The notes beneath the pieces are model-generated. The model saw only the letters and a program-made list of their open reading frames with translations. It had not been told where the DNA came from and did no database searches. 64,000 bases of DNA. It comes from Nemophila menziesii. Taxonomy: Eukaryota; Streptophyta; Magnoliopsida; Boraginales; Hydrophyllaceae. This document shows, in pieces, positions 1-64,000 of the stretch (its first letter is position 1; each line of letters starts with the position of its first letter). The stretch covers positions 79,760,224 through 79,824,223 of the forward strand of contig JARWIR010000002.1 in the NCBI GenBank assembly GCA_029959085.1. Direction: 5' to 3'. The position numbers and the translations under genes are program-made.

Positions 1-3000
1 AAAAAGGAACTATCAAGCAAATCAGCTACATATCAGCGTATGCCAGGACTTCGACAGCTTAAAGAATTATAACTGGACATCAGAGATGCTCCAGTACATG
101 ATGAACTCCATTAGAAAGAGAAAAGATACAACGCGGGTTAAAGGAGGCCTACTTGTGCTACTGGTAAGATGTTGTCTTTTTTATTGAAAAAAAAACAACT
201 GAATAAACTTATACTAATGTGCTTGATCTTGTAATTGTAGTCGTGGTTGTTTGAACACATGAAGGTTGACACATTAAAGGAGCCAGATGCACCTCTAAGG
301 TACCATAAGTGGGATTACATGATAGGTTCCAAATTGATTGATATACATTCAGTCAGAAAGAAGAAGGTTAAGAATTATCTATAAACACATTAATAAGCTT
401 ATTGTCACAAGTCACATGATGTGATTAACTAATAATATCTTGTTTGTATGCATCGATTAGGTAAAAAAAGGGAGTTGGTTCCTACAGAGATAGAGATGGA
501 GTGGATGAACATATACAATGAAAACAACAACGAAGACAAAAATAACGTTGTAGAGAATGATGTAGTCCACCCAAAAGGTGGAGTAGTGAATGATGTGGAG
601 GTGTGGTTGGGGAAAAGGTGTGATAAATAAAATAATAATAAGGACACACACCCTTGTCTACCACGAGAAACTCACTGCAAGTATTACAGATCGTTTGCAA
701 GTTTAGTTAGTATGTAAAGTTTGTTTGCAGGGATTTAATCTGTTAGATCTACTTGTATTAAATAAGCATATATGAACTTAGATGTTTAGAATAAAATATA
801 ATAAGATGAATAATTATCAGATGTGAAATAATAAATAAGAATGCAAATAAATAAATATGAATGTAAGTCAGATAAATTAGGGGTACTAATATGAGCCTAT
901 CTTACTAAGTTGTTATTCTAACCTTAAGGGTGAATTGATCATTATATATTAATCGGGATTCCAATTTCTTCCTAACCCCCATCAGGGTGGACTTAGGAGT
1001 AACCTCTCCAATACCAGAGGACTTGGGTAAGGGGACCCTGCGTAATGATCGGTGATTACATCAAACCTTTATGTCTATCTAGCTAGGCAAGCTCGTCAGG
1101 ATCACTACCGCACACTAGACGATTATGTGGTGTTATCAATAATTGAATCCCCTTTTTGGGTGTTAACTCAATTACTAAGGATAGTCCTAAGATTGGCCAA
1201 ATCTAGAGCTAGAACAATAAGTCAAAGCACAAAATACCAATATACGCCAAGCTCAAATCAATTGAAATAACAAATAGTATTATGGAATGTAAGACAAAAT
1301 AACAACCCGACAATTAATAGTAAGACTTACAGAATAAAAGCGTAGAAATATGGTGAAGCCACAAATCTATAGCTCATTACCCTAAATATAGAGAAAGAGA
1401 GATGTAGAAGAAGAGTTTGTCACTCTCCAACTTCTTGCTTCTTGTCTTCCTCTACATGTCAACTTGTTTCTCTAGATGATAAACTTGATAGTAAGGATTA
1501 ATATTCAAGCAAAGACTAATATATGGTTTAGAACTGAGCAAGGACAAATTTACAATGATAAAAGGGTGTATTTATAGGTGTTTAGGAAGCCCTAGGTCAA
1601 AATCTTGGAGTAGAAGGCAAGTAATTGGACTCCTTTTCCAAATCAATCTTGTTTTCTAAAATATAGGAGAAGGAAAAAACTGTTGCTATCTTGTTTTGTC
1701 TGTAACTTCTTCGCCATTGCTCCGATTTTCGCCTTCTTTATATAGAAACAACCGCATCGAAAAGATCTACACTTTTTATTTAGATTTCTCCTCCAAATTC
1801 CCAACCTATTTTAAGTTATCTTCACTTTAGTAGATATGGCTTCAGAATTTCATATTTACTTGACAACTTTTCCTTTCCTATTTTATCTCTGCTTCCCTTT
1901 ATTTCCAATTTCCATCCATATCTTCTTTCCTTATCTCTTTATAATTGATTTGGCATCTAATTAATTTTCATATATCTTTAAAGCTTCACACTAAACACAT
2001 AAATTAAACCCAGTATGCTCTAAAAATAATAATTCATCAAATCAAGACAAGAAATAGGAATTTATCAAAATACGACTAAAATCTATAATTAATTAACCAA
2101 ATACACCTAAAACGATGTCTCCAACCTATATTATTATATCACAAATAGGGAGACATCAAGGTGTTAGAAGCAAACAACAATATGGTTGAAGAAGAGGGGG
2201 TGAATGACAACTATGTAGTTAATTTGGTCGAAGATATGATGCGAATACAAAGCCACCAAACAAGGATACTCTATTAAATGATACAAAGGTAGTGGAAAAA
2301 TATGATGTTGAAGATGATACACGATGGATACAAAAACGATAATGTGGATGGGCTTATGTGCCACAAAACCGTAGAAAAGGAACAAGGTAAGGATAACGAG
2401 AAGGAATCTGATATGGAGGTGGAGCCATTAGAAAATAATACGACTGAGGTGGAGTCTGATGATCGTTGTGCAGCTGTAACGCGAAATGAAAACCCAATAG
2501 CTGACCAGAACCGTGATGAAGTAATTACATCCCGTGCAGCCAACGATCAATCCGAGACGAGTGCGGAAAGGATATGGAGATAGACGACTCGGTCTAAGAT
2601 GGACCACCAAGAGGTGGTGAAGCATTGAAAAAAACGACATTGATTTCCCGATAGAATCGAGTTTAGACACCGATGACGAAGATAATACAAAAAAAATGCC
2701 TGAAGTTTGTTCAAAACCTTTAGAATCTGGATTGACAAACAAGGATTTAGGCCATGTGATACATGATGCTTAGCCTAGTAAGTACCGATATAATGGTCCA
2801 GGCAAGGACGAAGAAGAGTCAAACGATCCGATAGTGGCGAAACTGCGTGCAAAGTTGGCCGAATCGGTAAACGAATTATATTTGTTAGTCGCACAAGTTG
2901 AAGAGTTAACTGAGGAGAGGAATGGGTATATGGACATGCTTGCAACCTACCAAGAAGGAGGAGACCGAGCAGACTACAAACTGAAGGTGAGGAACGAGGA

Positions 3001-4620
3001 ACTAGAGAGGTTGATCGAGAGCCTTAGTAGTGAAATAGACAAAGAAAAACTCCAGGCAAAAGAACTAGAGGACACGATTATCGGGCAACACAAGAAAATA
3101 AAGAAAATGAGAATTCAGAGAGTCAAGATGGAGGAAATGAATATGAAAATGGCCTGCGAAATCGAAGAGAAAGATAAAAAGCTTAAGGAGTTGAGCAAAT
3201 GGTACAACGAAAGCTTAGATGAATTGGAGAATTATAAGACAGAGTGTGAAAACCTTAGATCGGCTGCAAAACTTCTTGAAGGAAATAAAGATGGTGAACC
3301 GTCAGATGTTGAGGTGGTTGGTGAAATCAAAACAAACAAAAAGTCAAAACAATTGCTTGCAGAAAGAGTTACAGATTACACATGCCCGGATCAATACCAA
3401 GATATGTGAAAATAAACAAGCTTGCCGCTGCAGCTACGAAACATATCAATTCAGATTTTGTTGAAGATCCACCCGTTAAGCGCCCTAGAGCTACAAAACC
3501 AAAGAATGATGGAACATTACTCAAGAAAACTACAAAGGAAAAAAATGGGAGGCGGCTGGAAAATCGCAAGGGCATGTGGCTGAAGCAAAGGGGCAAAACA
3601 TAGTTGATTACTAGCGGGAGCCGGTAAATGAAGATGCAATACACAAAAAGCATAGCAACGATAAAGAACAAGAAAAGGAGGATAAAAAATATGTTTCATA
3701 AGAAGCTAAGACATGGCAAGGCGGACACTGTGCAGACCAGGGGGAATGTAGGTGGCTGAAGCAAATAGAACCAAAAAGGCTAAACAAAAAAGTGCGGATG
3801 AAGGGCGATTATTTGATGGTAACAGAAAACGACGCGCTTAATGTTGCACACAGGGGTAGCCTCGAAGTGTAGGTAAACATAAGTAAAAATCATATGAAAA
3901 TTAGTATTTTAATGTTATTAATGTCGAAATTATACCTAAATGATGCAGGTGATTGACGCGATGCTACTCATGCTGGATGAGGATTATGGTGGAGGCAAGA
4001 GGGGAGGAAAGCACAGTGTGATATATCGAAGTGGGATGTGCATGGTAATATCAAAACAACAATAATTATTTATGTATAACATTCAAAATCTAATTCACGC
4101 TAATGTAAACTGCAAAACAGGAGCTTATCGACTCAAAAAATATGGATATATGTGAAGTGTATGTGCTAGAGCCGTTCAGACGTAACCACAAGGGTTATGC
4201 TTACACTCTATTGCCGGTGTTTGTTAAAGATGGTGATGATGGACATTGGAGCCCGATGGTATACGAGAGAGATCAAAATGCATTCCTTCATTACAAATCA
4301 ATCAAACCCAAAAACACCATCTCGATAGGTTAAAAAACACAATGAACAACAGAGACATCGAAAATTCCTGGTGGACAATGTGTTGCGACCTGATGATCCA
4401 AATATGGAAAAAAAATTTCCTATTAACCAACATGACATCTCCCCAACAAGAGCAAGGGAGTGTGGATTGTGGAGTATTTATACTTTTATGAGCAAGAAGT
4501 TACTATCGGATGGGTGGGCTATCCCACTACTCTCAATGCAAAAGTAATCGACAAAGGAAGGGTATGGATAGAGCGAAAGTTGTTGCGTCACGAAATATAT
4601 GCACATAGAATTGGATTTTA
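1..4620 (+). pseudogene. Ulp1/C48 SUMO-protease-like gene of a MULE, interrupted and decayed
   Basis: The reading frame is open from the window edge. Exon 2-163 ends at GTAAGAT, and exon 241-369 follows an intron ending TTGTAG. The encoded segment (NYNWTSEMLQYMMNSI, then SWLFEHMK) resembles the N-terminal region of plant transposon Ulp1 proteins. An acidic linker follows (448-603, resuming at 2164 after a solo LTR), then a long coiled coil (2834-3409, rich in E/K/L), a basic stretch (3382-3603), and the peptidase part: VIDAMLLMLDEDYGG (about 3951), GHW (about 4234, candidate catalytic His) and QEQGSVDCGVF (about 4447, oxyanion Gln and catalytic Cys). The Asp position is not convincing and several stops and frame changes interrupt it. 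C48 proteases remove SUMO from proteins in the nucleus; this copy is almost certainly dead. It lies convergent to the transposase remnant at 13172-14077, as in Ulp1-carrying MULEs. Confidence 0.75.
604..2158 (-). mobile_element. Solo LTR of the element A/B family
   Basis: Read on the minus strand it starts TGATGTCTCCC, like the LTRs of element A, and ends ...CCCCAACCA. The 5-bp duplication AGGTG flanks it exactly (599-603 and 2159-2163). A minus-strand TATA motif in the context CCTATAAATACACCC near 1566-1580 is shared with LTR A, as is the 'cccatcagggtggac' block. No internal domain adjoins it, so it is a solo LTR left by recombination. Removing it with one TSD joins the flanking Ulp1 gene in frame (codon GTG 601-603 followed by TTA 2164-2166), which supports both boundaries. 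Confidence 0.88.
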
Positions 4621-5362
4621 AATGAAAATCTGTTTATCAGGTTATGTTTTGATTAACTTATATTTTATCATGATTTTGAACTATTAAGGTGCTTTTGATT
4701 ATGGTAGACTGTTTTGGTTAATTAAAACTATGAATTATGGATTTGATGTTTATGATTAATTATGATGATGTTTGATTTTTGTGATGCTTATTTTCATATA
4801 GTACTCTCTTTTATAATGATACGTATATAGAGTAATTTGTAAGTTTACTAGATTTTGATATAGAAAAATACGATACTCATCATAAAATGATGAGTATCGT
4901 TGTAAAAAATAGAGTACTCACTAATATATGAATGTACTAAAAATGAAAATAGATGAATGCGCACTATTTATGATGAGTATCAGGTATATGTGTAGAGTAC
5001 TCTTATTAAAACATATACTACTCTACTATACAATAAAGGTATAGAAAGTCCACGCACATGACGGAGTACTTATATAAAATGATGAGTATACTAAAAGAAT
5101 GATGAGTATCTGGTAATAACATGGAGTACTCATTGTAAAGAATATTATCATCAAATAATGTTGAGCAAACACACAAAATACACCAAGTAGATAGGACAGG
5201 ACAACACGTGCGCGTAAATGAAATAGCACTCTATCAAAAAAGATGAGTATGCACAAAAAAAAAGAATGAGTTCGCTTCAAATACTCATGTAAAAAGTAGA
5301 ATACTCATATAAAATGATGAGCAATCAGTGATTAATACTTAGTATATATTTAATAAAAATGG
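4621..5362. repeat. AT-rich spacer with dispersed gatgagtat / gagtactc motifs
   Basis: There is no gene here. From about 4860 the sequence repeats short motifs such as 'aaaatgatgagtat' and 'agagtactc' at irregular intervals. The same motifs resume at 12890-12960 on the far side of element A, so element A inserted into this spacer between the convergent Ulp1 and transposase remnants. Confidence 0.6.
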
Positions 5363-5367
5363 ATTAC

Positions 5368-7109
5368 TGATGTCTCCCTATTTGTTCTAATTCTTAGCCC
5401 ATTGGAGACATCCTTTTAGGTGAATAAATGAGTTATTTGATAGACTTTTAGGCTTATTTGATCATATTACACTTTCTCCCCTTGGAAATTAACTATTTGC
5501 AGAATCTGAGCTTTTGTGCGTAAATTTGACTATTTTTAATGCAAAGTTAACTGGTTCTTGAATTTCATGAAAGACCAATCCAAGGAGGAAAAGTTAGAAT
5601 AAAGTCTTAGTGTATTTTAGAGTGTTAGGAAATGATTTCTAGTCGAGTTTCTATTTTTAGAGTACACTTTCCTATTTCGATTTCTTGATTTATTGATTTA
5701 TTCTTTTTAAGCATATGCGGTTTAATTATTTATTTAATGTGAAGCTTTAAAAGATAAATGGTAATTACTTAGAGACCAAGTCAAGATAAGGATGAAAGGA
5801 AATAAGATTTACAAGGAAATAAGAAGATTTGGTAAAGATTTGTTCAAAGGAGGAAAAGATAAAGCTGCCTTTTGAAATCTGAAATCCAACCACGTTTTAG
5901 GAATTAAATTATAATAAAAGATTGGCTAGGATTCTGGACGAATGGTCTGCACCAATAGAAAGAGCTTTCCAAGACAAGCAGTTTCATATATTGGAACTTC
6001 TCAAACGGATAAGTATTCAAAAAGATATGACCAAATCAAATCAGCAGAATCTTATCTTTTAGAGCTACGAATTTAAGAGTCTTTGCCTTGTCTTCCACTC
6101 CAAGTACTAACACCTATAAATACACCCCTTAGACCTCATTATTCAGCACCTCTCACAATTCATTCAATATATACATCCTTAGAGAGAGCGTCAAGAGGCG
6201 GAAGCAAGAGCAGAAGCTGGAGACTGTCTATATCTCCAACAACAGTTCAAGCCAATTCCTCTATCTAGGTTCTTAATTTATTTCTGTTATTAGGAACATG
6301 TATATTATTAATTTCTTTATTGTTTTTACTTTTAATATGAGCTAAACCTTAAATACTTGAGAATCGTAATGGGATGAACCCTAATTTGTTTAATTCATGT
6401 ATTTCAATTTGGGATTAGTTTCTAGTTTAATTTGAATTAGGTATTTCATATTGTTTCTTATTTTATTTTAATTTCACTATCAATGAATTAGCTAATCGGA
6501 GATAGGTCTTAGTAATTAAGCTATTCACTTTGGTGGGGAAGTGATCGCCTTGACGGGGGGTTTAATTACTGAACTAGATAATAAACGTAAGGTAGAAATT
6601 ATTGATCCTGACGGACTTAGTTAACCTTATAGCCAATTGGGTAAAATAGTATTCATTCGAAGGTGGATTATGATCGCCCTGACGGGGTTTGTAACATCTG
6701 AGAATAGCTCCTAGGTCCACCCTGACGGGGGCTAGGAGATTATAGAGTCCCGACTAATATAGAAATATCAGTTCTGCCCTTAAAGAAAGCATTAATTAGG
6801 TAAGTTTAGGTGATTCCCTAGCGAGACTCAAGTATAGCTCATATCTGCATCTTAGTCCTTTAGTATTTATTTTCAGTATCTTATTTTCTTGCATTCTTAG
6901 GATTAATATAAAACCAAATAAATATCTTTTATCTTTTATTTTCTGTATTTGCAATTATTACTATTTATCTGTTGAACACTTGGGTTATACCAGTCCAATC
7001 CCTGAGAACGAATCCGACTTATCGGAGTATTACTTGGACAACCGTACACTTGCGGTATTGTGGTTCCTTTTATTTTCGCATTAATTTTATAACACACCAG
7101 GACCCACCA
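5368..7109 (+). repeat. Element A 5' LTR
   Basis: 1742 bp, TGATGTCTCC...GACCCACCA. Compared with the 3' LTR it lacks 17 bp just upstream of the TATA box (after ...ccaagta, near 6106). The solo LTR at 604-2158 retains the equivalent 'gacctagggctt', so this is a deletion in the 5' copy. The other differences seen are A/G in 'aatccaaccacg' and A/T in 'ccttaaatacttg'. It carries several 'cctgacggg' blocks (6540-6735), a family hallmark. Confidence 0.93.
6115..6122 (+). promoter_or_regulatory. TATA box of element A LTR promoter
   Basis: TATAAATA within CACCTATAAATACACCCC. The same context is found in the 3' LTR (about 11875) and on the minus strand of the solo LTR. It probably sets the U3/R boundary, with transcription starting about 30 bp downstream near 6150. 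Confidence 0.65.
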
Positions 7110-7115
7110 AGTTTT

Positions 7116-7134
7116 TGGCGCCGCTGCCGGGGAT
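7116..7134 (+). other. tRNA-Asp primer binding site of element A
   Basis: TGGCGCCGCTGCCGGGGAT lies 6 bp after the 5' LTR. It is the exact complement of a tRNA-Asp 3' end (ATCCCCGGCAGCGGCG plus CCA). The tRNA gene at 24996-25067 in this window has exactly that 3' sequence; the one at 23776-23847 differs by one base in the acceptor stem. Confidence 0.92.
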
Positions 7135-7273
7135 TGCAGCGTGTGACCCCGGTGTTTAATCTTTAAGTAGTTTTAATTGTTTATTTTTATTTTTGCAGTT
7201 TTACGCTTGTCTTTGTTTGTTTTGTTTTTACAGGTTCTTTATTTAGGTAATGTTCAAGAGATCTGATTGAAAG

Positions 7274-8428
7274 ATGTATAGAGGACATTACCTAGATCCC
7301 GATCCATATGATTATTGGGAAGACTCTTCGGGACAACAGCAATGGGGTAGTAACTTCTACCAACAACCTTATCAACACCCGCAAGAGCAAAATTGGAACA
7401 ACCAATGGATCGGGAGTAATCAACAACAATTGCCGTATCACTATCATCAAAGATACAACAGTCCACAACCTCCACGTATTACCCTGGCTGATATGAATGA
7501 AACACTCGCTAAATACCTTCGAAGAAGTAAGGAAAGCAGTGCCAGATTTCAACAAGCAATAGACAAATATAATGCCAGGAGTAGTAAGCTTTTGGAAGAT
7601 TCAACTCCTCCAAGGGATGAAAGAGACCAACTTAAAGTAGTTGAGGAAGAAGTTTGGAAATACAATAGTAGTGATAGTAATACGACCACCGTGCCGATTA
7701 TAAATGGAGACCACCATGTGGTTGAAAATCTTGTTAGCATGGTAGAAGAAGGAGTAGCAACGCAATTCCTAGAAGTTAACACAGAAATTGCTATTCCTAT
7801 GATGTATACACATGATCAAAATACAGAACACAACCGAGAAGAGGTGGTGAGCGAGGTTATAGAGATTCCACAGCAAAAATATGACGAGGTAATAGTAGAA
7901 GATTGGGTTGACAGCGAAGACGAATCTGAAGTGGTTGGAGAATTAATCGAAGAATTCAAGGTGCACACTAAAACAGAATTTGAATCTCCACCACAACAAG
8001 TTCACCAATTACCATCTCTACCCCGAATCATGAAAGAGAATAGAGCTGAAAAATTTGAATCACCTCCACCACCACAAAGTTCAGACATGTGCTATACAAG
8101 CAAGGTGCCACACCGCGAGAGTAAAGCGGCAAGGAGGAGCACCTACCTACCACATTTTAAAGAGGAATGTGAGATTGAAACAAGGAACAAAAGTGAGCTT
8201 ATACCGTGGAAAACGGTCATCTACTATTGTGTGGGGGAAAATGAGTTTCGTCGTGAAAATAAGAAGGCTAAACGAAGTACTTACCCACCTCCTTTCAAAG
8301 ATCGATTAAATAACATTCGAGGTGGGAAAGTTCTTAAGCTTACATGCCAAGGAAGAGGCGGATTTAAGCGGAGGAGAACCGCAAGGGCCTCAATACCATC
8401 TTCATGGAAGGTAACGCGTCGAACTTAA
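7274..8428 (+). CDS. Element A single ORF, Q/E-rich protein of unknown function (384 aa)
   Basis: This is the only long ORF in element A; ATG 7274 lies about 140 bp after the primer site. The N-terminus (MYRGHYLDPDPYDYW, residues 1-15) is followed by a Q/N/Y-rich stretch to about residue 75. A helical segment follows at about 72-105 (LADMNETLAKYLRRSKE), then a long acidic middle (about 125-235). The basic C-terminus carries two related motifs, RRSTYLPHFKEE (about 287) and KRSTYPPPFKDR (about 333). No zinc knuckle, protease or RT motif is visible. Just downstream another frame (8440-8472) reads TKVLLGRQPMF, resembling the pol C-terminal tail of Athila/Tat elements. The ORF may therefore be a gag-N/pol-C fusion left after internal deletion. 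Function is not assigned. Confidence 0.7.
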   Translation: MYRGHYLDPDPYDYWEDSSGQQQWGSNFYQQPYQHPQEQNWNNQWIGSNQQQLPYHYHQRYNSPQPPRITLADMNETLAKYLRRSKESSARFQQAIDKYNARSSKLLEDSTPPRDERDQLKVVEEEVWKYNSSDSNTTTVPIINGDHHVVENLVSMVEEGVATQFLEVNTEIAIPMMYTHDQNTEHNREEVVSEVIEIPQQKYDEVIVEDWVDSEDESEVVGELIEEFKVHTKTEFESPPQQVHQLPSLPRIMKENRAEKFESPPPPQSSDMCYTSKVPHRESKAARRSTYLPHFKEECEIETRNKSELIPWKTVIYYCVGENEFRRENKKAKRSTYPPPFKDRLNNIRGGKVLKLTCQGRGGFKRRRTARASIPSSWKVTRRT

Positions 8429-8607
8429 AGACGTAATAAACAAAAGTGCTTCTTGGGAGACAACCCATGTTTAAATTTGCTTTCTGTTTTCAATTCCTAG
8501 TGTATAATTTTAAGTTAGTGTCAAGTTTTAGTGTCTACTTTTAAAAGAAATGAGAAAGGTAGTGTGTTATTTGTGCAGGAATTGAATCACTCGGAAAAAT
8601 TCACAGG

Positions 8608-8952
8608 TCGGTCCGGTATACCGCACCAGACCCCCGGTATACCGCACCAGACCCCCGGTATACCGCGCCTGGAAAACACGTGTCACGGGTTACTACCGCG
8701 GGTTTTATACAGAAGTAAGAAAAAATTTCGATGCGCGGTCCGGTATACCGCGTGAGATGTCCGGTATACCGCAGGAGGGAAAAACCCGTACCACGGGTTA
8801 GGTACCGCGGGTTTTTGGACGGAAAAGATATATTGAACAGTAGCAAAAACCCGTGCCACGGGTTATATATCACGGGTTCTTGGCAGAGACGAAAAAACGA
8901 AACAACAGAAGCTGCGGTACACCGCGGCTTAGGTCCGGTGCACCGCGCCATG
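8608..8952 (+). repeat. Cluster of GC-rich palindromes (GGTATACCGC / ACCCGTACCACGGGT)
   Basis: In AT-rich surroundings this stretch holds at least five CCGGTATACCGC units (three between 8613 and 8670, two between 8740 and 8772). It also holds hairpin-like units such as ACCCGTACCACGGGTT, ACCCGTGCCACGGGTT, GGTACCGCGGG and GGTACACCGCGG. The cores are self-complementary, so transcripts could fold. Element B has a different motif, ACCGGGTACCCGGTTTTG, at about 62315-62360. Possibly a structured RNA region; role unknown. Confidence 0.7.
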
Positions 8953-11089
8953 GCGGTTTGTGAAGAGTCTTCACCTTATAAGCCCCTCACCTTGTCAAGA
9001 TTAAACCCTAGCCTCCCCCTATAGGAATTTTCCAGATCCTAACCCTATTGTACCTGCACAAAGACCACTACAACACCAAAGAACATTAAATCCTTTCTCC
9101 TAATCCATTCCAACCACACATCCAACACCACAATCCTTCAAGAACATCAAGAAATCTTCTCCTTCAAACTTTAGCCTCTTCATCAAAGCTTCAAACCTAT
9201 TCATTAGACCTTCCCCAAGCCATTACATATTCATTACCCATCTCATATAACACCTAAGACCTTCATTATAAATCCTCAAAACATCAAATTTCAAAACTCT
9301 TCTCTAGTTTATGATTATTTGAAGTTTTGAGTTTGGGGTTCATTGAGATGACAAAGATTGGGAGGTCAAGAATACTATGAAGAGGAAGAAGAAGTTGAAG
9401 AACCTTGTAGTACTTTTGGTGTGGAAAGATGTAGTTGAAAGAGTGGAAATTTTGGAGGATAATCATGAAGAGGTGTTGAGATCCATAGGAAAAATCACAA
9501 AAGAGTTGGAGCTTATGCAATCATATTACGTAGAGTGAGCAATGTTCCACATGCCACCTACGCAACACAAGGAGATCAACCTACACGCAACAATGGAAAC
9601 CAGCTTCGTGCTGGTTCAGATACGTTTTCCTATCCCTTTCTTATTTGTTTTAAATGTTTAATTGCTTTATTGAGTCTTTTTCGAGTCGTGGGGACACGAC
9701 TCATTTTTGAGTTTGGGGTCTGGGGTTCGTTGCCTCATCCCAATTTTATGTGTTTTACAGTTTTTTTTAAATTTTTAGTTTGAGGTTTGTTTTGACGGTA
9801 GAGATGTAGAGTGTTTTAAATGCCCCCATCAAGCATGCTTTTTGTGAATTAATGATAGAAAATAGTTGACTTTAGGAGTTAGTGTAAAACGCACTTTGAT
9901 TGCATGCAAATATGATATAATTGATAGGAAAAATTAATGAACAATGCAAAAGAAGTAAACTTGTGCTTAAGGATAACCGGTGGTTTGTAGAACGTGAGAT
10001 CTAAATAAGTAGAGAACCCACTTAGGTTTGAACTAGAGACAAGTTGTGTAAATAGGAAGATGATAGAGGCAGTTCTTTGTTAGCCCTTTGAATCCTTTTT
10101 GGCCGTCTATCCCTGAATTAATTTTATCCTTCTTAGACAAATTTTTAACCTTTAAGCCTTTCTTTTGTCGCCACATTATAAGCCAATTTCCCTTTAGATT
10201 ATTAGGCATGACCATATGACCCGCACTTGAATCACGATCCTGAGACTTCCTGTCTTGAGCTTGAGTTTGGGGTGGTGGGTCCACTATATGGGAATTTACA
10301 TTGAGATTGGGAGTTTTGAGCTTATCAATTGTGCTCTGTTTAATATTGATGATGATTCACATGTTTAATTATATTGTAACCCTTTGCCGGGGTAATAGTG
10401 AATGGAAAAGAAGCTATAAAGCTAAAATCATGAATAGGCATGAAGAAAAATAGCATGATATCTCAACATTAAAAACGGAGTCATAGCTATACAAAAGAAA
10501 AAAAAATATATAGAAACAAAAAGTTATATGAAAAGAATATATATTTGGACCGGCAAAGTGGAAAATTTTAGGTGAATCATCCTTAGCGCTTATTGGGTTA
10601 ATTTGGGGACGCTAATTAAGCGCGTCACTTGGGTTGAGTGAGAACGTTATTCGAGTGTAAACTCAAGCTCTTGGACAGTTTGTTGATGGTAAGTGAGGAG
10701 AGAGCCAAAAGCTCACTTCAAATTTACCAAATATACATACCATACCGTCCTTAAGCCTACGCTAAAACCGTAAAGTCCTCATGATTCCTAGAGGCACAGT
10801 GAGTTAATAGGGATTATTCTAAGTGGAACATTCAACACAAGAAAAGATCGAAGAACACCCTATAGCCACCATCTTGAGATAAGTAAATATGTGTAACCTT
10901 CTGGCATTGTGAAATTAATTTTGGATTGATATTGTTTTGTATTTGATTTTGCATGATAAGTGTAGGTGTATATTAATTCCTAGATTAGACTATATGAAAA
11001 TTGTTTAAGCTTTGCTTTGGGATTATTTACTAGATTCTACCTTCTGCGTTCACCTAAAAGATCCTTTGTTTTTATTTTGTCGGGACGAC
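8953..11089 (+). other. Element A non-coding 3' internal region
   Basis: No long ORF and no pol domain is present. The part from about 9535 to 11110 matches the reverse complement of element B (about 61650-63190). Shared landmarks include the palindrome-like 'gtcgtggggacacgac' (9684), 'gagtttggggt' blocks (9710, 10262, 11098) and 'ccctttgccgggg' (10380). It probably serves cis functions such as packaging, or is the remnant of an ancestral spacer. Confidence 0.7.
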
Positions 11090-11092
11090 AAA

Positions 11093-11110
11093 GGTTTGAG
11101 TTTGGGGTCT
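11093..11110 (+). other. Polypurine tract of element A
   Basis: The G/A-rich stretch GTTTGAGTTTGGGGTCT directly precedes the 3' LTR. The same sequence, inverted, sits at 61650-61668 next to element B's LTR. It would prime plus-strand DNA synthesis. Confidence 0.7.
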
Positions 11111-12869
11111 TGATGTCTCCCTATTTGTTCTAATTCTTAGCCCATTGGAGACATCCTTTTAGGTGAATAAATGAGTTATTTGATAGACTTTTAGGCTTAT
11201 TTGATCATATTACACTTTCTCCCCTTGGAAATTAACTATTTGCAGAATCTGAGCTTTTGTGCGTAAATTTGACTATTTTTAATGCAAAGTTAACTGGTTC
11301 TTGAATTTCATGAAAGACCAATCCAAGGAGGAAAAGTTAGAATAAAGTCTTAGTGTATTTTAGAGTGTTAGGAAATGATTTCTAGTCGAGTTTCTATTTT
11401 TAGAGTACACTTTCCTATTTCGATTTCTTGATTTATTGATTTATTCTTTTTAAGCATATGCGGTTTAATTATTTATTTAATGTGAAGCTTTAAAAGATAA
11501 ATGGTAATTACTTAGAGACCAAGTCAAGATAAGGATGAAAGGAAATAAGATTTACAAGGAAATAAGAAGATTTGGTAAAGATTTGTTCAAAGGAGGAAAA
11601 GATAAAGCTGCCTTTTGAAATCTGAAATCCAGCCACGTTTTAGGAATTAAATTATAATAAAAGATTGGCTAGGATTCTGGACGAATGGTCTGCACCAATA
11701 GAAAGAGCTTTCCAAGACAAGCAGTTTCATATATTGGAACTTCTCAAACGGATAAGTATTCAAAAAGATATGACCAAATCAAATCAGCAGAATCTTATCT
11801 TTTAGAGCTACGAATTTAAGAGTCTTTGCCTTGTCTTCCACTCCAAGTAATTCGACCTAGGGCTTGCTAACACCTATAAATACACCCCTTAGACCTCATT
11901 ATTCAGCACCTCTCACAATTCATTCAATATATACATCCTTAGAGAGAGCGTCAAGAGGCGGAAGCAAGAGCAGAAGCTGGAGACTGTCTATATCTCCAAC
12001 AACAGTTCAAGCCAATTCCTCTATCTAGGTTCTTAATTTATTTCTGTTATTAGGAACATGTATATTATTAATTTCTTTATTGTTTTTACTTTTAATATGA
12101 GCTAAACCTTAATTACTTGAGAATCGTAATGGGATGAACCCTAATTTGTTTAATTCATGTATTTCAATTTGGGATTAGTTTCTAGTTTAATTTGAATTAG
12201 GTATTTCATATTGTTTCTTATTTTATTTTAATTTCACTATCAATGAATTAGCTAATCGGAGATAGGTCTTAGTAATTAAGCTATTCACTTTGGTGGGGAA
12301 GTGATCGCCTTGACGGGGGGTTTAATTACTGAACTAGATAATAAACGTAAGGTAGAAATTATTGATCCTGACGGACTTAGTTAACCTTATAGCCAATTGG
12401 GTAAAATAGTATTCATTCGAAGGTGGATTATGATCGCCCTGACGGGGTTTGTAACATCTGAGAATAGCTCCTAGGTCCACCCTGACGGGGGCTAGGAGAT
12501 TATAGAGTCCCGACTAATATAGAAATATCAGTTCTGCCCTTAAAGAAAGCATTAATTAGGTAAGTTTAGGTGATTCCCTAGCGAGACTCAAGTATAGCTC
12601 ATATCTGCATCTTAGTCCTTTAGTATTTATTTTCAGTATCTTATTTTCTTGCATTCTTAGGATTAATATAAAACCAAATAAATATCTTTTATCTTTTATT
12701 TTCTGTATTTGCAATTATTACTATTTATCTGTTGAACACTTGGGTTATACCAGTCCAATCCCTGAGAACGAATCCGACTTATCGGAGTATTACTTGGACA
12801 ACCGTACACTTGCGGTATTGTGGTTCCTTTTATTTTCGCATTAATTTTATAACACACCAGGACCCACCA
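11111..12869 (+). repeat. Element A 3' LTR
   Basis: 1759 bp, TGATGTCTCC...GACCCACCA, followed by TSD ATTAC. Nearly identical to the 5' LTR; it keeps the 17 bp missing there, near 11848-11864. Confidence 0.93.
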
Positions 12870-13171
12870 ATTACTAAAAATATATAAATAGAACACTCAT
12901 GTAAAATGATGAGTATGGACCAATGAACCTCTGATTTCATAAAAGTAATGAGTACACATGAAATTAACAAACCATTGCTTGCAATTAGACTACAAAACAT
13001 TAATAACCACATGTGAAGCGATAGAAAACTCAACCTATCCCGATTATTAAACGTATACATGTAATGAATTCATACATAAAACATATAATCATTAACCAGG
13101 AGTTAATTAACCAAGCAAATGGGATATACGTATGTTTGTGCAATCAAATAGCAGCTCTACAAGTGGACTGG

Positions 13172-14077
13172 TTATGGGTACCCATCTTCTTGCATCTTCC
13201 ATAACGGATTCTCCGCACCACCTATTACGGCTTCAGTATCATCTACTGGGACTTCAACATGAAACGTAGACATAGAGGGGATGTTATTATAATAAGTCTT
13301 CATGTAAGAAGAAGTGTAAAAATACGACTCCACATATACAAATGGATCACTCACACCGGCACTAGATCTGGCACATAAGGCATGCTGGCAAGGGAAACCA
13401 AGTTCTTGTCATTTTCAACAAGAACAAGTGCGAGCCTCGACGTCTACTACAATAATGGGATTTGAGCCAACTTGAAAAATAGACGGGGTGGATTGCTTAA
13501 TTGTCCATGTGAAAATCAGTCCGACATTGGTGTTATATAGCGCCATAATAGCAGGGCATAGAGGTGAAGTCCATTTGGATGACTTCACATACCAATCATG
13601 AAACCACTGCATTAACTTAACTCGGAGTGTATCCATAAGCTCAGTCACGGTAAGACTCCTCTATTCTAGTATCCAAAACGGCTCGACATCATTAAATGTC
13701 ATTTTTCCATATCGCCTACCTCGAAAATGAGCAATCACATAATTTCCTTCGACAATGACTTGAAAAAGTCGCTCACCTGTTTCTTCCCTTTGAGTAGCAA
13801 AATAGACATCTATTGATCGAAATGTTCAACGGTAGGAGCATGGGAAACTTCTTGACAAGGTATACCATACGGTCACTGTAGAAAGGAGTACCTTTAACAA
13901 CAATCCGAATGTTCTTCTCGATGTGTTTGATGCAAAAACTATGATGGTGACCTAGGAATACGTTTTTTTACTAAATTTAATAGGTCCGGGTGACGATCAA
14001 ATATAAATGTGAGCAGACGACTATCAACGAGGGGCTTTAAAAACTTAAAAAACGCCGTCCAATTGTCGGTGTCCTCA
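13172..14077 (-). pseudogene. MuDR-type MULE transposase, C-terminal part, decayed
   Basis: Reading leftwards from 14077: DNWTAFFKFLKPLV and FIFDRHPDLLNLVKK (about 14000), which fit the second acidic region of MuDR transposases. Next come KMTFNDVEPFWILE, a stop, TELMDTLRVKLMQWF (13648) and SPLCPAIMALY. The SWIM-finger start CSC (about 13415), two stops and PCQHALCARSSAG (about 13385) complete the CxC...CxH finger. The tail (13172-13354) resembles the usual post-SWIM segment. It has several stops and frame breaks, and the N-terminal half is missing because an LTR abuts it at 14078. It is the likely partner of the Ulp1 remnant at 1-4620. Confidence 0.8.
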
Positions 14078-14822
14078 TGGTGGGGGGAAAGGTGTGATAA
14101 ATAAAAAGATAAATAAGATAATAATGAAGGACACGCACCCTTGTCTACCACGACAAACTCACTGCAAGTATTACAGATCGTTTGCAAGTTTAGTTGATAA
14201 GTAAAGTTCGTTCGTAGGGATTTCATCTGTTAGATCTACTTGTACACAATAAGCATAGATGAATTTAGATGTTTAGATTAAAATATAATAAGATGAATAA
14301 TAATATAATGTGAATAAAAAAATAAGAATGCAGATAAATAAATATGAATGTAAGTCAGATAAATTAGGGTTACTAATATGAGTCTGTCTTTCTAAGTTGT
14401 TATTCTAACCTTAAGGGTGAATTGAGCATTATATATTAACCGAGATTCTAAATTCTACCTATCTCCCATCAGGGTGGACTTAGAAGCAACCTCTCCACTA
14501 CCAGGGGACTTGGGTAAGGGGACCTTGTGTAATTATTGGTGGTTAAATCAAACCTTTATGGCTATCTAGTTAGGCAAACCCGTTAGGAACAATACCGCAC
14601 ACTAGACGATTATGTGGTGTTGTTAATAATTGAATCCCCCTTCCGGGTGTTAATCAATTACTAAGGATAGTCCTAAGATTGGCCAAATCTAGGACACGAA
14701 ACAATAAGTCAAAACATATAATACCAATATACGCCAAGCTCAAATCAATTAAAATAATAAATAGTATTATGAAATTTAAGACAAAATAATAACCCAACAA
14801 TTCATAGTAAAACTTACATAAT
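14078..14822 (-). mobile_element. Truncated LTR, same family as the solo LTR at 604
   Basis: The 3'-terminal half of an LTR in minus orientation (plus strand starts TGGTGGGGGGAAAGG). It closely matches 604-1330, including the 'tattacagatcgtttgcaag' block and the 'cccatcagggtggact' block. Similarity stops at about 14822 inside the LTR and no LTR 5' end is seen, so it is a fragment. Confidence 0.8.
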
Positions 14823-16208
14823 AATCAATACCGAGCACTAAGTTCATGATTTATTCCGTTAATTTTAGAAAATTAATTAGGGAATATGAACTATATGTAT
14901 TATCCTCAGCGGACCTATGTATCTTGATTACCACCAAGTTTATTTACTCTTTCATCTTTGCATATATATGATCAGTTTTACCTTTACAAGGTAGACTATA
15001 TTGAACCTATAGTAGGTATCTACATAGGTTATAACATTTGCCTCACCTTCTTTACTAGCGGTGTAATAAAGCTAAGCCGGAATACATTAGGTTTTATACT
15101 TTGTTATTTCTGGACTCTACACATCTTTGACATTTAAAAAACCTGTCAATATTGTGATAAGGGATTAGTCTGTATGTTTTTGACATTTTAAAAAATTAAT
15201 CATTATTAAGTCTTAATCTACCATGTCACACCTCTAAAGACTCAATGTGTACAAAAAGGTATATGCATTCATATTCACAAGTCTGGTGTTTAATAAAACT
15301 CAACTAAAGTACCCTTACCCAACAAGGTCATCAATTAAAAGTATGATTATTTTTTATACCCATGAAAAATAGTTAAAATCCACTTTAATGAGAGTAGTGA
15401 GGGACCACATTAAACATCAATTACCTCTAAAATATTACAAAGTATATATAGAGAAACCTGATTTTTTCTAAGAATAACGACAACGGTCTAGTTTCCCTTG
15501 CAACCCCATTCTCCATTAGCCACTTCCTCGAACTTCTTGACCCTAACCGACTCAAGATCAAACTGGTAGAACACGATCAGAAGTTTTTTTCCCCGACGTT
15601 TAGTAGTTTGAACCATTCATGGATTTCAAATTTAACACGCCGGGAGATGCTTTTGTATTCAAAAGTGAAGCAAAAACCGAAAGTAAAGACCTTCTCCGAT
15701 CAACATTCTTATTAATAAAATCCTTTTTTATATTGTTGGTAAAACCGACAAACACTGATCGTCAATTGGTAAATCTAAAATATTATATTTTTAGTTACAA
15801 AATAAAACTTACAACAAGTTATGCGTAGAGAAATAAATAATATAACAAAAAACTTACAACATATTCCAGAACCACTGAGTAGTAGCGTGACTTCGAACAT
15901 CACTTCGTTAAAAAAGATTTTCTGGGTATGACCAGCTGCTTCAAAGGGATTACTATTACAACTCTATTCTAAGCTCAGAAATATTTTGGAGAAGATGAGA
16001 GAGTTTTTCTATTCTTGATGTTGAAAATAAATTTTTTAGTGTCTTAAACAATATGACTTCAACCTCTTTATATAGTAGTCATGTGAGTTTTATAACGTTG
16101 ACAATAGATGACGTCATAAAGAATTCACCATAAAGCCAACACCTCTATGTCTTAAGCCTTTTGGAATGTATATGAAGAGATAATATTATAAACTAATATA
16201 TTTCCCAT
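14823..16208. other. AT-rich stretch without a recognised gene
   Basis: A TATA-like 'agtatatatagag' is present at about 15442 (+) and a minus-strand 'tatataaagagg' near 16070. A short open stretch (15619-15828, + strand) starts MDFKFNTPGDAFVFKSEAK but matches nothing I know. It may be remains of LTRs. Confidence 0.4.
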
Positions 16209-16218
16209 ATTTATTTTT

Positions 16219-16521
16219 GGGAAAATGACCCAAAAAATCAAAATAATATAATTTTCAGCCCAATAACATCAATGACAAAATTTCTTCCCAATAACATCAT
16301 TAACTAAATTTTGTCCATGATGGGAATCGTCCTTGACGGGAATCGTCCTTGACGGGAATCGTCCTTGATGGGAATCGTCCTTGACGTGAATCGTCCTTGA
16401 TGGGAATCGTCCTTGACGGGAATCGTCCTTGACGGGTAAACATGTAATCTTATAATAGTAAGTTAATGGATGATTCTTTGGGGCAAGTATAATATTATTT
16501 TGATTTTTTGGGTCATTGACC
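16219..16521. mobile_element. Mutator-type MITE with internal 16-bp minisatellite (copy 1)
   Basis: Inverted ends (AATGACCCAAAAAATCAAAA and its complement, about 24-28 bp) are flanked by a 10-bp duplication ATTTATTTTT (16209-16218, 16522-16531). Inside, seven tandem copies of GGGAATCGTCCTTGAC/T lie at about 16321-16435. The TSD length fits Mutator elements. Confidence 0.85.
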
Positions 16522-16669
16522 ATTTATTTTTTATGTGAGACTTTAGAAAGAAAAGATTATTGATTTTCTTTTTTTTCAAGAGCATGAAAAGCTTTAAATG
16601 CCTTTAAATTTCAACTGAGGTGGAGTTTCTTTTTTCTTTCTTTTCTTTTAACAGCCGCCAGTGTTGTCC

Positions 16670-18800
16670 TTTTTTTTTTTTGCATACATCTGAGGCTTAA
16701 AGCCGAAGTTGATTAAAATTTAAATCAACTAAACTCTCACAGAGAGTCTAAAACTAGTCTAGGAATTACACATCCGCTCCTATCTCTAGTTATACTATTC
16801 CATAAGTAATCCGGTGGATCCTTGAATACGCACATATCTTCACTCAGTTCCGCTCCCTTTTTAGCTAACAAATCCGCGCATATATTAGTCTTTCGATATA
16901 TGGATATTACCTCAATTCCTGGATGGTTTGTTAACATCTCAATGCAATCTTTTCCGGTATGACAATTCCAACTCTTAGAGCCACCACCGCCCTTCACTAG
17001 CGCGTAAAGCTCTCTCGAGTCGGTCTCGACATAAATCGATTTGATGCCTTTATTTATCACCCATCTAAGCCCAAAATGAAGTGTCAATAGCTCTGAATGG
17101 AAAGATGACTTTACTATACATGGTCCCGAAAAGCCGGTAAGAAACTCACCAACCTCGTTCCTTAATATTCCACCTATTCCAGCTTTACCACGCGCTAAAT
17201 TAAAATTTCCATCCACATTTAGTTTCAATTTACCACACGGTTTATTCCACATTATTAGTTCACTCCTAGCTGATCTTATCACACCCCCATCGCCTTCAAT
17301 TCCCCAAGCCGATACATACCCACTAGCTACACGCATAGTATCTTCTTTAAGATCCCCTTTACGAGGAACACCGTTGTTAATAATAAATAATGCCTCATTT
17401 ATCCTTGTCCATATTACATTTATAACTGCAATGAACACTAATTTCCATTCAATCCCTCGATATATATCATGCGCCCTCAGATTTTCTCCAAGCCATTTAT
17501 TAAAACCACTCTCCTCCGGAACTGGCTGTCGCAACTAGTCTGTTGTGCTGTTGTTGGGTGATATAGCAGTACGCAGCCTCACAGTGTGGTGAAGAATTTG
17601 CAGGCTCCTCGGAATCACATCATTTCGAGCAGGAAAACAGGAGCACTTCGCTACAACAGTTTCTTCAGCAGCCAACGATCTGTTATCCAGGCCTGTACCA
17701 GCTCTTCTAGTTTCATTCCAAGCAGGATGTACCTGATCAGCCCTTTCGTTCACATGTAACATACAGGCCTGAGTTGCAGCTCTTAGACTACTCCTTTCAT
17801 TCATAGGTAATTGATCAGTAGCGACACCACCAGTACTTGATATCCCCAAGTCTTCCCATAGTAACTTCGCCACTGTACATTCAAGAAATACATGGGTTTG
17901 ATCCTCTACAGGCGCTCTGCATATACTACAGCCGCGACTCTCAATAACACTTCTTCTGTACAAATTACTAGCGGTAGGCAGTCGATCCCACACCATTCTC
18001 CATTACATTACTCTCATTTTTTGCGCGCACTTCGCGCTCCATACACTTTTCCAATCAAACATTATAGATAGATCCCTTTCGGTGATATGATTAAAAGCGA
18101 ATCCATGATTTACTTGATTTCTGAAACCACATATTCTCCTCTTGTTTTAGGACACTTTCGAATTCTTTCGTCAATTGATTACCCATCTCTCGAAGAGAAG
18201 AATTATACGATATCTGAAGAGATTTTTGAATTCCTCCAAGTCTCGCCACCAACAAGCGCTTCCTTTTATTTATGTCGCCAAAGCATTCGAATTTCCATTT
18301 GTTAATATGGTTCTGAATATTTTTTACACTAGGACCCACACCAACTTTGCTTCCCAATTTACATTAACAAATTCCTGAAACCCTTTATGAAGACGCCAAG
18401 CTGCTTCAAATCGGAATAGACGAGGATGAGCGTTCATTCTTGAAGGCGGACATATTTGTATTAGAATTGGCAAGTGGTCGGAGTGAAATCTAGCTAGGTG
18501 AATCACCTTCGCTTTCGGAAATAAGTCTATCCACTCCGAATTACCATAAGCCTTATCTAACCTCTCCATGATTCGTTGACCCGTATTAGTAGCTCCACGT
18601 TAATCGCGGCCCTTCGATCCCAAATCAACTAATCCACAACTTTTCTTCATTCCTCAAATCTTTCCATGCGTCTCGTGACACCCTCGACTCCATCTTTTTT
18701 ATCTTCTTCCTTTCCAATTTGGTTGAAATCTCTTGCAACTAACCATAGAATAGTTAAGTTATGAAATGCATGGTGAAGGGCATTCCACAACTCTTCTCGC
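16670..18800 (-). pseudogene. L1-type LINE remnant lacking its reverse transcriptase
   Basis: Right to left on the minus strand: endonuclease pieces WLVARDFNQI (about 18740) and ARFHSDHLPILIQ (about 18475), a linker (18091-18357), then a jump directly to the zinc-binding zf-RVT segment CSICRAPVEDQTHVFLEC (about 17920). RNase H follows (16737-17300): LNVDGNFN, SELLTLHFGLRW, ETDSRELYAL and TNICADLLAKKG, so all four acidic residues are present. A T12 run at 16670-16681 is the poly(A) tail. The whole RT (over 1 kb) is missing between about 18090 and 18000, and no target duplication was found. It cannot move by itself. Confidence 0.82.
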
Positions 18801-18982
18801 TCTTTATAATACGTACGTGCGTGCGTGCGTATATATATATTTCAAATAACATGACAAGACTCATTATTTACCATATAGTCCATAAGTTTTCGTTTACTAT
18901 TCTATTTTTTACTAACCGGGTGTCACAAAAATAGCACTATATAGATGGATTTATTAATTAAAGCCAACATACAAAAATTAAA

Positions 18983-20053
18983 GGGAAAATGACCCAAAAA
19001 ATCAAAATAATATTATTTTCAGCCCAATAACATCAATGACAAAATTTCTTCCCAATAACATCATTAACTAAATTTTGTCCTTGATGGGAATCGTCCTTGA
19101 CGGGAATCGTCCTTGACGGGAATCGTCCTTGATGGGAATCGTCCTTGACGGGAATCGTCCTTGATGGGAATCGTCCTTGACGGGAATCGTCCTTGACGGG
19201 TAAACATGTAATCTTATAATAGTAAGTTAATGGATGATTCTTTGGGGCAAGTATAACATTATTTTGATTTTTTGGGTCATTGACTAAAAGGGAAAATGAC
19301 CCAAAAAATCAAAATAATATTATTTTCAGCCCAATAACATCAATGACAAAATTTCTTCCCAATAACATCATTAACTAAATTTTGTCCTTGACGGGAATCG
19401 TCCTTGACGGGAATCGTCCTTGACGGGAATCGTCCTTGACGGGAATCGTCCTTGATGGGAATCGTCCTTGACGGGAATCGTCCTTGACGGGAATCGTCCT
19501 TGACGGGTAAACATGTAATCTTATAATAGTAAGTTAATGGATGATTCTTTGGGGCAAGTATAATATTATTTTGATTTTTTGGGTCATTGACCCCTAAAAA
19601 GGAAAAATGACCCAAAAAATCAAAATAATATTATTTTCAGCCCAATAACATCAATGACAAAATTTCTGCCCAATAACATCATCAATTAAATTATTTTATA
19701 CATTATTTGACTATACTATCCCTACTTATGTTATACATTATTCGTCGCGTTAACGGGATTCGTCGGGTGATGGGAATCGTCCGTGATGGGAATCGTCCGT
19801 GACGGGAATCGTACGTGACGGGAATCGTCCGTGACGGGAATCGTCCATGAAGGGAATCGTCCGTGACGGGAATCGTCCGTGACGGGAATCGTACGTGACG
19901 GGAATCGTACGTGACGGGAATCGTCCGTGACGGGAATCGTCCGTGATGGGAATAGTTCTTATGGTGTAAGGGTAAATATGCAATCTTATAATAGTAAGTT
20001 AATGGATGATTCTTTGGGGCAAGTATAATATTATTTTGATTTTTTGGGGCATT
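18983..20053. mobile_element. Three tandem copies of the minisatellite-bearing MITE
   Basis: Copies lie at 18983-19284, 19290-19592 and 19601-20053, each starting GG(G)AAAATGACCC and ending near GGGTCATT, separated by only a few bases (ctaaaa, cccctaaaaa). The first two carry seven GGGAATCGTCCTTGAC units. The third has eleven units of a variant, GGGAATCGTCCGTGAC, with GTACGT substitutions. The head-to-tail order suggests repeated insertion into the end of an earlier copy, or unequal crossing over. ORFs read through the arrays are artefacts of the repeat. Confidence 0.85.
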
Positions 20054-20324
20054 CATTAAAAACAGTTTTTTCTTTCCTTGATGATTAATCATTATTATGG
20101 TTTTGTGGCAACAAAATATGCTACCGATACTAGGTAGAAGGATGACTTAGTGATGTCCACACCGAATTGATGGATAATAAATGGGCGATAGTTTTTTTTA
20201 TCTTATGATTTCATTCTTGTTTGGTTATAAATATACGTTGTAATGTTTATTTTCTTTGATAAGATGATCAATTTCCGGACAAAAAGTAGTCATGAAATAA
20301 TGGTTGTACATATGATATAATAAT

Positions 20325-21853
20325 GGGGAAATTATAAATAAGAGTCCAAACAACATACTACTTAATAATAAAAGGCCCACCCTCTAACTACCTTTATCAG
20401 TCCAACTAGATGCCCAAATAAACCGAAAATGCCCTCCTTCTATACTCTTATAACAATGGGAACCAAAAACCCCAATCCCATTTCCCATTAGGGTTCGAAA
20501 CACAATCCCACCCCCACTACACTGTGCTCTCCCTGTATATCAAACCACACCCCTCTCATCTCTCTCATCCAAACCCCACTACCGCCCCATCATGACTCCC
20601 CTCCCCACCGTACCTGCCGCTCACCATATCACCACAGCACTACCACTTCACAAGCTACTCTTCCCACCGGCACAACTCATTAGGGTTCCACAATCTGCAG
20701 ACGAAAACACGGGAAGACCATAGGCCCCCGATCTCGCTGCTCCGATCTCGTGGAACAATGTCGCCTGGAAAGACCTTCACGGATCTCGCCTGAGAAGAAC
20801 ACCTTCGTTCTGTTTGTGAAGCCCATGAATGCCGTTCGTGAAGACCTACGTGCGTGAACATCACAACCACACCACCACACCACCGTCACCGGCGTGAAGA
20901 AGTCCACCGTCCACCCACCACCTTTATATCACAAGCAGCACTTTCATCTCCTGATCCCAGATTCAGTTGTTTTGTTTCGCTTGAGTGGCCTCCGAGTTCG
21001 AGTCCAAGAAGATGTGAATGGGTTTTAGTGGACCACCACCACCACTCGTGTTGGCTATTTCGCCGTCGTTGGTGGCTATTTCCCCACCGTTGGTGGCTAT
21101 TTCGCCTCCGTTGGTGGCTATTTCGCCACCCTGCACATGAAAACCGAGCTCTGATGTTAGATCTATTTTTTTGTTTTCTCTCAGATTCAGCTGTTTTTGT
21201 TTTATTTATATTTGATTATTTAATCTATTTTTGGTTATTTGCAGGTCCGGTTCCCTAATGATGGTGGTGAACTTGGTTGCAGTTCAGTCAAAGTCAAATG
21301 TGTACAGCCTCATCTAGATCGAGCAATGTGCACGTTCCCATGAGCCTGTATTTGGTCAAGGACTTAGAAATCCTTTGTTATTGCTTCTGTGCACGTACCC
21401 GTTCCACCGTATGTCGCAATGTGCACGTTCCCATGAGACCGGATTTCCTATTGTACACGTTCGCATGATACCGTATTTCCTATTGTACGTGTTCCCATGA
21501 TACCGTATTTCCTATTGTACGCGTTCCCATGATACCGTATTTCCTATTGTACACGTACCCATCTAGTTGTTGTACCTGGACAGCCCATTAAAGGACTTAA
21601 TAAAATTTAATACACTAAAAAAAAATTAAAAAAAGTACACACATATGAATGAAAATAAGTGACGCGTAAAATGGGTCTGTACCCTGTTAAACCCCGTTGT
21701 GCGCGTACCCATGACGAAGGTAACTATCCTCAGGGGTAAGAAGGTAATGTTAAGTAACTAAAAATCCAACTAACGACTTAATAAAAAGTCCTAACTAAGT
21801 AGGACTTTAAAAATAACTTTCGGAGAATTTAGCATTCTATTTGTAATTTCCTC
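20325..21853. mobile_element. Mutator-type TIR element with captured-looking GC-rich cargo
   Basis: A 9-bp duplication TATAATAAT (20316-20324, 21854-21862) encloses inverted ends GGGGAAATTATAAATA and GAGGAAATTACAAATA. The interior from about 20460 to 21270 is much richer in C and G than its surroundings. It contains an ORF-like stretch (20854-21258) with P/H/S- and W-rich repeats and an intron-like 'ttatttgcag' at 21245. No transposase is present. It fits a Pack-MULE, but I do not recognise the donor gene. Confidence 0.72.
21060..21565 (+). repeat. Two small tandem arrays inside the 20325 element
   Basis: At 21060-21132 there are about 3-4 copies of a 24-bp unit containing TTGGTGGCTATTTCGCC. 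At 21447-21565 there are about 3.5 copies of a 32-bp unit (TATTGTACGCGTTCCCATGA...CGTATTTCC), with divergent copies from 21322. Both arrays lie wholly within the element. Confidence 0.75.
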
Positions 21854-21862
21854 TATAATAAT

Positions 21863-22840
21863 TGGATTTAATATTATAAGTTATTTGTATAAATTTATGA
21901 ATCCAAGTGTCAGAAAGCCCATTTGATCATATTAATGTTGTGAGTAGTAATACTTATGATGTTATGATGCATTGATTAATGGCTGTATTGGGTTGAAATC
22001 TATTAGAGTGTTTAATTATACTGTTGCTTTTGGGTTGGGACAAGATTTGTATATGAGAGATAGTCTTGTAAATAAAGTAAAATATTGAGGTTAATTGATG
22101 CAATTAGGCTATTTAATGGAACGGTTGTGAGAAACTAATTGGAGGGTGGCGGTCTTATGAATTCAAGGGAATATTTGGACAATGGACAAAATATAGAAGA
22201 CACAAGCAAAAAAACATAGACAAATCCAACATAAAGGAGGAAAACGATTTTAGCACTCAAGAAACATTTAACAACGTTAAATAGCTAATTATTGCCATAA
22301 TCCAAGGCACTTAAGTCTTTAAGGAAACATAATTATCATCCATACTAAAAAGCTCCCCAATTATCATATTTAAAGAAACCATACAAATCCTTACAAACTT
22401 GAGCATCAAACTTTAAAGAAATCCTCATGCTAAAAAGCTCCTGACACAACAATTTCGAAAATGGAGTATCCCTTTCCCTAAAGCAAGTTGAGTAGGTGTT
22501 TGCCAAGACGGAAAAGCATGAGGCCTGAGATTCCAAAAAGCTAAAAAACCCTTTCTTAAAATAGTCAACACATAGGAGGGTACAATAGTCATTTTCACAA
22601 AATTCTGTTAAGAAGGTTGAAAAATAGATGGACTGATTTTCAAACCGTGAATGAAGGTAAATTGTGAAAAAAAACACAAAAATAACATCTGAGGGGAATA
22701 TAATCAACAATTACGTGCATAGCTTTTTCAAGATAACTTTAAACAACTGTATATTTTTAAAATATCAGGGAAAATGATAATAAGCTCTTTTTCCAACCCT
22801 TCCTCAATAAGGTCCAATCCAAACGTATTGAATTTGTTTT
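21863..22840. other. AT-rich region; one unassigned minus-strand ORF
   Basis: No recognised gene. A minus-strand open frame at 22345-22710 contains FRERDTPFSKLLCQELF and KDLYGFFKYDNWGAF, which look protein-like at the C-terminal half. I cannot assign it, and it could be a gene fragment. Confidence 0.35.
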
Positions 22841-23035
22841 TGAGTTAATTGCACTACAGCTCCCTATATTACATTTTTTTTTAGTGAACTATATTATGCA
22901 AATATTACACTACAGGTCCCTATGCTAAAATTTATTGAGTTAATTGCAGTATAGGTCTACATTATTAGATTAACCTGTTTTTAGTTAATTGCACTAAAGG
23001 TCCCTATATTATGCAAAAAGAAACACACTACAAGT
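22840..23035. repeat. Repeated 'ttaattgcactacaggtccctata' motifs (MITE-like)
   Basis: At least four related motifs (about 22849, 22905, 22942, 22986) of the form TTAATTGCACTAnAGGTCCC, some followed by 'tatattatgcaa'. Such ends are typical of plant TIR MITEs. Boundaries are unclear. A single similar motif occurs at 55985. Confidence 0.5.
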
Positions 23036-23775
23036 CAGCAAGATACAAGAAACCAAGGACTAAAGAATCTTCTAAGTCTTAAAGGGAAAGATTTTTAATA
23101 TACATTTACTGTAATTTTATCGAGAATATGGAATATGAATGTTGAATAAAGTGTAACTAGAAAAAACTAATCTCAATATTACTTAATACTCACAGAAGCT
23201 AGAACAATGTATATAGCTCCCTTGTGTAATGACCTGAACAAATTTGCTTGGAACTTTTCCTTGTATGACCTTGCGTGGAATGCTCAATTTAAACCTTTGT
23301 CTATTGATAAAAGGAATTTTTAAATTGGGCTCTTCTAGTAAGGTTGTGAATAGTTTTTTTTTTTAATACATCGGAGATCCGAAAAGGATCATGTTATGCG
23401 AAAAACCATATACTAATCTATTACATTATTAAGCAACCTGGCATCATATATAACTCTAGGCATCTTATGACCCATACGGTTCTTCGTGAGAAGGTTGTGA
23501 ATAGTTGTTAGTGGTATATTAATTAAATAAAGCATGAGTTAAACAGTAAATGGAAAAAAGTGAGTGCACACAAGAACAATTTCTCGTTGCTTATTAATCA
23601 ATCCTTGAAATTGGTCAAATCATGGTGTTAAATAAGTGTTAGTAAAAGAGTTGAATACAATGGCTCTATGATTTCTTGAAAAATGAAATGAACATTTAGG
23701 AAAGATGAAGCATTGATCCTTATCTCGTCTGAAATAGTCACATAAATGACAGTATTTGGAAACAAAAAAGTGAGA

Positions 23776-23847
23776 CGGCGCTGCCGGGGATCGAACCCGG
23801 GTCACCCGCGTGACAGGCGGGAATACTTACCACTATACTACAACGAC
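23776..23847 (-). tRNA. tRNA-Asp (GUC)
   Basis: 72 nt, GTCGTTGTAGTATAGTGGTA... with anticodon GTC in the CCTGTCACG loop and an intact B box GGGTTCGATCC. A T6 Pol III terminator follows about 6-10 nt downstream (minus strand). The acceptor stem has 3' half CAGCGCC, giving a U2-C71 mismatch and a U-G pair, so processing or charging may be weaker than for the copy at 24996. Confidence 0.93.
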
Positions 23848-24611
23848 TTGTTGATGATAATTCTCGCTCATAGTTTATCAAAATTAACTGAAACTCTGCA
23901 ACTACAAATCTAGGATATAGTGTCCCCAGATTTTTATCTTATCAAACAATAAGACTTTTTAAGCATCTTCTACTAAGTCCTAAAGGACAGATTTTCTAAA
24001 CCATATAACAGCGTGCATTTCAGGCTTCAACCATTACCTTTTATGGAGAATATGGATAAAGTGTAAGTGTAACTAGAAAAAACTAATCTCCATACTCACA
24101 GAAGCTATCTCCAGACTTTCATGTCTAATTACCTGAATAAACTTGCTTTGAACTTTTCCTTGTAAAGTAAAACCCTTGTCTATTGTTAAAAGGAATTCTC
24201 AAATTGGGCAGCTTAAAATCATCGCAGTATTTATTAGTAAGGTTGTGAATAGCTGTTGTGGAATATTAATTAAATATTAAATAAAGCATGAATGAAAAAA
24301 AGTGAGTAAACAGAACATTCACTGGTATCACAAAACGATCTTTGTGCTATATCTAAAAGTCCATCAATCCCTGCCTTTAAAGCAACACAGTGTTGCGTTC
24401 GAGCAACAAAAGTGACACGAGCATAAAGAACATCTTCATCTATTACTTGTCCTATACTGAAATATACATACTATTATTATCATATCCAAATAAGAAACAA
24501 CACTATAGTTCATAGAAATCAATTAAAATAGCATACACATATCTATTTAGTTTTTAGAATTACAGCGAGATATTTATTTCCTATCACTACTCAGTAATTG
24601 AAACAGGCTAA

Positions 24612-24739
24612 ATTGCTCCATGGGTCCCTGTGTTATGCAAGACAGTCAAATGTACACTTGTGTTACTCCAACAAATAGCAAATATATAGATTTGCAAGGT
24701 TAATGCATAACACAAGCCAACAAGTGTATTAACGAAGGA

Positions 24740-24782
<43 letters not shown>

Positions 24783-24822
24783 GGCAATTTTGCCTAACAC
24801 AGGGACCAATGGTGCAATTAGA
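24612..24822. mobile_element. Small TIR MITE with (TA)n core
   Basis: The ends AATTGCTCCATGGGTCCCTG and (inverted) AATTGCACCATTGGTCCCTG pair over about 35 bp. A (TA)n tract of about 38 bp lies at 24741-24778. A partial second copy (right end and adjoining MSH4 exon/intron) is at about 25493-25560. Confidence 0.65.
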
Positions 24823-24995
24823 CACCGAGGAGATATATATCAGGCAAATGTTACCTTTCTCACTGAAGAACTGAATCTATCGACCATTCCATCTAGTGCA
24901 ATCTTATTTGGAGCAACAATAGTTGTACCTTAAAATCCATACATGAAAGTGGAGGACAGCTCATACGCTTAGCTTGTTGAATAAAAAAGCTAGAA

Positions 24996-25067
24996 CGCCG
25001 CTGCCGGGGATCGAACCCGGGTCACCCGCGTGACAGGCGGGAATACTGACCACTATACTACAACGAC
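24996..25067 (-). tRNA. tRNA-Asp (GUC), second copy
   Basis: 72 nt, same sequence as the first copy except the D-loop (GGTCAG instead of GGTAAG) and the acceptor stem. Its 3' half CAGCGGC pairs properly with GTCGTTG (one U-G and one G-U wobble). A T6 terminator follows. With CCA added, the 3' end complements the element A primer site over all 19 bases. Confidence 0.95.
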
Positions 25068-25852
25068 TTGTTGATACTCAAAGAATGTTCATTATTTAAA
25101 TTCATGGTTATCATATTGCAAACTATTGTATTTTTCTGATTAATTAACTAGAATTGCAGTTCAATTATAGACTAGAACTACTGCAATAAGAAGAATGGGT
25201 AAAAGCAAATTGCAACTTAGATAATACCTAAGTCGTATCAATATCCATGTGATCAAATGATCCCTTGAATGTAACTTAGAAACATAACTACAATTATCAG
25301 AATATTAAGAACAAAACAGTTATATTCACCAAATCTAGGAGTATACAATTAATGTCCATTTGTGGTTATTTGAGATCATAACAAATCTTACATACTTTTC
25401 ATACACATCTGTCAGTTTCAAAGTCTAGGAGTTAATAAATTTTCACAGCATGCCAAGATTGAAGCATCAATTCAATATTTCCTTCTTTTAAGTGTATTAA
25501 CAAAGGAATATATGTGGCAATTTTGCCTAACACAGGGACCAAGGGTGCAATTACACACGGAGAAAATATTTATCAGGCAAATGTTACCTTCCTCATTGAA
25601 GAACAGAATCTATTAACGAGTTCTGAGACTCCAACTATTCCATCTGGTTCAAGCTTATTTGGAGCACCAATAATTGCTACATGATCATAAAACTGAAGCA
25701 ATGTCTTTGTATTTTGATATGAACGGCTTGTCTCAATGTACCGAGATCCAGAGCTACTACTCCAACCTGTTCGTAAGATTGTTATACTCAGTTACTAATA
25801 ATCACTAACAATTAGCTAATAAATCTCACAACACTGAGTTGCATTTATATAA

Positions 25853-27405
25853 GAGTAAATAACACTTTTGCCCCCTGGGTTTATACGCGATTGACAGGTT
25901 GCCCCCTAACTCTTAAAATGCGCCTCGTTGCCCCCTAAGATTTGTTTTTGTGACCCGTTACCCCCTACTGCGTGTTCCGTCCATTTTTTCCGTTAAAAGT
26001 GACGTGGCATTTCCATGTCACATTTTTTTTTTTTTTTTTAATCCAGGTGTTAATTGAGTTTTTAATTAATTTAAACCAAGGGCAAAAAAGGAATTTCATT
26101 AATAGGTTTTATAATATTAAATATAATTAATATAATAACCACCCCCCACCCCACCGCACCCCCCTACCCCCCCCCCCTCTCTTCCCCATTCCTCTTCTTC
26201 CCCGTTCTTCTTCTTCCCGTTCATCTGGTTCTTAAAAAAAAAAAAAAAAAAAAAATTCAAAGCTAATGAAATGGCATTGAAATCCATTCTTGTCCGCTGG
26301 ATCTGCGCAAGATGGAGCTCGGACTGGTGTAGCAGCTGGAGATGTAGATGGTGCTTCGTGGTGTAGCAGCTGGAGATGGTGCTTCTGTCCATATATTAAC
26401 GGCTGCTGTTGAAACCCACCAGCACCAGCTCCGGCGTATGCACCAGCTAAAGGTGCGGCAGCGTATGGATGAACAGGGAAGCTACCATATCCAGGGTTAG
26501 GAATGTAATTTGGGAGTGGTGTTGAACTCTGAGCTACACCAACGCCACCACCGCCGCCTGTATCGTATTTCTTTTCTGTTTGTGGCTTTGCGAGTACTAC
26601 TTCTAACACCTGGCCTGCATTTTAACACCAGTTAAGATATAATAAATATAGCACAAATTTAGGAAAATAGAAAACATATCTAGAGTGAGCATTAACATTA
26701 TTAAGAAACTCAGAAGGTGGAATGAACTTGTCTTGTAATTTATATGGTCATCAAGATTCAAGAGTAACTTTTCATAACCTCATGGTGATATATGACTTTA
26801 GTGCTGGTATATTTCATATATAATTTCTTTAAATTTCATAGATTTGGTTTTATATGGGGTTTTAGATATGGAAATTATATTTCTGGTGTATGGCTGGGGT
26901 TTATATATAGAATTGTGTAGAGAAGATTGATTATGCCAAGTATGCCCCTCAAGTAGCGTCAAACTCTTTGGGAAAGCAGATAATCCGATCTGTAGCTCAA
27001 AGCAAGAAATTTTTTTTTTTTTTTTAAGAACCAGATGAACGGGAAGAAGAAGAACGGGGAAGAAGAGGAATGGGGAAGAGAGAGGGGGGGGGGGTAGGGG
27101 GGTGCGGTGGGGTGGGGGGTGGTTATTATATTAATTATATTTAATATTATAAAACCTATTAATGAAATTCCTTTTTTGCCCTTGGTTTAAATTAATTAAA
27201 AACTCAATTAACACCTGGATTAAAAAAAAAAAAAATGTGACATGGAAATGCCACGTCACTTTTAACGGAAAAAATGGACGGAACACGCAGTAGGGGGTAA
27301 CGGGTCACAAAAACAAATCTTAGGGGGCAACGAGGCGCATTTTAAGAGTTAGGGGGCAACCTGTCAATCGCGTATAAACCCAGGGGGCAAAAGTGTCATT
27401 TACTC
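25853..27405. mobile_element. Pack-MULE with long near-perfect TIRs carrying an hnRNP gene fragment
   Basis: A 9-bp duplication TTTATATAA (25844-25852, 27406-27414) flanks inverted repeats of about 390 bp (25853 to about 26240, about 27018-27405). In the outer 170 bases compared by eye they differ at one position. Both TIRs contain four '(g/t)ttgccccct' blocks near the end and a G-rich tract. The centre holds an exon and intron of an hnRNP-Q-like gene and no transposase. A relative's terminus is at 54275. Confidence 0.92.
26390..26609 (-). pseudogene. Captured hnRNP-Q/LIF2-like exon fragment
   Basis: After an acceptor-like 'aaaatgcag' on the minus strand the frame reads VLEVVLAKPQTEKKYD, then PLPNYIPNPGYGSFPVHPY and GGFQQQPLIYG. 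This matches the region after the last RRM of plant hnRNP Q / LHP1-interacting factor 2 proteins. After LIYG the similarity stops and the sequence runs into the TIR. About 400 bp to the right look like the donor's intron. It is not expected to encode a working RNA-binding protein. Confidence 0.78.
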
Positions 27406-27414
27406 TTTATATAA

Positions 27415-28113
27415 TATTGTAATAATAACAAAAAACTAGTTCAATTTAAAATCTAGCTTACATTTTTTCTTATTTTAGTCTGTCATTGACATCAACTAAA
27501 ATAAGTATAATTTACATTTCTACATTATAGCACAAAAATAAAATTATAAATAAAATTCTATTTCGAAATTGATATATATTTATATATATATGCAATTCTA
27601 GGTGTATACGTGATCGTATGATCGTATAAGTGTAAATTATAATTACATATGGTTCCTATACTACTAGAGATTTATGACACTTTTCATTTGACATCTCCAA
27701 GTTTTCGAAAAGATTTAAGCAAATACTCATAAGCTTGTATGCGTAAATTACAGTAAATCGAATTATATGTAATGTACGTACAGTAAAGCGTGTATGTGTG
27801 TAAAGAGATATATAGAAGAGAGGATTGGGAATCTCTATGGCTCTGTTCTTCATGAGGCTAATGACGTAACTCAATGCTCCTCCGAAGGTAAAACAAAAAA
27901 TATTAGTGTAAACTTTGTGGCCGAAAAGATGCCACGTGACACTCTATTATAGACTCTTATAGAAGAGATCATTACCCCTCCATGAGTTGGAGCCAACTTC
28001 TACCATGCCCGGGGTGTATGTGTGCCCTACGGAGATGACGACACGTGGAATGGAAGAAGACACGTGGAAGAATCGTAGTGGCTAGAAAATATATTGTTTG
28101 TTTATTAGAGTAG
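27415..28113. other. AT-rich intergenic sequence
   Basis: No gene recognised. Three ACGTG/CACGT cores in 'gccacgtgac', 'cgacacgtgg' and 'gacacgtggaag' (27931-28070) resemble G-boxes. Confidence 0.35.
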
Positions 28114-28841
28114 GGGTTTTACTGTTATACCCTTACCGTCATTTTACTATCCGGTCATTCATTGATTGGTTGACATAAAGAAGCTTTTTGTGTCTTGTCG
28201 TGTCATGAATAGTGTTGAATTTGTTGACGAGAATTAAATAAAAAATAACTGAATTGTTTGGTGGTTTGTAAATTGTCGGTGTGAAAGGCGGCTATGTGGT
28301 TTTTTTCGTTCGAATGTTTCAGATGTAGGAAATGGTTCAATTTTGCACTTTTGCCACATGTCAACACGGGAATTATTTGGAATATAATAGTAGATGTCCA
28401 ATCCGAGCTACCTTTTGGTCTTTGTTGGATTATTTATGTAGTGTAAATTTTCGTTTTGAATTTGTTTGGACCAGTTCATTTTTTAGTTGTTGACTACAGT
28501 TGACTTCGGTTTGTCTTATGTAATCATTACTATTACATGCCACATGTCAATATGTGGGCATTTCTAATTAATAGATTAATTTTTTTTTGGTAAGAATTTT
28601 ATTTCCGGGTATTAAACCACTCTATTAACCATGGTTAGTATAATTTTTTCCTTTAATCTCTTAAGTTATATAAGAAACAACTATAGAAAATGTTATTTTC
28701 GAATCTAATTAAAAAAATTATGATATAATTAATATTTATATTCATTAATGGTGATAAGATAGATATGGTTGATGGTTGAAGGGGTAGTTAGTAGTTATTG
28801 TGTTGGGTTAATGCTATTTCACCTACCGATTAAATCCGAGT

Positions 28842-28850
28842 CTATAAAAT
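28842..28850 (+). promoter_or_regulatory. TATA box of the FAR1/MULE gene
   Basis: CTATAAAAT, about 130 bp upstream of the proposed ATG at 28975. It would place the transcript start near 28875. Confidence 0.55.
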
Positions 28851-28974
28851 GAGGGTGGAGGGGGTTAGTTTGAATGTGTATCAAAATTCGTCACTTAGTT
28901 ATATAGTCGGAAGCTTTTCGGGCAATATAGTTGGGAGCTTTTAGGGTGAATCGGGTGATTTTCAATCAAACGGG

Positions 28975-31900
28975 ATGGACTCAAATGGTTAGTAACTTAC
29001 GATTCTCGCTTTGCATGTTGTAAATTTTACGATGAATATTTTTTATATTTCGGATATTGTAATTTTTTACGTATGCATGTTGTAAATTGTTAGGTATCGT
29101 ATTGATTTTATGTTAGTGTTACGATAATCTATACTTGTTAGCATTAATCCTTCTCTATAATGGTTTTAGTTCTACCTATATGAATTAGATAGTGTTAACT
29201 TCGAATTTTATAATTAAGGGTAATGGTATAAGGTATATTGTTAGAGGTTAGGGGTAATGGGTATATTTGGTTTGGGGTATATGGTTACGGAATATGAGAT
29301 ATGGTTAAGGTTATAGGTTATGATATATGAATAAGGATAATGTTATACAAATAAAGGTGTGTTATGGTATATGGATAATGTTAAAGGATAAATTTTATGG
29401 TTGGGGGTTTGTGGTTAGGTGTTTCGGTATACATTGTTTAGTGGTATGGTTAATTTGTTACTTAGGGTAAATGTATATGGTTACTAGTTGTAGTTTATGG
29501 TTAAGGGTTAATAGATATGGTATAGGGTTATAGGATATGTTTAATGGTTTTGGTGAAGGTTTAGTTGTTAGGGTTTGTGGTTAGTAGGTATGGTTACGAG
29601 TTATTAGGTATGGTTAAGGGTTAATATTTATGGTTTATGGTTAATAGGTATGGTTACGGGTTAATATGTTTGTTTAAGGGTTAATAGATATGGTTAAGGT
29701 TTACTATTTATGGTTACGTGTTAATATGTATGGGTAAGAGTTAATAGATATGGTTTAGGGTTAATAGATATGGTTTAGGGTTAATAGATATGGTTTAGGG
29801 TTAATAGATGTGGTTTAGGGTTAATAGGTATGGTAAGGGTTAATAGATATGGTTAATGGTTGATAGGTATGGTTAGGATTAATTCGTATGGTTAGGGATT
29901 ACTATGCATGGTTAGGGGTTAATATGTATGGTTAGGGGTTAATAGGTATGTTTAGGGGTTATTGGGTATGTTTACGAGTTATTAGGTATAGTTAAGGGTT
30001 AATATCTATGGTTTATGGTTCAGAGGTATGGTTAGGGTTAATTGGTATGGTTAGGGATTACTATGCATGGTTAGGGGTTAATATGTATGGTTAGGGGTTA
30101 ATGTGTTTGGTTAGGGTTAATTGGTATGGTTAGGGATTTCTATGCATGGTTAGGGGTTGATAGGTATGGTTAGGGATTACTGGGTATGGTTACAAGTTAT
30201 TAGGTATGGTTAGGGGTTATTGTGTTTGGTTAGGGGTAAATTGTTATGGTTAGGGATAGATAGGTATGGTTAGGGGTTATTGTGTTTGGTTAGGGGTTAA
30301 TTGTTATGGTTAGTGGTAATTACGTATGGTTAGTGGTTAATAGGTATGGTTAGGGATTAATATGTATGTTTAGGGATTAATATGTATGGTTAGGGGATAA
30401 TATGTATGGTTAGTGGTTAATTGTGTTTGGTTAGGGGTTAATTGTTATGGTTAGTGGTAATTACGTATGGTTAGTGGATAATTGTTAGGGGATAGGGTTT
30501 AAATGGTATGCTTATTGTGTAATTGGTATAGTTAGGGTATTTATTTTTGTATACAGTTTTAGAATTCGTTATGACAAAAATGTTCTGTGTATAGGTGGTT
30601 CGAATTCGGATAACGATCTCGAGTTTGGAGGTGATGATGCCCTTAGGTCACTCACTCGGGCAAACATAATGGATTTGCGATTTTCATCTGAGGAAGAAGC
30701 TTACATGTTCTACAACATGTACGCCCGTGTCATAGGATTTGGTGTAAGGAAGGATCGTGTGGAAAAATCAAGCACAAGTAGTGGTATTGTTTTGAATCGG
30801 ATATTCGTGTGTTCTTGTGCCGGTATGCGAGAAAAGAAATACTTAGAAATGAAAGACAGGGTTAGAGACCACAGGGCAGAGACAAGATGCAACTGTAGGG
30901 CTAGGCTTCGTATCAAGTACGATAAGACGTTCGAATGTTACGTTGTGGCCGACTTTCAACCTGAGCACAATCATGAGTTAACACCTGCGTCCGCGACACA
31001 TTACATACGATCTCATAGGAAGATAGACGAAGGTCACCTCGACCAAGCTCTATCTCTACAGAACGCAGGGGTACGAACATGCAAGATAATGGACGTTTTT
31101 GTAAAAGAGGGTGGAGGGTATAAAGATATTGGTTTCATGAGGAAAGATTTGTACAACGTGCTAGGCCGGATAAGATCTGATGAAATCAGCCAGGGAGATG
31201 TGAATGTGGCCTTGTCCTACCTGGAGGGTAGGTGCGAGAATGATCCGTTGTTCGTTTTTAAGCACACGGTTGACGAAGAAAACCGTCTTGACAAGTTATT
31301 CTTCTGTGACGGGAGATCCAGGAGAGAGTTTGCAGTTTTCGGAGACGTACTAGTATTCGATGCTACGTACAGGACAAATGCTTATTGTTTCCCTCTTGTT
31401 GTCCTTGCGGGTGTGAACAACCATCGTAAGACTTGTATATTTGGTATTGCGTTGGTGAAAAATGAGACTACAGAGGCTTATGTGTGGGTCCTTGAAACTT
31501 TAACAGCAACGATGAATGGAAAGAAACCCAAATCTGTTTTAACCGATGGTGATAGATCAATGGGGTCTGCTATAGAAATCGTTTACCCGTCGGCGGCACA
31601 TCGGTTGTGCTCTTGGCATCTTAATCGAAACGCCGTTACAAACGTAAAGGTCGAAGGTTTTGGTGCAATTTTCAAACACCTGATGTCTTTTCCTTACACC
31701 GTCGACATGTTTGAAGATGCTTGGTGGAAGATGGTAAACGACAACGGTCTAGAAGAGGATAGGTGGATCATAGACACCTATGAGAAAAGGGAGATGTGGG
31801 CGGAGGCGTATCTACGTGGGAAGTTCTTCGGGTTCCTCAAGTCCACCCAGCGTTGTGAGGGTATGAACTCGTACTTGAACACTTTCTTGAGTAAACGTAA

Positions 31901-32753
31901 AAAGTTTATTGGATTGGTGAAAGCATTCTTGTTCGGTATGGTAAGAATTAGGGATAACGCCAACCAACAAGAGTATATCACAAACCACACTACACCTGTA
32001 CCGACGACACTTTTAGAGGATATCGAGATGCATGCAATTAAGCAATTCACGCGGGAAGCTTTTTTTAAAGTAAAAAAAGAGTTGATTAATCAAGGTGCCA
32101 TATGTCATAGAGGTGGGGTCATAGAAAGTTATAATTCTCGCACCTACATGGTTGCTTCACACAAACATACCGGTTTCACATGGAAGGTTGTTATTACGTA
32201 TGATGGTTCTAGGTTGCTTATCGAGTGCTCTTGCCTCTTGTTTGAATCGCACGGGATCCCGTGTAGGCATATATTCTATGTGATGAAAGTTGAGGGTGTT
32301 AGAGAAATACCGGATTGTTGCATTAAATATCGGTGGACACCTAGCAGCAGTTTGACTCTGAAGGAGAAGTCTTTGTCGGAATATAACCCAACCGACAAAG
32401 AAACAGCGAGGATGGGGTTCTTGAATGCGAAGTGGAAAGAAATACGGTTCCATGCTGCCCGGAGCGAGAGGGGGTATAACGAGACCCTAGAAGGGTTAAC
32501 GAACTTAGGGGCTCGAACATGCAACTTCCCGAACGACGACGGAAGTGCACTACCTGTTCCACCATTAGTGTCATATGACGTAGAGGATCCTGAAATTGCC
32601 CACCCAAAAGGTACAACTACGAAAGCACCGCGTCGCTGCAGCGTCTGTAGGTTACCTGGGCATCAGAAAAACACATGTCCTAGAGTATTAGAACGTTCAG
32701 GACGGGTACCCAATGAGAATAATCAAAATACACAAGAATTGCCCTTATTTTGA
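28975..32753 (+). CDS. FAR1/FRS-type MULE transposase, two exons, 723 aa
   Basis: Exon 1 is 28975-28987 (ATG GAC TCA AAT G), followed by donor GTTAGT. The intron 28988-30594 ends TGTATAG and exon 2 is 30595-32753. The frame upstream of the internal ATG 30669 is open back to the acceptor and encodes an acidic start, supporting this model. Domains (residues from the first Met): FAR1 zinc-binding DNA domain about 40-130 (CSCAG, CNCRARL, HNHELTP); MULE/DDE domain about 235-435 with Asp in FDATYRT, Asp in LTDGDRS and Glu in QRCEGMNS; SWIM finger about 560-590 (CSCLLFESHGIPCRHIF); C-terminal knuckle CSVCRLPGHQKNTCP. All key residues are present and no stop interrupts it. It may be a mobile Jittery/FAR1-class transposase or a domesticated FRS transcription factor. 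The Ulp1 partner gene favours the former. Confidence 0.83.
29200..30520 (+). repeat. Intronic 20-bp minisatellite with telomere-like core
   Basis: About 1.3 kb of degenerate tandem units such as GGTTAGGGGTTAATATGTAT and GGTTTAGGGTTAATAGATAT. Four units at about 29750-29830 are almost perfect. Each unit contains TTAGGG or the plant telomere heptamer TTTAGGG. The array lies completely inside the proposed first intron of the FAR1/MULE gene. Confidence 0.88.
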
Positions 32754-33842
32754 ATTAAGTATTTTTAATATATTCTAAGTATGTATTTTAGTTTATTTTC
32801 TTACATCCCGTATTGTATTATCGTTAAGCATTATGTTTTTTTGTTAACCGTATTGTAACAGTAGCGTAATATCTTTTAACTACGTAATATGAAGAATTTA
32901 TTCACCAGTTTCTATCTTGCATTTTAATCTTTCGTAAGCATCATTTTTTTCAAGCTCAAATGTTGTCTTCTACATAAAATGTTAAAGTTGTAATTTTTTT
33001 TAGTTTTACCATCCGTCTTTATTCTTCTTTATTAACTTCTAACTCCCCTAACTCCTCTTTCTACTTACCACTCTTACATACTAATAAATTGAAGTCATTT
33101 CAAACAAGATCTTGTAAAATATTTGATTTCTATCACAATTATAGCTAAGCCTCTATGAAGGAGGGTTTTCTTAGGTTGTTATCTCATCCTCCCATCCCAA
33201 CCACCTCCATACAACATAGCAAGCAATAAAGCCTCCTCACGTATGTATTACTAATATTTCTAAGTCTGCCAACTTGAAGCATTTACTTTAACTTAGTTGT
33301 GTTGTTGACTTATTAAGTTATTTTTTTTGTTTGTTCGAAATTGAAGCAAGCTTTAAATGACTTGCATGCAATTTAGTAAGCTTGTTTGCTCCCATATAAT
33401 TGTACAAAATTAAACAAAGGTGGTATTTGGTTATTTCCTTCTTACGCATGAACGTTCATGCGTGGAAGAATAAAAACAAAACCGTTTCTATTTTTTTGGC
33501 TTTTATTATTCAAAATTATCTCTTAAAAGAATTAATAGTTTTTTTTGACAAAAAGTGAAACCTCCACCTTACAAGCTATACACGTTGGGTTCCTTAAATT
33601 ATTAACTAAGAACTTAAATTTACCTACCATTTACTTACTAACCACTTTTGTACTCTTACTTTTTTACTTACCACTTGTACAATAATAAATTGAGCTCATT
33701 TAAAACTAGATCTTGGCCAATATTTGATGTCCATCACACTTATTGTTATACCCTCTATAAATGAAGTGTATTATTTTTGGGAAGTTTATTACTTACTCAT
33801 CTCCCATTCCAACTTTCCCATACAACAAAACAAGAATTGAAG
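32754..33842. repeat. Spacer with a duplicated promoter/first-exon region
   Basis: About 33030-33240 and 33630-33865 are diverged direct copies (shared 'cttaccact', 'taataaattgaagtcatttcaaac' / 'taataaattgagctcattt', 'catctcccattcc', 'catacaacaaaacaag'). The right copy holds TATA CTATAAATG (33755-33763) and ATG 33843. The left copy has lost both (ctatgaag; aag for atg). The rest is AT-rich without ORFs. Confidence 0.6.
33755..33763 (+). promoter_or_regulatory. TATA box upstream of GRF-finger gene 1
   Basis: CTATAAATG 80 bp before the proposed ATG at 33843. The equivalent position in the upstream duplicate is mutated. Confidence 0.5.
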
Positions 33843-34475
33843 ATGCCTCATCATGTAATATTACTTTATTTACCAATTTGGTTTAGCAAGCATATTTTCA
33901 TTGATTGCATGCCTACATTAAATCTTTTTTTTATTCTAGCATAATTAATGCATACTTTTATTTTGTTGTGGCCGTGAGTATCATTCATGGATAGGAGATG
34001 ATAAAACTTACATGTTGGTTCTATCATGCATGGAAATGGAATTCTTAACTAATTCATAACTAATGCATGTCACATTCTTATTAAATAGGAAATGGAGTCT
34101 ACCACGAAAAATTCGAGCTCTAGTCATGTTTGGTGCCGTGGAATTAATTCATACGAGGCTAACATGGTATTAAGGTATAGCCATACGTATTGTGTTTGCC
34201 GTAAAAAGTGTAACCTCCAATTGTCGACTCGGGAAGAGGAAAATGGTAACCACGACAAGCTTTATCATAATTGCCCGCTTCATGGTTTTGTTTGTTGGGC
34301 CCACCCTTACCATATGGATAGGGGACGATTGGTATCCGAGGGGAGCGCCGTAAACAACTACGATGATCGGACACAATTCCGCGAAGCCGATCGTTACGGG
34401 TCAAACCGAATCACAGGGGTTATGTTGGCAATCATGTTGGTCATGCTTGCAATAATACTAGAAATGTTATTCTAG
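33843..34475 (+). CDS. Small GRF-zinc-finger-like protein with C-terminal membrane segment (gene 1)
   Basis: The main exon holds ATG 34092 to stop 34475 (127 aa). The codon GAA before it directly follows an AATAG acceptor. A mini-exon ATG CCT CAT CAT at 33843-33854 with donor GTAATA joins it in frame, giving 132 aa. It contains CVCRKKCNL (about residue 35) and YHNCPLHGFVCWAHPY, a variant GRF-type finger (CxC...C...W), then a charged stretch and a hydrophobic end (VMLAIMLVMLAIILEMLF), probably a tail anchor. GRF fingers bind single-stranded nucleic acid in other proteins; here the function is unknown. A related gene lies at 36215-36568 on the other strand. Start choice is inferred. Confidence 0.6.
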
Positions 34476-35000
34476 GTAGGGGGTACGGTGTTGAATCATG
34501 CCATGTTTTACGGACTATTTTGATGTTAAACAAGTTCCGTCGGATATTATGCTTTTTATTTGTTGTTTTTATTTCCATGTAATGTTAATTCTTCATATAA
34601 TATTTTTTACTATCTATCATCTAATTACAAGTTGGGATTTTTATTTCCTATTTAAAATATTTAGTATATCACATTATTATTACATATCCTAAATTGTTTA
34701 ATTTTTTTGCTTTGCATTTGTAAATTACTACCTCCTATAGATAAAGATAGATAAAGGCCAAGAAAATCTTTCCACCAAAAGCAAGCTTCAAGCGATCCAA
34801 TTGTTAAATTAAATAAAAAAAAAATAAAGAGCCTCCAAACTGTCTAGTCAATCATTCAGGCAGATTGAGTGTATCAAAATGGAGCTTTGGAAGATGAAAA
34901 GGCTGAAAGGTGTATTAATCCCATCTACCCCCACCACATAATCCCAACGCATCTCACTATCCACCAACAGATTTCGAAAACCCTAACACAACCCACCACC

Positions 35001-35393
35001 ATGTCCAAGCTCTATGCTTCCGATTCTGAAAAATCTTCAATGGAGGAACAAGGTGATTCATTGAAGCAGCTTGTTAGACGCAGTCGGCGGAAAGCCAGCG
35101 CACCACGGAAGAAGAGAAGGATCTTCGAAGCTCCTCTCATGGACATAATCCCGATAGTAACACCGACCCCTCTTGCTGTTGTGTATTCCTCCGAAGACAT
35201 ACTTGCTTACGATGAGGAAACCCTAGAGCTTCCATGGATTGATCCACCACCGAAACTTGCGTTGCCATCCACTACACCACCGCCACTTGCTCTCCCATCG
35301 TCTTCAACAGCAACCCTTGCATTACCATGGACCACGGAAGCTGAAAACATGAAGGAGGGGGAGGAGATGAAAACCCCACATGAAGGTAATTAA
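35001..35393 (+). CDS. Hypothetical basic, proline-rich protein (130 aa)
   Basis: ATG 35001 sits in ACCACCATGTCC, a good plant start context; an upstream in-frame start at 34869 is less likely. Residues 25-42 include RRSRRKASAPRKKRR, a likely nuclear localisation signal. The C-terminal half has related proline motifs (LELPWIDPPP, LALPSTTPPP, LALPSSS, LALPWTT). No known domain is recognised. It lies between the transposase and Ulp1 genes and could be an accessory gene or a captured fragment. Confidence 0.45.
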   Translation: MSKLYASDSEKSSMEEQGDSLKQLVRRSRRKASAPRKKRRIFEAPLMDIIPIVTPTPLAVVYSSEDILAYDEETLELPWIDPPPKLALPSTTPPPLALPSSSTATLALPWTTEAENMKEGEEMKTPHEGN

Positions 35394-36214
35394 ATGGGAA
35401 TTTGGATATGGCTAGTAGTTATTAAATGTTTTGTGTGTTTTGTGTTGTTTTAAAAAGTATGTAAGGAATGGTGTGATACTGGTGAATTTTTGGAAGAAGA
35501 CAGTGGAAGAATCTATGGCCACCCACCATTTACACTTCTTTGTGTCTTCATCATCACCATCACACCCGTTATCTAGCTATGTTATCTCCATATATTTTCA
35601 TTTTCATATGTATTTCAATGTAGCTTTGTGTTGGTTTTTCAATGGTATCGTGTTTGTTTCTTCTAAATGAATTGGTTTGTAAAAGGTTTCTTCTATCCTA
35701 CTTCCACAAACTCACGCATGATGATAAAAACCTTTAAAAAAAATTGTTAGTTGTTAATTGATTCAATACGATTTTTTGTTTTAAAATGTAATTTTCATAT
35801 ATATTAAAAATCCAACCCACATGACACATTCAAGAAAGGAAACAAAATAATAGACATTACAATATTAAAATGATTAATTGATTTAAAAAAATAATAGAAT
35901 TTGGGGTTTTCATTCAAGAAAAATATATTCTTATCATTCAAATTTTTTGTTTTAAAATTTATTCGTATATAATATCTTTTATATCAATATGGGAGAATAT
36001 ATTTATATCCATACCACCCCATTCGTTTCTTGTTTCTTGTTCAAGACACCAGAACCTTGAAAAAAATACAAATATTAAAAATTAGCATGCATTAATAGAA
36101 AATAGAACAAACACAACCATTGCTAGGTAGTACTAATGGAAATGAAAAATCAAAACGAGAAAATTAAATAAACTTGCAACTAGAACAAACAAACAATACA
36201 ATCACTCACCCCTA
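35394..36214. other. AT-rich spacer, no gene seen
   Basis: The short open frame 35431-35670 has low-complexity S/H/F composition and no recognisable features. It probably includes the 3' untranslated regions of the convergent genes on either side. Confidence 0.35.
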
Positions 36215-36568
36215 TTATTTTAAAACAACCATCGCCATTAACACCATTACTAATACACAAAAGACATACATAACCCTTTTTAATTCGTCCACGGCCACTT
36301 CGGGTCTTGGCAATTCATGAGGGTGGTATAAGTCCTCTTGACGTGCCATTGTAGAAGATGATGCTTCGTTGTTGGATTCCAATGGATAACACCACCGGAA
36401 AAAACCGCAACCTCTCCAACAAGCAAAATAAAGAGCACCATAGTTACCCTTGTCTTGTCCTAAGGTAACGTAAGGGTGCAAATATCTTGGAGGTTTACAT
36501 TTGCATTTCAAGGGAGCCACACGAATCGAGTCACTAGCATCATGCTTTGTTGTTGAAGAGGAGCCCAT
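36215..36568 (-). CDS. Small GRF-zinc-finger protein with C-terminal membrane segment (gene 2, 117 aa)
   Basis: Start ATG at 36568 (MGSSSTTKHDAS); the longer open frame to 36781 upstream looks untranslated. Residues about 22-63 form a classical plant GRF finger: CKCKPPRYLHPYVT, GNYGALYFACWRGCGFFRWC, i.e. CxC, then C and GCGFFxWC. A linker with PHELPRPEV follows. The end (VMYVFCVLVMVLMAMVV) is a single hydrophobic helix, so a tail-anchored protein is likely. Plant genomes hold many such GRF-TM genes, often near transposons; their role is unknown. A 345-bp spacer separates it from the divergent ORF at 36914. Confidence 0.7.
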   Translation of the reverse strand: MGSSSTTKHDASDSIRVAPLKCKCKPPRYLHPYVTLGQDKGNYGALYFACWRGCGFFRWCYPLESNNEASSSTMARQEDLYHPHELPRPEVAVDELKRVMYVFCVLVMVLMAMVVLK

Positions 36569-36913
36569 CTCGATAAATTGTAAATTATAAAGTTTGAAAG
36601 AAGGATGGAAGTGAGGTGTGTTTTGGTGGGTGATAAAATCCCAAATATATAATCTATTAAAAAAAGTAACCGTTGGAGTGAATTGAATTGTCAAAAAATT
36701 CAAAATTTGTGTGTTGTCACATTGCCTTTTCTTGGAACCATAAAAGCATGCAAGAAAGGAAGGAAGGTACCTTACATTCACACGCCACCTTCTCCCTCTC
36801 CTATCTAAGTTTTTTAATATATTTTATTTTTTCTCACCTTCATTTGGTTATCCTTCACTACCAATTTCATCTTCCATTCCCTTACCTTTTTATCTTTCGA
36901 GCCATTAAAAAGC

Positions 36914-37459
36914 ATGACTCCAAATCCTCATTTATTCAAACCAAGACTCACTAAACAATACAATACACCAAGATGTTCAAGAAGAACAAGCTTCAAAAAG
37001 AGATACAAGAATTCTACAAAAAATACTAGTTGTTCATACCCTACCAAGACCAAGGATGATCTTGCAATAACCGAAGTTAAACAATGGGAACAAGACTCGT
37101 ATCCAAGGACTCCGGTAACAAGACTATCAAAAGGTAAATCAAAATCGGTTAATAATGTAGAATTGGTTAGTAACACAAGCACTACTACCCCCCTCCCATC
37201 TAATGACTCCTCCTCCTCATATAAGCCTTCACCCCTTACCTTGTCCTCTTCATCATCCGAGGAAATAAGTCTAAATAAACAAGTGAAGCCGGATAATGTT
37301 CCCAGACACGATGGAGTGGATACTCTAGTTCGTGATCTTGGTGGCGAAGGGGTAATGTTCGGGATTTTAAAACAAATCCTTGAAAGCATAAGTCGCATAG
37401 AGAAGGAAGTGGTGATCATAAAGTCTCGTTTCGAAGAAAGAGAACAAGACGGTTTGTAG
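36914..37459 (+). CDS. Hypothetical protein with C-terminal coiled coil (181 aa)
   Basis: ATG 36914 opens a basic N-terminus rich in K/R/S/T, a serine-rich middle (about 95-122) and a C-terminus with heptad spacing (VMFGILKQILESISRIEK...VIIKSRFEERE). No known domain. It is divergent from GRF gene 2. The minus-strand ORF over the same bases is a shadow. Confidence 0.4.
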   Translation: MTPNPHLFKPRLTKQYNTPRCSRRTSFKKRYKNSTKNTSCSYPTKTKDDLAITEVKQWEQDSYPRTPVTRLSKGKSKSVNNVELVSNTSTTTPLPSNDSSSSYKPSPLTLSSSSSEEISLNKQVKPDNVPRHDGVDTLVRDLGGEGVMFGILKQILESISRIEKEVVIIKSRFEEREQDGL

Positions 37460-38268
37460 TTTGTTTCCATTTGTTCATCATTATTGTTAGTTAGTTTAAG
37501 CATATCATGTTTGTTAGTTTAAGCATATCATGTATCTTGTTTTAGTTTGCTTGTATGGTCGTTAAGGGAGATGGATCTCTAGTTTTTTTATCACTAACGT
37601 ATTGTATTATGTATTGTATTTGCATTATTTTTATTTGTAGAATTGGAGTATGTTTGGTTAACAAGGTGTATAACTAAAATATTACAAAAGTTTCATATAT
37701 TGCAAAACCACCCCAAAAAAACGAAAATATACAAAACTACACTAACATTACTATCCACTTGTAAAACGACCCCCATTGGTTCATAAAAACATAAAAAATA
37801 CATTAAGGCCCAAGTAAAGGTACTTTTAAACCCACTCCACTTTTCACTAGTACCAAAAAGCCCCAAAGATAACTTTCTTAAAATACAAAACAACCCCAAA
37901 TGCTCAAAGACATAACAAAGTGCACCACTGTTTCGCAAAAACTAACAAAAACCAATATTACACCCAAACAGTAATAAACACCAACCACTGTTAAAGTTTA
38001 AATCCACCCTCTTTTATCTGTACAAATTAGCATAGGCAACAAGTTAGAACGAGTAGGCTCGGTTCGACACTAGAAACTGACTTCGTATTGTCACCCCGAT
38101 GAACTGGGAGACGTCACGCAAGTCAGCCAGGAGCCTCCCACTACCCGCTCGTAACTCATAACCAATGCCCTTTTTGACAGACAAACACAAGGTAACTTAA
38201 ACAGTACATTACATTACATCACTTACAAAAAAGAAACCCAATAAAAAAAAAGGAAATGTAGACAAAAG
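37460..38268. other. Spacer with a possible extra minus-strand exon
   Basis: Mostly AT-rich. At about 38043-38175 on the minus strand an open frame reads GIGYELRAGSGRLLADLRDV and then IGVTIRSQFLVSN, with coding-like codon use and unusually high GC. I could not connect it to the Ulp1 gene by good splice sites. It may be another fragment. Confidence 0.35.
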
Positions 38269-41200
38269 CTAATCCCTCTCTTCCATCCAATTCTTCATCT
38301 GGTTGCTATTCGATCTAAATAGAAACTGTGCTAACTCGAAACGCTTACCTTCTGATTCGGAACTCCTCCACTCTATTCGTCTAAAAGGAAAGCGCATCAT
38401 TGTGCAAACGTGAATGGCACAGTCATTCATGTTACATTGGTATGGTGCCCAATCAGCTACAACGTGAGCGAAACCGACAAGACGGGGGGCCCGACGACCC
38501 GTGTTAACATAATCAATCCAGTCCTGAAACTTTTCAGTCTTCAAGAACAAGAAACTCACCATGTTAGCAAATATCAAAAAATGAAGTTACAAAATACAAG
38601 TGACTTACAAGATATTCATAACGCTGCAAATAAGCCGCTCCCGGGCCCCTACGCGGCATTAGCGTATCGCAAATAATTCTCTTCGACTTCTCAAAATCTA
38701 TGATATATAACAACCAATGCTTCTCCCCGTTGTTAACGGGAATAAATACCTGTCATCATAAAAAAGACAGAAAAAAGTTAGAAAAATAAAATAACAGATA
38801 TTGGGATAAACCAGAACATTTACTTACTTGTTTGACATCTTTGAAATCCCCCGTGAACCTCTCTACCCCGTAAAACAGATTCGATAGCTCAAAGTTTGTT
38901 TTCGAACCATTCATAAGATGTGTCTAACAAAAAAAAACAAGCATATCCATTAAAAACAATAATTAAGTATTAAAATATTAAAAAGGCTGTAAAATTATAC
39001 CGCCAGGTACGTAGGCATAAACCACCGATAGCAACGGTGATCGTTAATCCTCTCATCTAGGCACAACTGCTCCACACATAGATCGATGACCTGAAATGAA
39101 GAAATTCAATTAAACACAACTAGAAAAAACATAACAACTAAAACCTAAACCTGTTTACTCACGTCTGCAGATACAAATGCTCCCGGTTCCAGTAGTTCAC
39201 GGAGGTGTATCCGTGACAGGTGATAATGCTCGTAAACTATGACCAATTCCCTACACACAAACAAATCAATACAAATTAATTATATACATAATACATTCCG
39301 AAAATCAAAATACTTACTGAGGGGGGTACTTCTTGTTCAAAAAGAATTTACGTAATGCCATATCATCCTCCATTAACTTTCTCCCGAACTCTGAGAAATC
39401 GTTTCCCGTCCCACGAAGCAATCCACGAGCCCTGGTACGAGGGCCCCTCCTCGAGCTAGACCCCACAACAGATTTACCGCCTCGTGTAGTTGAAGTGGGG
39501 GTTTCGAGCGGAGTGGGTTCGGGGGACACACGCGGACTAGGAATAGGACTAGGAATTGGTGACTCGTGTGGTGAAGGTATAGGGGATTCTCGTGGTGGGG
39601 ACCGCGTTGGTTCAGGTTGTGTTTTCTCACGAACCGAAGAATCTGCCATTGAGGAACTCCTTCGAGGGGTGTGTATTTGATGGCTAATGTCCATGGGTTC
39701 AACACTAGGAACCGGGCCTCGACCAACCGCCTCTACTAACTTCCGCATCAAACACAAAGCCTCTTGCAATTCTTCTCTACGAACGTAGTCATTCTTCGGC
39801 TTTCCCCTAGCCGAAGATGTGTATAAACCTTTGGCAACCTCATTCTCCTCGGGCCCCGTCTCCTCCACCGGTTTTCTATCAAATAACCCAAACCTACAAT
39901 TCCTGAAATTCTCACCCCCGTACCGCTCCAAGAAATCCACTTTGCGCTTAGTGGACAACGTAGTCCAATTCTTACAAAAAGGCAACTCCCGTGGTACCGC
40001 AGTGTGTTTCGCTGCTCTTTGGACATACTGGAGGAACAACACCTATAACCCAAATACCAAATACACATTAGAAAATATATAGAAACTATAAAGCATTACA
40101 AATAAAGATACTAAGATGTGCATACCTGTAATACATACACACAACCGTTAAAGTACTTCGTAGCCAAGTCAGGGGAGGCGGCCTTAAATTCAGCAATACC
40201 TCTCACGATTCCGTTGTAAATGAGATAACACCAATTGTAAGTAGGGATCAATTTCGGGTCCTTAATGGCAAAAAACAGTGACTCGTCTACACCATGAGTG
40301 CTGGTGGGTGCAATGAAATAACCATAGACATACATAACAAAGAGTTGCTTAAACACGTCCCCGTGAGACCTACAAGCTAACAACAATTCCTCTACTCTAG
40401 GCAACCTAACCACACTCGAGCTTACCCAATAACCGGCAAACATCATCTCTAAATCTCTAAAAACTTGGCAAGGAATACCATCCAAGGGGGGAACACTACC
40501 CCTCCTTGGCAAACCTAAGACTCTTTCTACATCTAAAGAAGAAAAACCTAGCATACTACCACACAAGTTAAAACAACTAGACTCTACATCGAATATCTCT
40601 GTCATAAATTGACAGATTTGATACTTAATTACCGATTTAGGAAAATCCAAGAAACCACCAAACCCGATTTCTTGAACCGCTTCCCGTTGTTCGTCGGTCA
40701 ACCTTATAGACATCTTACTGATTTTGGTCAGGGATAGCTTGGTAACAAGCTTAACCCCCGCCTGTAAAACGTTGAACAAGAAAAAATCAAAAGTAATTAC
40801 ACTAAATCAAAAAAAGTAAACAAAAAAGGAAAGTAAACAAAACTCACATTATCTTCTTCCTCCGCCTCGGTGGAGTTAATCGAGACACTTTCCGGTTGAT
40901 GGACACTTTCTCTAGCCGCGTTCTCGTAAAACTCTTTCTCACGAGGACCCAACTTGTGATACCTGGTCCGTATAGAATGCAAGTTCACCGGCATGTTGGG
41001 AAAGTTTGATCTGAACTCGGTCTCCATTAAGTTCCTAGGTAAAACACGAAAATCATAGTAAAGTAAGATGTCTAAAATTATACACAAAGAATAAAACCAA
41101 CAAGGGAATACTTACACGTAATACTCAAGCCCGCTCATCACACCCCTGGTTTCTTGTCCACTTGATCTGCAATCAGTTAACACCACATATAATTATTTAT

Positions 41201-41912
41201 ATTCAACTGTTAAAGAAAGTCTAAAGATGATCTTACATATTACATTCATTACCACTCAAATTCCATAATATATCTACTATGACACTATAATACCTCTTTA
41301 AAACATAATTTAAATACAACCCCAACACCCCCACAATCCTTACCCCAAATTAACTGTAAAAATTTAACAACTTCATTGAAATCAAATTTTAGAATATATG
41401 ATACCTTACACTATACTTACCCCAAATTCAGTGTGCAATTTAATCAACTATAGTACAATCCCAAATAATAACCAAATTTTTATACCTATACACATAACAT
41501 AACACTTAATCTCGCAACAATTAGAACCCAAAACCAATTAAAACACTAATTCAATAAATTACTCCTACACATTTGACTACACTAAACAAATTAAATGAAA
41601 TTATTGCAACAACAAAATTGGCCCAATTAAAAAACAACAATCTTAACCAAACCTTAACAATTTGAAAAAAAAATTGTGAAATCATTTCGAAAAAAAATTT
41701 GATTCCACAATTCGAAATAAAAATTCCAAATAACATACTAAAATCCTAATTCAATGTTAAATACAAAAGCTTTGCCTCGGATTACATTAATAGATTAATT
41801 TTTTTTTTATATAAAAAACCCTAAATCAATTTTTTGATACCAAAAAAATTAAAGCTTATGGTTACCTTCTCTTTGAAGTAGAGCCCTTCCTCTTAGATGA
41901 AGATTCCGACAT
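38269..41912 (-). CDS. Ulp1-like C48 SUMO protease, 10 exons, 776 aa
   Basis: Proposed exons: 41912-41866, 41166-41116, 41034-40848, 40761-40126, 40042-39318, 39250-39163, 39090-39001, 38923-38828, 38749-38609, 38538-38269. All introns are GT-AG, several with GTAAGT donors, and the phases close to 777 codons. Exon 1 is basic (MSESSSKRKGSTSKR). Exon 4 carries the N-terminal domain typical of plant transposon Ulp1 proteins (VESSCFNLCGSMLGFSSLDV, ERVLGLP). Exon 5 ends in an S/P/T-rich linker with 'SPIPSP' repeats. Peptidase: QVFIPV, His in EKHWLLYIIDF, Asp in IICDTLM, Gln and Cys in YQCNMNDCAIHV, so the H-D-Q-C set is complete. It would cleave SUMO or SUMO-like tails. It converges on the FAR1-type transposase gene, as expected for MULE cargo. 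Confidence 0.85.
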
Positions 41913-42420
41913 GATGGAAGAGGGTGTAGAGGAATTTGGTGCCGAAAATGATGGTGAGAAGGTTCTTCACGGCGCCGAGATGATTGTGATGGTAGGTGAT
42001 GATGATGATGAGATAGAGGCGTCGAGAAGGATGGTAGGTGATGTTTCTCACGGTTGGGTTGTTGATTACTTCCGGTGCGGTGCTTCAGCAAGACGGGGCT
42101 TTAGCTTCCGACGGAGATGGTGAAACGAGGAGAGAGAAACAGGCGTGCGTGGATGGAGAAGAGAGAGGGTGAATACATCAGTCAACAAGGTAAGAAGAGA
42201 GAGAAAATCACGTGCATATCACGTGATGCTGGAATAAAAGCATTAATAAAAAATCAAAATGCTATACGAGTGACACGTGGCGAAATCATTCAAAATATGT
42301 ACATTTCAAACCTGGAGAAATCCAAACGAAAAAATACACCACAACTGGAAAAAAATGAAAATGAAGTCATGCTATCAAACGAAAATATACACTACGTACC
42401 AAGGGTAGAATTGTAAAACA
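41913..42420. promoter_or_regulatory. Upstream region of the Ulp1 gene and putative right end of the large MULE
   Basis: Holds the promoter and 5' leader of the minus-strand Ulp1 gene; short ORFs (41911-42123, 42117-42416) are judged chance. It contains GACACGTGGC (42272-42281) and the inverted similarity to the 28.1-28.4 kb region. No sharp TATA box. Confidence 0.4.
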
Positions 42421-43109
42421 CCATACAAACGAATTTTTTTCATATTTTAATTGTTTGTCCAACGAAAAATTACCCATGACCCTAATTAAATCAAACTCAT
42501 AAAGTAGCTTTATGCAGAATATATTTAGATTCCCACAAAATCTTGTCAACTCAAGGACAAGTAAGTAATTTCATAATATATCTTTTTGAATTTTTTTATT
42601 TAATTATCATACGTTGGGAGCATGGAAGAAGTCCTCTGAGTTGGATGCTTGGAAATATAGTATGACCGCATCTTTTTTTATAGTATTTGCCTTTATGTCA
42701 TTATTAATGTAACACATTTCAGAAGAAAAAGAAAGCATATATAAAATTTTAAATAAGAATATAATAATATAAATGCCTTAAATTATGCATGCGTCTAAAG
42801 GATCATTGAAAAACGGTTAAGAATTCCCATAGCAGCCATTAGTCTTTCCTAAGTTCTCTCTAAAACAAAAACATGACAATTTCCAAAGTTCGCCATTGTT
42901 AATTCAGAAGAATATCTAATCGATTTTTACAAGATCTTTGTCTTCAGATAAACCAAAGATTAATTTCGAAATTTTAGAGATTAATATCAAAACTAGGTTG
43001 GAAGTCAATTTGAGAAAGAAAATCGTTGGGGTGACCTAGGCTAGGCCACCATTGCCAAAGGGTGCTGTTGTTGGCTAAGGAAAAAGCCTCCAATTTGGTT
43101 ATCTCGATA
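42421..43109. other. AT-rich upstream region of the RabA gene
   Basis: No gene. It presumably contains the RabA promoter and 5' leader. Confidence 0.4.
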
Positions 43110-43998
43110 ATGTCGAATTTATATGGAGATTTTAATCAAAAGATTGATTATGTATTTAAGGTTGTATTAATAGGAGATTCTGCTGTTGGAAAATCTCAGC
43201 TTCTGGCAAGATTTGCAAGGAATGAGTTTACATTGGATTCAAAGGCTACAATTGGTGTCGAATTCCAAACAAAAACTCTTTTAATTGATAACAAAACCGT
43301 TAAAGCACAGATTTGGGATACTGCTGGCCAAGAAAGGTATGTTTTTCTAAATTAATCTACAAAATTCTAATTTATACAAAATATTTTGTGAATTCTGTTG
43401 GATACTAAGAAGTGGAAATGAATAAATTAGAAATATTGATTGTTACGGACTAAAACAATTATTAATAAATAATTTGCTGACCATTTTAATTTTTTACAAA
43501 TTTCTAAAGATAAAAGTAGGGTTTTGAATCAATTCTTTATTTTATCTCAGGTATAGAGCAGTGACAAGTGCATACTATCGTGGTGCTGTTGGAGCAATGT
43601 TAGTCTACGACTTAACAAAACGTCAATCATTTGACCATATGGCAAGGTGGCTTGAAGAACTACGAGGCCATGCAGATAAAAACATTGTCATAATGCTAAT
43701 TGGTAATAAATGTGATTTAGGAAGTCTAAGAGCAGTACCAACTGAAGATGCACAAGAATTTGCAGAAAGAGAGAATCTATATTTTATGGAAACATCCGCA
43801 CTTGAATCCACGAATGTTGAAAATGCATTCATGAGAGTCTTAACGGAAATATATAGGATTATAAGTAAGAAAACACTGAATGCTAATGAACCGATCAACT
43901 ATGGATCAGTATCATCTTTAAAAGGGACAAGGATTATTGTTCCAGGCCAGGATTCAGATTCGGGGGGAAGACAAGGTGGGTGTTGCATGTCTCAGTGA
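43110..43998 (+). CDS. RabA4-like (Rab11-class) small GTPase, two exons, 224 aa
   Basis: Exons 43110-43336 and 43551-43998; the intron GTATGT...ATCTCAG splits the Arg codon of GQERYRA, the usual place in plant RabA genes. ATG 43110 ([15 protein letters not shown]) is preferred over the in-frame ATG 43062 because it matches family length. Motifs: P-loop GDSAVGKS, effector loop TIGVEF, WDTAGQE, GNKCDL and ETSAL. The C-terminus GGCCMSQ has two cysteines for geranylgeranylation. RabA4 proteins act at the trans-Golgi/early endosome in polarised secretion; the RabA4 subclass is judged from the tail ([11 protein letters not shown]). The frame is intact, with every catalytic motif, so this is the best host gene in the window. 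Confidence 0.93.
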
Positions 43999-44935
43999 TT
44001 TAATTATCCCCTTGGAAAATTTATTCAACTTCTTGTTCATTAAGGGATATTTTATAGTAAGTATGGCTTTCATTTCTAAAGTAGGAAGGTTCGAAAATCT
44101 AGGAAGAAATACGATTGGATGGATATGTAGACGACTGAAGTTCTCATATGAAAGTAATAATCTGTTAGTCTACATTTGCTTCAGATCAACTTGTACATTG
44201 GAATATTTTCAATTCAACATCCAGAAAGCATACATTAAAAGAGATACTTTTAGCTATCTGATTTTCTGTTTCCTGCACGATTATATTGTGGTCTTTGTCC
44301 ATATGTTGTGCAAAACCTCTTTTGTCCTTGCTTTTGAGTCTTAAGATGATATGTTCTTAGCATAGGACTATACAGTACCCTGTTTGTTAAAGGATCCCAC
44401 GGTTTACAACAAAAATGTATGTGTATTGGCTCTTTGATTGAGAGATCCGTTGTTTTGAGTGCATGTGTTTGGTGTCCCTCCCTTATTTCAAAACAGTAAA
44501 ATGTTAGGCTTATCTCTTCCATAATTAACCCATTGTTGGATATTGATATAGTATAACACAAGTCTGGAATTTGGATATTGATATAGTATAACACAAGTCT
44601 GGAACACAAAACTATTACTTTGCGCTTTTTGTATATACCACACCACCCTCATCGATCCTTCGTGTGTGTTGTTTTCCACTAATTAGAATTCTCCGCTTAC
44701 TTTTGAGGTTTTTAATCTCCGTTGAAATTCAACGATGATGACTCAAAAGTGCAGTTATTTTACTTAAATGATTAGGAAATTAATCCTCTATTTAGCTAGT
44801 TTTTAGTGAATATTGTAATTTATGTTCCATCCATATTAATGCATAGTATCTTTTTTGTTTTGTCATGTTACAAAATAGACCAACTTTACCTTACGCTACT
44901 TTTACCACATAATTTGTTGAGATCATTATAACTTA
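43999..44935. other. RabA 3' region and spacer with a 34-bp direct duplication
   Basis: No further gene. A perfect 34-bp direct repeat starting TTGGATATTGATATAGTATA lies at 44536-44569 and 44571-44604. Confidence 0.6.
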
Positions 44936-44939
44936 GCGA

Positions 44940-47900
44940 GATACATCTCTATCTTGATAGTTCTACGTTCCGGGTAGCACACTTAGCCAAAGAATCTACG
45001 ACAGAAATTTTATCATCCATTTTCAGTTTTCTTTCACAATTGACTAGATAACTCATCAAATTTCTGTTTTTTTATGAATACCTTGAATGATTTCAAGATT
45101 TTTAAAGTCAAAAGAACAACTCCAAAATTTGAGGTCAGCAACTGACCTCATAGCCTACAAGATAGCATAGGCTTCCCCTTCCATACAAGATTTAATTACA
45201 CATTATTTTGCAACCCTGTGGGTAATATTTCTTTTCTTATTGATTGTTATTGAAGATATTCCCGCTACTTCCCATTCCTTAGTGAATCATGTGTCATTAA
45301 GCCACATCACTTTTGTTTAATCATCGATCGCCAAATTATTCGAAGTATTCACCTTCTCCAAGAAACTACTCCCGTCCATTTCCTCATTTTGACCATCAAG
45401 TTTTGTGTCAAAGAGTTCATTAAGGAGTTTTTTAGATTTCCTAATTATTTCCTTAACGACCCATATTTTCTTATCGAAATAACTTTGCATCCTAACCTTC
45501 CAAATGTTCCACAATACGCACAAGATGTAAGCGCGCACTTTCCTTCGATCTCAACCATTTTTGTATCAGTATCAACCATCTTAATAATCCAGTCTCTACT
45601 GTACCCACTCTATTCAAATTCAATCTCAACTTGCATTGAAGATGATGCTCAAACTCCTTCACTAAAAGGACATTTGAGGAAAAGATGTTCCATCAATTCC
45701 TCCCCCTGCTCACACCAATTACATATTCCGTTGTTCGTACATTACCTCTTGCGCAGGTTGACTTTTGTAGGAATAAATTCATTACAAAGTTTCCATGCAA
45801 AATCTTTTTTTTACAGGACATTAGATTTCCAAACAATATTCCATATTTCACTTTTATTATTTTCTCCCACTCTTAAAGTTTGAAACTCACCCTGGATTTT
45901 TTGTTTGATAAGCAAATGATACCCAATTTTTTTAAAGAATGTTCCATCTTTCGTAAATGGCCAAATAATTTTGTCTTCTTTCTCTAACTACATTATTAGA
46001 ACCCTGGTAAATTTATAAGCCATCTCCGTTCCGCAGAATTTAAAACTTTTTCAGTGTCCCAACTTGTCATATCTTGATTAAACAATTGAGCTACCCTATA
46101 AAGGTTACAATCTTTCAATTTTTCGATTCTAACTTCTTTCTTGACCCATAATTGCTCCAATATATTGACGTCAAGTCCATTTCCAATTTTCCAGATACAT
46201 TCATTCTTTAAGAGTTGCAATCCCTTTGAAAATGCTAGCACAGCTCCAAGATCTTTTCTTAGACAACTTTATGTCCCACATGGATGATTTAGGATAATGG
46301 ATACCTTTAAGAACCCTAACTTCTAAGGAATTCAGATTATTTAGTAGTCTCCAAGCTTGATTAGCCAGTATAGCGATGTTCATTTTTTGAAAATTTCTAA
46401 AGCCGATTCCACCAATAGAGTTTACTCTAGCAATTTTCTTCCATGCAACCCAGTGTATTCTTTTCTTGTGGTTAGTATCCCACCAAAAGCTTGCGATCAT
46501 ACTTTACATCTTTTTACGAAGAGTTTTAAAGAATTCAAAAATCGACATCGCATAGTTAGGAATGACATGAAGTACGACTTTAATTAACACTCTTTTGCAA
46601 CCATACGATAAAAGATTTAAGATCCATGATGCGACTTCCTCATCAATCTACCTTTGATATAGTCCAAATTCTCCATTGTCACTCTTTTAAGGGTAAGTGG
46701 GATACCTAGATACTTATCAAAAGATTTGGTACACCCAATGTCAAGTGATTTCACGACCTCCTTATAGACTTCCTCTGGTGTTTCACTACTGGAAAAATAT
46801 CCAATTGTTTGAAATTAATCCTTTGACTTGACGCCCTACAATAACAAGATATGGTGTTCTTAAAAGCTTCAATATCTTATCTATCGATGTCGACAAAAAA
46901 TAAAGCGTTCTCGGTGAATAGTAGTTTCGTAAGTTTTGGATAGGATCTAGTAATTGGGATACACTTTATGTTACCTTCTCTACAGTGATAATTGATTAAA
47001 CTAATGAGACCTTCAGTTAAGAGAGAAAACATTAAGGGAGATAACAGATCTCCTTGTCAAATACCTTGTTTGGTGAGAACTTTGTATGTCTTTCCCCATT
47101 TACTTTGATCTCAAAGGACGCGGTCAAAATACAGTTAAGAATCCAGTCTCTCCATATCTTACAAAAACCAAGTTTTTGAGAATTTCTATTAAAAACACCC
47201 AATTGACTTGGTCAAATGCCTTCGCAATGTCTAATTTAACGACCGCGTAATTTTTCTTTGATCTTCTTTCTTATTTAAGAAAGAAAGATACTTCCTAGGA
47301 AATCAAAATGTTATCTTGTATGATTTTCACTCTACTGCAAGAATATTGAGTTGGTGTGATGATTTCATCCATAAAGGTTTGGAGAGTGAGTGCTAGAATC
47401 TTAGCGATGATCTTATTGCTAAAGTTAATACACAACATTGGTCTGAAATCACTAACATATTCTTGAAAATCACCTTTTGACACCAGTGCAATGAGCGTGT
47501 CGTTGATTTTATTAAACGACATATTATTGATAAAGAAACCCACAACCATTATGTATATATCATTTTTCAGAATATCCCAAAATATTTGATGGAAATTACC
47601 AGGTTAACCATCCGGTCCCGGTGCCTCGGATTCTGACATACTGAACATTGTGTTTATTACTTCCTCCAATGCTGGTTTTTGTAAATTCGTAGTTCATACA
47701 CTCTTCGATCAATGTTTCTTCACATAGTTGTCGACCTATGAAAAAACCTAGTATTTTTGTCTCCTTTGCGTATCCAAAGGTTTCTTTCCCTGTATGCCTA
47801 GAACATTTCTTCGTTACTCCAGAGTTCGTCTCTAGTTCTTGTAATTCACTCTTCCTTTGTGATTTACTTCATTTGCGTCCTAGGAATGTTTGTCGATACT

Positions 47901-48480
47901 TATTTATGGGTTTCCTATTATTCACGAAAGTTTTTTTGCTCCAACCCGTCAAAGCAAGGCATGTCACATCCCTTTTAATGCAAAAATTTGGATATTCTTA
48001 CACTGGATGATTTATCCAAAGCGCTTCCGATCACGTCCCTACGGTATTGATTCTCGATCAACCTAGATTCAGACGTGAAGTACCTCGAGAGAATGTCCTT
48101 TTTATATCTATTTGAAGGATTAACGAAGTATGATCTGAACCAATCAGTGGTGCTACCTTAACTATTGAATGTGGAATAGCTTTGTCAGGTAACAATCAAG
48201 TATTTCTTTAACAATCTCAACCCCTTTTCTTTTATTTGTTCAAATGAAGAAACATCTTTTAGTTGGTAATTTGATTAATCCATTATTATTGATGAAATTA
48301 TTAAACTTGATTATTCTTTCGAGATTAGGTGCAAGTTTACCTTGCTTCTCTGAGTTTTCTGTAACATCATTGAAAATGAGCCCATTGATTCCAACTGTCT
48401 TATTTTCCCTTGAAAAGTTTCCGTTGTAGTTATATTGACTAATTTTGTTCGTGGTCAACAAATTTTGACGGGATATGGGT
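44940..48480 (-). pseudogene. Degenerate L1-type LINE ORF2 (endonuclease, RT, zinc segment, RNase H)
   Basis: Reading leftwards on the minus strand: endonuclease (about 48060-48430) with TENSEKQGKL, FNNFINNNGLIKLP and SDHTSLILQ. RT: DTLIALVSKGDFQEYVSDFR and IAKILALTLQTF (47300-47530), a YADD-box relic FFVDID (about 46895), then TNHKKRIHWVAWKKI and GGIGFRNFQKMNIAILANQA (46380-46480). Next the zf-RVT/linker (45540-45760), VLWNIWKVRMQSYF (about 45490) and an RNase H relic (RSVADLKFWSC, about 45125). Many stops and shifts make it dead. The order is complete, unlike the LINE at 16.7 kb. Confidence 0.8.
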
Positions 48481-48779
48481 GTTATTTTATGAGATTATTA
48501 TCTATAAGGTCTTGAAGATTTCTCTTCTTGAGCAATGTGTTTCTATAATCTTGTATCTTCTCTGAAAAAAATTAGATTCATTAAAATTAAATTAAAATAA
48601 ATTGCTTATCTTTTTATTCCCTAATTACACATTATATATACTACACCTAATCTTTTTTTCCAATAAAGTAAATATTACAAATATAAAATATTAACCTACA
48701 CCTCTTTTTCCACATAAGTTAAAAATGTAATGAAATGAATCCAAAAGATTGTCATTTTTCCAATTTAGTTAAGTCCAGA

Positions 48780-49040
48780 TTCCATCGAACGCTTTTGGAA
48801 ACTATGTCCGCCACTCCAATAAGTTCTCTCTTAACATGTAGTACCATTCTGGGAATTTGTCCATCCATCTCCAGAGTTCAACAGTCATTAACTGGATTCT
48901 CCAATTAAAACCCTTTCGCTTGTTAATGTCTTGAATAACTTCAAAGTTATCAGAGTAAAAAGAGAAACTCTAAATATTATGATCTGCAACAGATCTCATG
49001 GCCAACAAGATGGCCCAAATTTCACCCCCTGCAATACTAT
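48780..49040 (-). pseudogene. LINE RNase H fragment
   Basis: Minus strand reads AGGEIWAILLAMRSVADHNI, a stop, and DNFEVIQDINKRKGFNWRI. It corresponds to the RNase H segment also seen at about 45100-45180, so it is a second copy of the same LINE family's 3' part. Confidence 0.65.
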
Positions 49041-50290
49041 ACCTAATATATACCTACCAAAACCCTACACTCACATTTCTTTCTCGTTTCTATATTCTCT
49101 CTCTTTCTTTCATACAAAACATAATACTCTCTCTCCTCCTGTTTCTTTCCATTTCTTTTCTTTTGCAATCATCTATTTCCTTCTCTTTTGCAGGCATGGA
49201 AGATGAAGTGAACTCCAGTTTGAGCTCTGGGTGTGGCTAGTTTCATGAGAAGACCACTCGTGAAGCTGCAACAGATCTGGCGATAAGCATACTTCGTGAA
49301 GATCTGAGGCAACCATGTCAACTGCCTGAGAAGCTGTGAAGGAGAATGAGTCATGAGGAGCTCATGAAGGTTGCCATGGCATTTTGTGGGTGAAAAAGTT
49401 TGGAGATCCAGCGCAAAGATAGAGATCTCAATCGATCGAGTTCGTCTGACCTTCAATGCAGACTAGATCCATGCATTCGAGTTCGTCTGACTTCAAGCAA
49501 GACGAGAATTCTCAGTTCGTGGAAGAAAGAGTTCTCATTCTGGCGAGAAAAAGATGCAGAAGCTCTCGTGTTTGGCGAATCAACCTCCATTGAAGCACAT
49601 CTACCTTCTTTCTCCTTCTTCGGCGAAGCACACCTCCATTCTTTCTCCTTCTCTGGCGAAACAACCTCATTCCTGTTGTTCGTGAAGAAGCTACATGGTA
49701 GATCTTATCTTTTGATTTTTTTAACCGTCTAATACAATACACTTTAGTATTTATTTTCTTTTTCTTTTCTTTTTCATTTTTTTTGTATTATTTTTAACTT
49801 TAAAATTGTATTTTGAATTTAAATTCTTTGTAAATTGTTTTGGTTGCTAATGGAATTGACTTATAAACAGTTGTTGAGTATTATTCAATTTTTTTAGAAT
49901 ACTCAGTGCTTTTCACAGAATACTGAATAGTTTATCTGAATACTTAGTGTTTTTCTTTGAGTACTTTGAGAAAATTCCTGATACTTTGTGTTTTTATTTT
50001 ACGATACTAAGTGAAATTTCCACAATACTCAGTGTTTTTCCCGATACTCAGTGTTTTTATCCGATACTCTGTTTTTTCGATACTCAGTGTTTTTTCCGAT
50101 ACTCTGTATTTTTTACTGAGTACTCCATAAAATCTCGAAGATGGTTGGAGTGCCGGCAATAGTTTGTGGGTGGTGGCTGGTGTCACTTATTTTTTTCTTT
50201 ATGTAATTTTAGTTTTATATGAGGGTATTTTAGTATTTTGTCATCCATAAGATTGAGTAGTGGTCTCTTTTAAAAAGAATCTAATTTCAC
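49041..50290. other. Probable TIR-element cargo with repeats; no definite gene
   Basis: A CT-rich leader-like stretch (49075-49190) is followed by short exon-like pieces. Three related units of about 45 bp contain 'ggcga(a/r)...cacctccatt' at 49570-49680. At 49895-50125 about ten copies of 'gatactcagtgttttt' variants occur. The right side (50215-50290) resembles, inverted, the left end of the 20325 element (gaaattagattc...aaaagag...actac). No left end was found. Confidence 0.4.
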
Positions 50291-51595
50291 GTTTCTTATA
50301 TGGCATAATATATCTCTCCAAGACCTCATAGGTCAATCACCCTTACTTTATTTATTTTGTTAAGAAAAATCTACCGGTTACCTATCATTCATAAATTACA
50401 AGATAAAAAAAGAAATTAAAAAACAAAATATAAAATACCATGACAAAGTGTAAAATATAATTAAAAAAATAAAATGTTAAATACCAATTTTTCATTTTAA
50501 TAACTTAGCATATCAATGTAATATTATATCTTCTTGGTTTATAGATTAACTTTTCCAGCGTCGTTGGTTTATTTAGGTCGATTTGTGGTACGCATTGTGA
50601 GTTCTTATACTTTGTGTGTGGATAAGATCTATTGTAATCTGAAGTATTTTTGTGGATGAGCTATTCTCATCGAACTCAATGTGAATGTAGGTTTTTCCGA
50701 ATCACGTTGATTTTTCAGTTTTAAATTGTTTTTTTTTGTCAAAAAATATAGTATTAAAAGAAATGCTACATATTCAAGTGTCAGATTGCCAACGAGATCT
50801 CTGCTACTTGACGTTATACAATTATTGTTTCTTTTTATTTTACAGTTTAAATGACAAGTAAAAGGATATTAGGAGACTTTCGAAGCATCCAGTCGAGGCT
50901 TTTGTCTAGTGTGTGTAGAAGAGATTATCGTATTGGTGTCGTATGTAGGAAAGTAATAGATGAAAGACCGGGCCACTAATAATCAACCATATGGAAGAAG
51001 AACTTGGCCTGTGCGGTAGGCCAAATTTGAAAGGTAAAACATATACAAGTTTATAAGGCTCGAAACCTATGTTGAATTTTTAAAGGCTCAAAGCTTATAT
51101 AGATCTTGAAACCTAGACTAAATTTTAACGGATCAAAATTTAAAAGAGTTAAAAATACTTGAACCTTTGATTCAAACTTGTATGCTCGAAGAAAAAATTG
51201 CTTTATGACGAAAAATTCTTATGGACATCATGAATACTGAAGAATAATATTTTGTTAAAGAAAAAAAATTGCATTCTTGAAGTGTCGCACTAAAGTAACA
51301 ATAATTTCTATGTGGGTTAAAGTATAAATGCTACACGAAAATATTATCATGTTGATTGGCATGTTATTGCTTCAAATTGTCTTCCATGTCTTTGGGTCGT
51401 GTGGATCCATCATTTTCAATGCTTGAGGTTTGTTCTTCACGTGATCATTGACTTATGTATGATATGTTGAATTTTTTGTGTATATTCCATCCTTCGTATT
51501 TGACCATATGAACTCAAGACCGGTCTTAGGAGGAGGCGAAGGAAGCCTTGGTCTTGGTCCCACGCCCATTCTAATAGTTGTAAGGCTCCTTATTT
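50291..51595. other. AT-rich intergenic sequence, no gene seen
   Basis: No ORF of note on either strand. 'ctcaagaccggtcttaggaggaggcgaagg' at about 51510-51545 is a GC-richer island like those in old dispersed repeats. Confidence 0.4.
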
Positions 51596-51596
51596 T

Positions 51597-53825
51597 TTTT
51601 AGAGACAATTGCTAATTAGGTTCATAACCCAACAAATCATTCTTTAAGAAGTCCAACCTATAATTTTGGATGAATAAGTCCTAAAATATTATTTCGGGTT
51701 TTTATAGAGATAATAGCTAATTAGATCCAAAACCCAACAAATTATGCTTTAATAAGTCCAACCCAAAATTTTGGATGAATAAGGTCCAAAAATATTATTT
51801 TTGTCTTATATTATACCCAATATAACCTTATAAAAAAATTAAAATAAAAAGTGAAACATAAAACCTAATAGTCATCTCTTCACACCCGCTCTCCTACACA
51901 AGAAACCGCCGCCGCTCGTGGACTATTCCCCACCATCATCAACCCTTGCTTGGCTACGCCATTACCAATCGAAGACCCAAATTAAGGTAAGAAAATAATT
52001 TTTACCATTGAAACTCTAAAAAATTGAATTATTTTTGAACTAATCTCATCACTTCTACAATTTTTTAAAATTGTCTGATTTAAATAGAATTACAATCGTG
52101 ATTTTATAATATTATAATACAAATCATAGCTATTTTATGACCAATGGAGAAGTGACACGCTGCGAATAATATTGCATTTTTTATTATCGTCGTGGTGTTT
52201 ATTATATTTTTATATGAATCCTACAATGGCCATTTTATGTACAATCATGATGTTTATTATATTTGTATACAAATCCTACAATGGACAAATGACCATTAGA
52301 AGACTTTTACCGCATAAAAAGTGATGCGTTGAGACTACCTATTTTTTTGAATTGCTTTATAGTATATTGGAATTTGGTTATTTACTGTATTTTTTGAATC
52401 TTTTGCAATAAATGTTTATTTGATACAATTGCTAAATTTTGATCTTATATTGTATTTTTTGAATTATTTTGCAGTAAATATTCATTTGATGCAACACTGA
52501 AAATATTTACATAGCCCAGATTGTGTCGGACAACATAGTGAATTTGCGTTGGTCAACCCGTGAATTTGCATCGGACAGCCCAATAAATTTATGTAGGACT
52601 ACCAGTGAATTTGTGTCGGACAACCCAGTGAATTTGTGTCGGATAGCCCAATGAATTGTATGAATTTGTATCGAGCAACCTAGTGAATTTGTATCAAACC
52701 AGTGAACTGTGTTATAGCCCACTGGAGGGTATTTTGGACATGGATTGCTAGTGAAATAGGCTGGACCTTGTGAAAAAAGTTAATTTAGTTGTGGCCCTTT
52801 TGAATTAAAACCCCTTTATTATATACCCAATATAACCTTACAAAAAAAAGTAAAGATTAAAAGATACACGTTGAAAACAAAAAATGAAAAGAAAAAGTAA
52901 AGATTAAAAAACAATGAGACATAAAACCTAAAACTCATCTCTTCACACTCGATTTTTTTTTTCAAACTTCACACTCGTATTCGAACAAAAAAAAAATCTC
53001 TTCGCACTCACTTTCCTACCAAGCCGCTTTCATGCACAAGACAACCGCAACTATGCGGGGACCATACTCCACCATCATCGTCAAACCGGCTTGGCTACAC
53101 ATCAACAATTGAAGAACCCAAGTTAAGGTAAAAAAACAATTTTTACCATTGAAACTCTAAAAAAATCGATTTAATTTTAACCTCGTCTCATCAATTTACA
53201 ATTATTCAAAATTATCTACAATGACCATTTTATGATAGTTGTTTATTGTTTTTATACAAATCCTTGACAGTGGTGTTTTTTTGTACAAATCCTAAAATGT
53301 TTATTTATGACAATTGGACCTAAAGACAATTTTATACAAATCCTACAATGACCATTTTATGACAGTCGTGTTGTTTATTATTTATTGTACAAATCCTAGA
53401 ATGGCCATTTTATGATAGTTGGAAGCCTTTTACTGTATGAGAGACGTGATGCGCTGAGAATAGCGTATATCGGGAGAGATACCTTGTGACGTTTTGTGGG
53501 TCCCATGATATTTCGTGGAAAATTTGGTCTTATACTGCATTTTTTGAATTGTTTTTCAGTAAATATTCATTTTACGCAACTGCCGAAGATGGTTACACAA
53601 CCCACTAAATTATGTTGTACAACCCAACATCGTTTGATGGGAAGCCCATATCTCGTTTGATGGGATGTTTGCCAACTCAGTTGTTACACAACCCACTAGC
53701 TCATTAAATTATGTTGTAGCCTAGTGAAGGGTATTATGGACCTGGATTATTAGTGAAGTGTGTTGGATCTTATGAAGAAAGTTTGTTGAACTATGACCCT
53801 TTTGAGGTAAAACCCTTTTTTTATA
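51597..53825 (+). repeat. Tandem pair of about 1-kb repeat units plus a 105-bp duplicated leader
   Basis: Unit 1 (about 51807-52815) and unit 2 (about 52815-53823) share in order: 'acccaatataaccttA', 'catctcttcacac', 'cttggctac...aagacccaaattaaggta', 'ttaccattgaaactctaaaaaa' and an end like 'agtgaa...gtattntggac.tggatt..tagtgaa' then 'aaaaccccttt'. Before unit 1, 51600-51700 and 51705-51805 are direct copies (aacccaacaaat, aagtccaacc, ttttggatgaataag). Probably a duplicated TIR element; termini were not resolved. Confidence 0.65.
52530..52705 (+). repeat. 25-bp minisatellite inside unit 1
   Basis: About seven degenerate copies of CAGTGAATTTGTGTCGGACA followed by 'accca'. Unit 2 contains only related scattered phrases (aacccactaaattatgttgta), so the expansion is specific to unit 1. 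Confidence 0.75.
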
Positions 53826-54274
53826 TATAACTTGTTCTCTTGTTGACTAAGTCAAGTTAAAGTGTAATATATATATACACACACACACACTAGAAATGCC
53901 CCGTACCTGAAGGTATTTGGGCTAAACTAAATTTAAAAATTAATAAAAAAAATTGTGCAAAATTCATAATTGAATTATATATAAAAGAAGTGCAAATCAT
54001 TCTATTATTTGTAAAAATTAGCTAAATGAAAAAGATAAAAATATGTCAATACATATAATTACCATCTTCAATGTGTATTTATACATTTCACCCATAACTC
54101 GACAAAATGGCGTAACATACGAATATCGTCCATATGAGGAACCTGAACGACAACCTGTTAATTTAAAAATTATAGAAAATTAGTATATAACTTAAATATG
54201 ATACACATTAGTGTTGAATATATAATTTTTTTACCATGTGACCTGAAGGTACTTGCACAAAATTTAATTTATAA
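53826..54274. other. AT-rich spacer with an (AT)n(AC)n microsatellite
   Basis: 'atatatatatacacacacacacac' type run at 53866-53891; otherwise no feature. Confidence 0.5.
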
Positions 54275-54645
54275 GAGTAAATACATCCAATACCCCCTAA
54301 ACTTTGTCTGTTTTGACAGTTTACCCACTACTAGATTTTTCGGGACTGGATGCCCCTTAAAATTCATTTCCGTGACTCGTTTCCCTTTTTAACGGATTCC
54401 GTCCATTTTGGCCGTTAAGTGTCATGTGCAGGTCATGTGGTCAATTTTTTTAATTAAAAATTCATTTTTCTGAATTACTTAGTTAAACCCTTTTTTTAAC
54501 AAAGGAAAAATTGGTATTTCCACATTTTCAAACCTTCAAACCTTCAAACCTTTGAACCTTCAAATCTTCAAACCCTTCAAGCTTCAATTCTTCAAATCTT
54601 CAAACCTTCAAACTTCAATTCTCCAAACCTTCAAACCTTCATACT
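54275..54645 (+). mobile_element. MULE terminus related to the Pack-MULE at 25853, followed by an AAACCTTC repeat
   Basis: GAGTAAATACATCCAATACCCCCT and the phrases 'gtttaccc', 'gactcgtttccc', 'ttccgtccattttggccgttaa' follow the layout of the 25853 TIR (gagtaaat..., cccccta, cgttacccc, ccgtccattttttccgttaa). A tract of 'aaaccttc' units lies at 54527-54640. The opposite end was not found. Confidence 0.55.
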
Positions 54646-55080
54646 CCACCAATCCTTGTTACCATATCAATCAACAAATTTAGTGAATGTATGACAATCT
54701 GGAAAACTCGACAATCAAACATCTCAGTCAATAACATAATAGCCTCTTCCCACTGACCAAAATTGCACAAACCTTGGATCAACGAATTATAAGTGACAAC
54801 GACTCTGGTTTAATATTCCTTTTTTCTAATACCCTAAGCCACTCGATAGCCTTAAGTGTGTACCCTTAAAACAGCTCAGAAGAATAAAGATAAAAAATCA
54901 TCACAACCTCCATCACTCTCTTTACATCTCTTACTAATCCTTTCTTACCATATGAATCAAAAAATATAGTGAATGTATGACAATCAAACCTCTTGGTTAA
55001 TAACATATTAGCCTCTTCCCACCTACCAAAATTACACAAACTTTGGATCAACGAAGAATAAGTGACAACATTTGGGGTTT
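54645..55080 (-). pseudogene. PPR-protein fragments, locally duplicated
   Basis: Two similar minus-strand pieces. At about 54690-54800: VTYNSLIQGLCNFGQWEEAI and MLLTEMFDCRV. At about 54866-55065: LIQSLCNFGRWEEANMLLTK and HTFTIFFDSYGKKGLV. These are P-class pentatricopeptide repeats, which bind organellar RNA in intact proteins. Only about two repeats remain and the frames are broken. They may have been carried by the MULE whose end lies at 54275. Confidence 0.75.
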
Positions 55081-56055
55081 CATCTCAGAAAATAGTTTAA
55101 CGGCATCATCTACAATTCGGTCTTTGTAATAAAATGTCTTTGTAAGTGACTATGATTGATTAATTAATTATCTCACCTCCAAATTGCATACGGGATCTCA
55201 AGGCAAGAAGAACTGAAGCTTCTGCATTAAATCCCACTGATTTTCCTTTAAGTTTACTTTGTTGTGTGTTGCGTATATTAGAAGCCGATAAATTTTAACT
55301 GTTCTCGAATCTGGAAAATTATCCTCTGAGCATTTGATGTAATGGAAGAAAGAAGTAAGAATCTCACTAAGTATGGCATGTGCTCCACGTCAATTATCCG
55401 AATACCAGATAATGCTATGGATAACACTAATATAAAATCAATAATTTTACACTTTTAAGCAAAAGATTACATTAGAAAAAATATCATTACATGTTGTTGT
55501 AACAAATCCTCCACGTTTAGATTTTGTAGAAAACCAGAAGAGATTTTGTAGTTTGAGAGTCATATTGATTACTAATTTAACTACTTTAGTTAATCTAAAC
55601 TAATATTTTCTAATCTATTGCTTTAGATACTAACCACCTCAAGTACACCTATGTATGATTCAATATATACTTGGGTGCGCCTGCATTACAATTATAATTG
55701 AATAAGAAAACAAAATGTAATAGATAACACAATACGGGGATTTGAAGAAAATTCAGTAATTTTAGACACCTATACACGTCTTAAAGCAAAGCAATTGCAC
55801 CATCTTAAGCAATTTGATTTGAAGTTGAAGCCATTTTTTTCGTTTTCCTTGAAACTTAGTCATACCTTCCTTATAATAATTTCTTTGAGGAAAATGGATT
55901 TGCTTCGACAATCCTTCATTAAGAGACATATGCTCACTCAGGATCCGGAAACAAACAAACATGTCATTAAGGTAAAACAGAAGGGTTAATTGCACTGCTA
56001 GTCCCTGTATTCAATAAATTCCACAAAAGCATAGATAACTTCAACTTCATATATA
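55081..56055. other. AT-rich region; short exon-like piece
   Basis: On the minus strand about 55170-55280 an open stretch reads KGKSVGFNAEASVLLALRSR up to a 'ggtgag' donor-like site. I cannot assign it. At 55983 'ttaattgcactgctagtccctgta' resembles the MITE ends at 22.8 kb. No complete gene. Confidence 0.35.
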
Positions 56056-56059
56056 CAAT

Positions 56060-56600
56060 GATAACCTTTATCAATATAAACTAAATCATGTATAGGCTTT
56101 GCAGTGTTAATTTCAAGCATACTCGTGCGTACCTAGTCTAGCCCATGATTCATTAATGAAGTCCATTTGTATAGATTACCCACCTCACTCGCTGCATAAC
56201 TCAAACCTTCATTAGTCCATAAAGCTATAATAATGTGTTTCAACTTTATCCATATAGGAATTCTTTTAGGATCAATTTTCGAAACACATTCCTATTTTCC
56301 AAGCTCTTAACAAAAGTGGTTTACCATTTATATTGTTGAAGAGCTTGATTGCAACTAAATTGATTTTCAAATTTAAAAATAATCACACCATTATCACTCG
56401 ATTTAACTTCAACCTTGCCTAACTTACTCCATTGATATTTAACAAAAATACTAATCATGTAAAAAGGAGGATGAAATTCAATAAACTGACCAACAAGACA
56501 ATTCTTCCACTATTTTGCTTTATTTTCAAGTACTTTAGCTGGTGGCTTAATAATCTTCCAATCCTCCTGTGTAACTGAAGCATGATATTCAAGTTTGAGA
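56060..56600 (-). pseudogene. LINE ORF1 (DUF4283-type) fragment
   Basis: Minus strand, broken by stops and shifts: CLVGQFIEFHPPFYMI, KYQWSKLGKVEVKSSDNGVI and FKFENQ, then in another frame IPIWIKLKHIIIALWTNEGL and SYAASEVGNLYKW. This is the order of the DUF4283 domain of plant L1 ORF1/gag-like proteins (nucleic-acid chaperone part). The zinc knuckle is not seen. Confidence 0.65.
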
Positions 56601-57492
56601 AATTCTTTTATGTTTCTTTCAAATAGATTCACCCATAAAGTTTTTGTTGTATAGTTTAGCTTATTTCCTCATTTAGTCTGCTTTTCAAGTAAGACTTCAT
56701 CGACTTTAACCTCTTCTACATTACTTATTTGAATATCAACTTCATCTATTTCATTGGGCACATTTGACTCATTTCACTAGCGGATAACACTCCAGTACCC
56801 AGTACATCCACTGTTTTTGCTTGAACTTGACATTGGGTCATTGTTCATGAGACAGACGTTTTCGGTGAAGTGTTGCTAGGTAATGAAAGGAGACCATATA
56901 AATTTTGCTAGGTAATGAAAGAAAAAAGAAAAAAAGGTAGAAAAACATGAGTTTGTAAAAAATTAATTATAAATCCCAGATATTCTTAGGATAACAAAAA
57001 ATTAAAGAGTAAAAAACAAAAAATAAAAAAAAAATTGGCTAGAAAAAGAAAGAATTTACATAAAAAGAGCAAACGGAATTTAAAAAATGTTAAAACCATT
57101 AAAACTTTGACGCTCATTTCACTATTTCTTTTTAGTTTCAATTGTTATTAATTTTTTTATTATTAAAATACTTCTTTTTAATATATATAAGGAGCCACTT
57201 TGAAATCGGTATTATTTTGTTTTTAATAAGATTCGATCATAAAATTTCTCAGTCCTAAAATCTATCTTTGTTCTTTTATTTTGAATGTTCGTATCCTATT
57301 CCTATCTTTGAAACTTCCAAAATAATACTTTGAAGATCCATCAAAGAACCCCTGGCCCCGCATCTAGCTTCTTTAGCAAGATTGTCTGTCTGGCGGTTCA
57401 TACTTCTCGGCACGTGCCGAAACGAGATCCGGTTGTAAAGAAGCACAACACTAAGTCACCATTGAAGAGCTTCAAGGATTTGCAGATAAGTT
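56601..57492. other. Spacer with an unassigned ORF next to the Copia LTR
   Basis: AT-rich to 57320. Then 57330-57492 (+) opens MKIHQRTPGPASSFFSKIVC with higher GC and coding-like codons, continuing to SLKSFKDLQI-like sequence and running into the Copia LTR. It looks like a host exon cut by the Copia insertion. Donor not recognised. Confidence 0.35.
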
Positions 57493-60079
57493 TGATAAGG
57501 AGAAGTGAAGAAGAAGAAGAGAAGAAGAGAAGTAAAACAAAGATATAGGAGAAGAGATTTCTTGTATTCTTTTGTTCACGATTACAATGTGTATATATAG
57601 ATTCTATATTAAGTCTACTAACAACTTTATTCTACAAGATCATCTAACAGCTGTCATGTAACAGATTTAGTTACAATTTTATTCTATATTGCATTTTGGT
57701 CCTCCAAGTTGTTTTGTTGTTATTTTGTTGATTTTCTTCTTTTCTAATTCTGCATTTACATTCCAAGATCCCCCCACAAGTGGAACATGGATGTTAATGA
57801 TGTTCAACTTGGAAATATTGTTATGAAAAGGCAAAGAACCCAGTGGTTTGGTAAACATGTCAGCAAGTTGAAGAGAAGATGGAATATAGAACAACTTGAT
57901 GACTCCACTCTGCAATTTTTCTCGAGTTATCTTGCAATCAATGTCTACATGCTTTGTTCTTTCATGTTGAACCGGATTTGTAGACATAGCTATTTGCAGA
58001 TTTGCTATCCGAGTAGACCAACGCAGGAGAAGGATGATTTAAACCATAGTCTTTTAAGGCATATAGAATCCACTGAATTTCACATGTTGTAGCAGCTAAG
58101 GCCCTATACTCTGCTTCAGCAGATGATTTACTAACAGTAGATTGCTTCTTACTCTTCCAAGAAATAAGAGAATCGCCAAGAAATATGCAAAAACCGTAAT
58201 ACTACGCCGAGTATCAAGGCAACCAGCCCAGTCACTATCGCGAAATGCCTTGAATTTTACTTCAAATGATGAAGAGAAGAAGATACCTTGGCCTGGAGTA
58301 GTTTTAATGTATCTAAGAACTCGTTGAGCTGCATTCCAATGATCATTCGTAGGTTTAGAGAGAAATTGACTTAGGCAATTAACAGAATATGATAGATCAG
58401 GTCGTGTAATTGTTAAGTGGAGTAGTCTTCCAATTAAGCGACGGTATGAGGAAGGATTCTCCATTAAATTGTTATCATCTTGCCTTAGTTTTTTAGTAGA
58501 CTCCATGGGAAAAGCAACTGGTTTTGCATTGACAAGTCCACATTCGTTGAGAATATCAAGAGCATATTTGCGTTGGCAAAGAGATATGCCTTGTTTACTT
58601 CGAGCAACTTCTATGCCTAGAAAATATTTCAATTCACCTAAGTCTTTTATGGTGAAAGAATCATGTAAAAAGGTTTTGAGTTTTTGAATTTCATCGATTG
58701 AATTGCTTGTGAGGATAATATCATCCACATAGACTAATAAGGCAATAAAATTTGAAGAATCATGCTTGATGAATAGACTAACATCACTATCTGAGTGAGT
58801 AAAACCATAAGAGATCAAGGCATTTGAGAGCTTAGAGAACCACTGTCTTGAGGCTTGTTTTAGTCCATATAGACTCTTGATCAACTTGCATACTGTGTTA
58901 GGTGGTGCTTGATGACCATGAGGAATGGTCATATAGACATCCTCATATAATTCACCATGTAGGAATGCATTATTTACATCTAATTGATGTAAGTGCCAAT
59001 TATTAATAGAGGCAAGAGCAACAAGAAGCCTTATTGAGACAATTTTAGCAACTGGAGAAAATGTATCAAAGAAGTCTAATCCTTCTTGTTGATTGTATCC
59101 CTTTGCAACCAGGCGAGCTTTGTGCCTTTCTAGAGTCCCATCAGCCTTATACTTAAGTTTGAAAACCCATTTACAACCTATGGGAGTAATATTAGTGGGT
59201 AGTGGAACAATTTGCCAAGTGTTATTGGCTTGAAGAGCTGAAAGTTCATGTTGAATTGCAAGCATCCATTCTGGGGATTTAGAGGCTTGTTTATAACTTG
59301 TGGGTTCAAGGTTAGTTGATATAGAGGATATGAAAGATGTATAAGAAGGTGATAATCTATCAGTACTCAAAAATTCAGTTATGGGATATGGAGTTTCAGG
59401 TGTAGAAGTGGCTTGAAGTTGTGAGTTACATAGTGATGTGGAAGGGTATATATAATCTTTCAGATATGTAGGAGGATGCCTATTTCTTGTTGGTCTAGAG
59501 GTATTATTGTTTATAGGAGGTTGATCAGGAATGGGAGAGGGTGGTTGTGTAGAAGTGAATGAATTAGGTGTGGTTTTGGGTATAGGTTAAGAATATATAT
59601 TGGAAGAGGGTGGAAAAAGTAAGGTATGTAATTGAGTAGGTTGGGTTATGTTGGAAAATGGAAATATATTTTCATGAAAGATAACATTTCTTGAGATAAG
59701 AATAGTATTGGTTGAGAGATCAAAAAGTTTGTATCCTTTTGTAGAAGGTGGATAACCAAGAAAGATGCATTTTGTAGATCTTGCATCAAACTTAGATCTA
59801 TTGTTTAAAAGTGTGGAAGCATAGCATAGACATCCAAAAACCCGTAAATGATTTAGGTTTGGAGGTTTATTGTATAAAAGTTGGTATGGAGTGAGATTGT
59901 TTAGAAGGGGAGTAGGGAGTCTATTGATTAGATGAGCAGCAGTAAGTATTGAGTCAGACCAAAATTGAAGTGGAAGATTGGCTTGAAACATCAAAGCTCT
60001 TGCAGTAGTAAGTAGGTGTTGATGTTTTCTTTCAACCAACCCGTTTTGCTGAGGAGTTTCCACACAACTAGTTTGATGA
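57493..60079 (-). pseudogene. Ty1/copia retrotransposon remnant: integrase, RT-RNase H and 3' LTR
   Basis: Minus strand. Integrase C-terminal part (59587-60079): TSCVETPQQNGLVERKHQHL and LRVFGCLCYAS. A gap with stops (59371-59586) follows, then RT (58096-59370): WKWVFKLKY-type motif as GCKWVFKLKYKADG, QLDVNNAFLHGEL and LLVYVDDIILTSN. RNase H starts at RDSDWAGC but is frameshifted, continuing as a broken frame (about 58010: YSDSKSA) and ending TNPVQHERTKHVDID and QLADMFTKPL. A purine tract (about 57770-57780) precedes a 3' LTR of about 270 bp (57493-57765, minus TATA 'ctatatatacac' near 57595). Gag and most of integrase are displaced beyond element B, off the window. Confidence 0.88.
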
Positions 60080-60084
60080 ATAAT

Positions 60085-61649
60085 TGGTGGTCCTTTGTGT
60101 GTTCTAAAAATAAATGCAAATGCTAATCGAACCACAACCGCAAGTGTACGGTTGTCCCAAGTAGTATGTATGATAATACAGATTCGTTCCAAGGACGGAT
60201 GGTTGATCACAATGTTTAGCAAGTAGTGATTGATGCACTTATGAAAATAAAAGATAATAAATTGTTTGTTTTGGTTTTGTTTATTAATTCTAAATAAATG
60301 AAAAACAAATAATTAAATGCAAGTAAAAGATAAGACGCAAGTAAAATAAGTGAAAACGCAATATGAGATGTAGTACTTGAGAACGCAAGGATCCTCCTAA
60401 TTTTACTTTCTAATTTATGTTGTTTAAGGGCTAAATCAGTCAATTACAATGGTCGGGATTCTAAATTCCTTATACCCCCGTCAGGGTGGACTATAAGGCA
60501 ATCCTAAAGTGTCACTAGTCCCGTCAGGGTAAATATGATCCACCGTTGGATGATTAAGATTTATTACCACTTTGGCCCTAGGATTAACTAAGTTCGTCAG
60601 AATCAATAGTTTTTATCCCAGATTGAACAATTAATTCTGTACCTAAACCCCCCGTCAAGATGATCCACACGCCACATATGTGGAATAGCTTAGATACTAA
60701 TACCTAATTTTAGTTCGCGACTCTAAAATCAGTAAATAATCATAAATTGTCGAAAAATGTAAAAGACCTGATTTAATTTAATTTAACAGAAACCCAAATT
60801 CAACATTCGTTATAAAATAAAACTAGGATTCACCCATTGTTTGTTCTCAAGCACTAATGAAAGCTTAACTCATATTAAAATTAAAAACTAAATTAAAAGA
60901 AATTGAATTCATATTGTTTACAGAATTAAAATACGAAAAGAACCTAATTTCCGGAATTGGAATGACTACGAACGGAGCTATAGACCCACTCCAGCTCTTG
61001 TAGCTTCTTCTTTCTTCCTTCTGTTGCTTCTCTCTGGTGTTTAATCTTGTGGAATGTGAATTGTATGAAAAATAGAAGTCCAGACCTCCTTTTATAAGTG
61101 CAAATTCGGACTAGGGCTTGGACCAGAAAATAAAAGCCTAATTAAATGTCCAAGCCCACTTTCTAAGCCCAAAATCCCGTAACTGCTGATACACCTCCAC
61201 TAAAACGGCTTTTCCCGATGCGTTATGACTCCGATTGACCTCATTCCAGTTGCTAAAGTTCCGTAACTCGATAAGGAATGATTTCTCTTCAAAGGTCAGC
61301 GGCTAAATCATCACTTAAGCACCTCGAAATCAGCAATCTATGGCCTGGAAAGTGGATTTTCAGCTCTAAAAAATAATATCTTCAGGATTTGTCTTCAAGT
61401 CTTGACTCTAATTCACGATCTTTGACCTTCTCCTCGGATTCCTCTCCTAGCTAACATCTAAAACCTGTAAACTTTACACTAAAAATACCAATATTACGCG
61501 CAAAAGTTTAATAAATTAAAAATGCTAGAAATAAAAAGGGAATTCCGGATTATTGCATATTTAGTCCAAAAGTCTATCAAATTAATTAAATAAACACCAA
61601 AAATGATGTCTCTTAAGGGTCTAAAATAAGAACAATTAGGGAGACATCA
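60085..61649 (-). repeat. Element B 3' LTR
   Basis: 1565 bp; on the minus strand it starts TGATGTCTCCCTAATTG and ends ...GGACCACCA. It contains the family 'cctgacgggggta' type blocks (60475-60670) and a TATA TTATAAAAGG near 61089-61097 (minus). It is diverged from A's LTRs, so a different subfamily. Confidence 0.88.
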
Positions 61650-63190
61650 AGACCCCCAACTCAAACCTTTGTCGTCCCGACAAAGTAAAACAAAACAAAG
61701 GGGTAGAGGTAAACGTATAAACAAGTAGAAGCTAGCAAATAAACCCTAAAGCAATTCTCAAAATAAATCTCATATAGCAAACTCTAGAAACTAATATACA
61801 CATACACTAATCATGCAACATCAAACATAAATAATCTCAATCATAAAATTAAAGTCGCAATGCTTGAAGGTTACACTTGTACTCATCTCTGTATGATGGC
61901 TATAGGGTGGTCATTAATCCTAACTCGCTTTGAACGCTCCACCTAGTGTATTCCCTATCAACAGAATAATAAATTCACTATGCACTTAGGGATCACGAGG
62001 TCTTTACGGTTATAATATTGGCTTAAGGACAGGTGTGGATGTATATTTGGTAAATTTGAAGTGAGCTTTTGGCTCTCTCCTCACTTACCATCAACAATGT
62101 CCTCGAGCTTGAGTTAACGCTCAAAAAGATGTTCTCACTCACCCATATACGCACTAATTTAGCGTCCCATGTCTACCCACTATAAATAAGATGATTTTCA
62201 GAAAATTCCACTTTGCCGGATGTTTTATTCATTCATATTTTTCTTTTTCTTTTCTTTTCTCTTTTTATTTTTTTTTCTTCTTTTTTTTTCACTTTTTTTT
62301 TTGTACAGAAGCAAACCGGGTACCCGGTTTTGACGAATCCGGGTTCCCGGTTCCTACTGTATGATTTTTCAAAATTTTTCATTTTTTCTTTCTTTTTCAT
62401 TTTTCTTCATTCCCGGCAAAGGGTTACAAGTATATATCATCTGCAATTGTGCTACAATACAAAGCACATCGATCCCTACCCATTTAATTCCCCATATGTG
62501 GTCCCACCACCCCAAACTCAAGCTCGAGACATGTCTCAGGATTGTGATTCAAGTGCGGGTCATATGGTCATGCCTAATAATCTAAGGGATAATGGCTTAT
62601 ATCGTGGCTACAAAGAAAAGGCTACAGGCTTTAAGTGGGCTAAGACGGATAATAATTAATACAAGGGATAGAAGGCTAAAAAGGCACAAATGGCTAACAA
62701 AGAACTGCCCCTATCATTTTCCTAAGTACATAGCTTGTCTTTAGTTCATATCTAGGTGGGTTCTCTACTAATTAGGATTTCACGTTCTACACACCAAACA
62801 TATTCCTTGAGTACAAGCTTACTTCATTTGCATTGTTAATTAATTTTTCCTATCAATTACCTATGTTCGCATGCAATTGTAAGTGCGTTTTATATCAATC
62901 CCTAAAGTCCACTATTTACTATCATAGATTTATCAAAAGTATGCTTAAAGGGATATTTAAAAATTTCTACAGTCAAACGCAACTCCGAAAATTCTTTTAT
63001 TGAAAGCAAATAAAGCAAATAACACATAAAAACTGGGATGAGGCAACGAACCCCACCCCAAACTCAAAAATGAGTCGTGTCCCCACGACTCGAAAAGACT
63101 CAGTAAAGCATTTAAACTAATATACACTAAGAGGAAAGTTTAGAAAACGTATCTTAACCAGCGCGAGGCTGGTTATCGGTGTTGCGTTCT
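61650..63190 (-). other. Element B internal region homologous to A
   Basis: Starts with PPT complement 'agacccccaactcaaacc'. It shares with A the 'ggcaaagggttac', 'ccaccccaaactcaag', 'aacaaagaactgcccctatc' and 'gtcgtgtccccacgac' blocks (inverted). A T/C-rich tract (62235-62305) and palindromes CCGGGTACCCGG and CCGGGTTCCCGG (62318-62352) lie in the variable part. No RT seen. Confidence 0.7.
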
Positions 63191-63318
63191 GGACCTTTAT
63201 CTCGCGTAACAGCATCATAAATCGCGTTTTGAAGTGTATGTACGCCTAGGATTAAATTTCGAAGCAGGTCCAGTTCTTTTGTAACGTTTCCCAAAGTAGC
63301 AATCATCTTCTCCTGATT

Positions 63319-64000
63319 CTATTCCAAAACCTGAATCTTCAACTCCAACTCAGGTACAGTTTTCACTTTCTTTGATTGAGGAGTTCTTGGACTTCTTGTA
63401 GCTCGTGTTGCCTCTTCATGGATGTTCTTGATTGTGCTCAAAGCTATACTCACACCAACTGAAACAGTATCAATATCTGTGTCCTTACGCGGAATCCTTG
63501 CGTCTAGACACAACTGAGTAATAGTACAAGGAAACTTTAGATTTTGTTGTTTCATTGGTGATTTCGCGAACCCCATGATTGTATCATAAATGATCTTGGC
63601 AACATCAAATGGTTTCTCCTCCAAAATACACTTAATAACAAATATGTGCTCTTTCTTCAACTCGGAAGTGTGTTTAATACCAAAGAAAGTGGGTATTATG
63701 AAACGAGACCAAACCTTAGCACGAGGTGTCAAATTGCTGCTGTAAAACTGTCCAGGATACCTTTCACCTTCAGGAATTGGGCTAGTCCCATTAATAAGCA
63801 CGGTCCCCCAAAGGGATTCAAAATCAAAAGAAGGGTCATTAAGAGTTTCTTGGAAGGGGCATGTTCCAGAAAAGTTGGGTAGTTTCAATGATTTCCGAAT
63901 ACGTTCAATAGAGAAAGGAACTACCTTTTTGCGGACATCAATGGCATCACGGGAGGTAGCTAAACCTTCGTAAAATTCTCGCACAAAAGTAGGAATAAAC
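63319..64000 (-). CDS. Plant transposon-protein domain ORF of element B, 5' end beyond window
   Basis: The frame is open to the window edge, so the true start lies outside. Visible: FVREFYEGLATSRDAIDVR, VVPFSIERIRKSLKLP, then RAKVWSRFIIPTFFGIKHTS and FDVAKIIYDTIMGFAKSP. It ends with a basic, then E/L-rich C-terminus (VKTVPELELKIQVLE). This pattern (REFY..L, SI..IR..L.LP, W..FI.....P..H) is that of the 'putative plant transposon protein' domain found in Athila-like and LARD elements; its role is unknown. Element A lacks it although the flanks are homologous. Confidence 0.72.
   Translation of the reverse strand, partial: FIPTFVREFYEGLATSRDAIDVRKKVVPFSIERIRKSLKLPNFSGTCPFQETLNDPSFDFESLWGTVLINGTSPIPEGERYPGQFYSSNLTPRAKVWSRFIIPTFFGIKHTSELKKEHIFVIKCILEEKPFDVAKIIYDTIMGFAKSPMKQQNLKFPCTITQLCLDARIPRKDTDIDTVSVGVSIALSTIKNIHEEATRATRSPRTPQSKKVKTVPELELKIQVLE

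Follow-up and report, generated by a model that had tools for sequence, protein, structure and literature searches.

A recently mobile FAR1/Jittery-type MULE of Nemophila menziesii carrying an Ulp1 protease gene and genes for GRF-like proteins

In the genome of Nemophila menziesii, a FAR1-type transposase gene and an Ulp1 protease gene face each other across four small reading frames, which raises the question of whether the six genes belong to one transposon and what the genes other than the transposase do for it. The window analysed is the 64,000-nt stretch 79,760,224-79,824,223 (forward strand) of contig JARWIR010000002.1, assembly GCA_029959085.1. The element in the window is referred to as copy A or element A, and other copies were sought in the same 1.5-Gb genome. 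MULE target-site duplications measure 8-11 bp, usually 9 bp. The boundary features are as follows.

27992..42636, plus strand: whole element (copy A), 14,645 bp, ends set by other genome copies and 9-bp duplications
27983..27991, plus strand: left target-site duplication, TGAGTTGGA
42637..42645, plus strand: right target-site duplication, TGAGTTGGA
27992..28010, plus strand: left terminal inverted repeat, short and imperfect, GCCAACTTCTACCATGCCC
42618..42636, minus strand: right terminal inverted repeat, short and imperfect, GAGGACTTCTTCCATGCTC
28113..28586, plus strand: left subterminal region, a degenerate inverted match of the right end
42236..42422, minus strand: right subterminal region, a degenerate inverted match of the left end

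Element A is matched from 27992 through to 42636 by copies B and D, over 27992-42628 by copy E and over 28046-42636 by copy C, and copy F begins at 27992 and consists of the left part only. Perfect duplications of 9-10 bp flank all eight copies, from three families, in which both ends were read: TGAGTTGGA (9 bp) in copy A, GTATATTTG in copy B, CAAATTATG (9 bp) in copy D, CAAAAGAGC in copy E (by eye, with the end read 8 bp further out), ACTAATTCA in the C309 element, CAAAAACAG in the C200 element, TAATTCTTA in the C79 element (by eye) and GGTATATGTC (10 bp, by eye) in the C158 element. Copy C, which has lost its left end, copy F, and a relative at C264:2.71 Mb, for which termini were sought and not found, were left out of this count. 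Copies A and B differ by a dS of 0.004 in the transposase and 0.009 in Ulp1, and copy D has a 6.9-kb internal deletion yet retains both termini and its 9-bp duplication. The element is thus recently mobile and moves as a single unit with 9-bp target-site duplications. The common ends and duplications, together with a gene order that recurs across genome copies, bear out the preliminary description of one large FAR1-class MULE. The terminal inverted repeats are about 19 bp long and imperfect, a type close to non-TIR MULEs.

The ends had been placed at 28114 and 42419, which is 122 and 217 bp short of the true ends at 27992 and 42636, and no duplication flanks 28113/42422. The degenerate inverted similarity reported at both ends is present as a reciprocal best match within the window (E 6.6e-4 and 3.4e-4 in a more sensitive search) but is subterminal, not terminal. 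With a plain gapped method, the two end zones aligned at a score of 92, which does not stand out from 300 random windows (maximum 103) or 200 shuffles (maximum 97). Among 2016 non-repeat chunk pairs compared, one reached 35 bits and the end pair, split by chunk borders, 28.3 bits. The exact 9-mer ATTGTTTGT near 28114/42419 was rejected as a target-site duplication since it does not adjoin these positions and the element extends beyond them; sharing of some 9-mer was seen in 126 of 3000 random zone pairs.

The following genes and related features lie between the ends.

28975..28987, plus strand: transposase exon 1, ATGGACTCAAATG, deduced from phase and splice signals
29579..30482, plus strand: tandem array of a 20-bp unit (45 copies) within intron 1 of the transposase gene
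30595..32753, plus strand: transposase exon 2, with FAR1, MULE DDE core, SWIM and C-terminal zinc knuckle
33058..33252, plus strand: probable remnant of the 5' region of an additional GRF-TM gene, with 73% likeness to 33661-33865
34092..34475, plus strand: GRF-TM gene 1, 127 aa, C-terminal hydrophobic segment
35001..35393, plus strand: ORFA, 130 aa, open, basic stretch (by eye)
36215..36568, minus strand: GRF-TM gene 2, 117 aa, C-terminal hydrophobic segment
36914..37459, plus strand: ORFB, 181 aa, open, possible C-terminal coiled coil (by eye)
38269..41912, minus strand: Ulp1 gene, 10 exons with GT-AG introns, 776 aa without a stop
within 38269..41912, minus strand: Ulp1 exon 4, PMD/DUF1985-like through a relative
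within 38269..41912, minus strand: Ulp1 exon 5, Pro/Ser-rich repeat region

The transposase and Ulp1 genes had been described as undisrupted, and all six genes of copy A are open. The 723-aa transposase contains no stop and matches Pfam FAR1 (9e-20), MULE (1.6e-27) and SWIM (2.4e-4). D260 and D322 are invariant across 30 aligned relatives, E426 differs in one of them and H346 of the C2H motif in two, and the zinc knuckle residues are present at the C-terminus. The acceptor in the C309 family is likewise TAG then GT. In a tree of the transposase with 93 of the 120 listed matches (at least 540 aa; Jittery itself absent), it groups with P0001 and P0002. Searches of PDB gave no match at E 1, and those of NCBIfam gave weak IS256 and IS1249 matches alone, below cut-off. 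The FHY3/FAR1 binding site, CACGCGC, occurs once in the window, outside the element.

The Ulp1 protein matches Peptidase_C48 (5.6e-10) at residues 603-743. Catalytic residues H651, D668, Q721 and C727 are kept, and are aligned in all three other families. The protein has a weak PDB match to yeast Ulp1 (E 0.035), and C48 is its sole Pfam match even when E values up to 10 are allowed. Its N-terminal domain is linked to PMD/DUF1985 by way of C264, whose homologue of exon 4 (49% identical) matches PMD (2.1e-5) and DUF1985 (0.004), both below the Pfam cut-offs; the corresponding exon in the C309 and C200 families matched neither. Two protein searches with Ulp1 gave no relative: among 8000 scored candidates none reached E 0.001, and with residues 95-360 none of 1384 reached E 1.

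The proteins of GRF-TM genes 1 and 2 are alike (BLASTP E 8e-4 for that single comparison) and both display, by eye, a CxC then C..CGFFxW pattern. The best Pfam GRF scores, to PF23549, are E 0.016 for GRF1 and 0.18 for the C264 GRF2, and five other family members scanned with Pfam matched no GRF model. As no Pfam GRF model exceeds its cut-off, 'GRF' denotes likeness and the proteins are named GRF-like. GRF2 also has a weak phmmer match to NEIL3 chain 7jl5 (E 3). The assignment is based on the pattern, the mutual likeness of the two genes and the weak matches. In copy E, about 0.5 kb of extra sequence just past the 33058..33252 relic contains an open extra GRF1-type frame. The region 32754-38268 holds five ATG ORFs of at least 117 aa, the largest of which (191 aa) runs antisense to ORFB, and four ORFs of at least 115 aa were found there in 0 of 300 shuffles. 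When 114 GRF loci were compared with 150 listed FAR1 matches, 33 had such a match no more than 6 kb away (chance about 0.1%) and 81 had no listed FAR1 match within that distance; all GRF matches near FAR1 matches (42/42) are downstream and on the same strand. A literature search on the GRF protein At4g04775 listed a single paper, on pepper small RNAs.

The module consists, in order, of the FAR1-type transposase, GRF-TM, ORFA, GRF-TM (reverse), ORFB and Ulp1 (reverse). This order recurs in full in the C309 family, with the same orientation. The C309 transposase is 83% identical to that of A, its two GRF1-type genes 54% and 60%, ORFA 72%, GRF2 52%, ORFB 41% and Ulp1 42-68%. Order and orientation are also retained in the C200 element (transposase 69%, GRF1-type 28%, GRF2 36%, Ulp1 29-54%), which has small ORFs where ORFA and ORFB sit; ORFA and ORFB show marginal similarity to this family (E 0.009 and 0.003) and none of significance to the C264 family. 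The C264 relative includes an additional F-box ORF. Relatives were sought in viral_contigs and genome_contigs, and none were found. Between copy A and the older copy E, dN/dS is 0.12-0.38 in five of six genes (transposase 0.23, GRF1 0.12, ORFA 0.38, GRF2 0.37, Ulp1 0.32). ORFB, partial in E, gives 0.81 over 120 codons and has one stop in copy B and one in copy E, and this gene alone could be drifting. Because related elements keep much of the gene set, the extra genes are suggested to help the element survive in its host.

DUF1985 is carried by the Arabidopsis VANC anti-silencing proteins, whose targets are non-coding tandem repeats that vary among related elements (PMC5735166, in part). In element A, the 20-bp array lies in an intron (28988-30594) with just 3.3% C on the plus strand. 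Non-coding arrays differing from that of A are present in two of three related families, C309 (99 bp x9.8) and C264 (99 bp x22.8), and the C200 element has no array scoring >150 apart from an AT run. The array of A shares 167 8-mers with copy E, 2 with the C309 array and 6 with the C264 array, the last two counts being lower than in controls (median 17 over 49 stretches). Some likeness among the arrays exists nonetheless, as GGTTAG occurs 26 times in that of A, 17 in C309 and 0 in C264. Unlike in VANDAL, no array motif is scattered over the remaining non-coding DNA of the element.

Element A is apparently autonomous. The explanation we favour, at a probability of about 0.6, is an autonomous FAR1/Jittery-type MULE with a VANC/KIU-like anti-silencing gene and tail-anchored GRF-like fingers, the functions being predicted ones. 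VANC anti-silencing is known from Arabidopsis VANDAL elements. The DDE transposase would cut and paste the element via its short termini, and transposase and Ulp1 would be transcribed inward from the related subterminal regions. The Ulp1 protein would act in a VANC/KIU-like manner, its PMD/DUF1985-like part directed to the element's own non-coding DNA, notably the tandem arrays, and its C48 protease taking SUMO or a similar tag off silencing factors, leaving the element unmethylated. The GRF-TM proteins are predicted to be tail-anchored with the zinc ribbon towards the cytosol or nucleoplasm; at the ER or nuclear envelope they may act as DNA- or RNA-binding proteins. ORFA probably encodes a small, basic protein that binds nucleic acids, and ORFB a small partner that oligomerises. 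A bolder and rather unlikely extension is a multi-protein survival system, in which a self-targeted PMD/DUF1985-Ulp1 anti-silencing factor and co-evolving array targets would be joined by element-encoded, tail-anchored GRF-like fingers that recruit the element's DNA, its RNA or silencing complexes to the ER or nuclear envelope.

That the genes are chance neighbours, either host genes or nested unrelated transposons, might be thought from the lack of a second copy of any of the six inside the window. However, near-identical copies elsewhere have both ends together, flanked by 9-bp duplications, and diverged families share the gene set; the common termini and target-site duplications already refute this reading, which retains a negligible probability. 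A different role within the same single MULE, in which Ulp1 and GRF-TM would act in the maturation, nuclear import or stability of the transposase and not in anti-silencing, is rather unlikely. C48 proteases strip SUMO from many nuclear proteins, which would suit such a role, but the probable PMD/DUF1985-C48 layout and the family-specific arrays parallel VANC and its targets.

It is also improbable that the extra genes of this MULE are passenger cargo, that is, transduplicated host genes with no role for the element. MULEs are known to capture host genes, Ulp1 has been termed transduplicated (PMC2528002, in part), and the F-box ORF of the C264 relative and the deleted but still bounded copy D fit such cargo. 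Against this, order and orientation recur at transposase identities down to 68-69% and GRF identities down to 28%, and the dN/dS values of GRF1, GRF2, ORFA and Ulp1 lie in the 0.12-0.38 range. On the favoured reading of an autonomous MULE with an anti-silencing gene, the GRF-TM genes represent an element function that is under selection and, if the survival system is real, accessory proteins anchored in membranes would be novel among the components of plant DNA transposons. An intact, recently mobile FAR1/Jittery-type element with a VANC/KIU-like gene and diverging arrays would let one ask whether such counter-defence evolved repeatedly in plant transposons or was inherited, and the near-identical copies make such tests practical.

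Among known systems, Jittery-like MULEs (Jittery of maize, CitMule of clementine) share the FAR1 domain, MULE DDE core and SWIM. CitMule likewise has short degenerate termini and 9-bp duplications, but measures about 7 kb and has a single transcript of five exons (PMC4334395, in part), whereas element A is 14.6 kb with six genes. For the Jittery subgroup of dicots and monocots, a published table gives one ORF and, in entries that state it, a duplication of 8 bp (PMC6446971, in part); element A, with six genes and a 9-bp duplication, is therefore called a Jittery variant. The preliminary description took Ulp1-bearing MULEs to have MuDR-type transposases and the present pairing to be a different module. 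However, Jittery-like MULEs of melon and grapevine also combine a FAR1/Jittery-type transposase with Ulp1 (PMC2528002, in part), so the pairing itself is not novel. The module remains different in its GRF-TM, ORFA and ORFB set, which the available part of PMC2528002 does not mention for those elements and which a literature search did not find reported as MULE genes. GRF zinc fingers such as that of NEIL3 have the cysteine pattern in common with the GRF-TM proteins, but the latter are small and, beyond a hydrophobic segment at the C-terminus, showed no further domain. Kaonashi (KI) MULEs, in the partial accounts available, have a C48 gene (KIU) antisense to the transposase as in element A, but their transposase is of the mudrA type (PMC2528002, in part) and not FAR1-type. 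GRF-TM genes, of which element A has two, are not mentioned in the available parts of the descriptions of VANDAL and KI MULEs. VANC targets are family-specific non-coding tandem repeats (PMC5735166, in part), and three of the four families here, counting that of element A, likewise carry their own non-coding arrays.

The element in the window (G000:C110:79760224-79824223), designated copy A, belongs to a genome of 1.517 Gb in 361 contigs, which gene content and relatives mark as that of a plant. Its gene models, with GT-AG at their introns, are as follows.

28975-28987 and 30595-32753, forward strand: transposase, 723 aa, open
34092-34475, forward strand: GRF-TM1 (GRF1), GRF-like gene, open
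35001-35393, forward strand: ORFA, open
36568-36215, reverse strand: GRF-TM2 (GRF2), GRF-like gene, open
36914-37459, forward strand: ORFB, open
41912-38269, reverse strand: Ulp1, ten exons, 776 aa, open

Pfam FAR1, MULE and SWIM domains were found in the transposase and C48 in Ulp1, and the open frames of both agree with the preliminary description of an undisrupted transposase and an undisrupted ten-exon Ulp1 gene. No further copy of any of the six proteins was detected within the window using tblastn.

Degenerate inverted similarity had been taken as a hint of a single element, placed at 28114-42419. This similarity is a reciprocal best hit in the window, and both end zones match other genome loci as pairs. 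However, plain gapped alignment of the zones scores no better than random windows, and no duplication adjoins the inverted similarity. Alignment of the copies moved the ends outward to 27992 and 42636. Near copies B and D align from the first of these positions to the second, copy E over 27992-42628, and copy C over 28046-42636, with 54 bp of the left end missing; the alignment of copy F, which includes only the left part, also begins at 27992. At these positions, copy A is flanked on both sides by TGAGTTGGA. The flanking duplications are GTATATTTG for B, CAAATTATG for D and, with the end read 8 bp further (by eye), CAAAAGAGC for E. For the diverged relatives, named by contig, they are ACTAATTCA (C309), CAAAAACAG (C200), TAATTCTTA (C79, by eye) and GGTATATGTC (C158, by eye), the last two being covered by their end zones alone. 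A duplication is thus present in 8 of the 8 copies with both ends read, a count that leaves out C, F and the relative at C264:2.71 Mb, for which ends were sought and not found.

The dS between copies A and B is 0.004 for the transposase and 0.009 for Ulp1, which at a substitution rate of 7e-9 per site per year gives an estimated divergence of <1 million years. All genes of B are in frame apart from ORFB, which contains a single stop. The transposase is frameshifted in C; in E the transposase and Ulp1 are both frameshifted, and ORFB is partial. Copy D (G000:C1:24859001-24866476) is an internally deleted derivative without window 32789-39660, in which the two ends, the 9-bp duplication and an intact transposase remain, whereas the GRF genes, both ORFs and the 3' portion of Ulp1 are gone. 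Nei-Gojobori dN/dS was taken from the single pair A-E, as counts for B and C were too small for use. Values are 0.23 for the transposase (722 codons), 0.12 for GRF1 (127), 0.38 for ORFA (130), 0.37 for GRF2 (117) and 0.32 for Ulp1 (771); ORFB, at 0.81 (120), falls outside the genes counted as selected. E is partly decayed, which pushes dN/dS towards 1, and the low values are therefore conservative.

The genome search for copies with the same gene order recovered the full set, in the window's order, in the C309 element (C309:2617231-2632320, 15.1 kb). Its genes match those of the window at 83% (transposase), 54% and 60% (two GRF1-type genes), 72% (ORFA), 52% (GRF2, reverse strand), 41% (ORFB) and 42-68% (Ulp1, reverse strand). 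Corresponding values for the 12.8 kb C200 element are 69% for the transposase, 28% for the GRF1-type gene, 36% for GRF2 and 29-54% for Ulp1, the last two on the reverse strand, and small ORFs at the ORFA and ORFB positions show marginal similarity (E 0.009 and 0.003). The C264 relative has a transposase (68%), a GRF1-type gene (33%), and GRF2 (38%) and Ulp1 on the reverse strand, with no significant similarity to ORFA or ORFB. It also includes an F-box ORF (L029 6478-7434, reverse strand; Pfam 4.8e-7), possibly a captured host gene. The FAR1 family is large in this genome, with at least 151 matches, many with open frames >700 aa, when the best candidates alone are scored. A protein database search with the transposase gave 148 hits, of which the two with the highest scores are 43-44% identical over 94%. 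The 120 matches listed include 19 from Hibiscus syriacus, 12 from Citrus sinensis and 10 from Rhododendron molle (counted by eye), as would be expected of transposons.

All nine GRF-type proteins compared end, or nearly end, in a hydrophobic segment, which has a mean hydropathy of 2.48-3.13 and is followed by 0-10 residues. The full module may comprise three GRF genes, as GRF2 is accompanied in C309 by two genes of the GRF1 type and copy E carries an additional open frame of that type; in the window, the extra GRF1-type gene likely survives only as a 5' relic. Among the 150 FAR1 matches listed, 33 of 114 GRF loci lie within 6 kb of one, and all GRF hits near FAR1 (42/42) are downstream of the transposase on the same strand. 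The other 81 loci may be remnants, families with an unlisted FAR1 match, or GRF genes elsewhere. Six similar GRF1-type genes, spaced 54-99 kb apart, occupy G000:C1:46030731-46362357, with no FAR1 nearby among the matches listed.

Other insertions were also seen in the window. A fold-back element at 25853-27405, with arms of ∼400 bp that are 98% identical and the 9-bp duplication TTTATATAA at 25844 and 27406, is a non-autonomous TIR-MULE-like insertion. Within the 1-14 kb remnant of the preliminary description, 1.74 kb direct repeats (5368-7110 and 11111-12870; 99% identical) resemble the LTRs of a young retrotransposon. A Transposase_32 plant transposon protein domain (5.9e-26) at 63322-63999, reverse strand, is open up to the window end.

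Aligned to yeast Ulp1 and three families, the window Ulp1 retains H651, D668, Q721 and C727; residue 651 of C309 is V in one overlapping alignment piece and H in another. Exon 4 has no Pfam hit in the window, and neither PMD nor DUF1985 was matched in C309 or C200. The C264 exon 4, 49% identical to that of the window, matches PMD (2.1e-5) and DUF1985 (0.004), below curated cut-offs. Tandem arrays consist of 45 copies of 20 bp in transposase intron 1 of the window, 53 copies of 20 bp in E, 9.8 copies of 99 bp directly before transposase exon 2 in C309 (L031 1753-2722) and 22.8 copies of 99 bp after the transposase in C264 (L029 3827-6082); no comparable array was found in C200. The window array contains 354 distinct 8-mers; the E array shares 167 of them, that of C309 2 and that of C264 6 (control median 17, 49 stretches), and the C309 and C264 arrays have 34 in common. 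GGTTAG is frequent in the window (26) and C309 (17) arrays. TTGAC-N4-6-GTCAA palindromes, absent from the window, number 8 in the C309 locus, all within its array, and 26 in the C264 locus, 24 within the array; they contain TTGAC, the W-box core. The catalytic residues, the PMD/DUF1985 match in C264, the differing arrays and the Pro/Ser repeat in exon 5 suggest that the Ulp1 gene encodes an anti-silencing factor like the VANC and KIU proteins of other MULEs.

The exon 5 repeat recalls the variable region of VANC proteins, which combine DUF1985 with variable repeat-rich regions and target non-coding tandem repeats that vary among related elements (PMC5735166, PMC10398659). KIUs are described as VANC genes with Ulp1 (PMC13317346). 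No report of GRF genes in MULEs was found among the open-licence PMC papers listed. The preliminary description paired Ulp1 of known MULEs with MuDR-type transposases, but PMC2528002 already places it in Jittery-like MULEs. A Mutator survey gives the dicot/monocot Jittery subgroup one ORF and, where stated, an 8 bp duplication (PMC6446971). CitMule, of this branch, has short degenerate ends and 9-bp duplications (PMC4334395).
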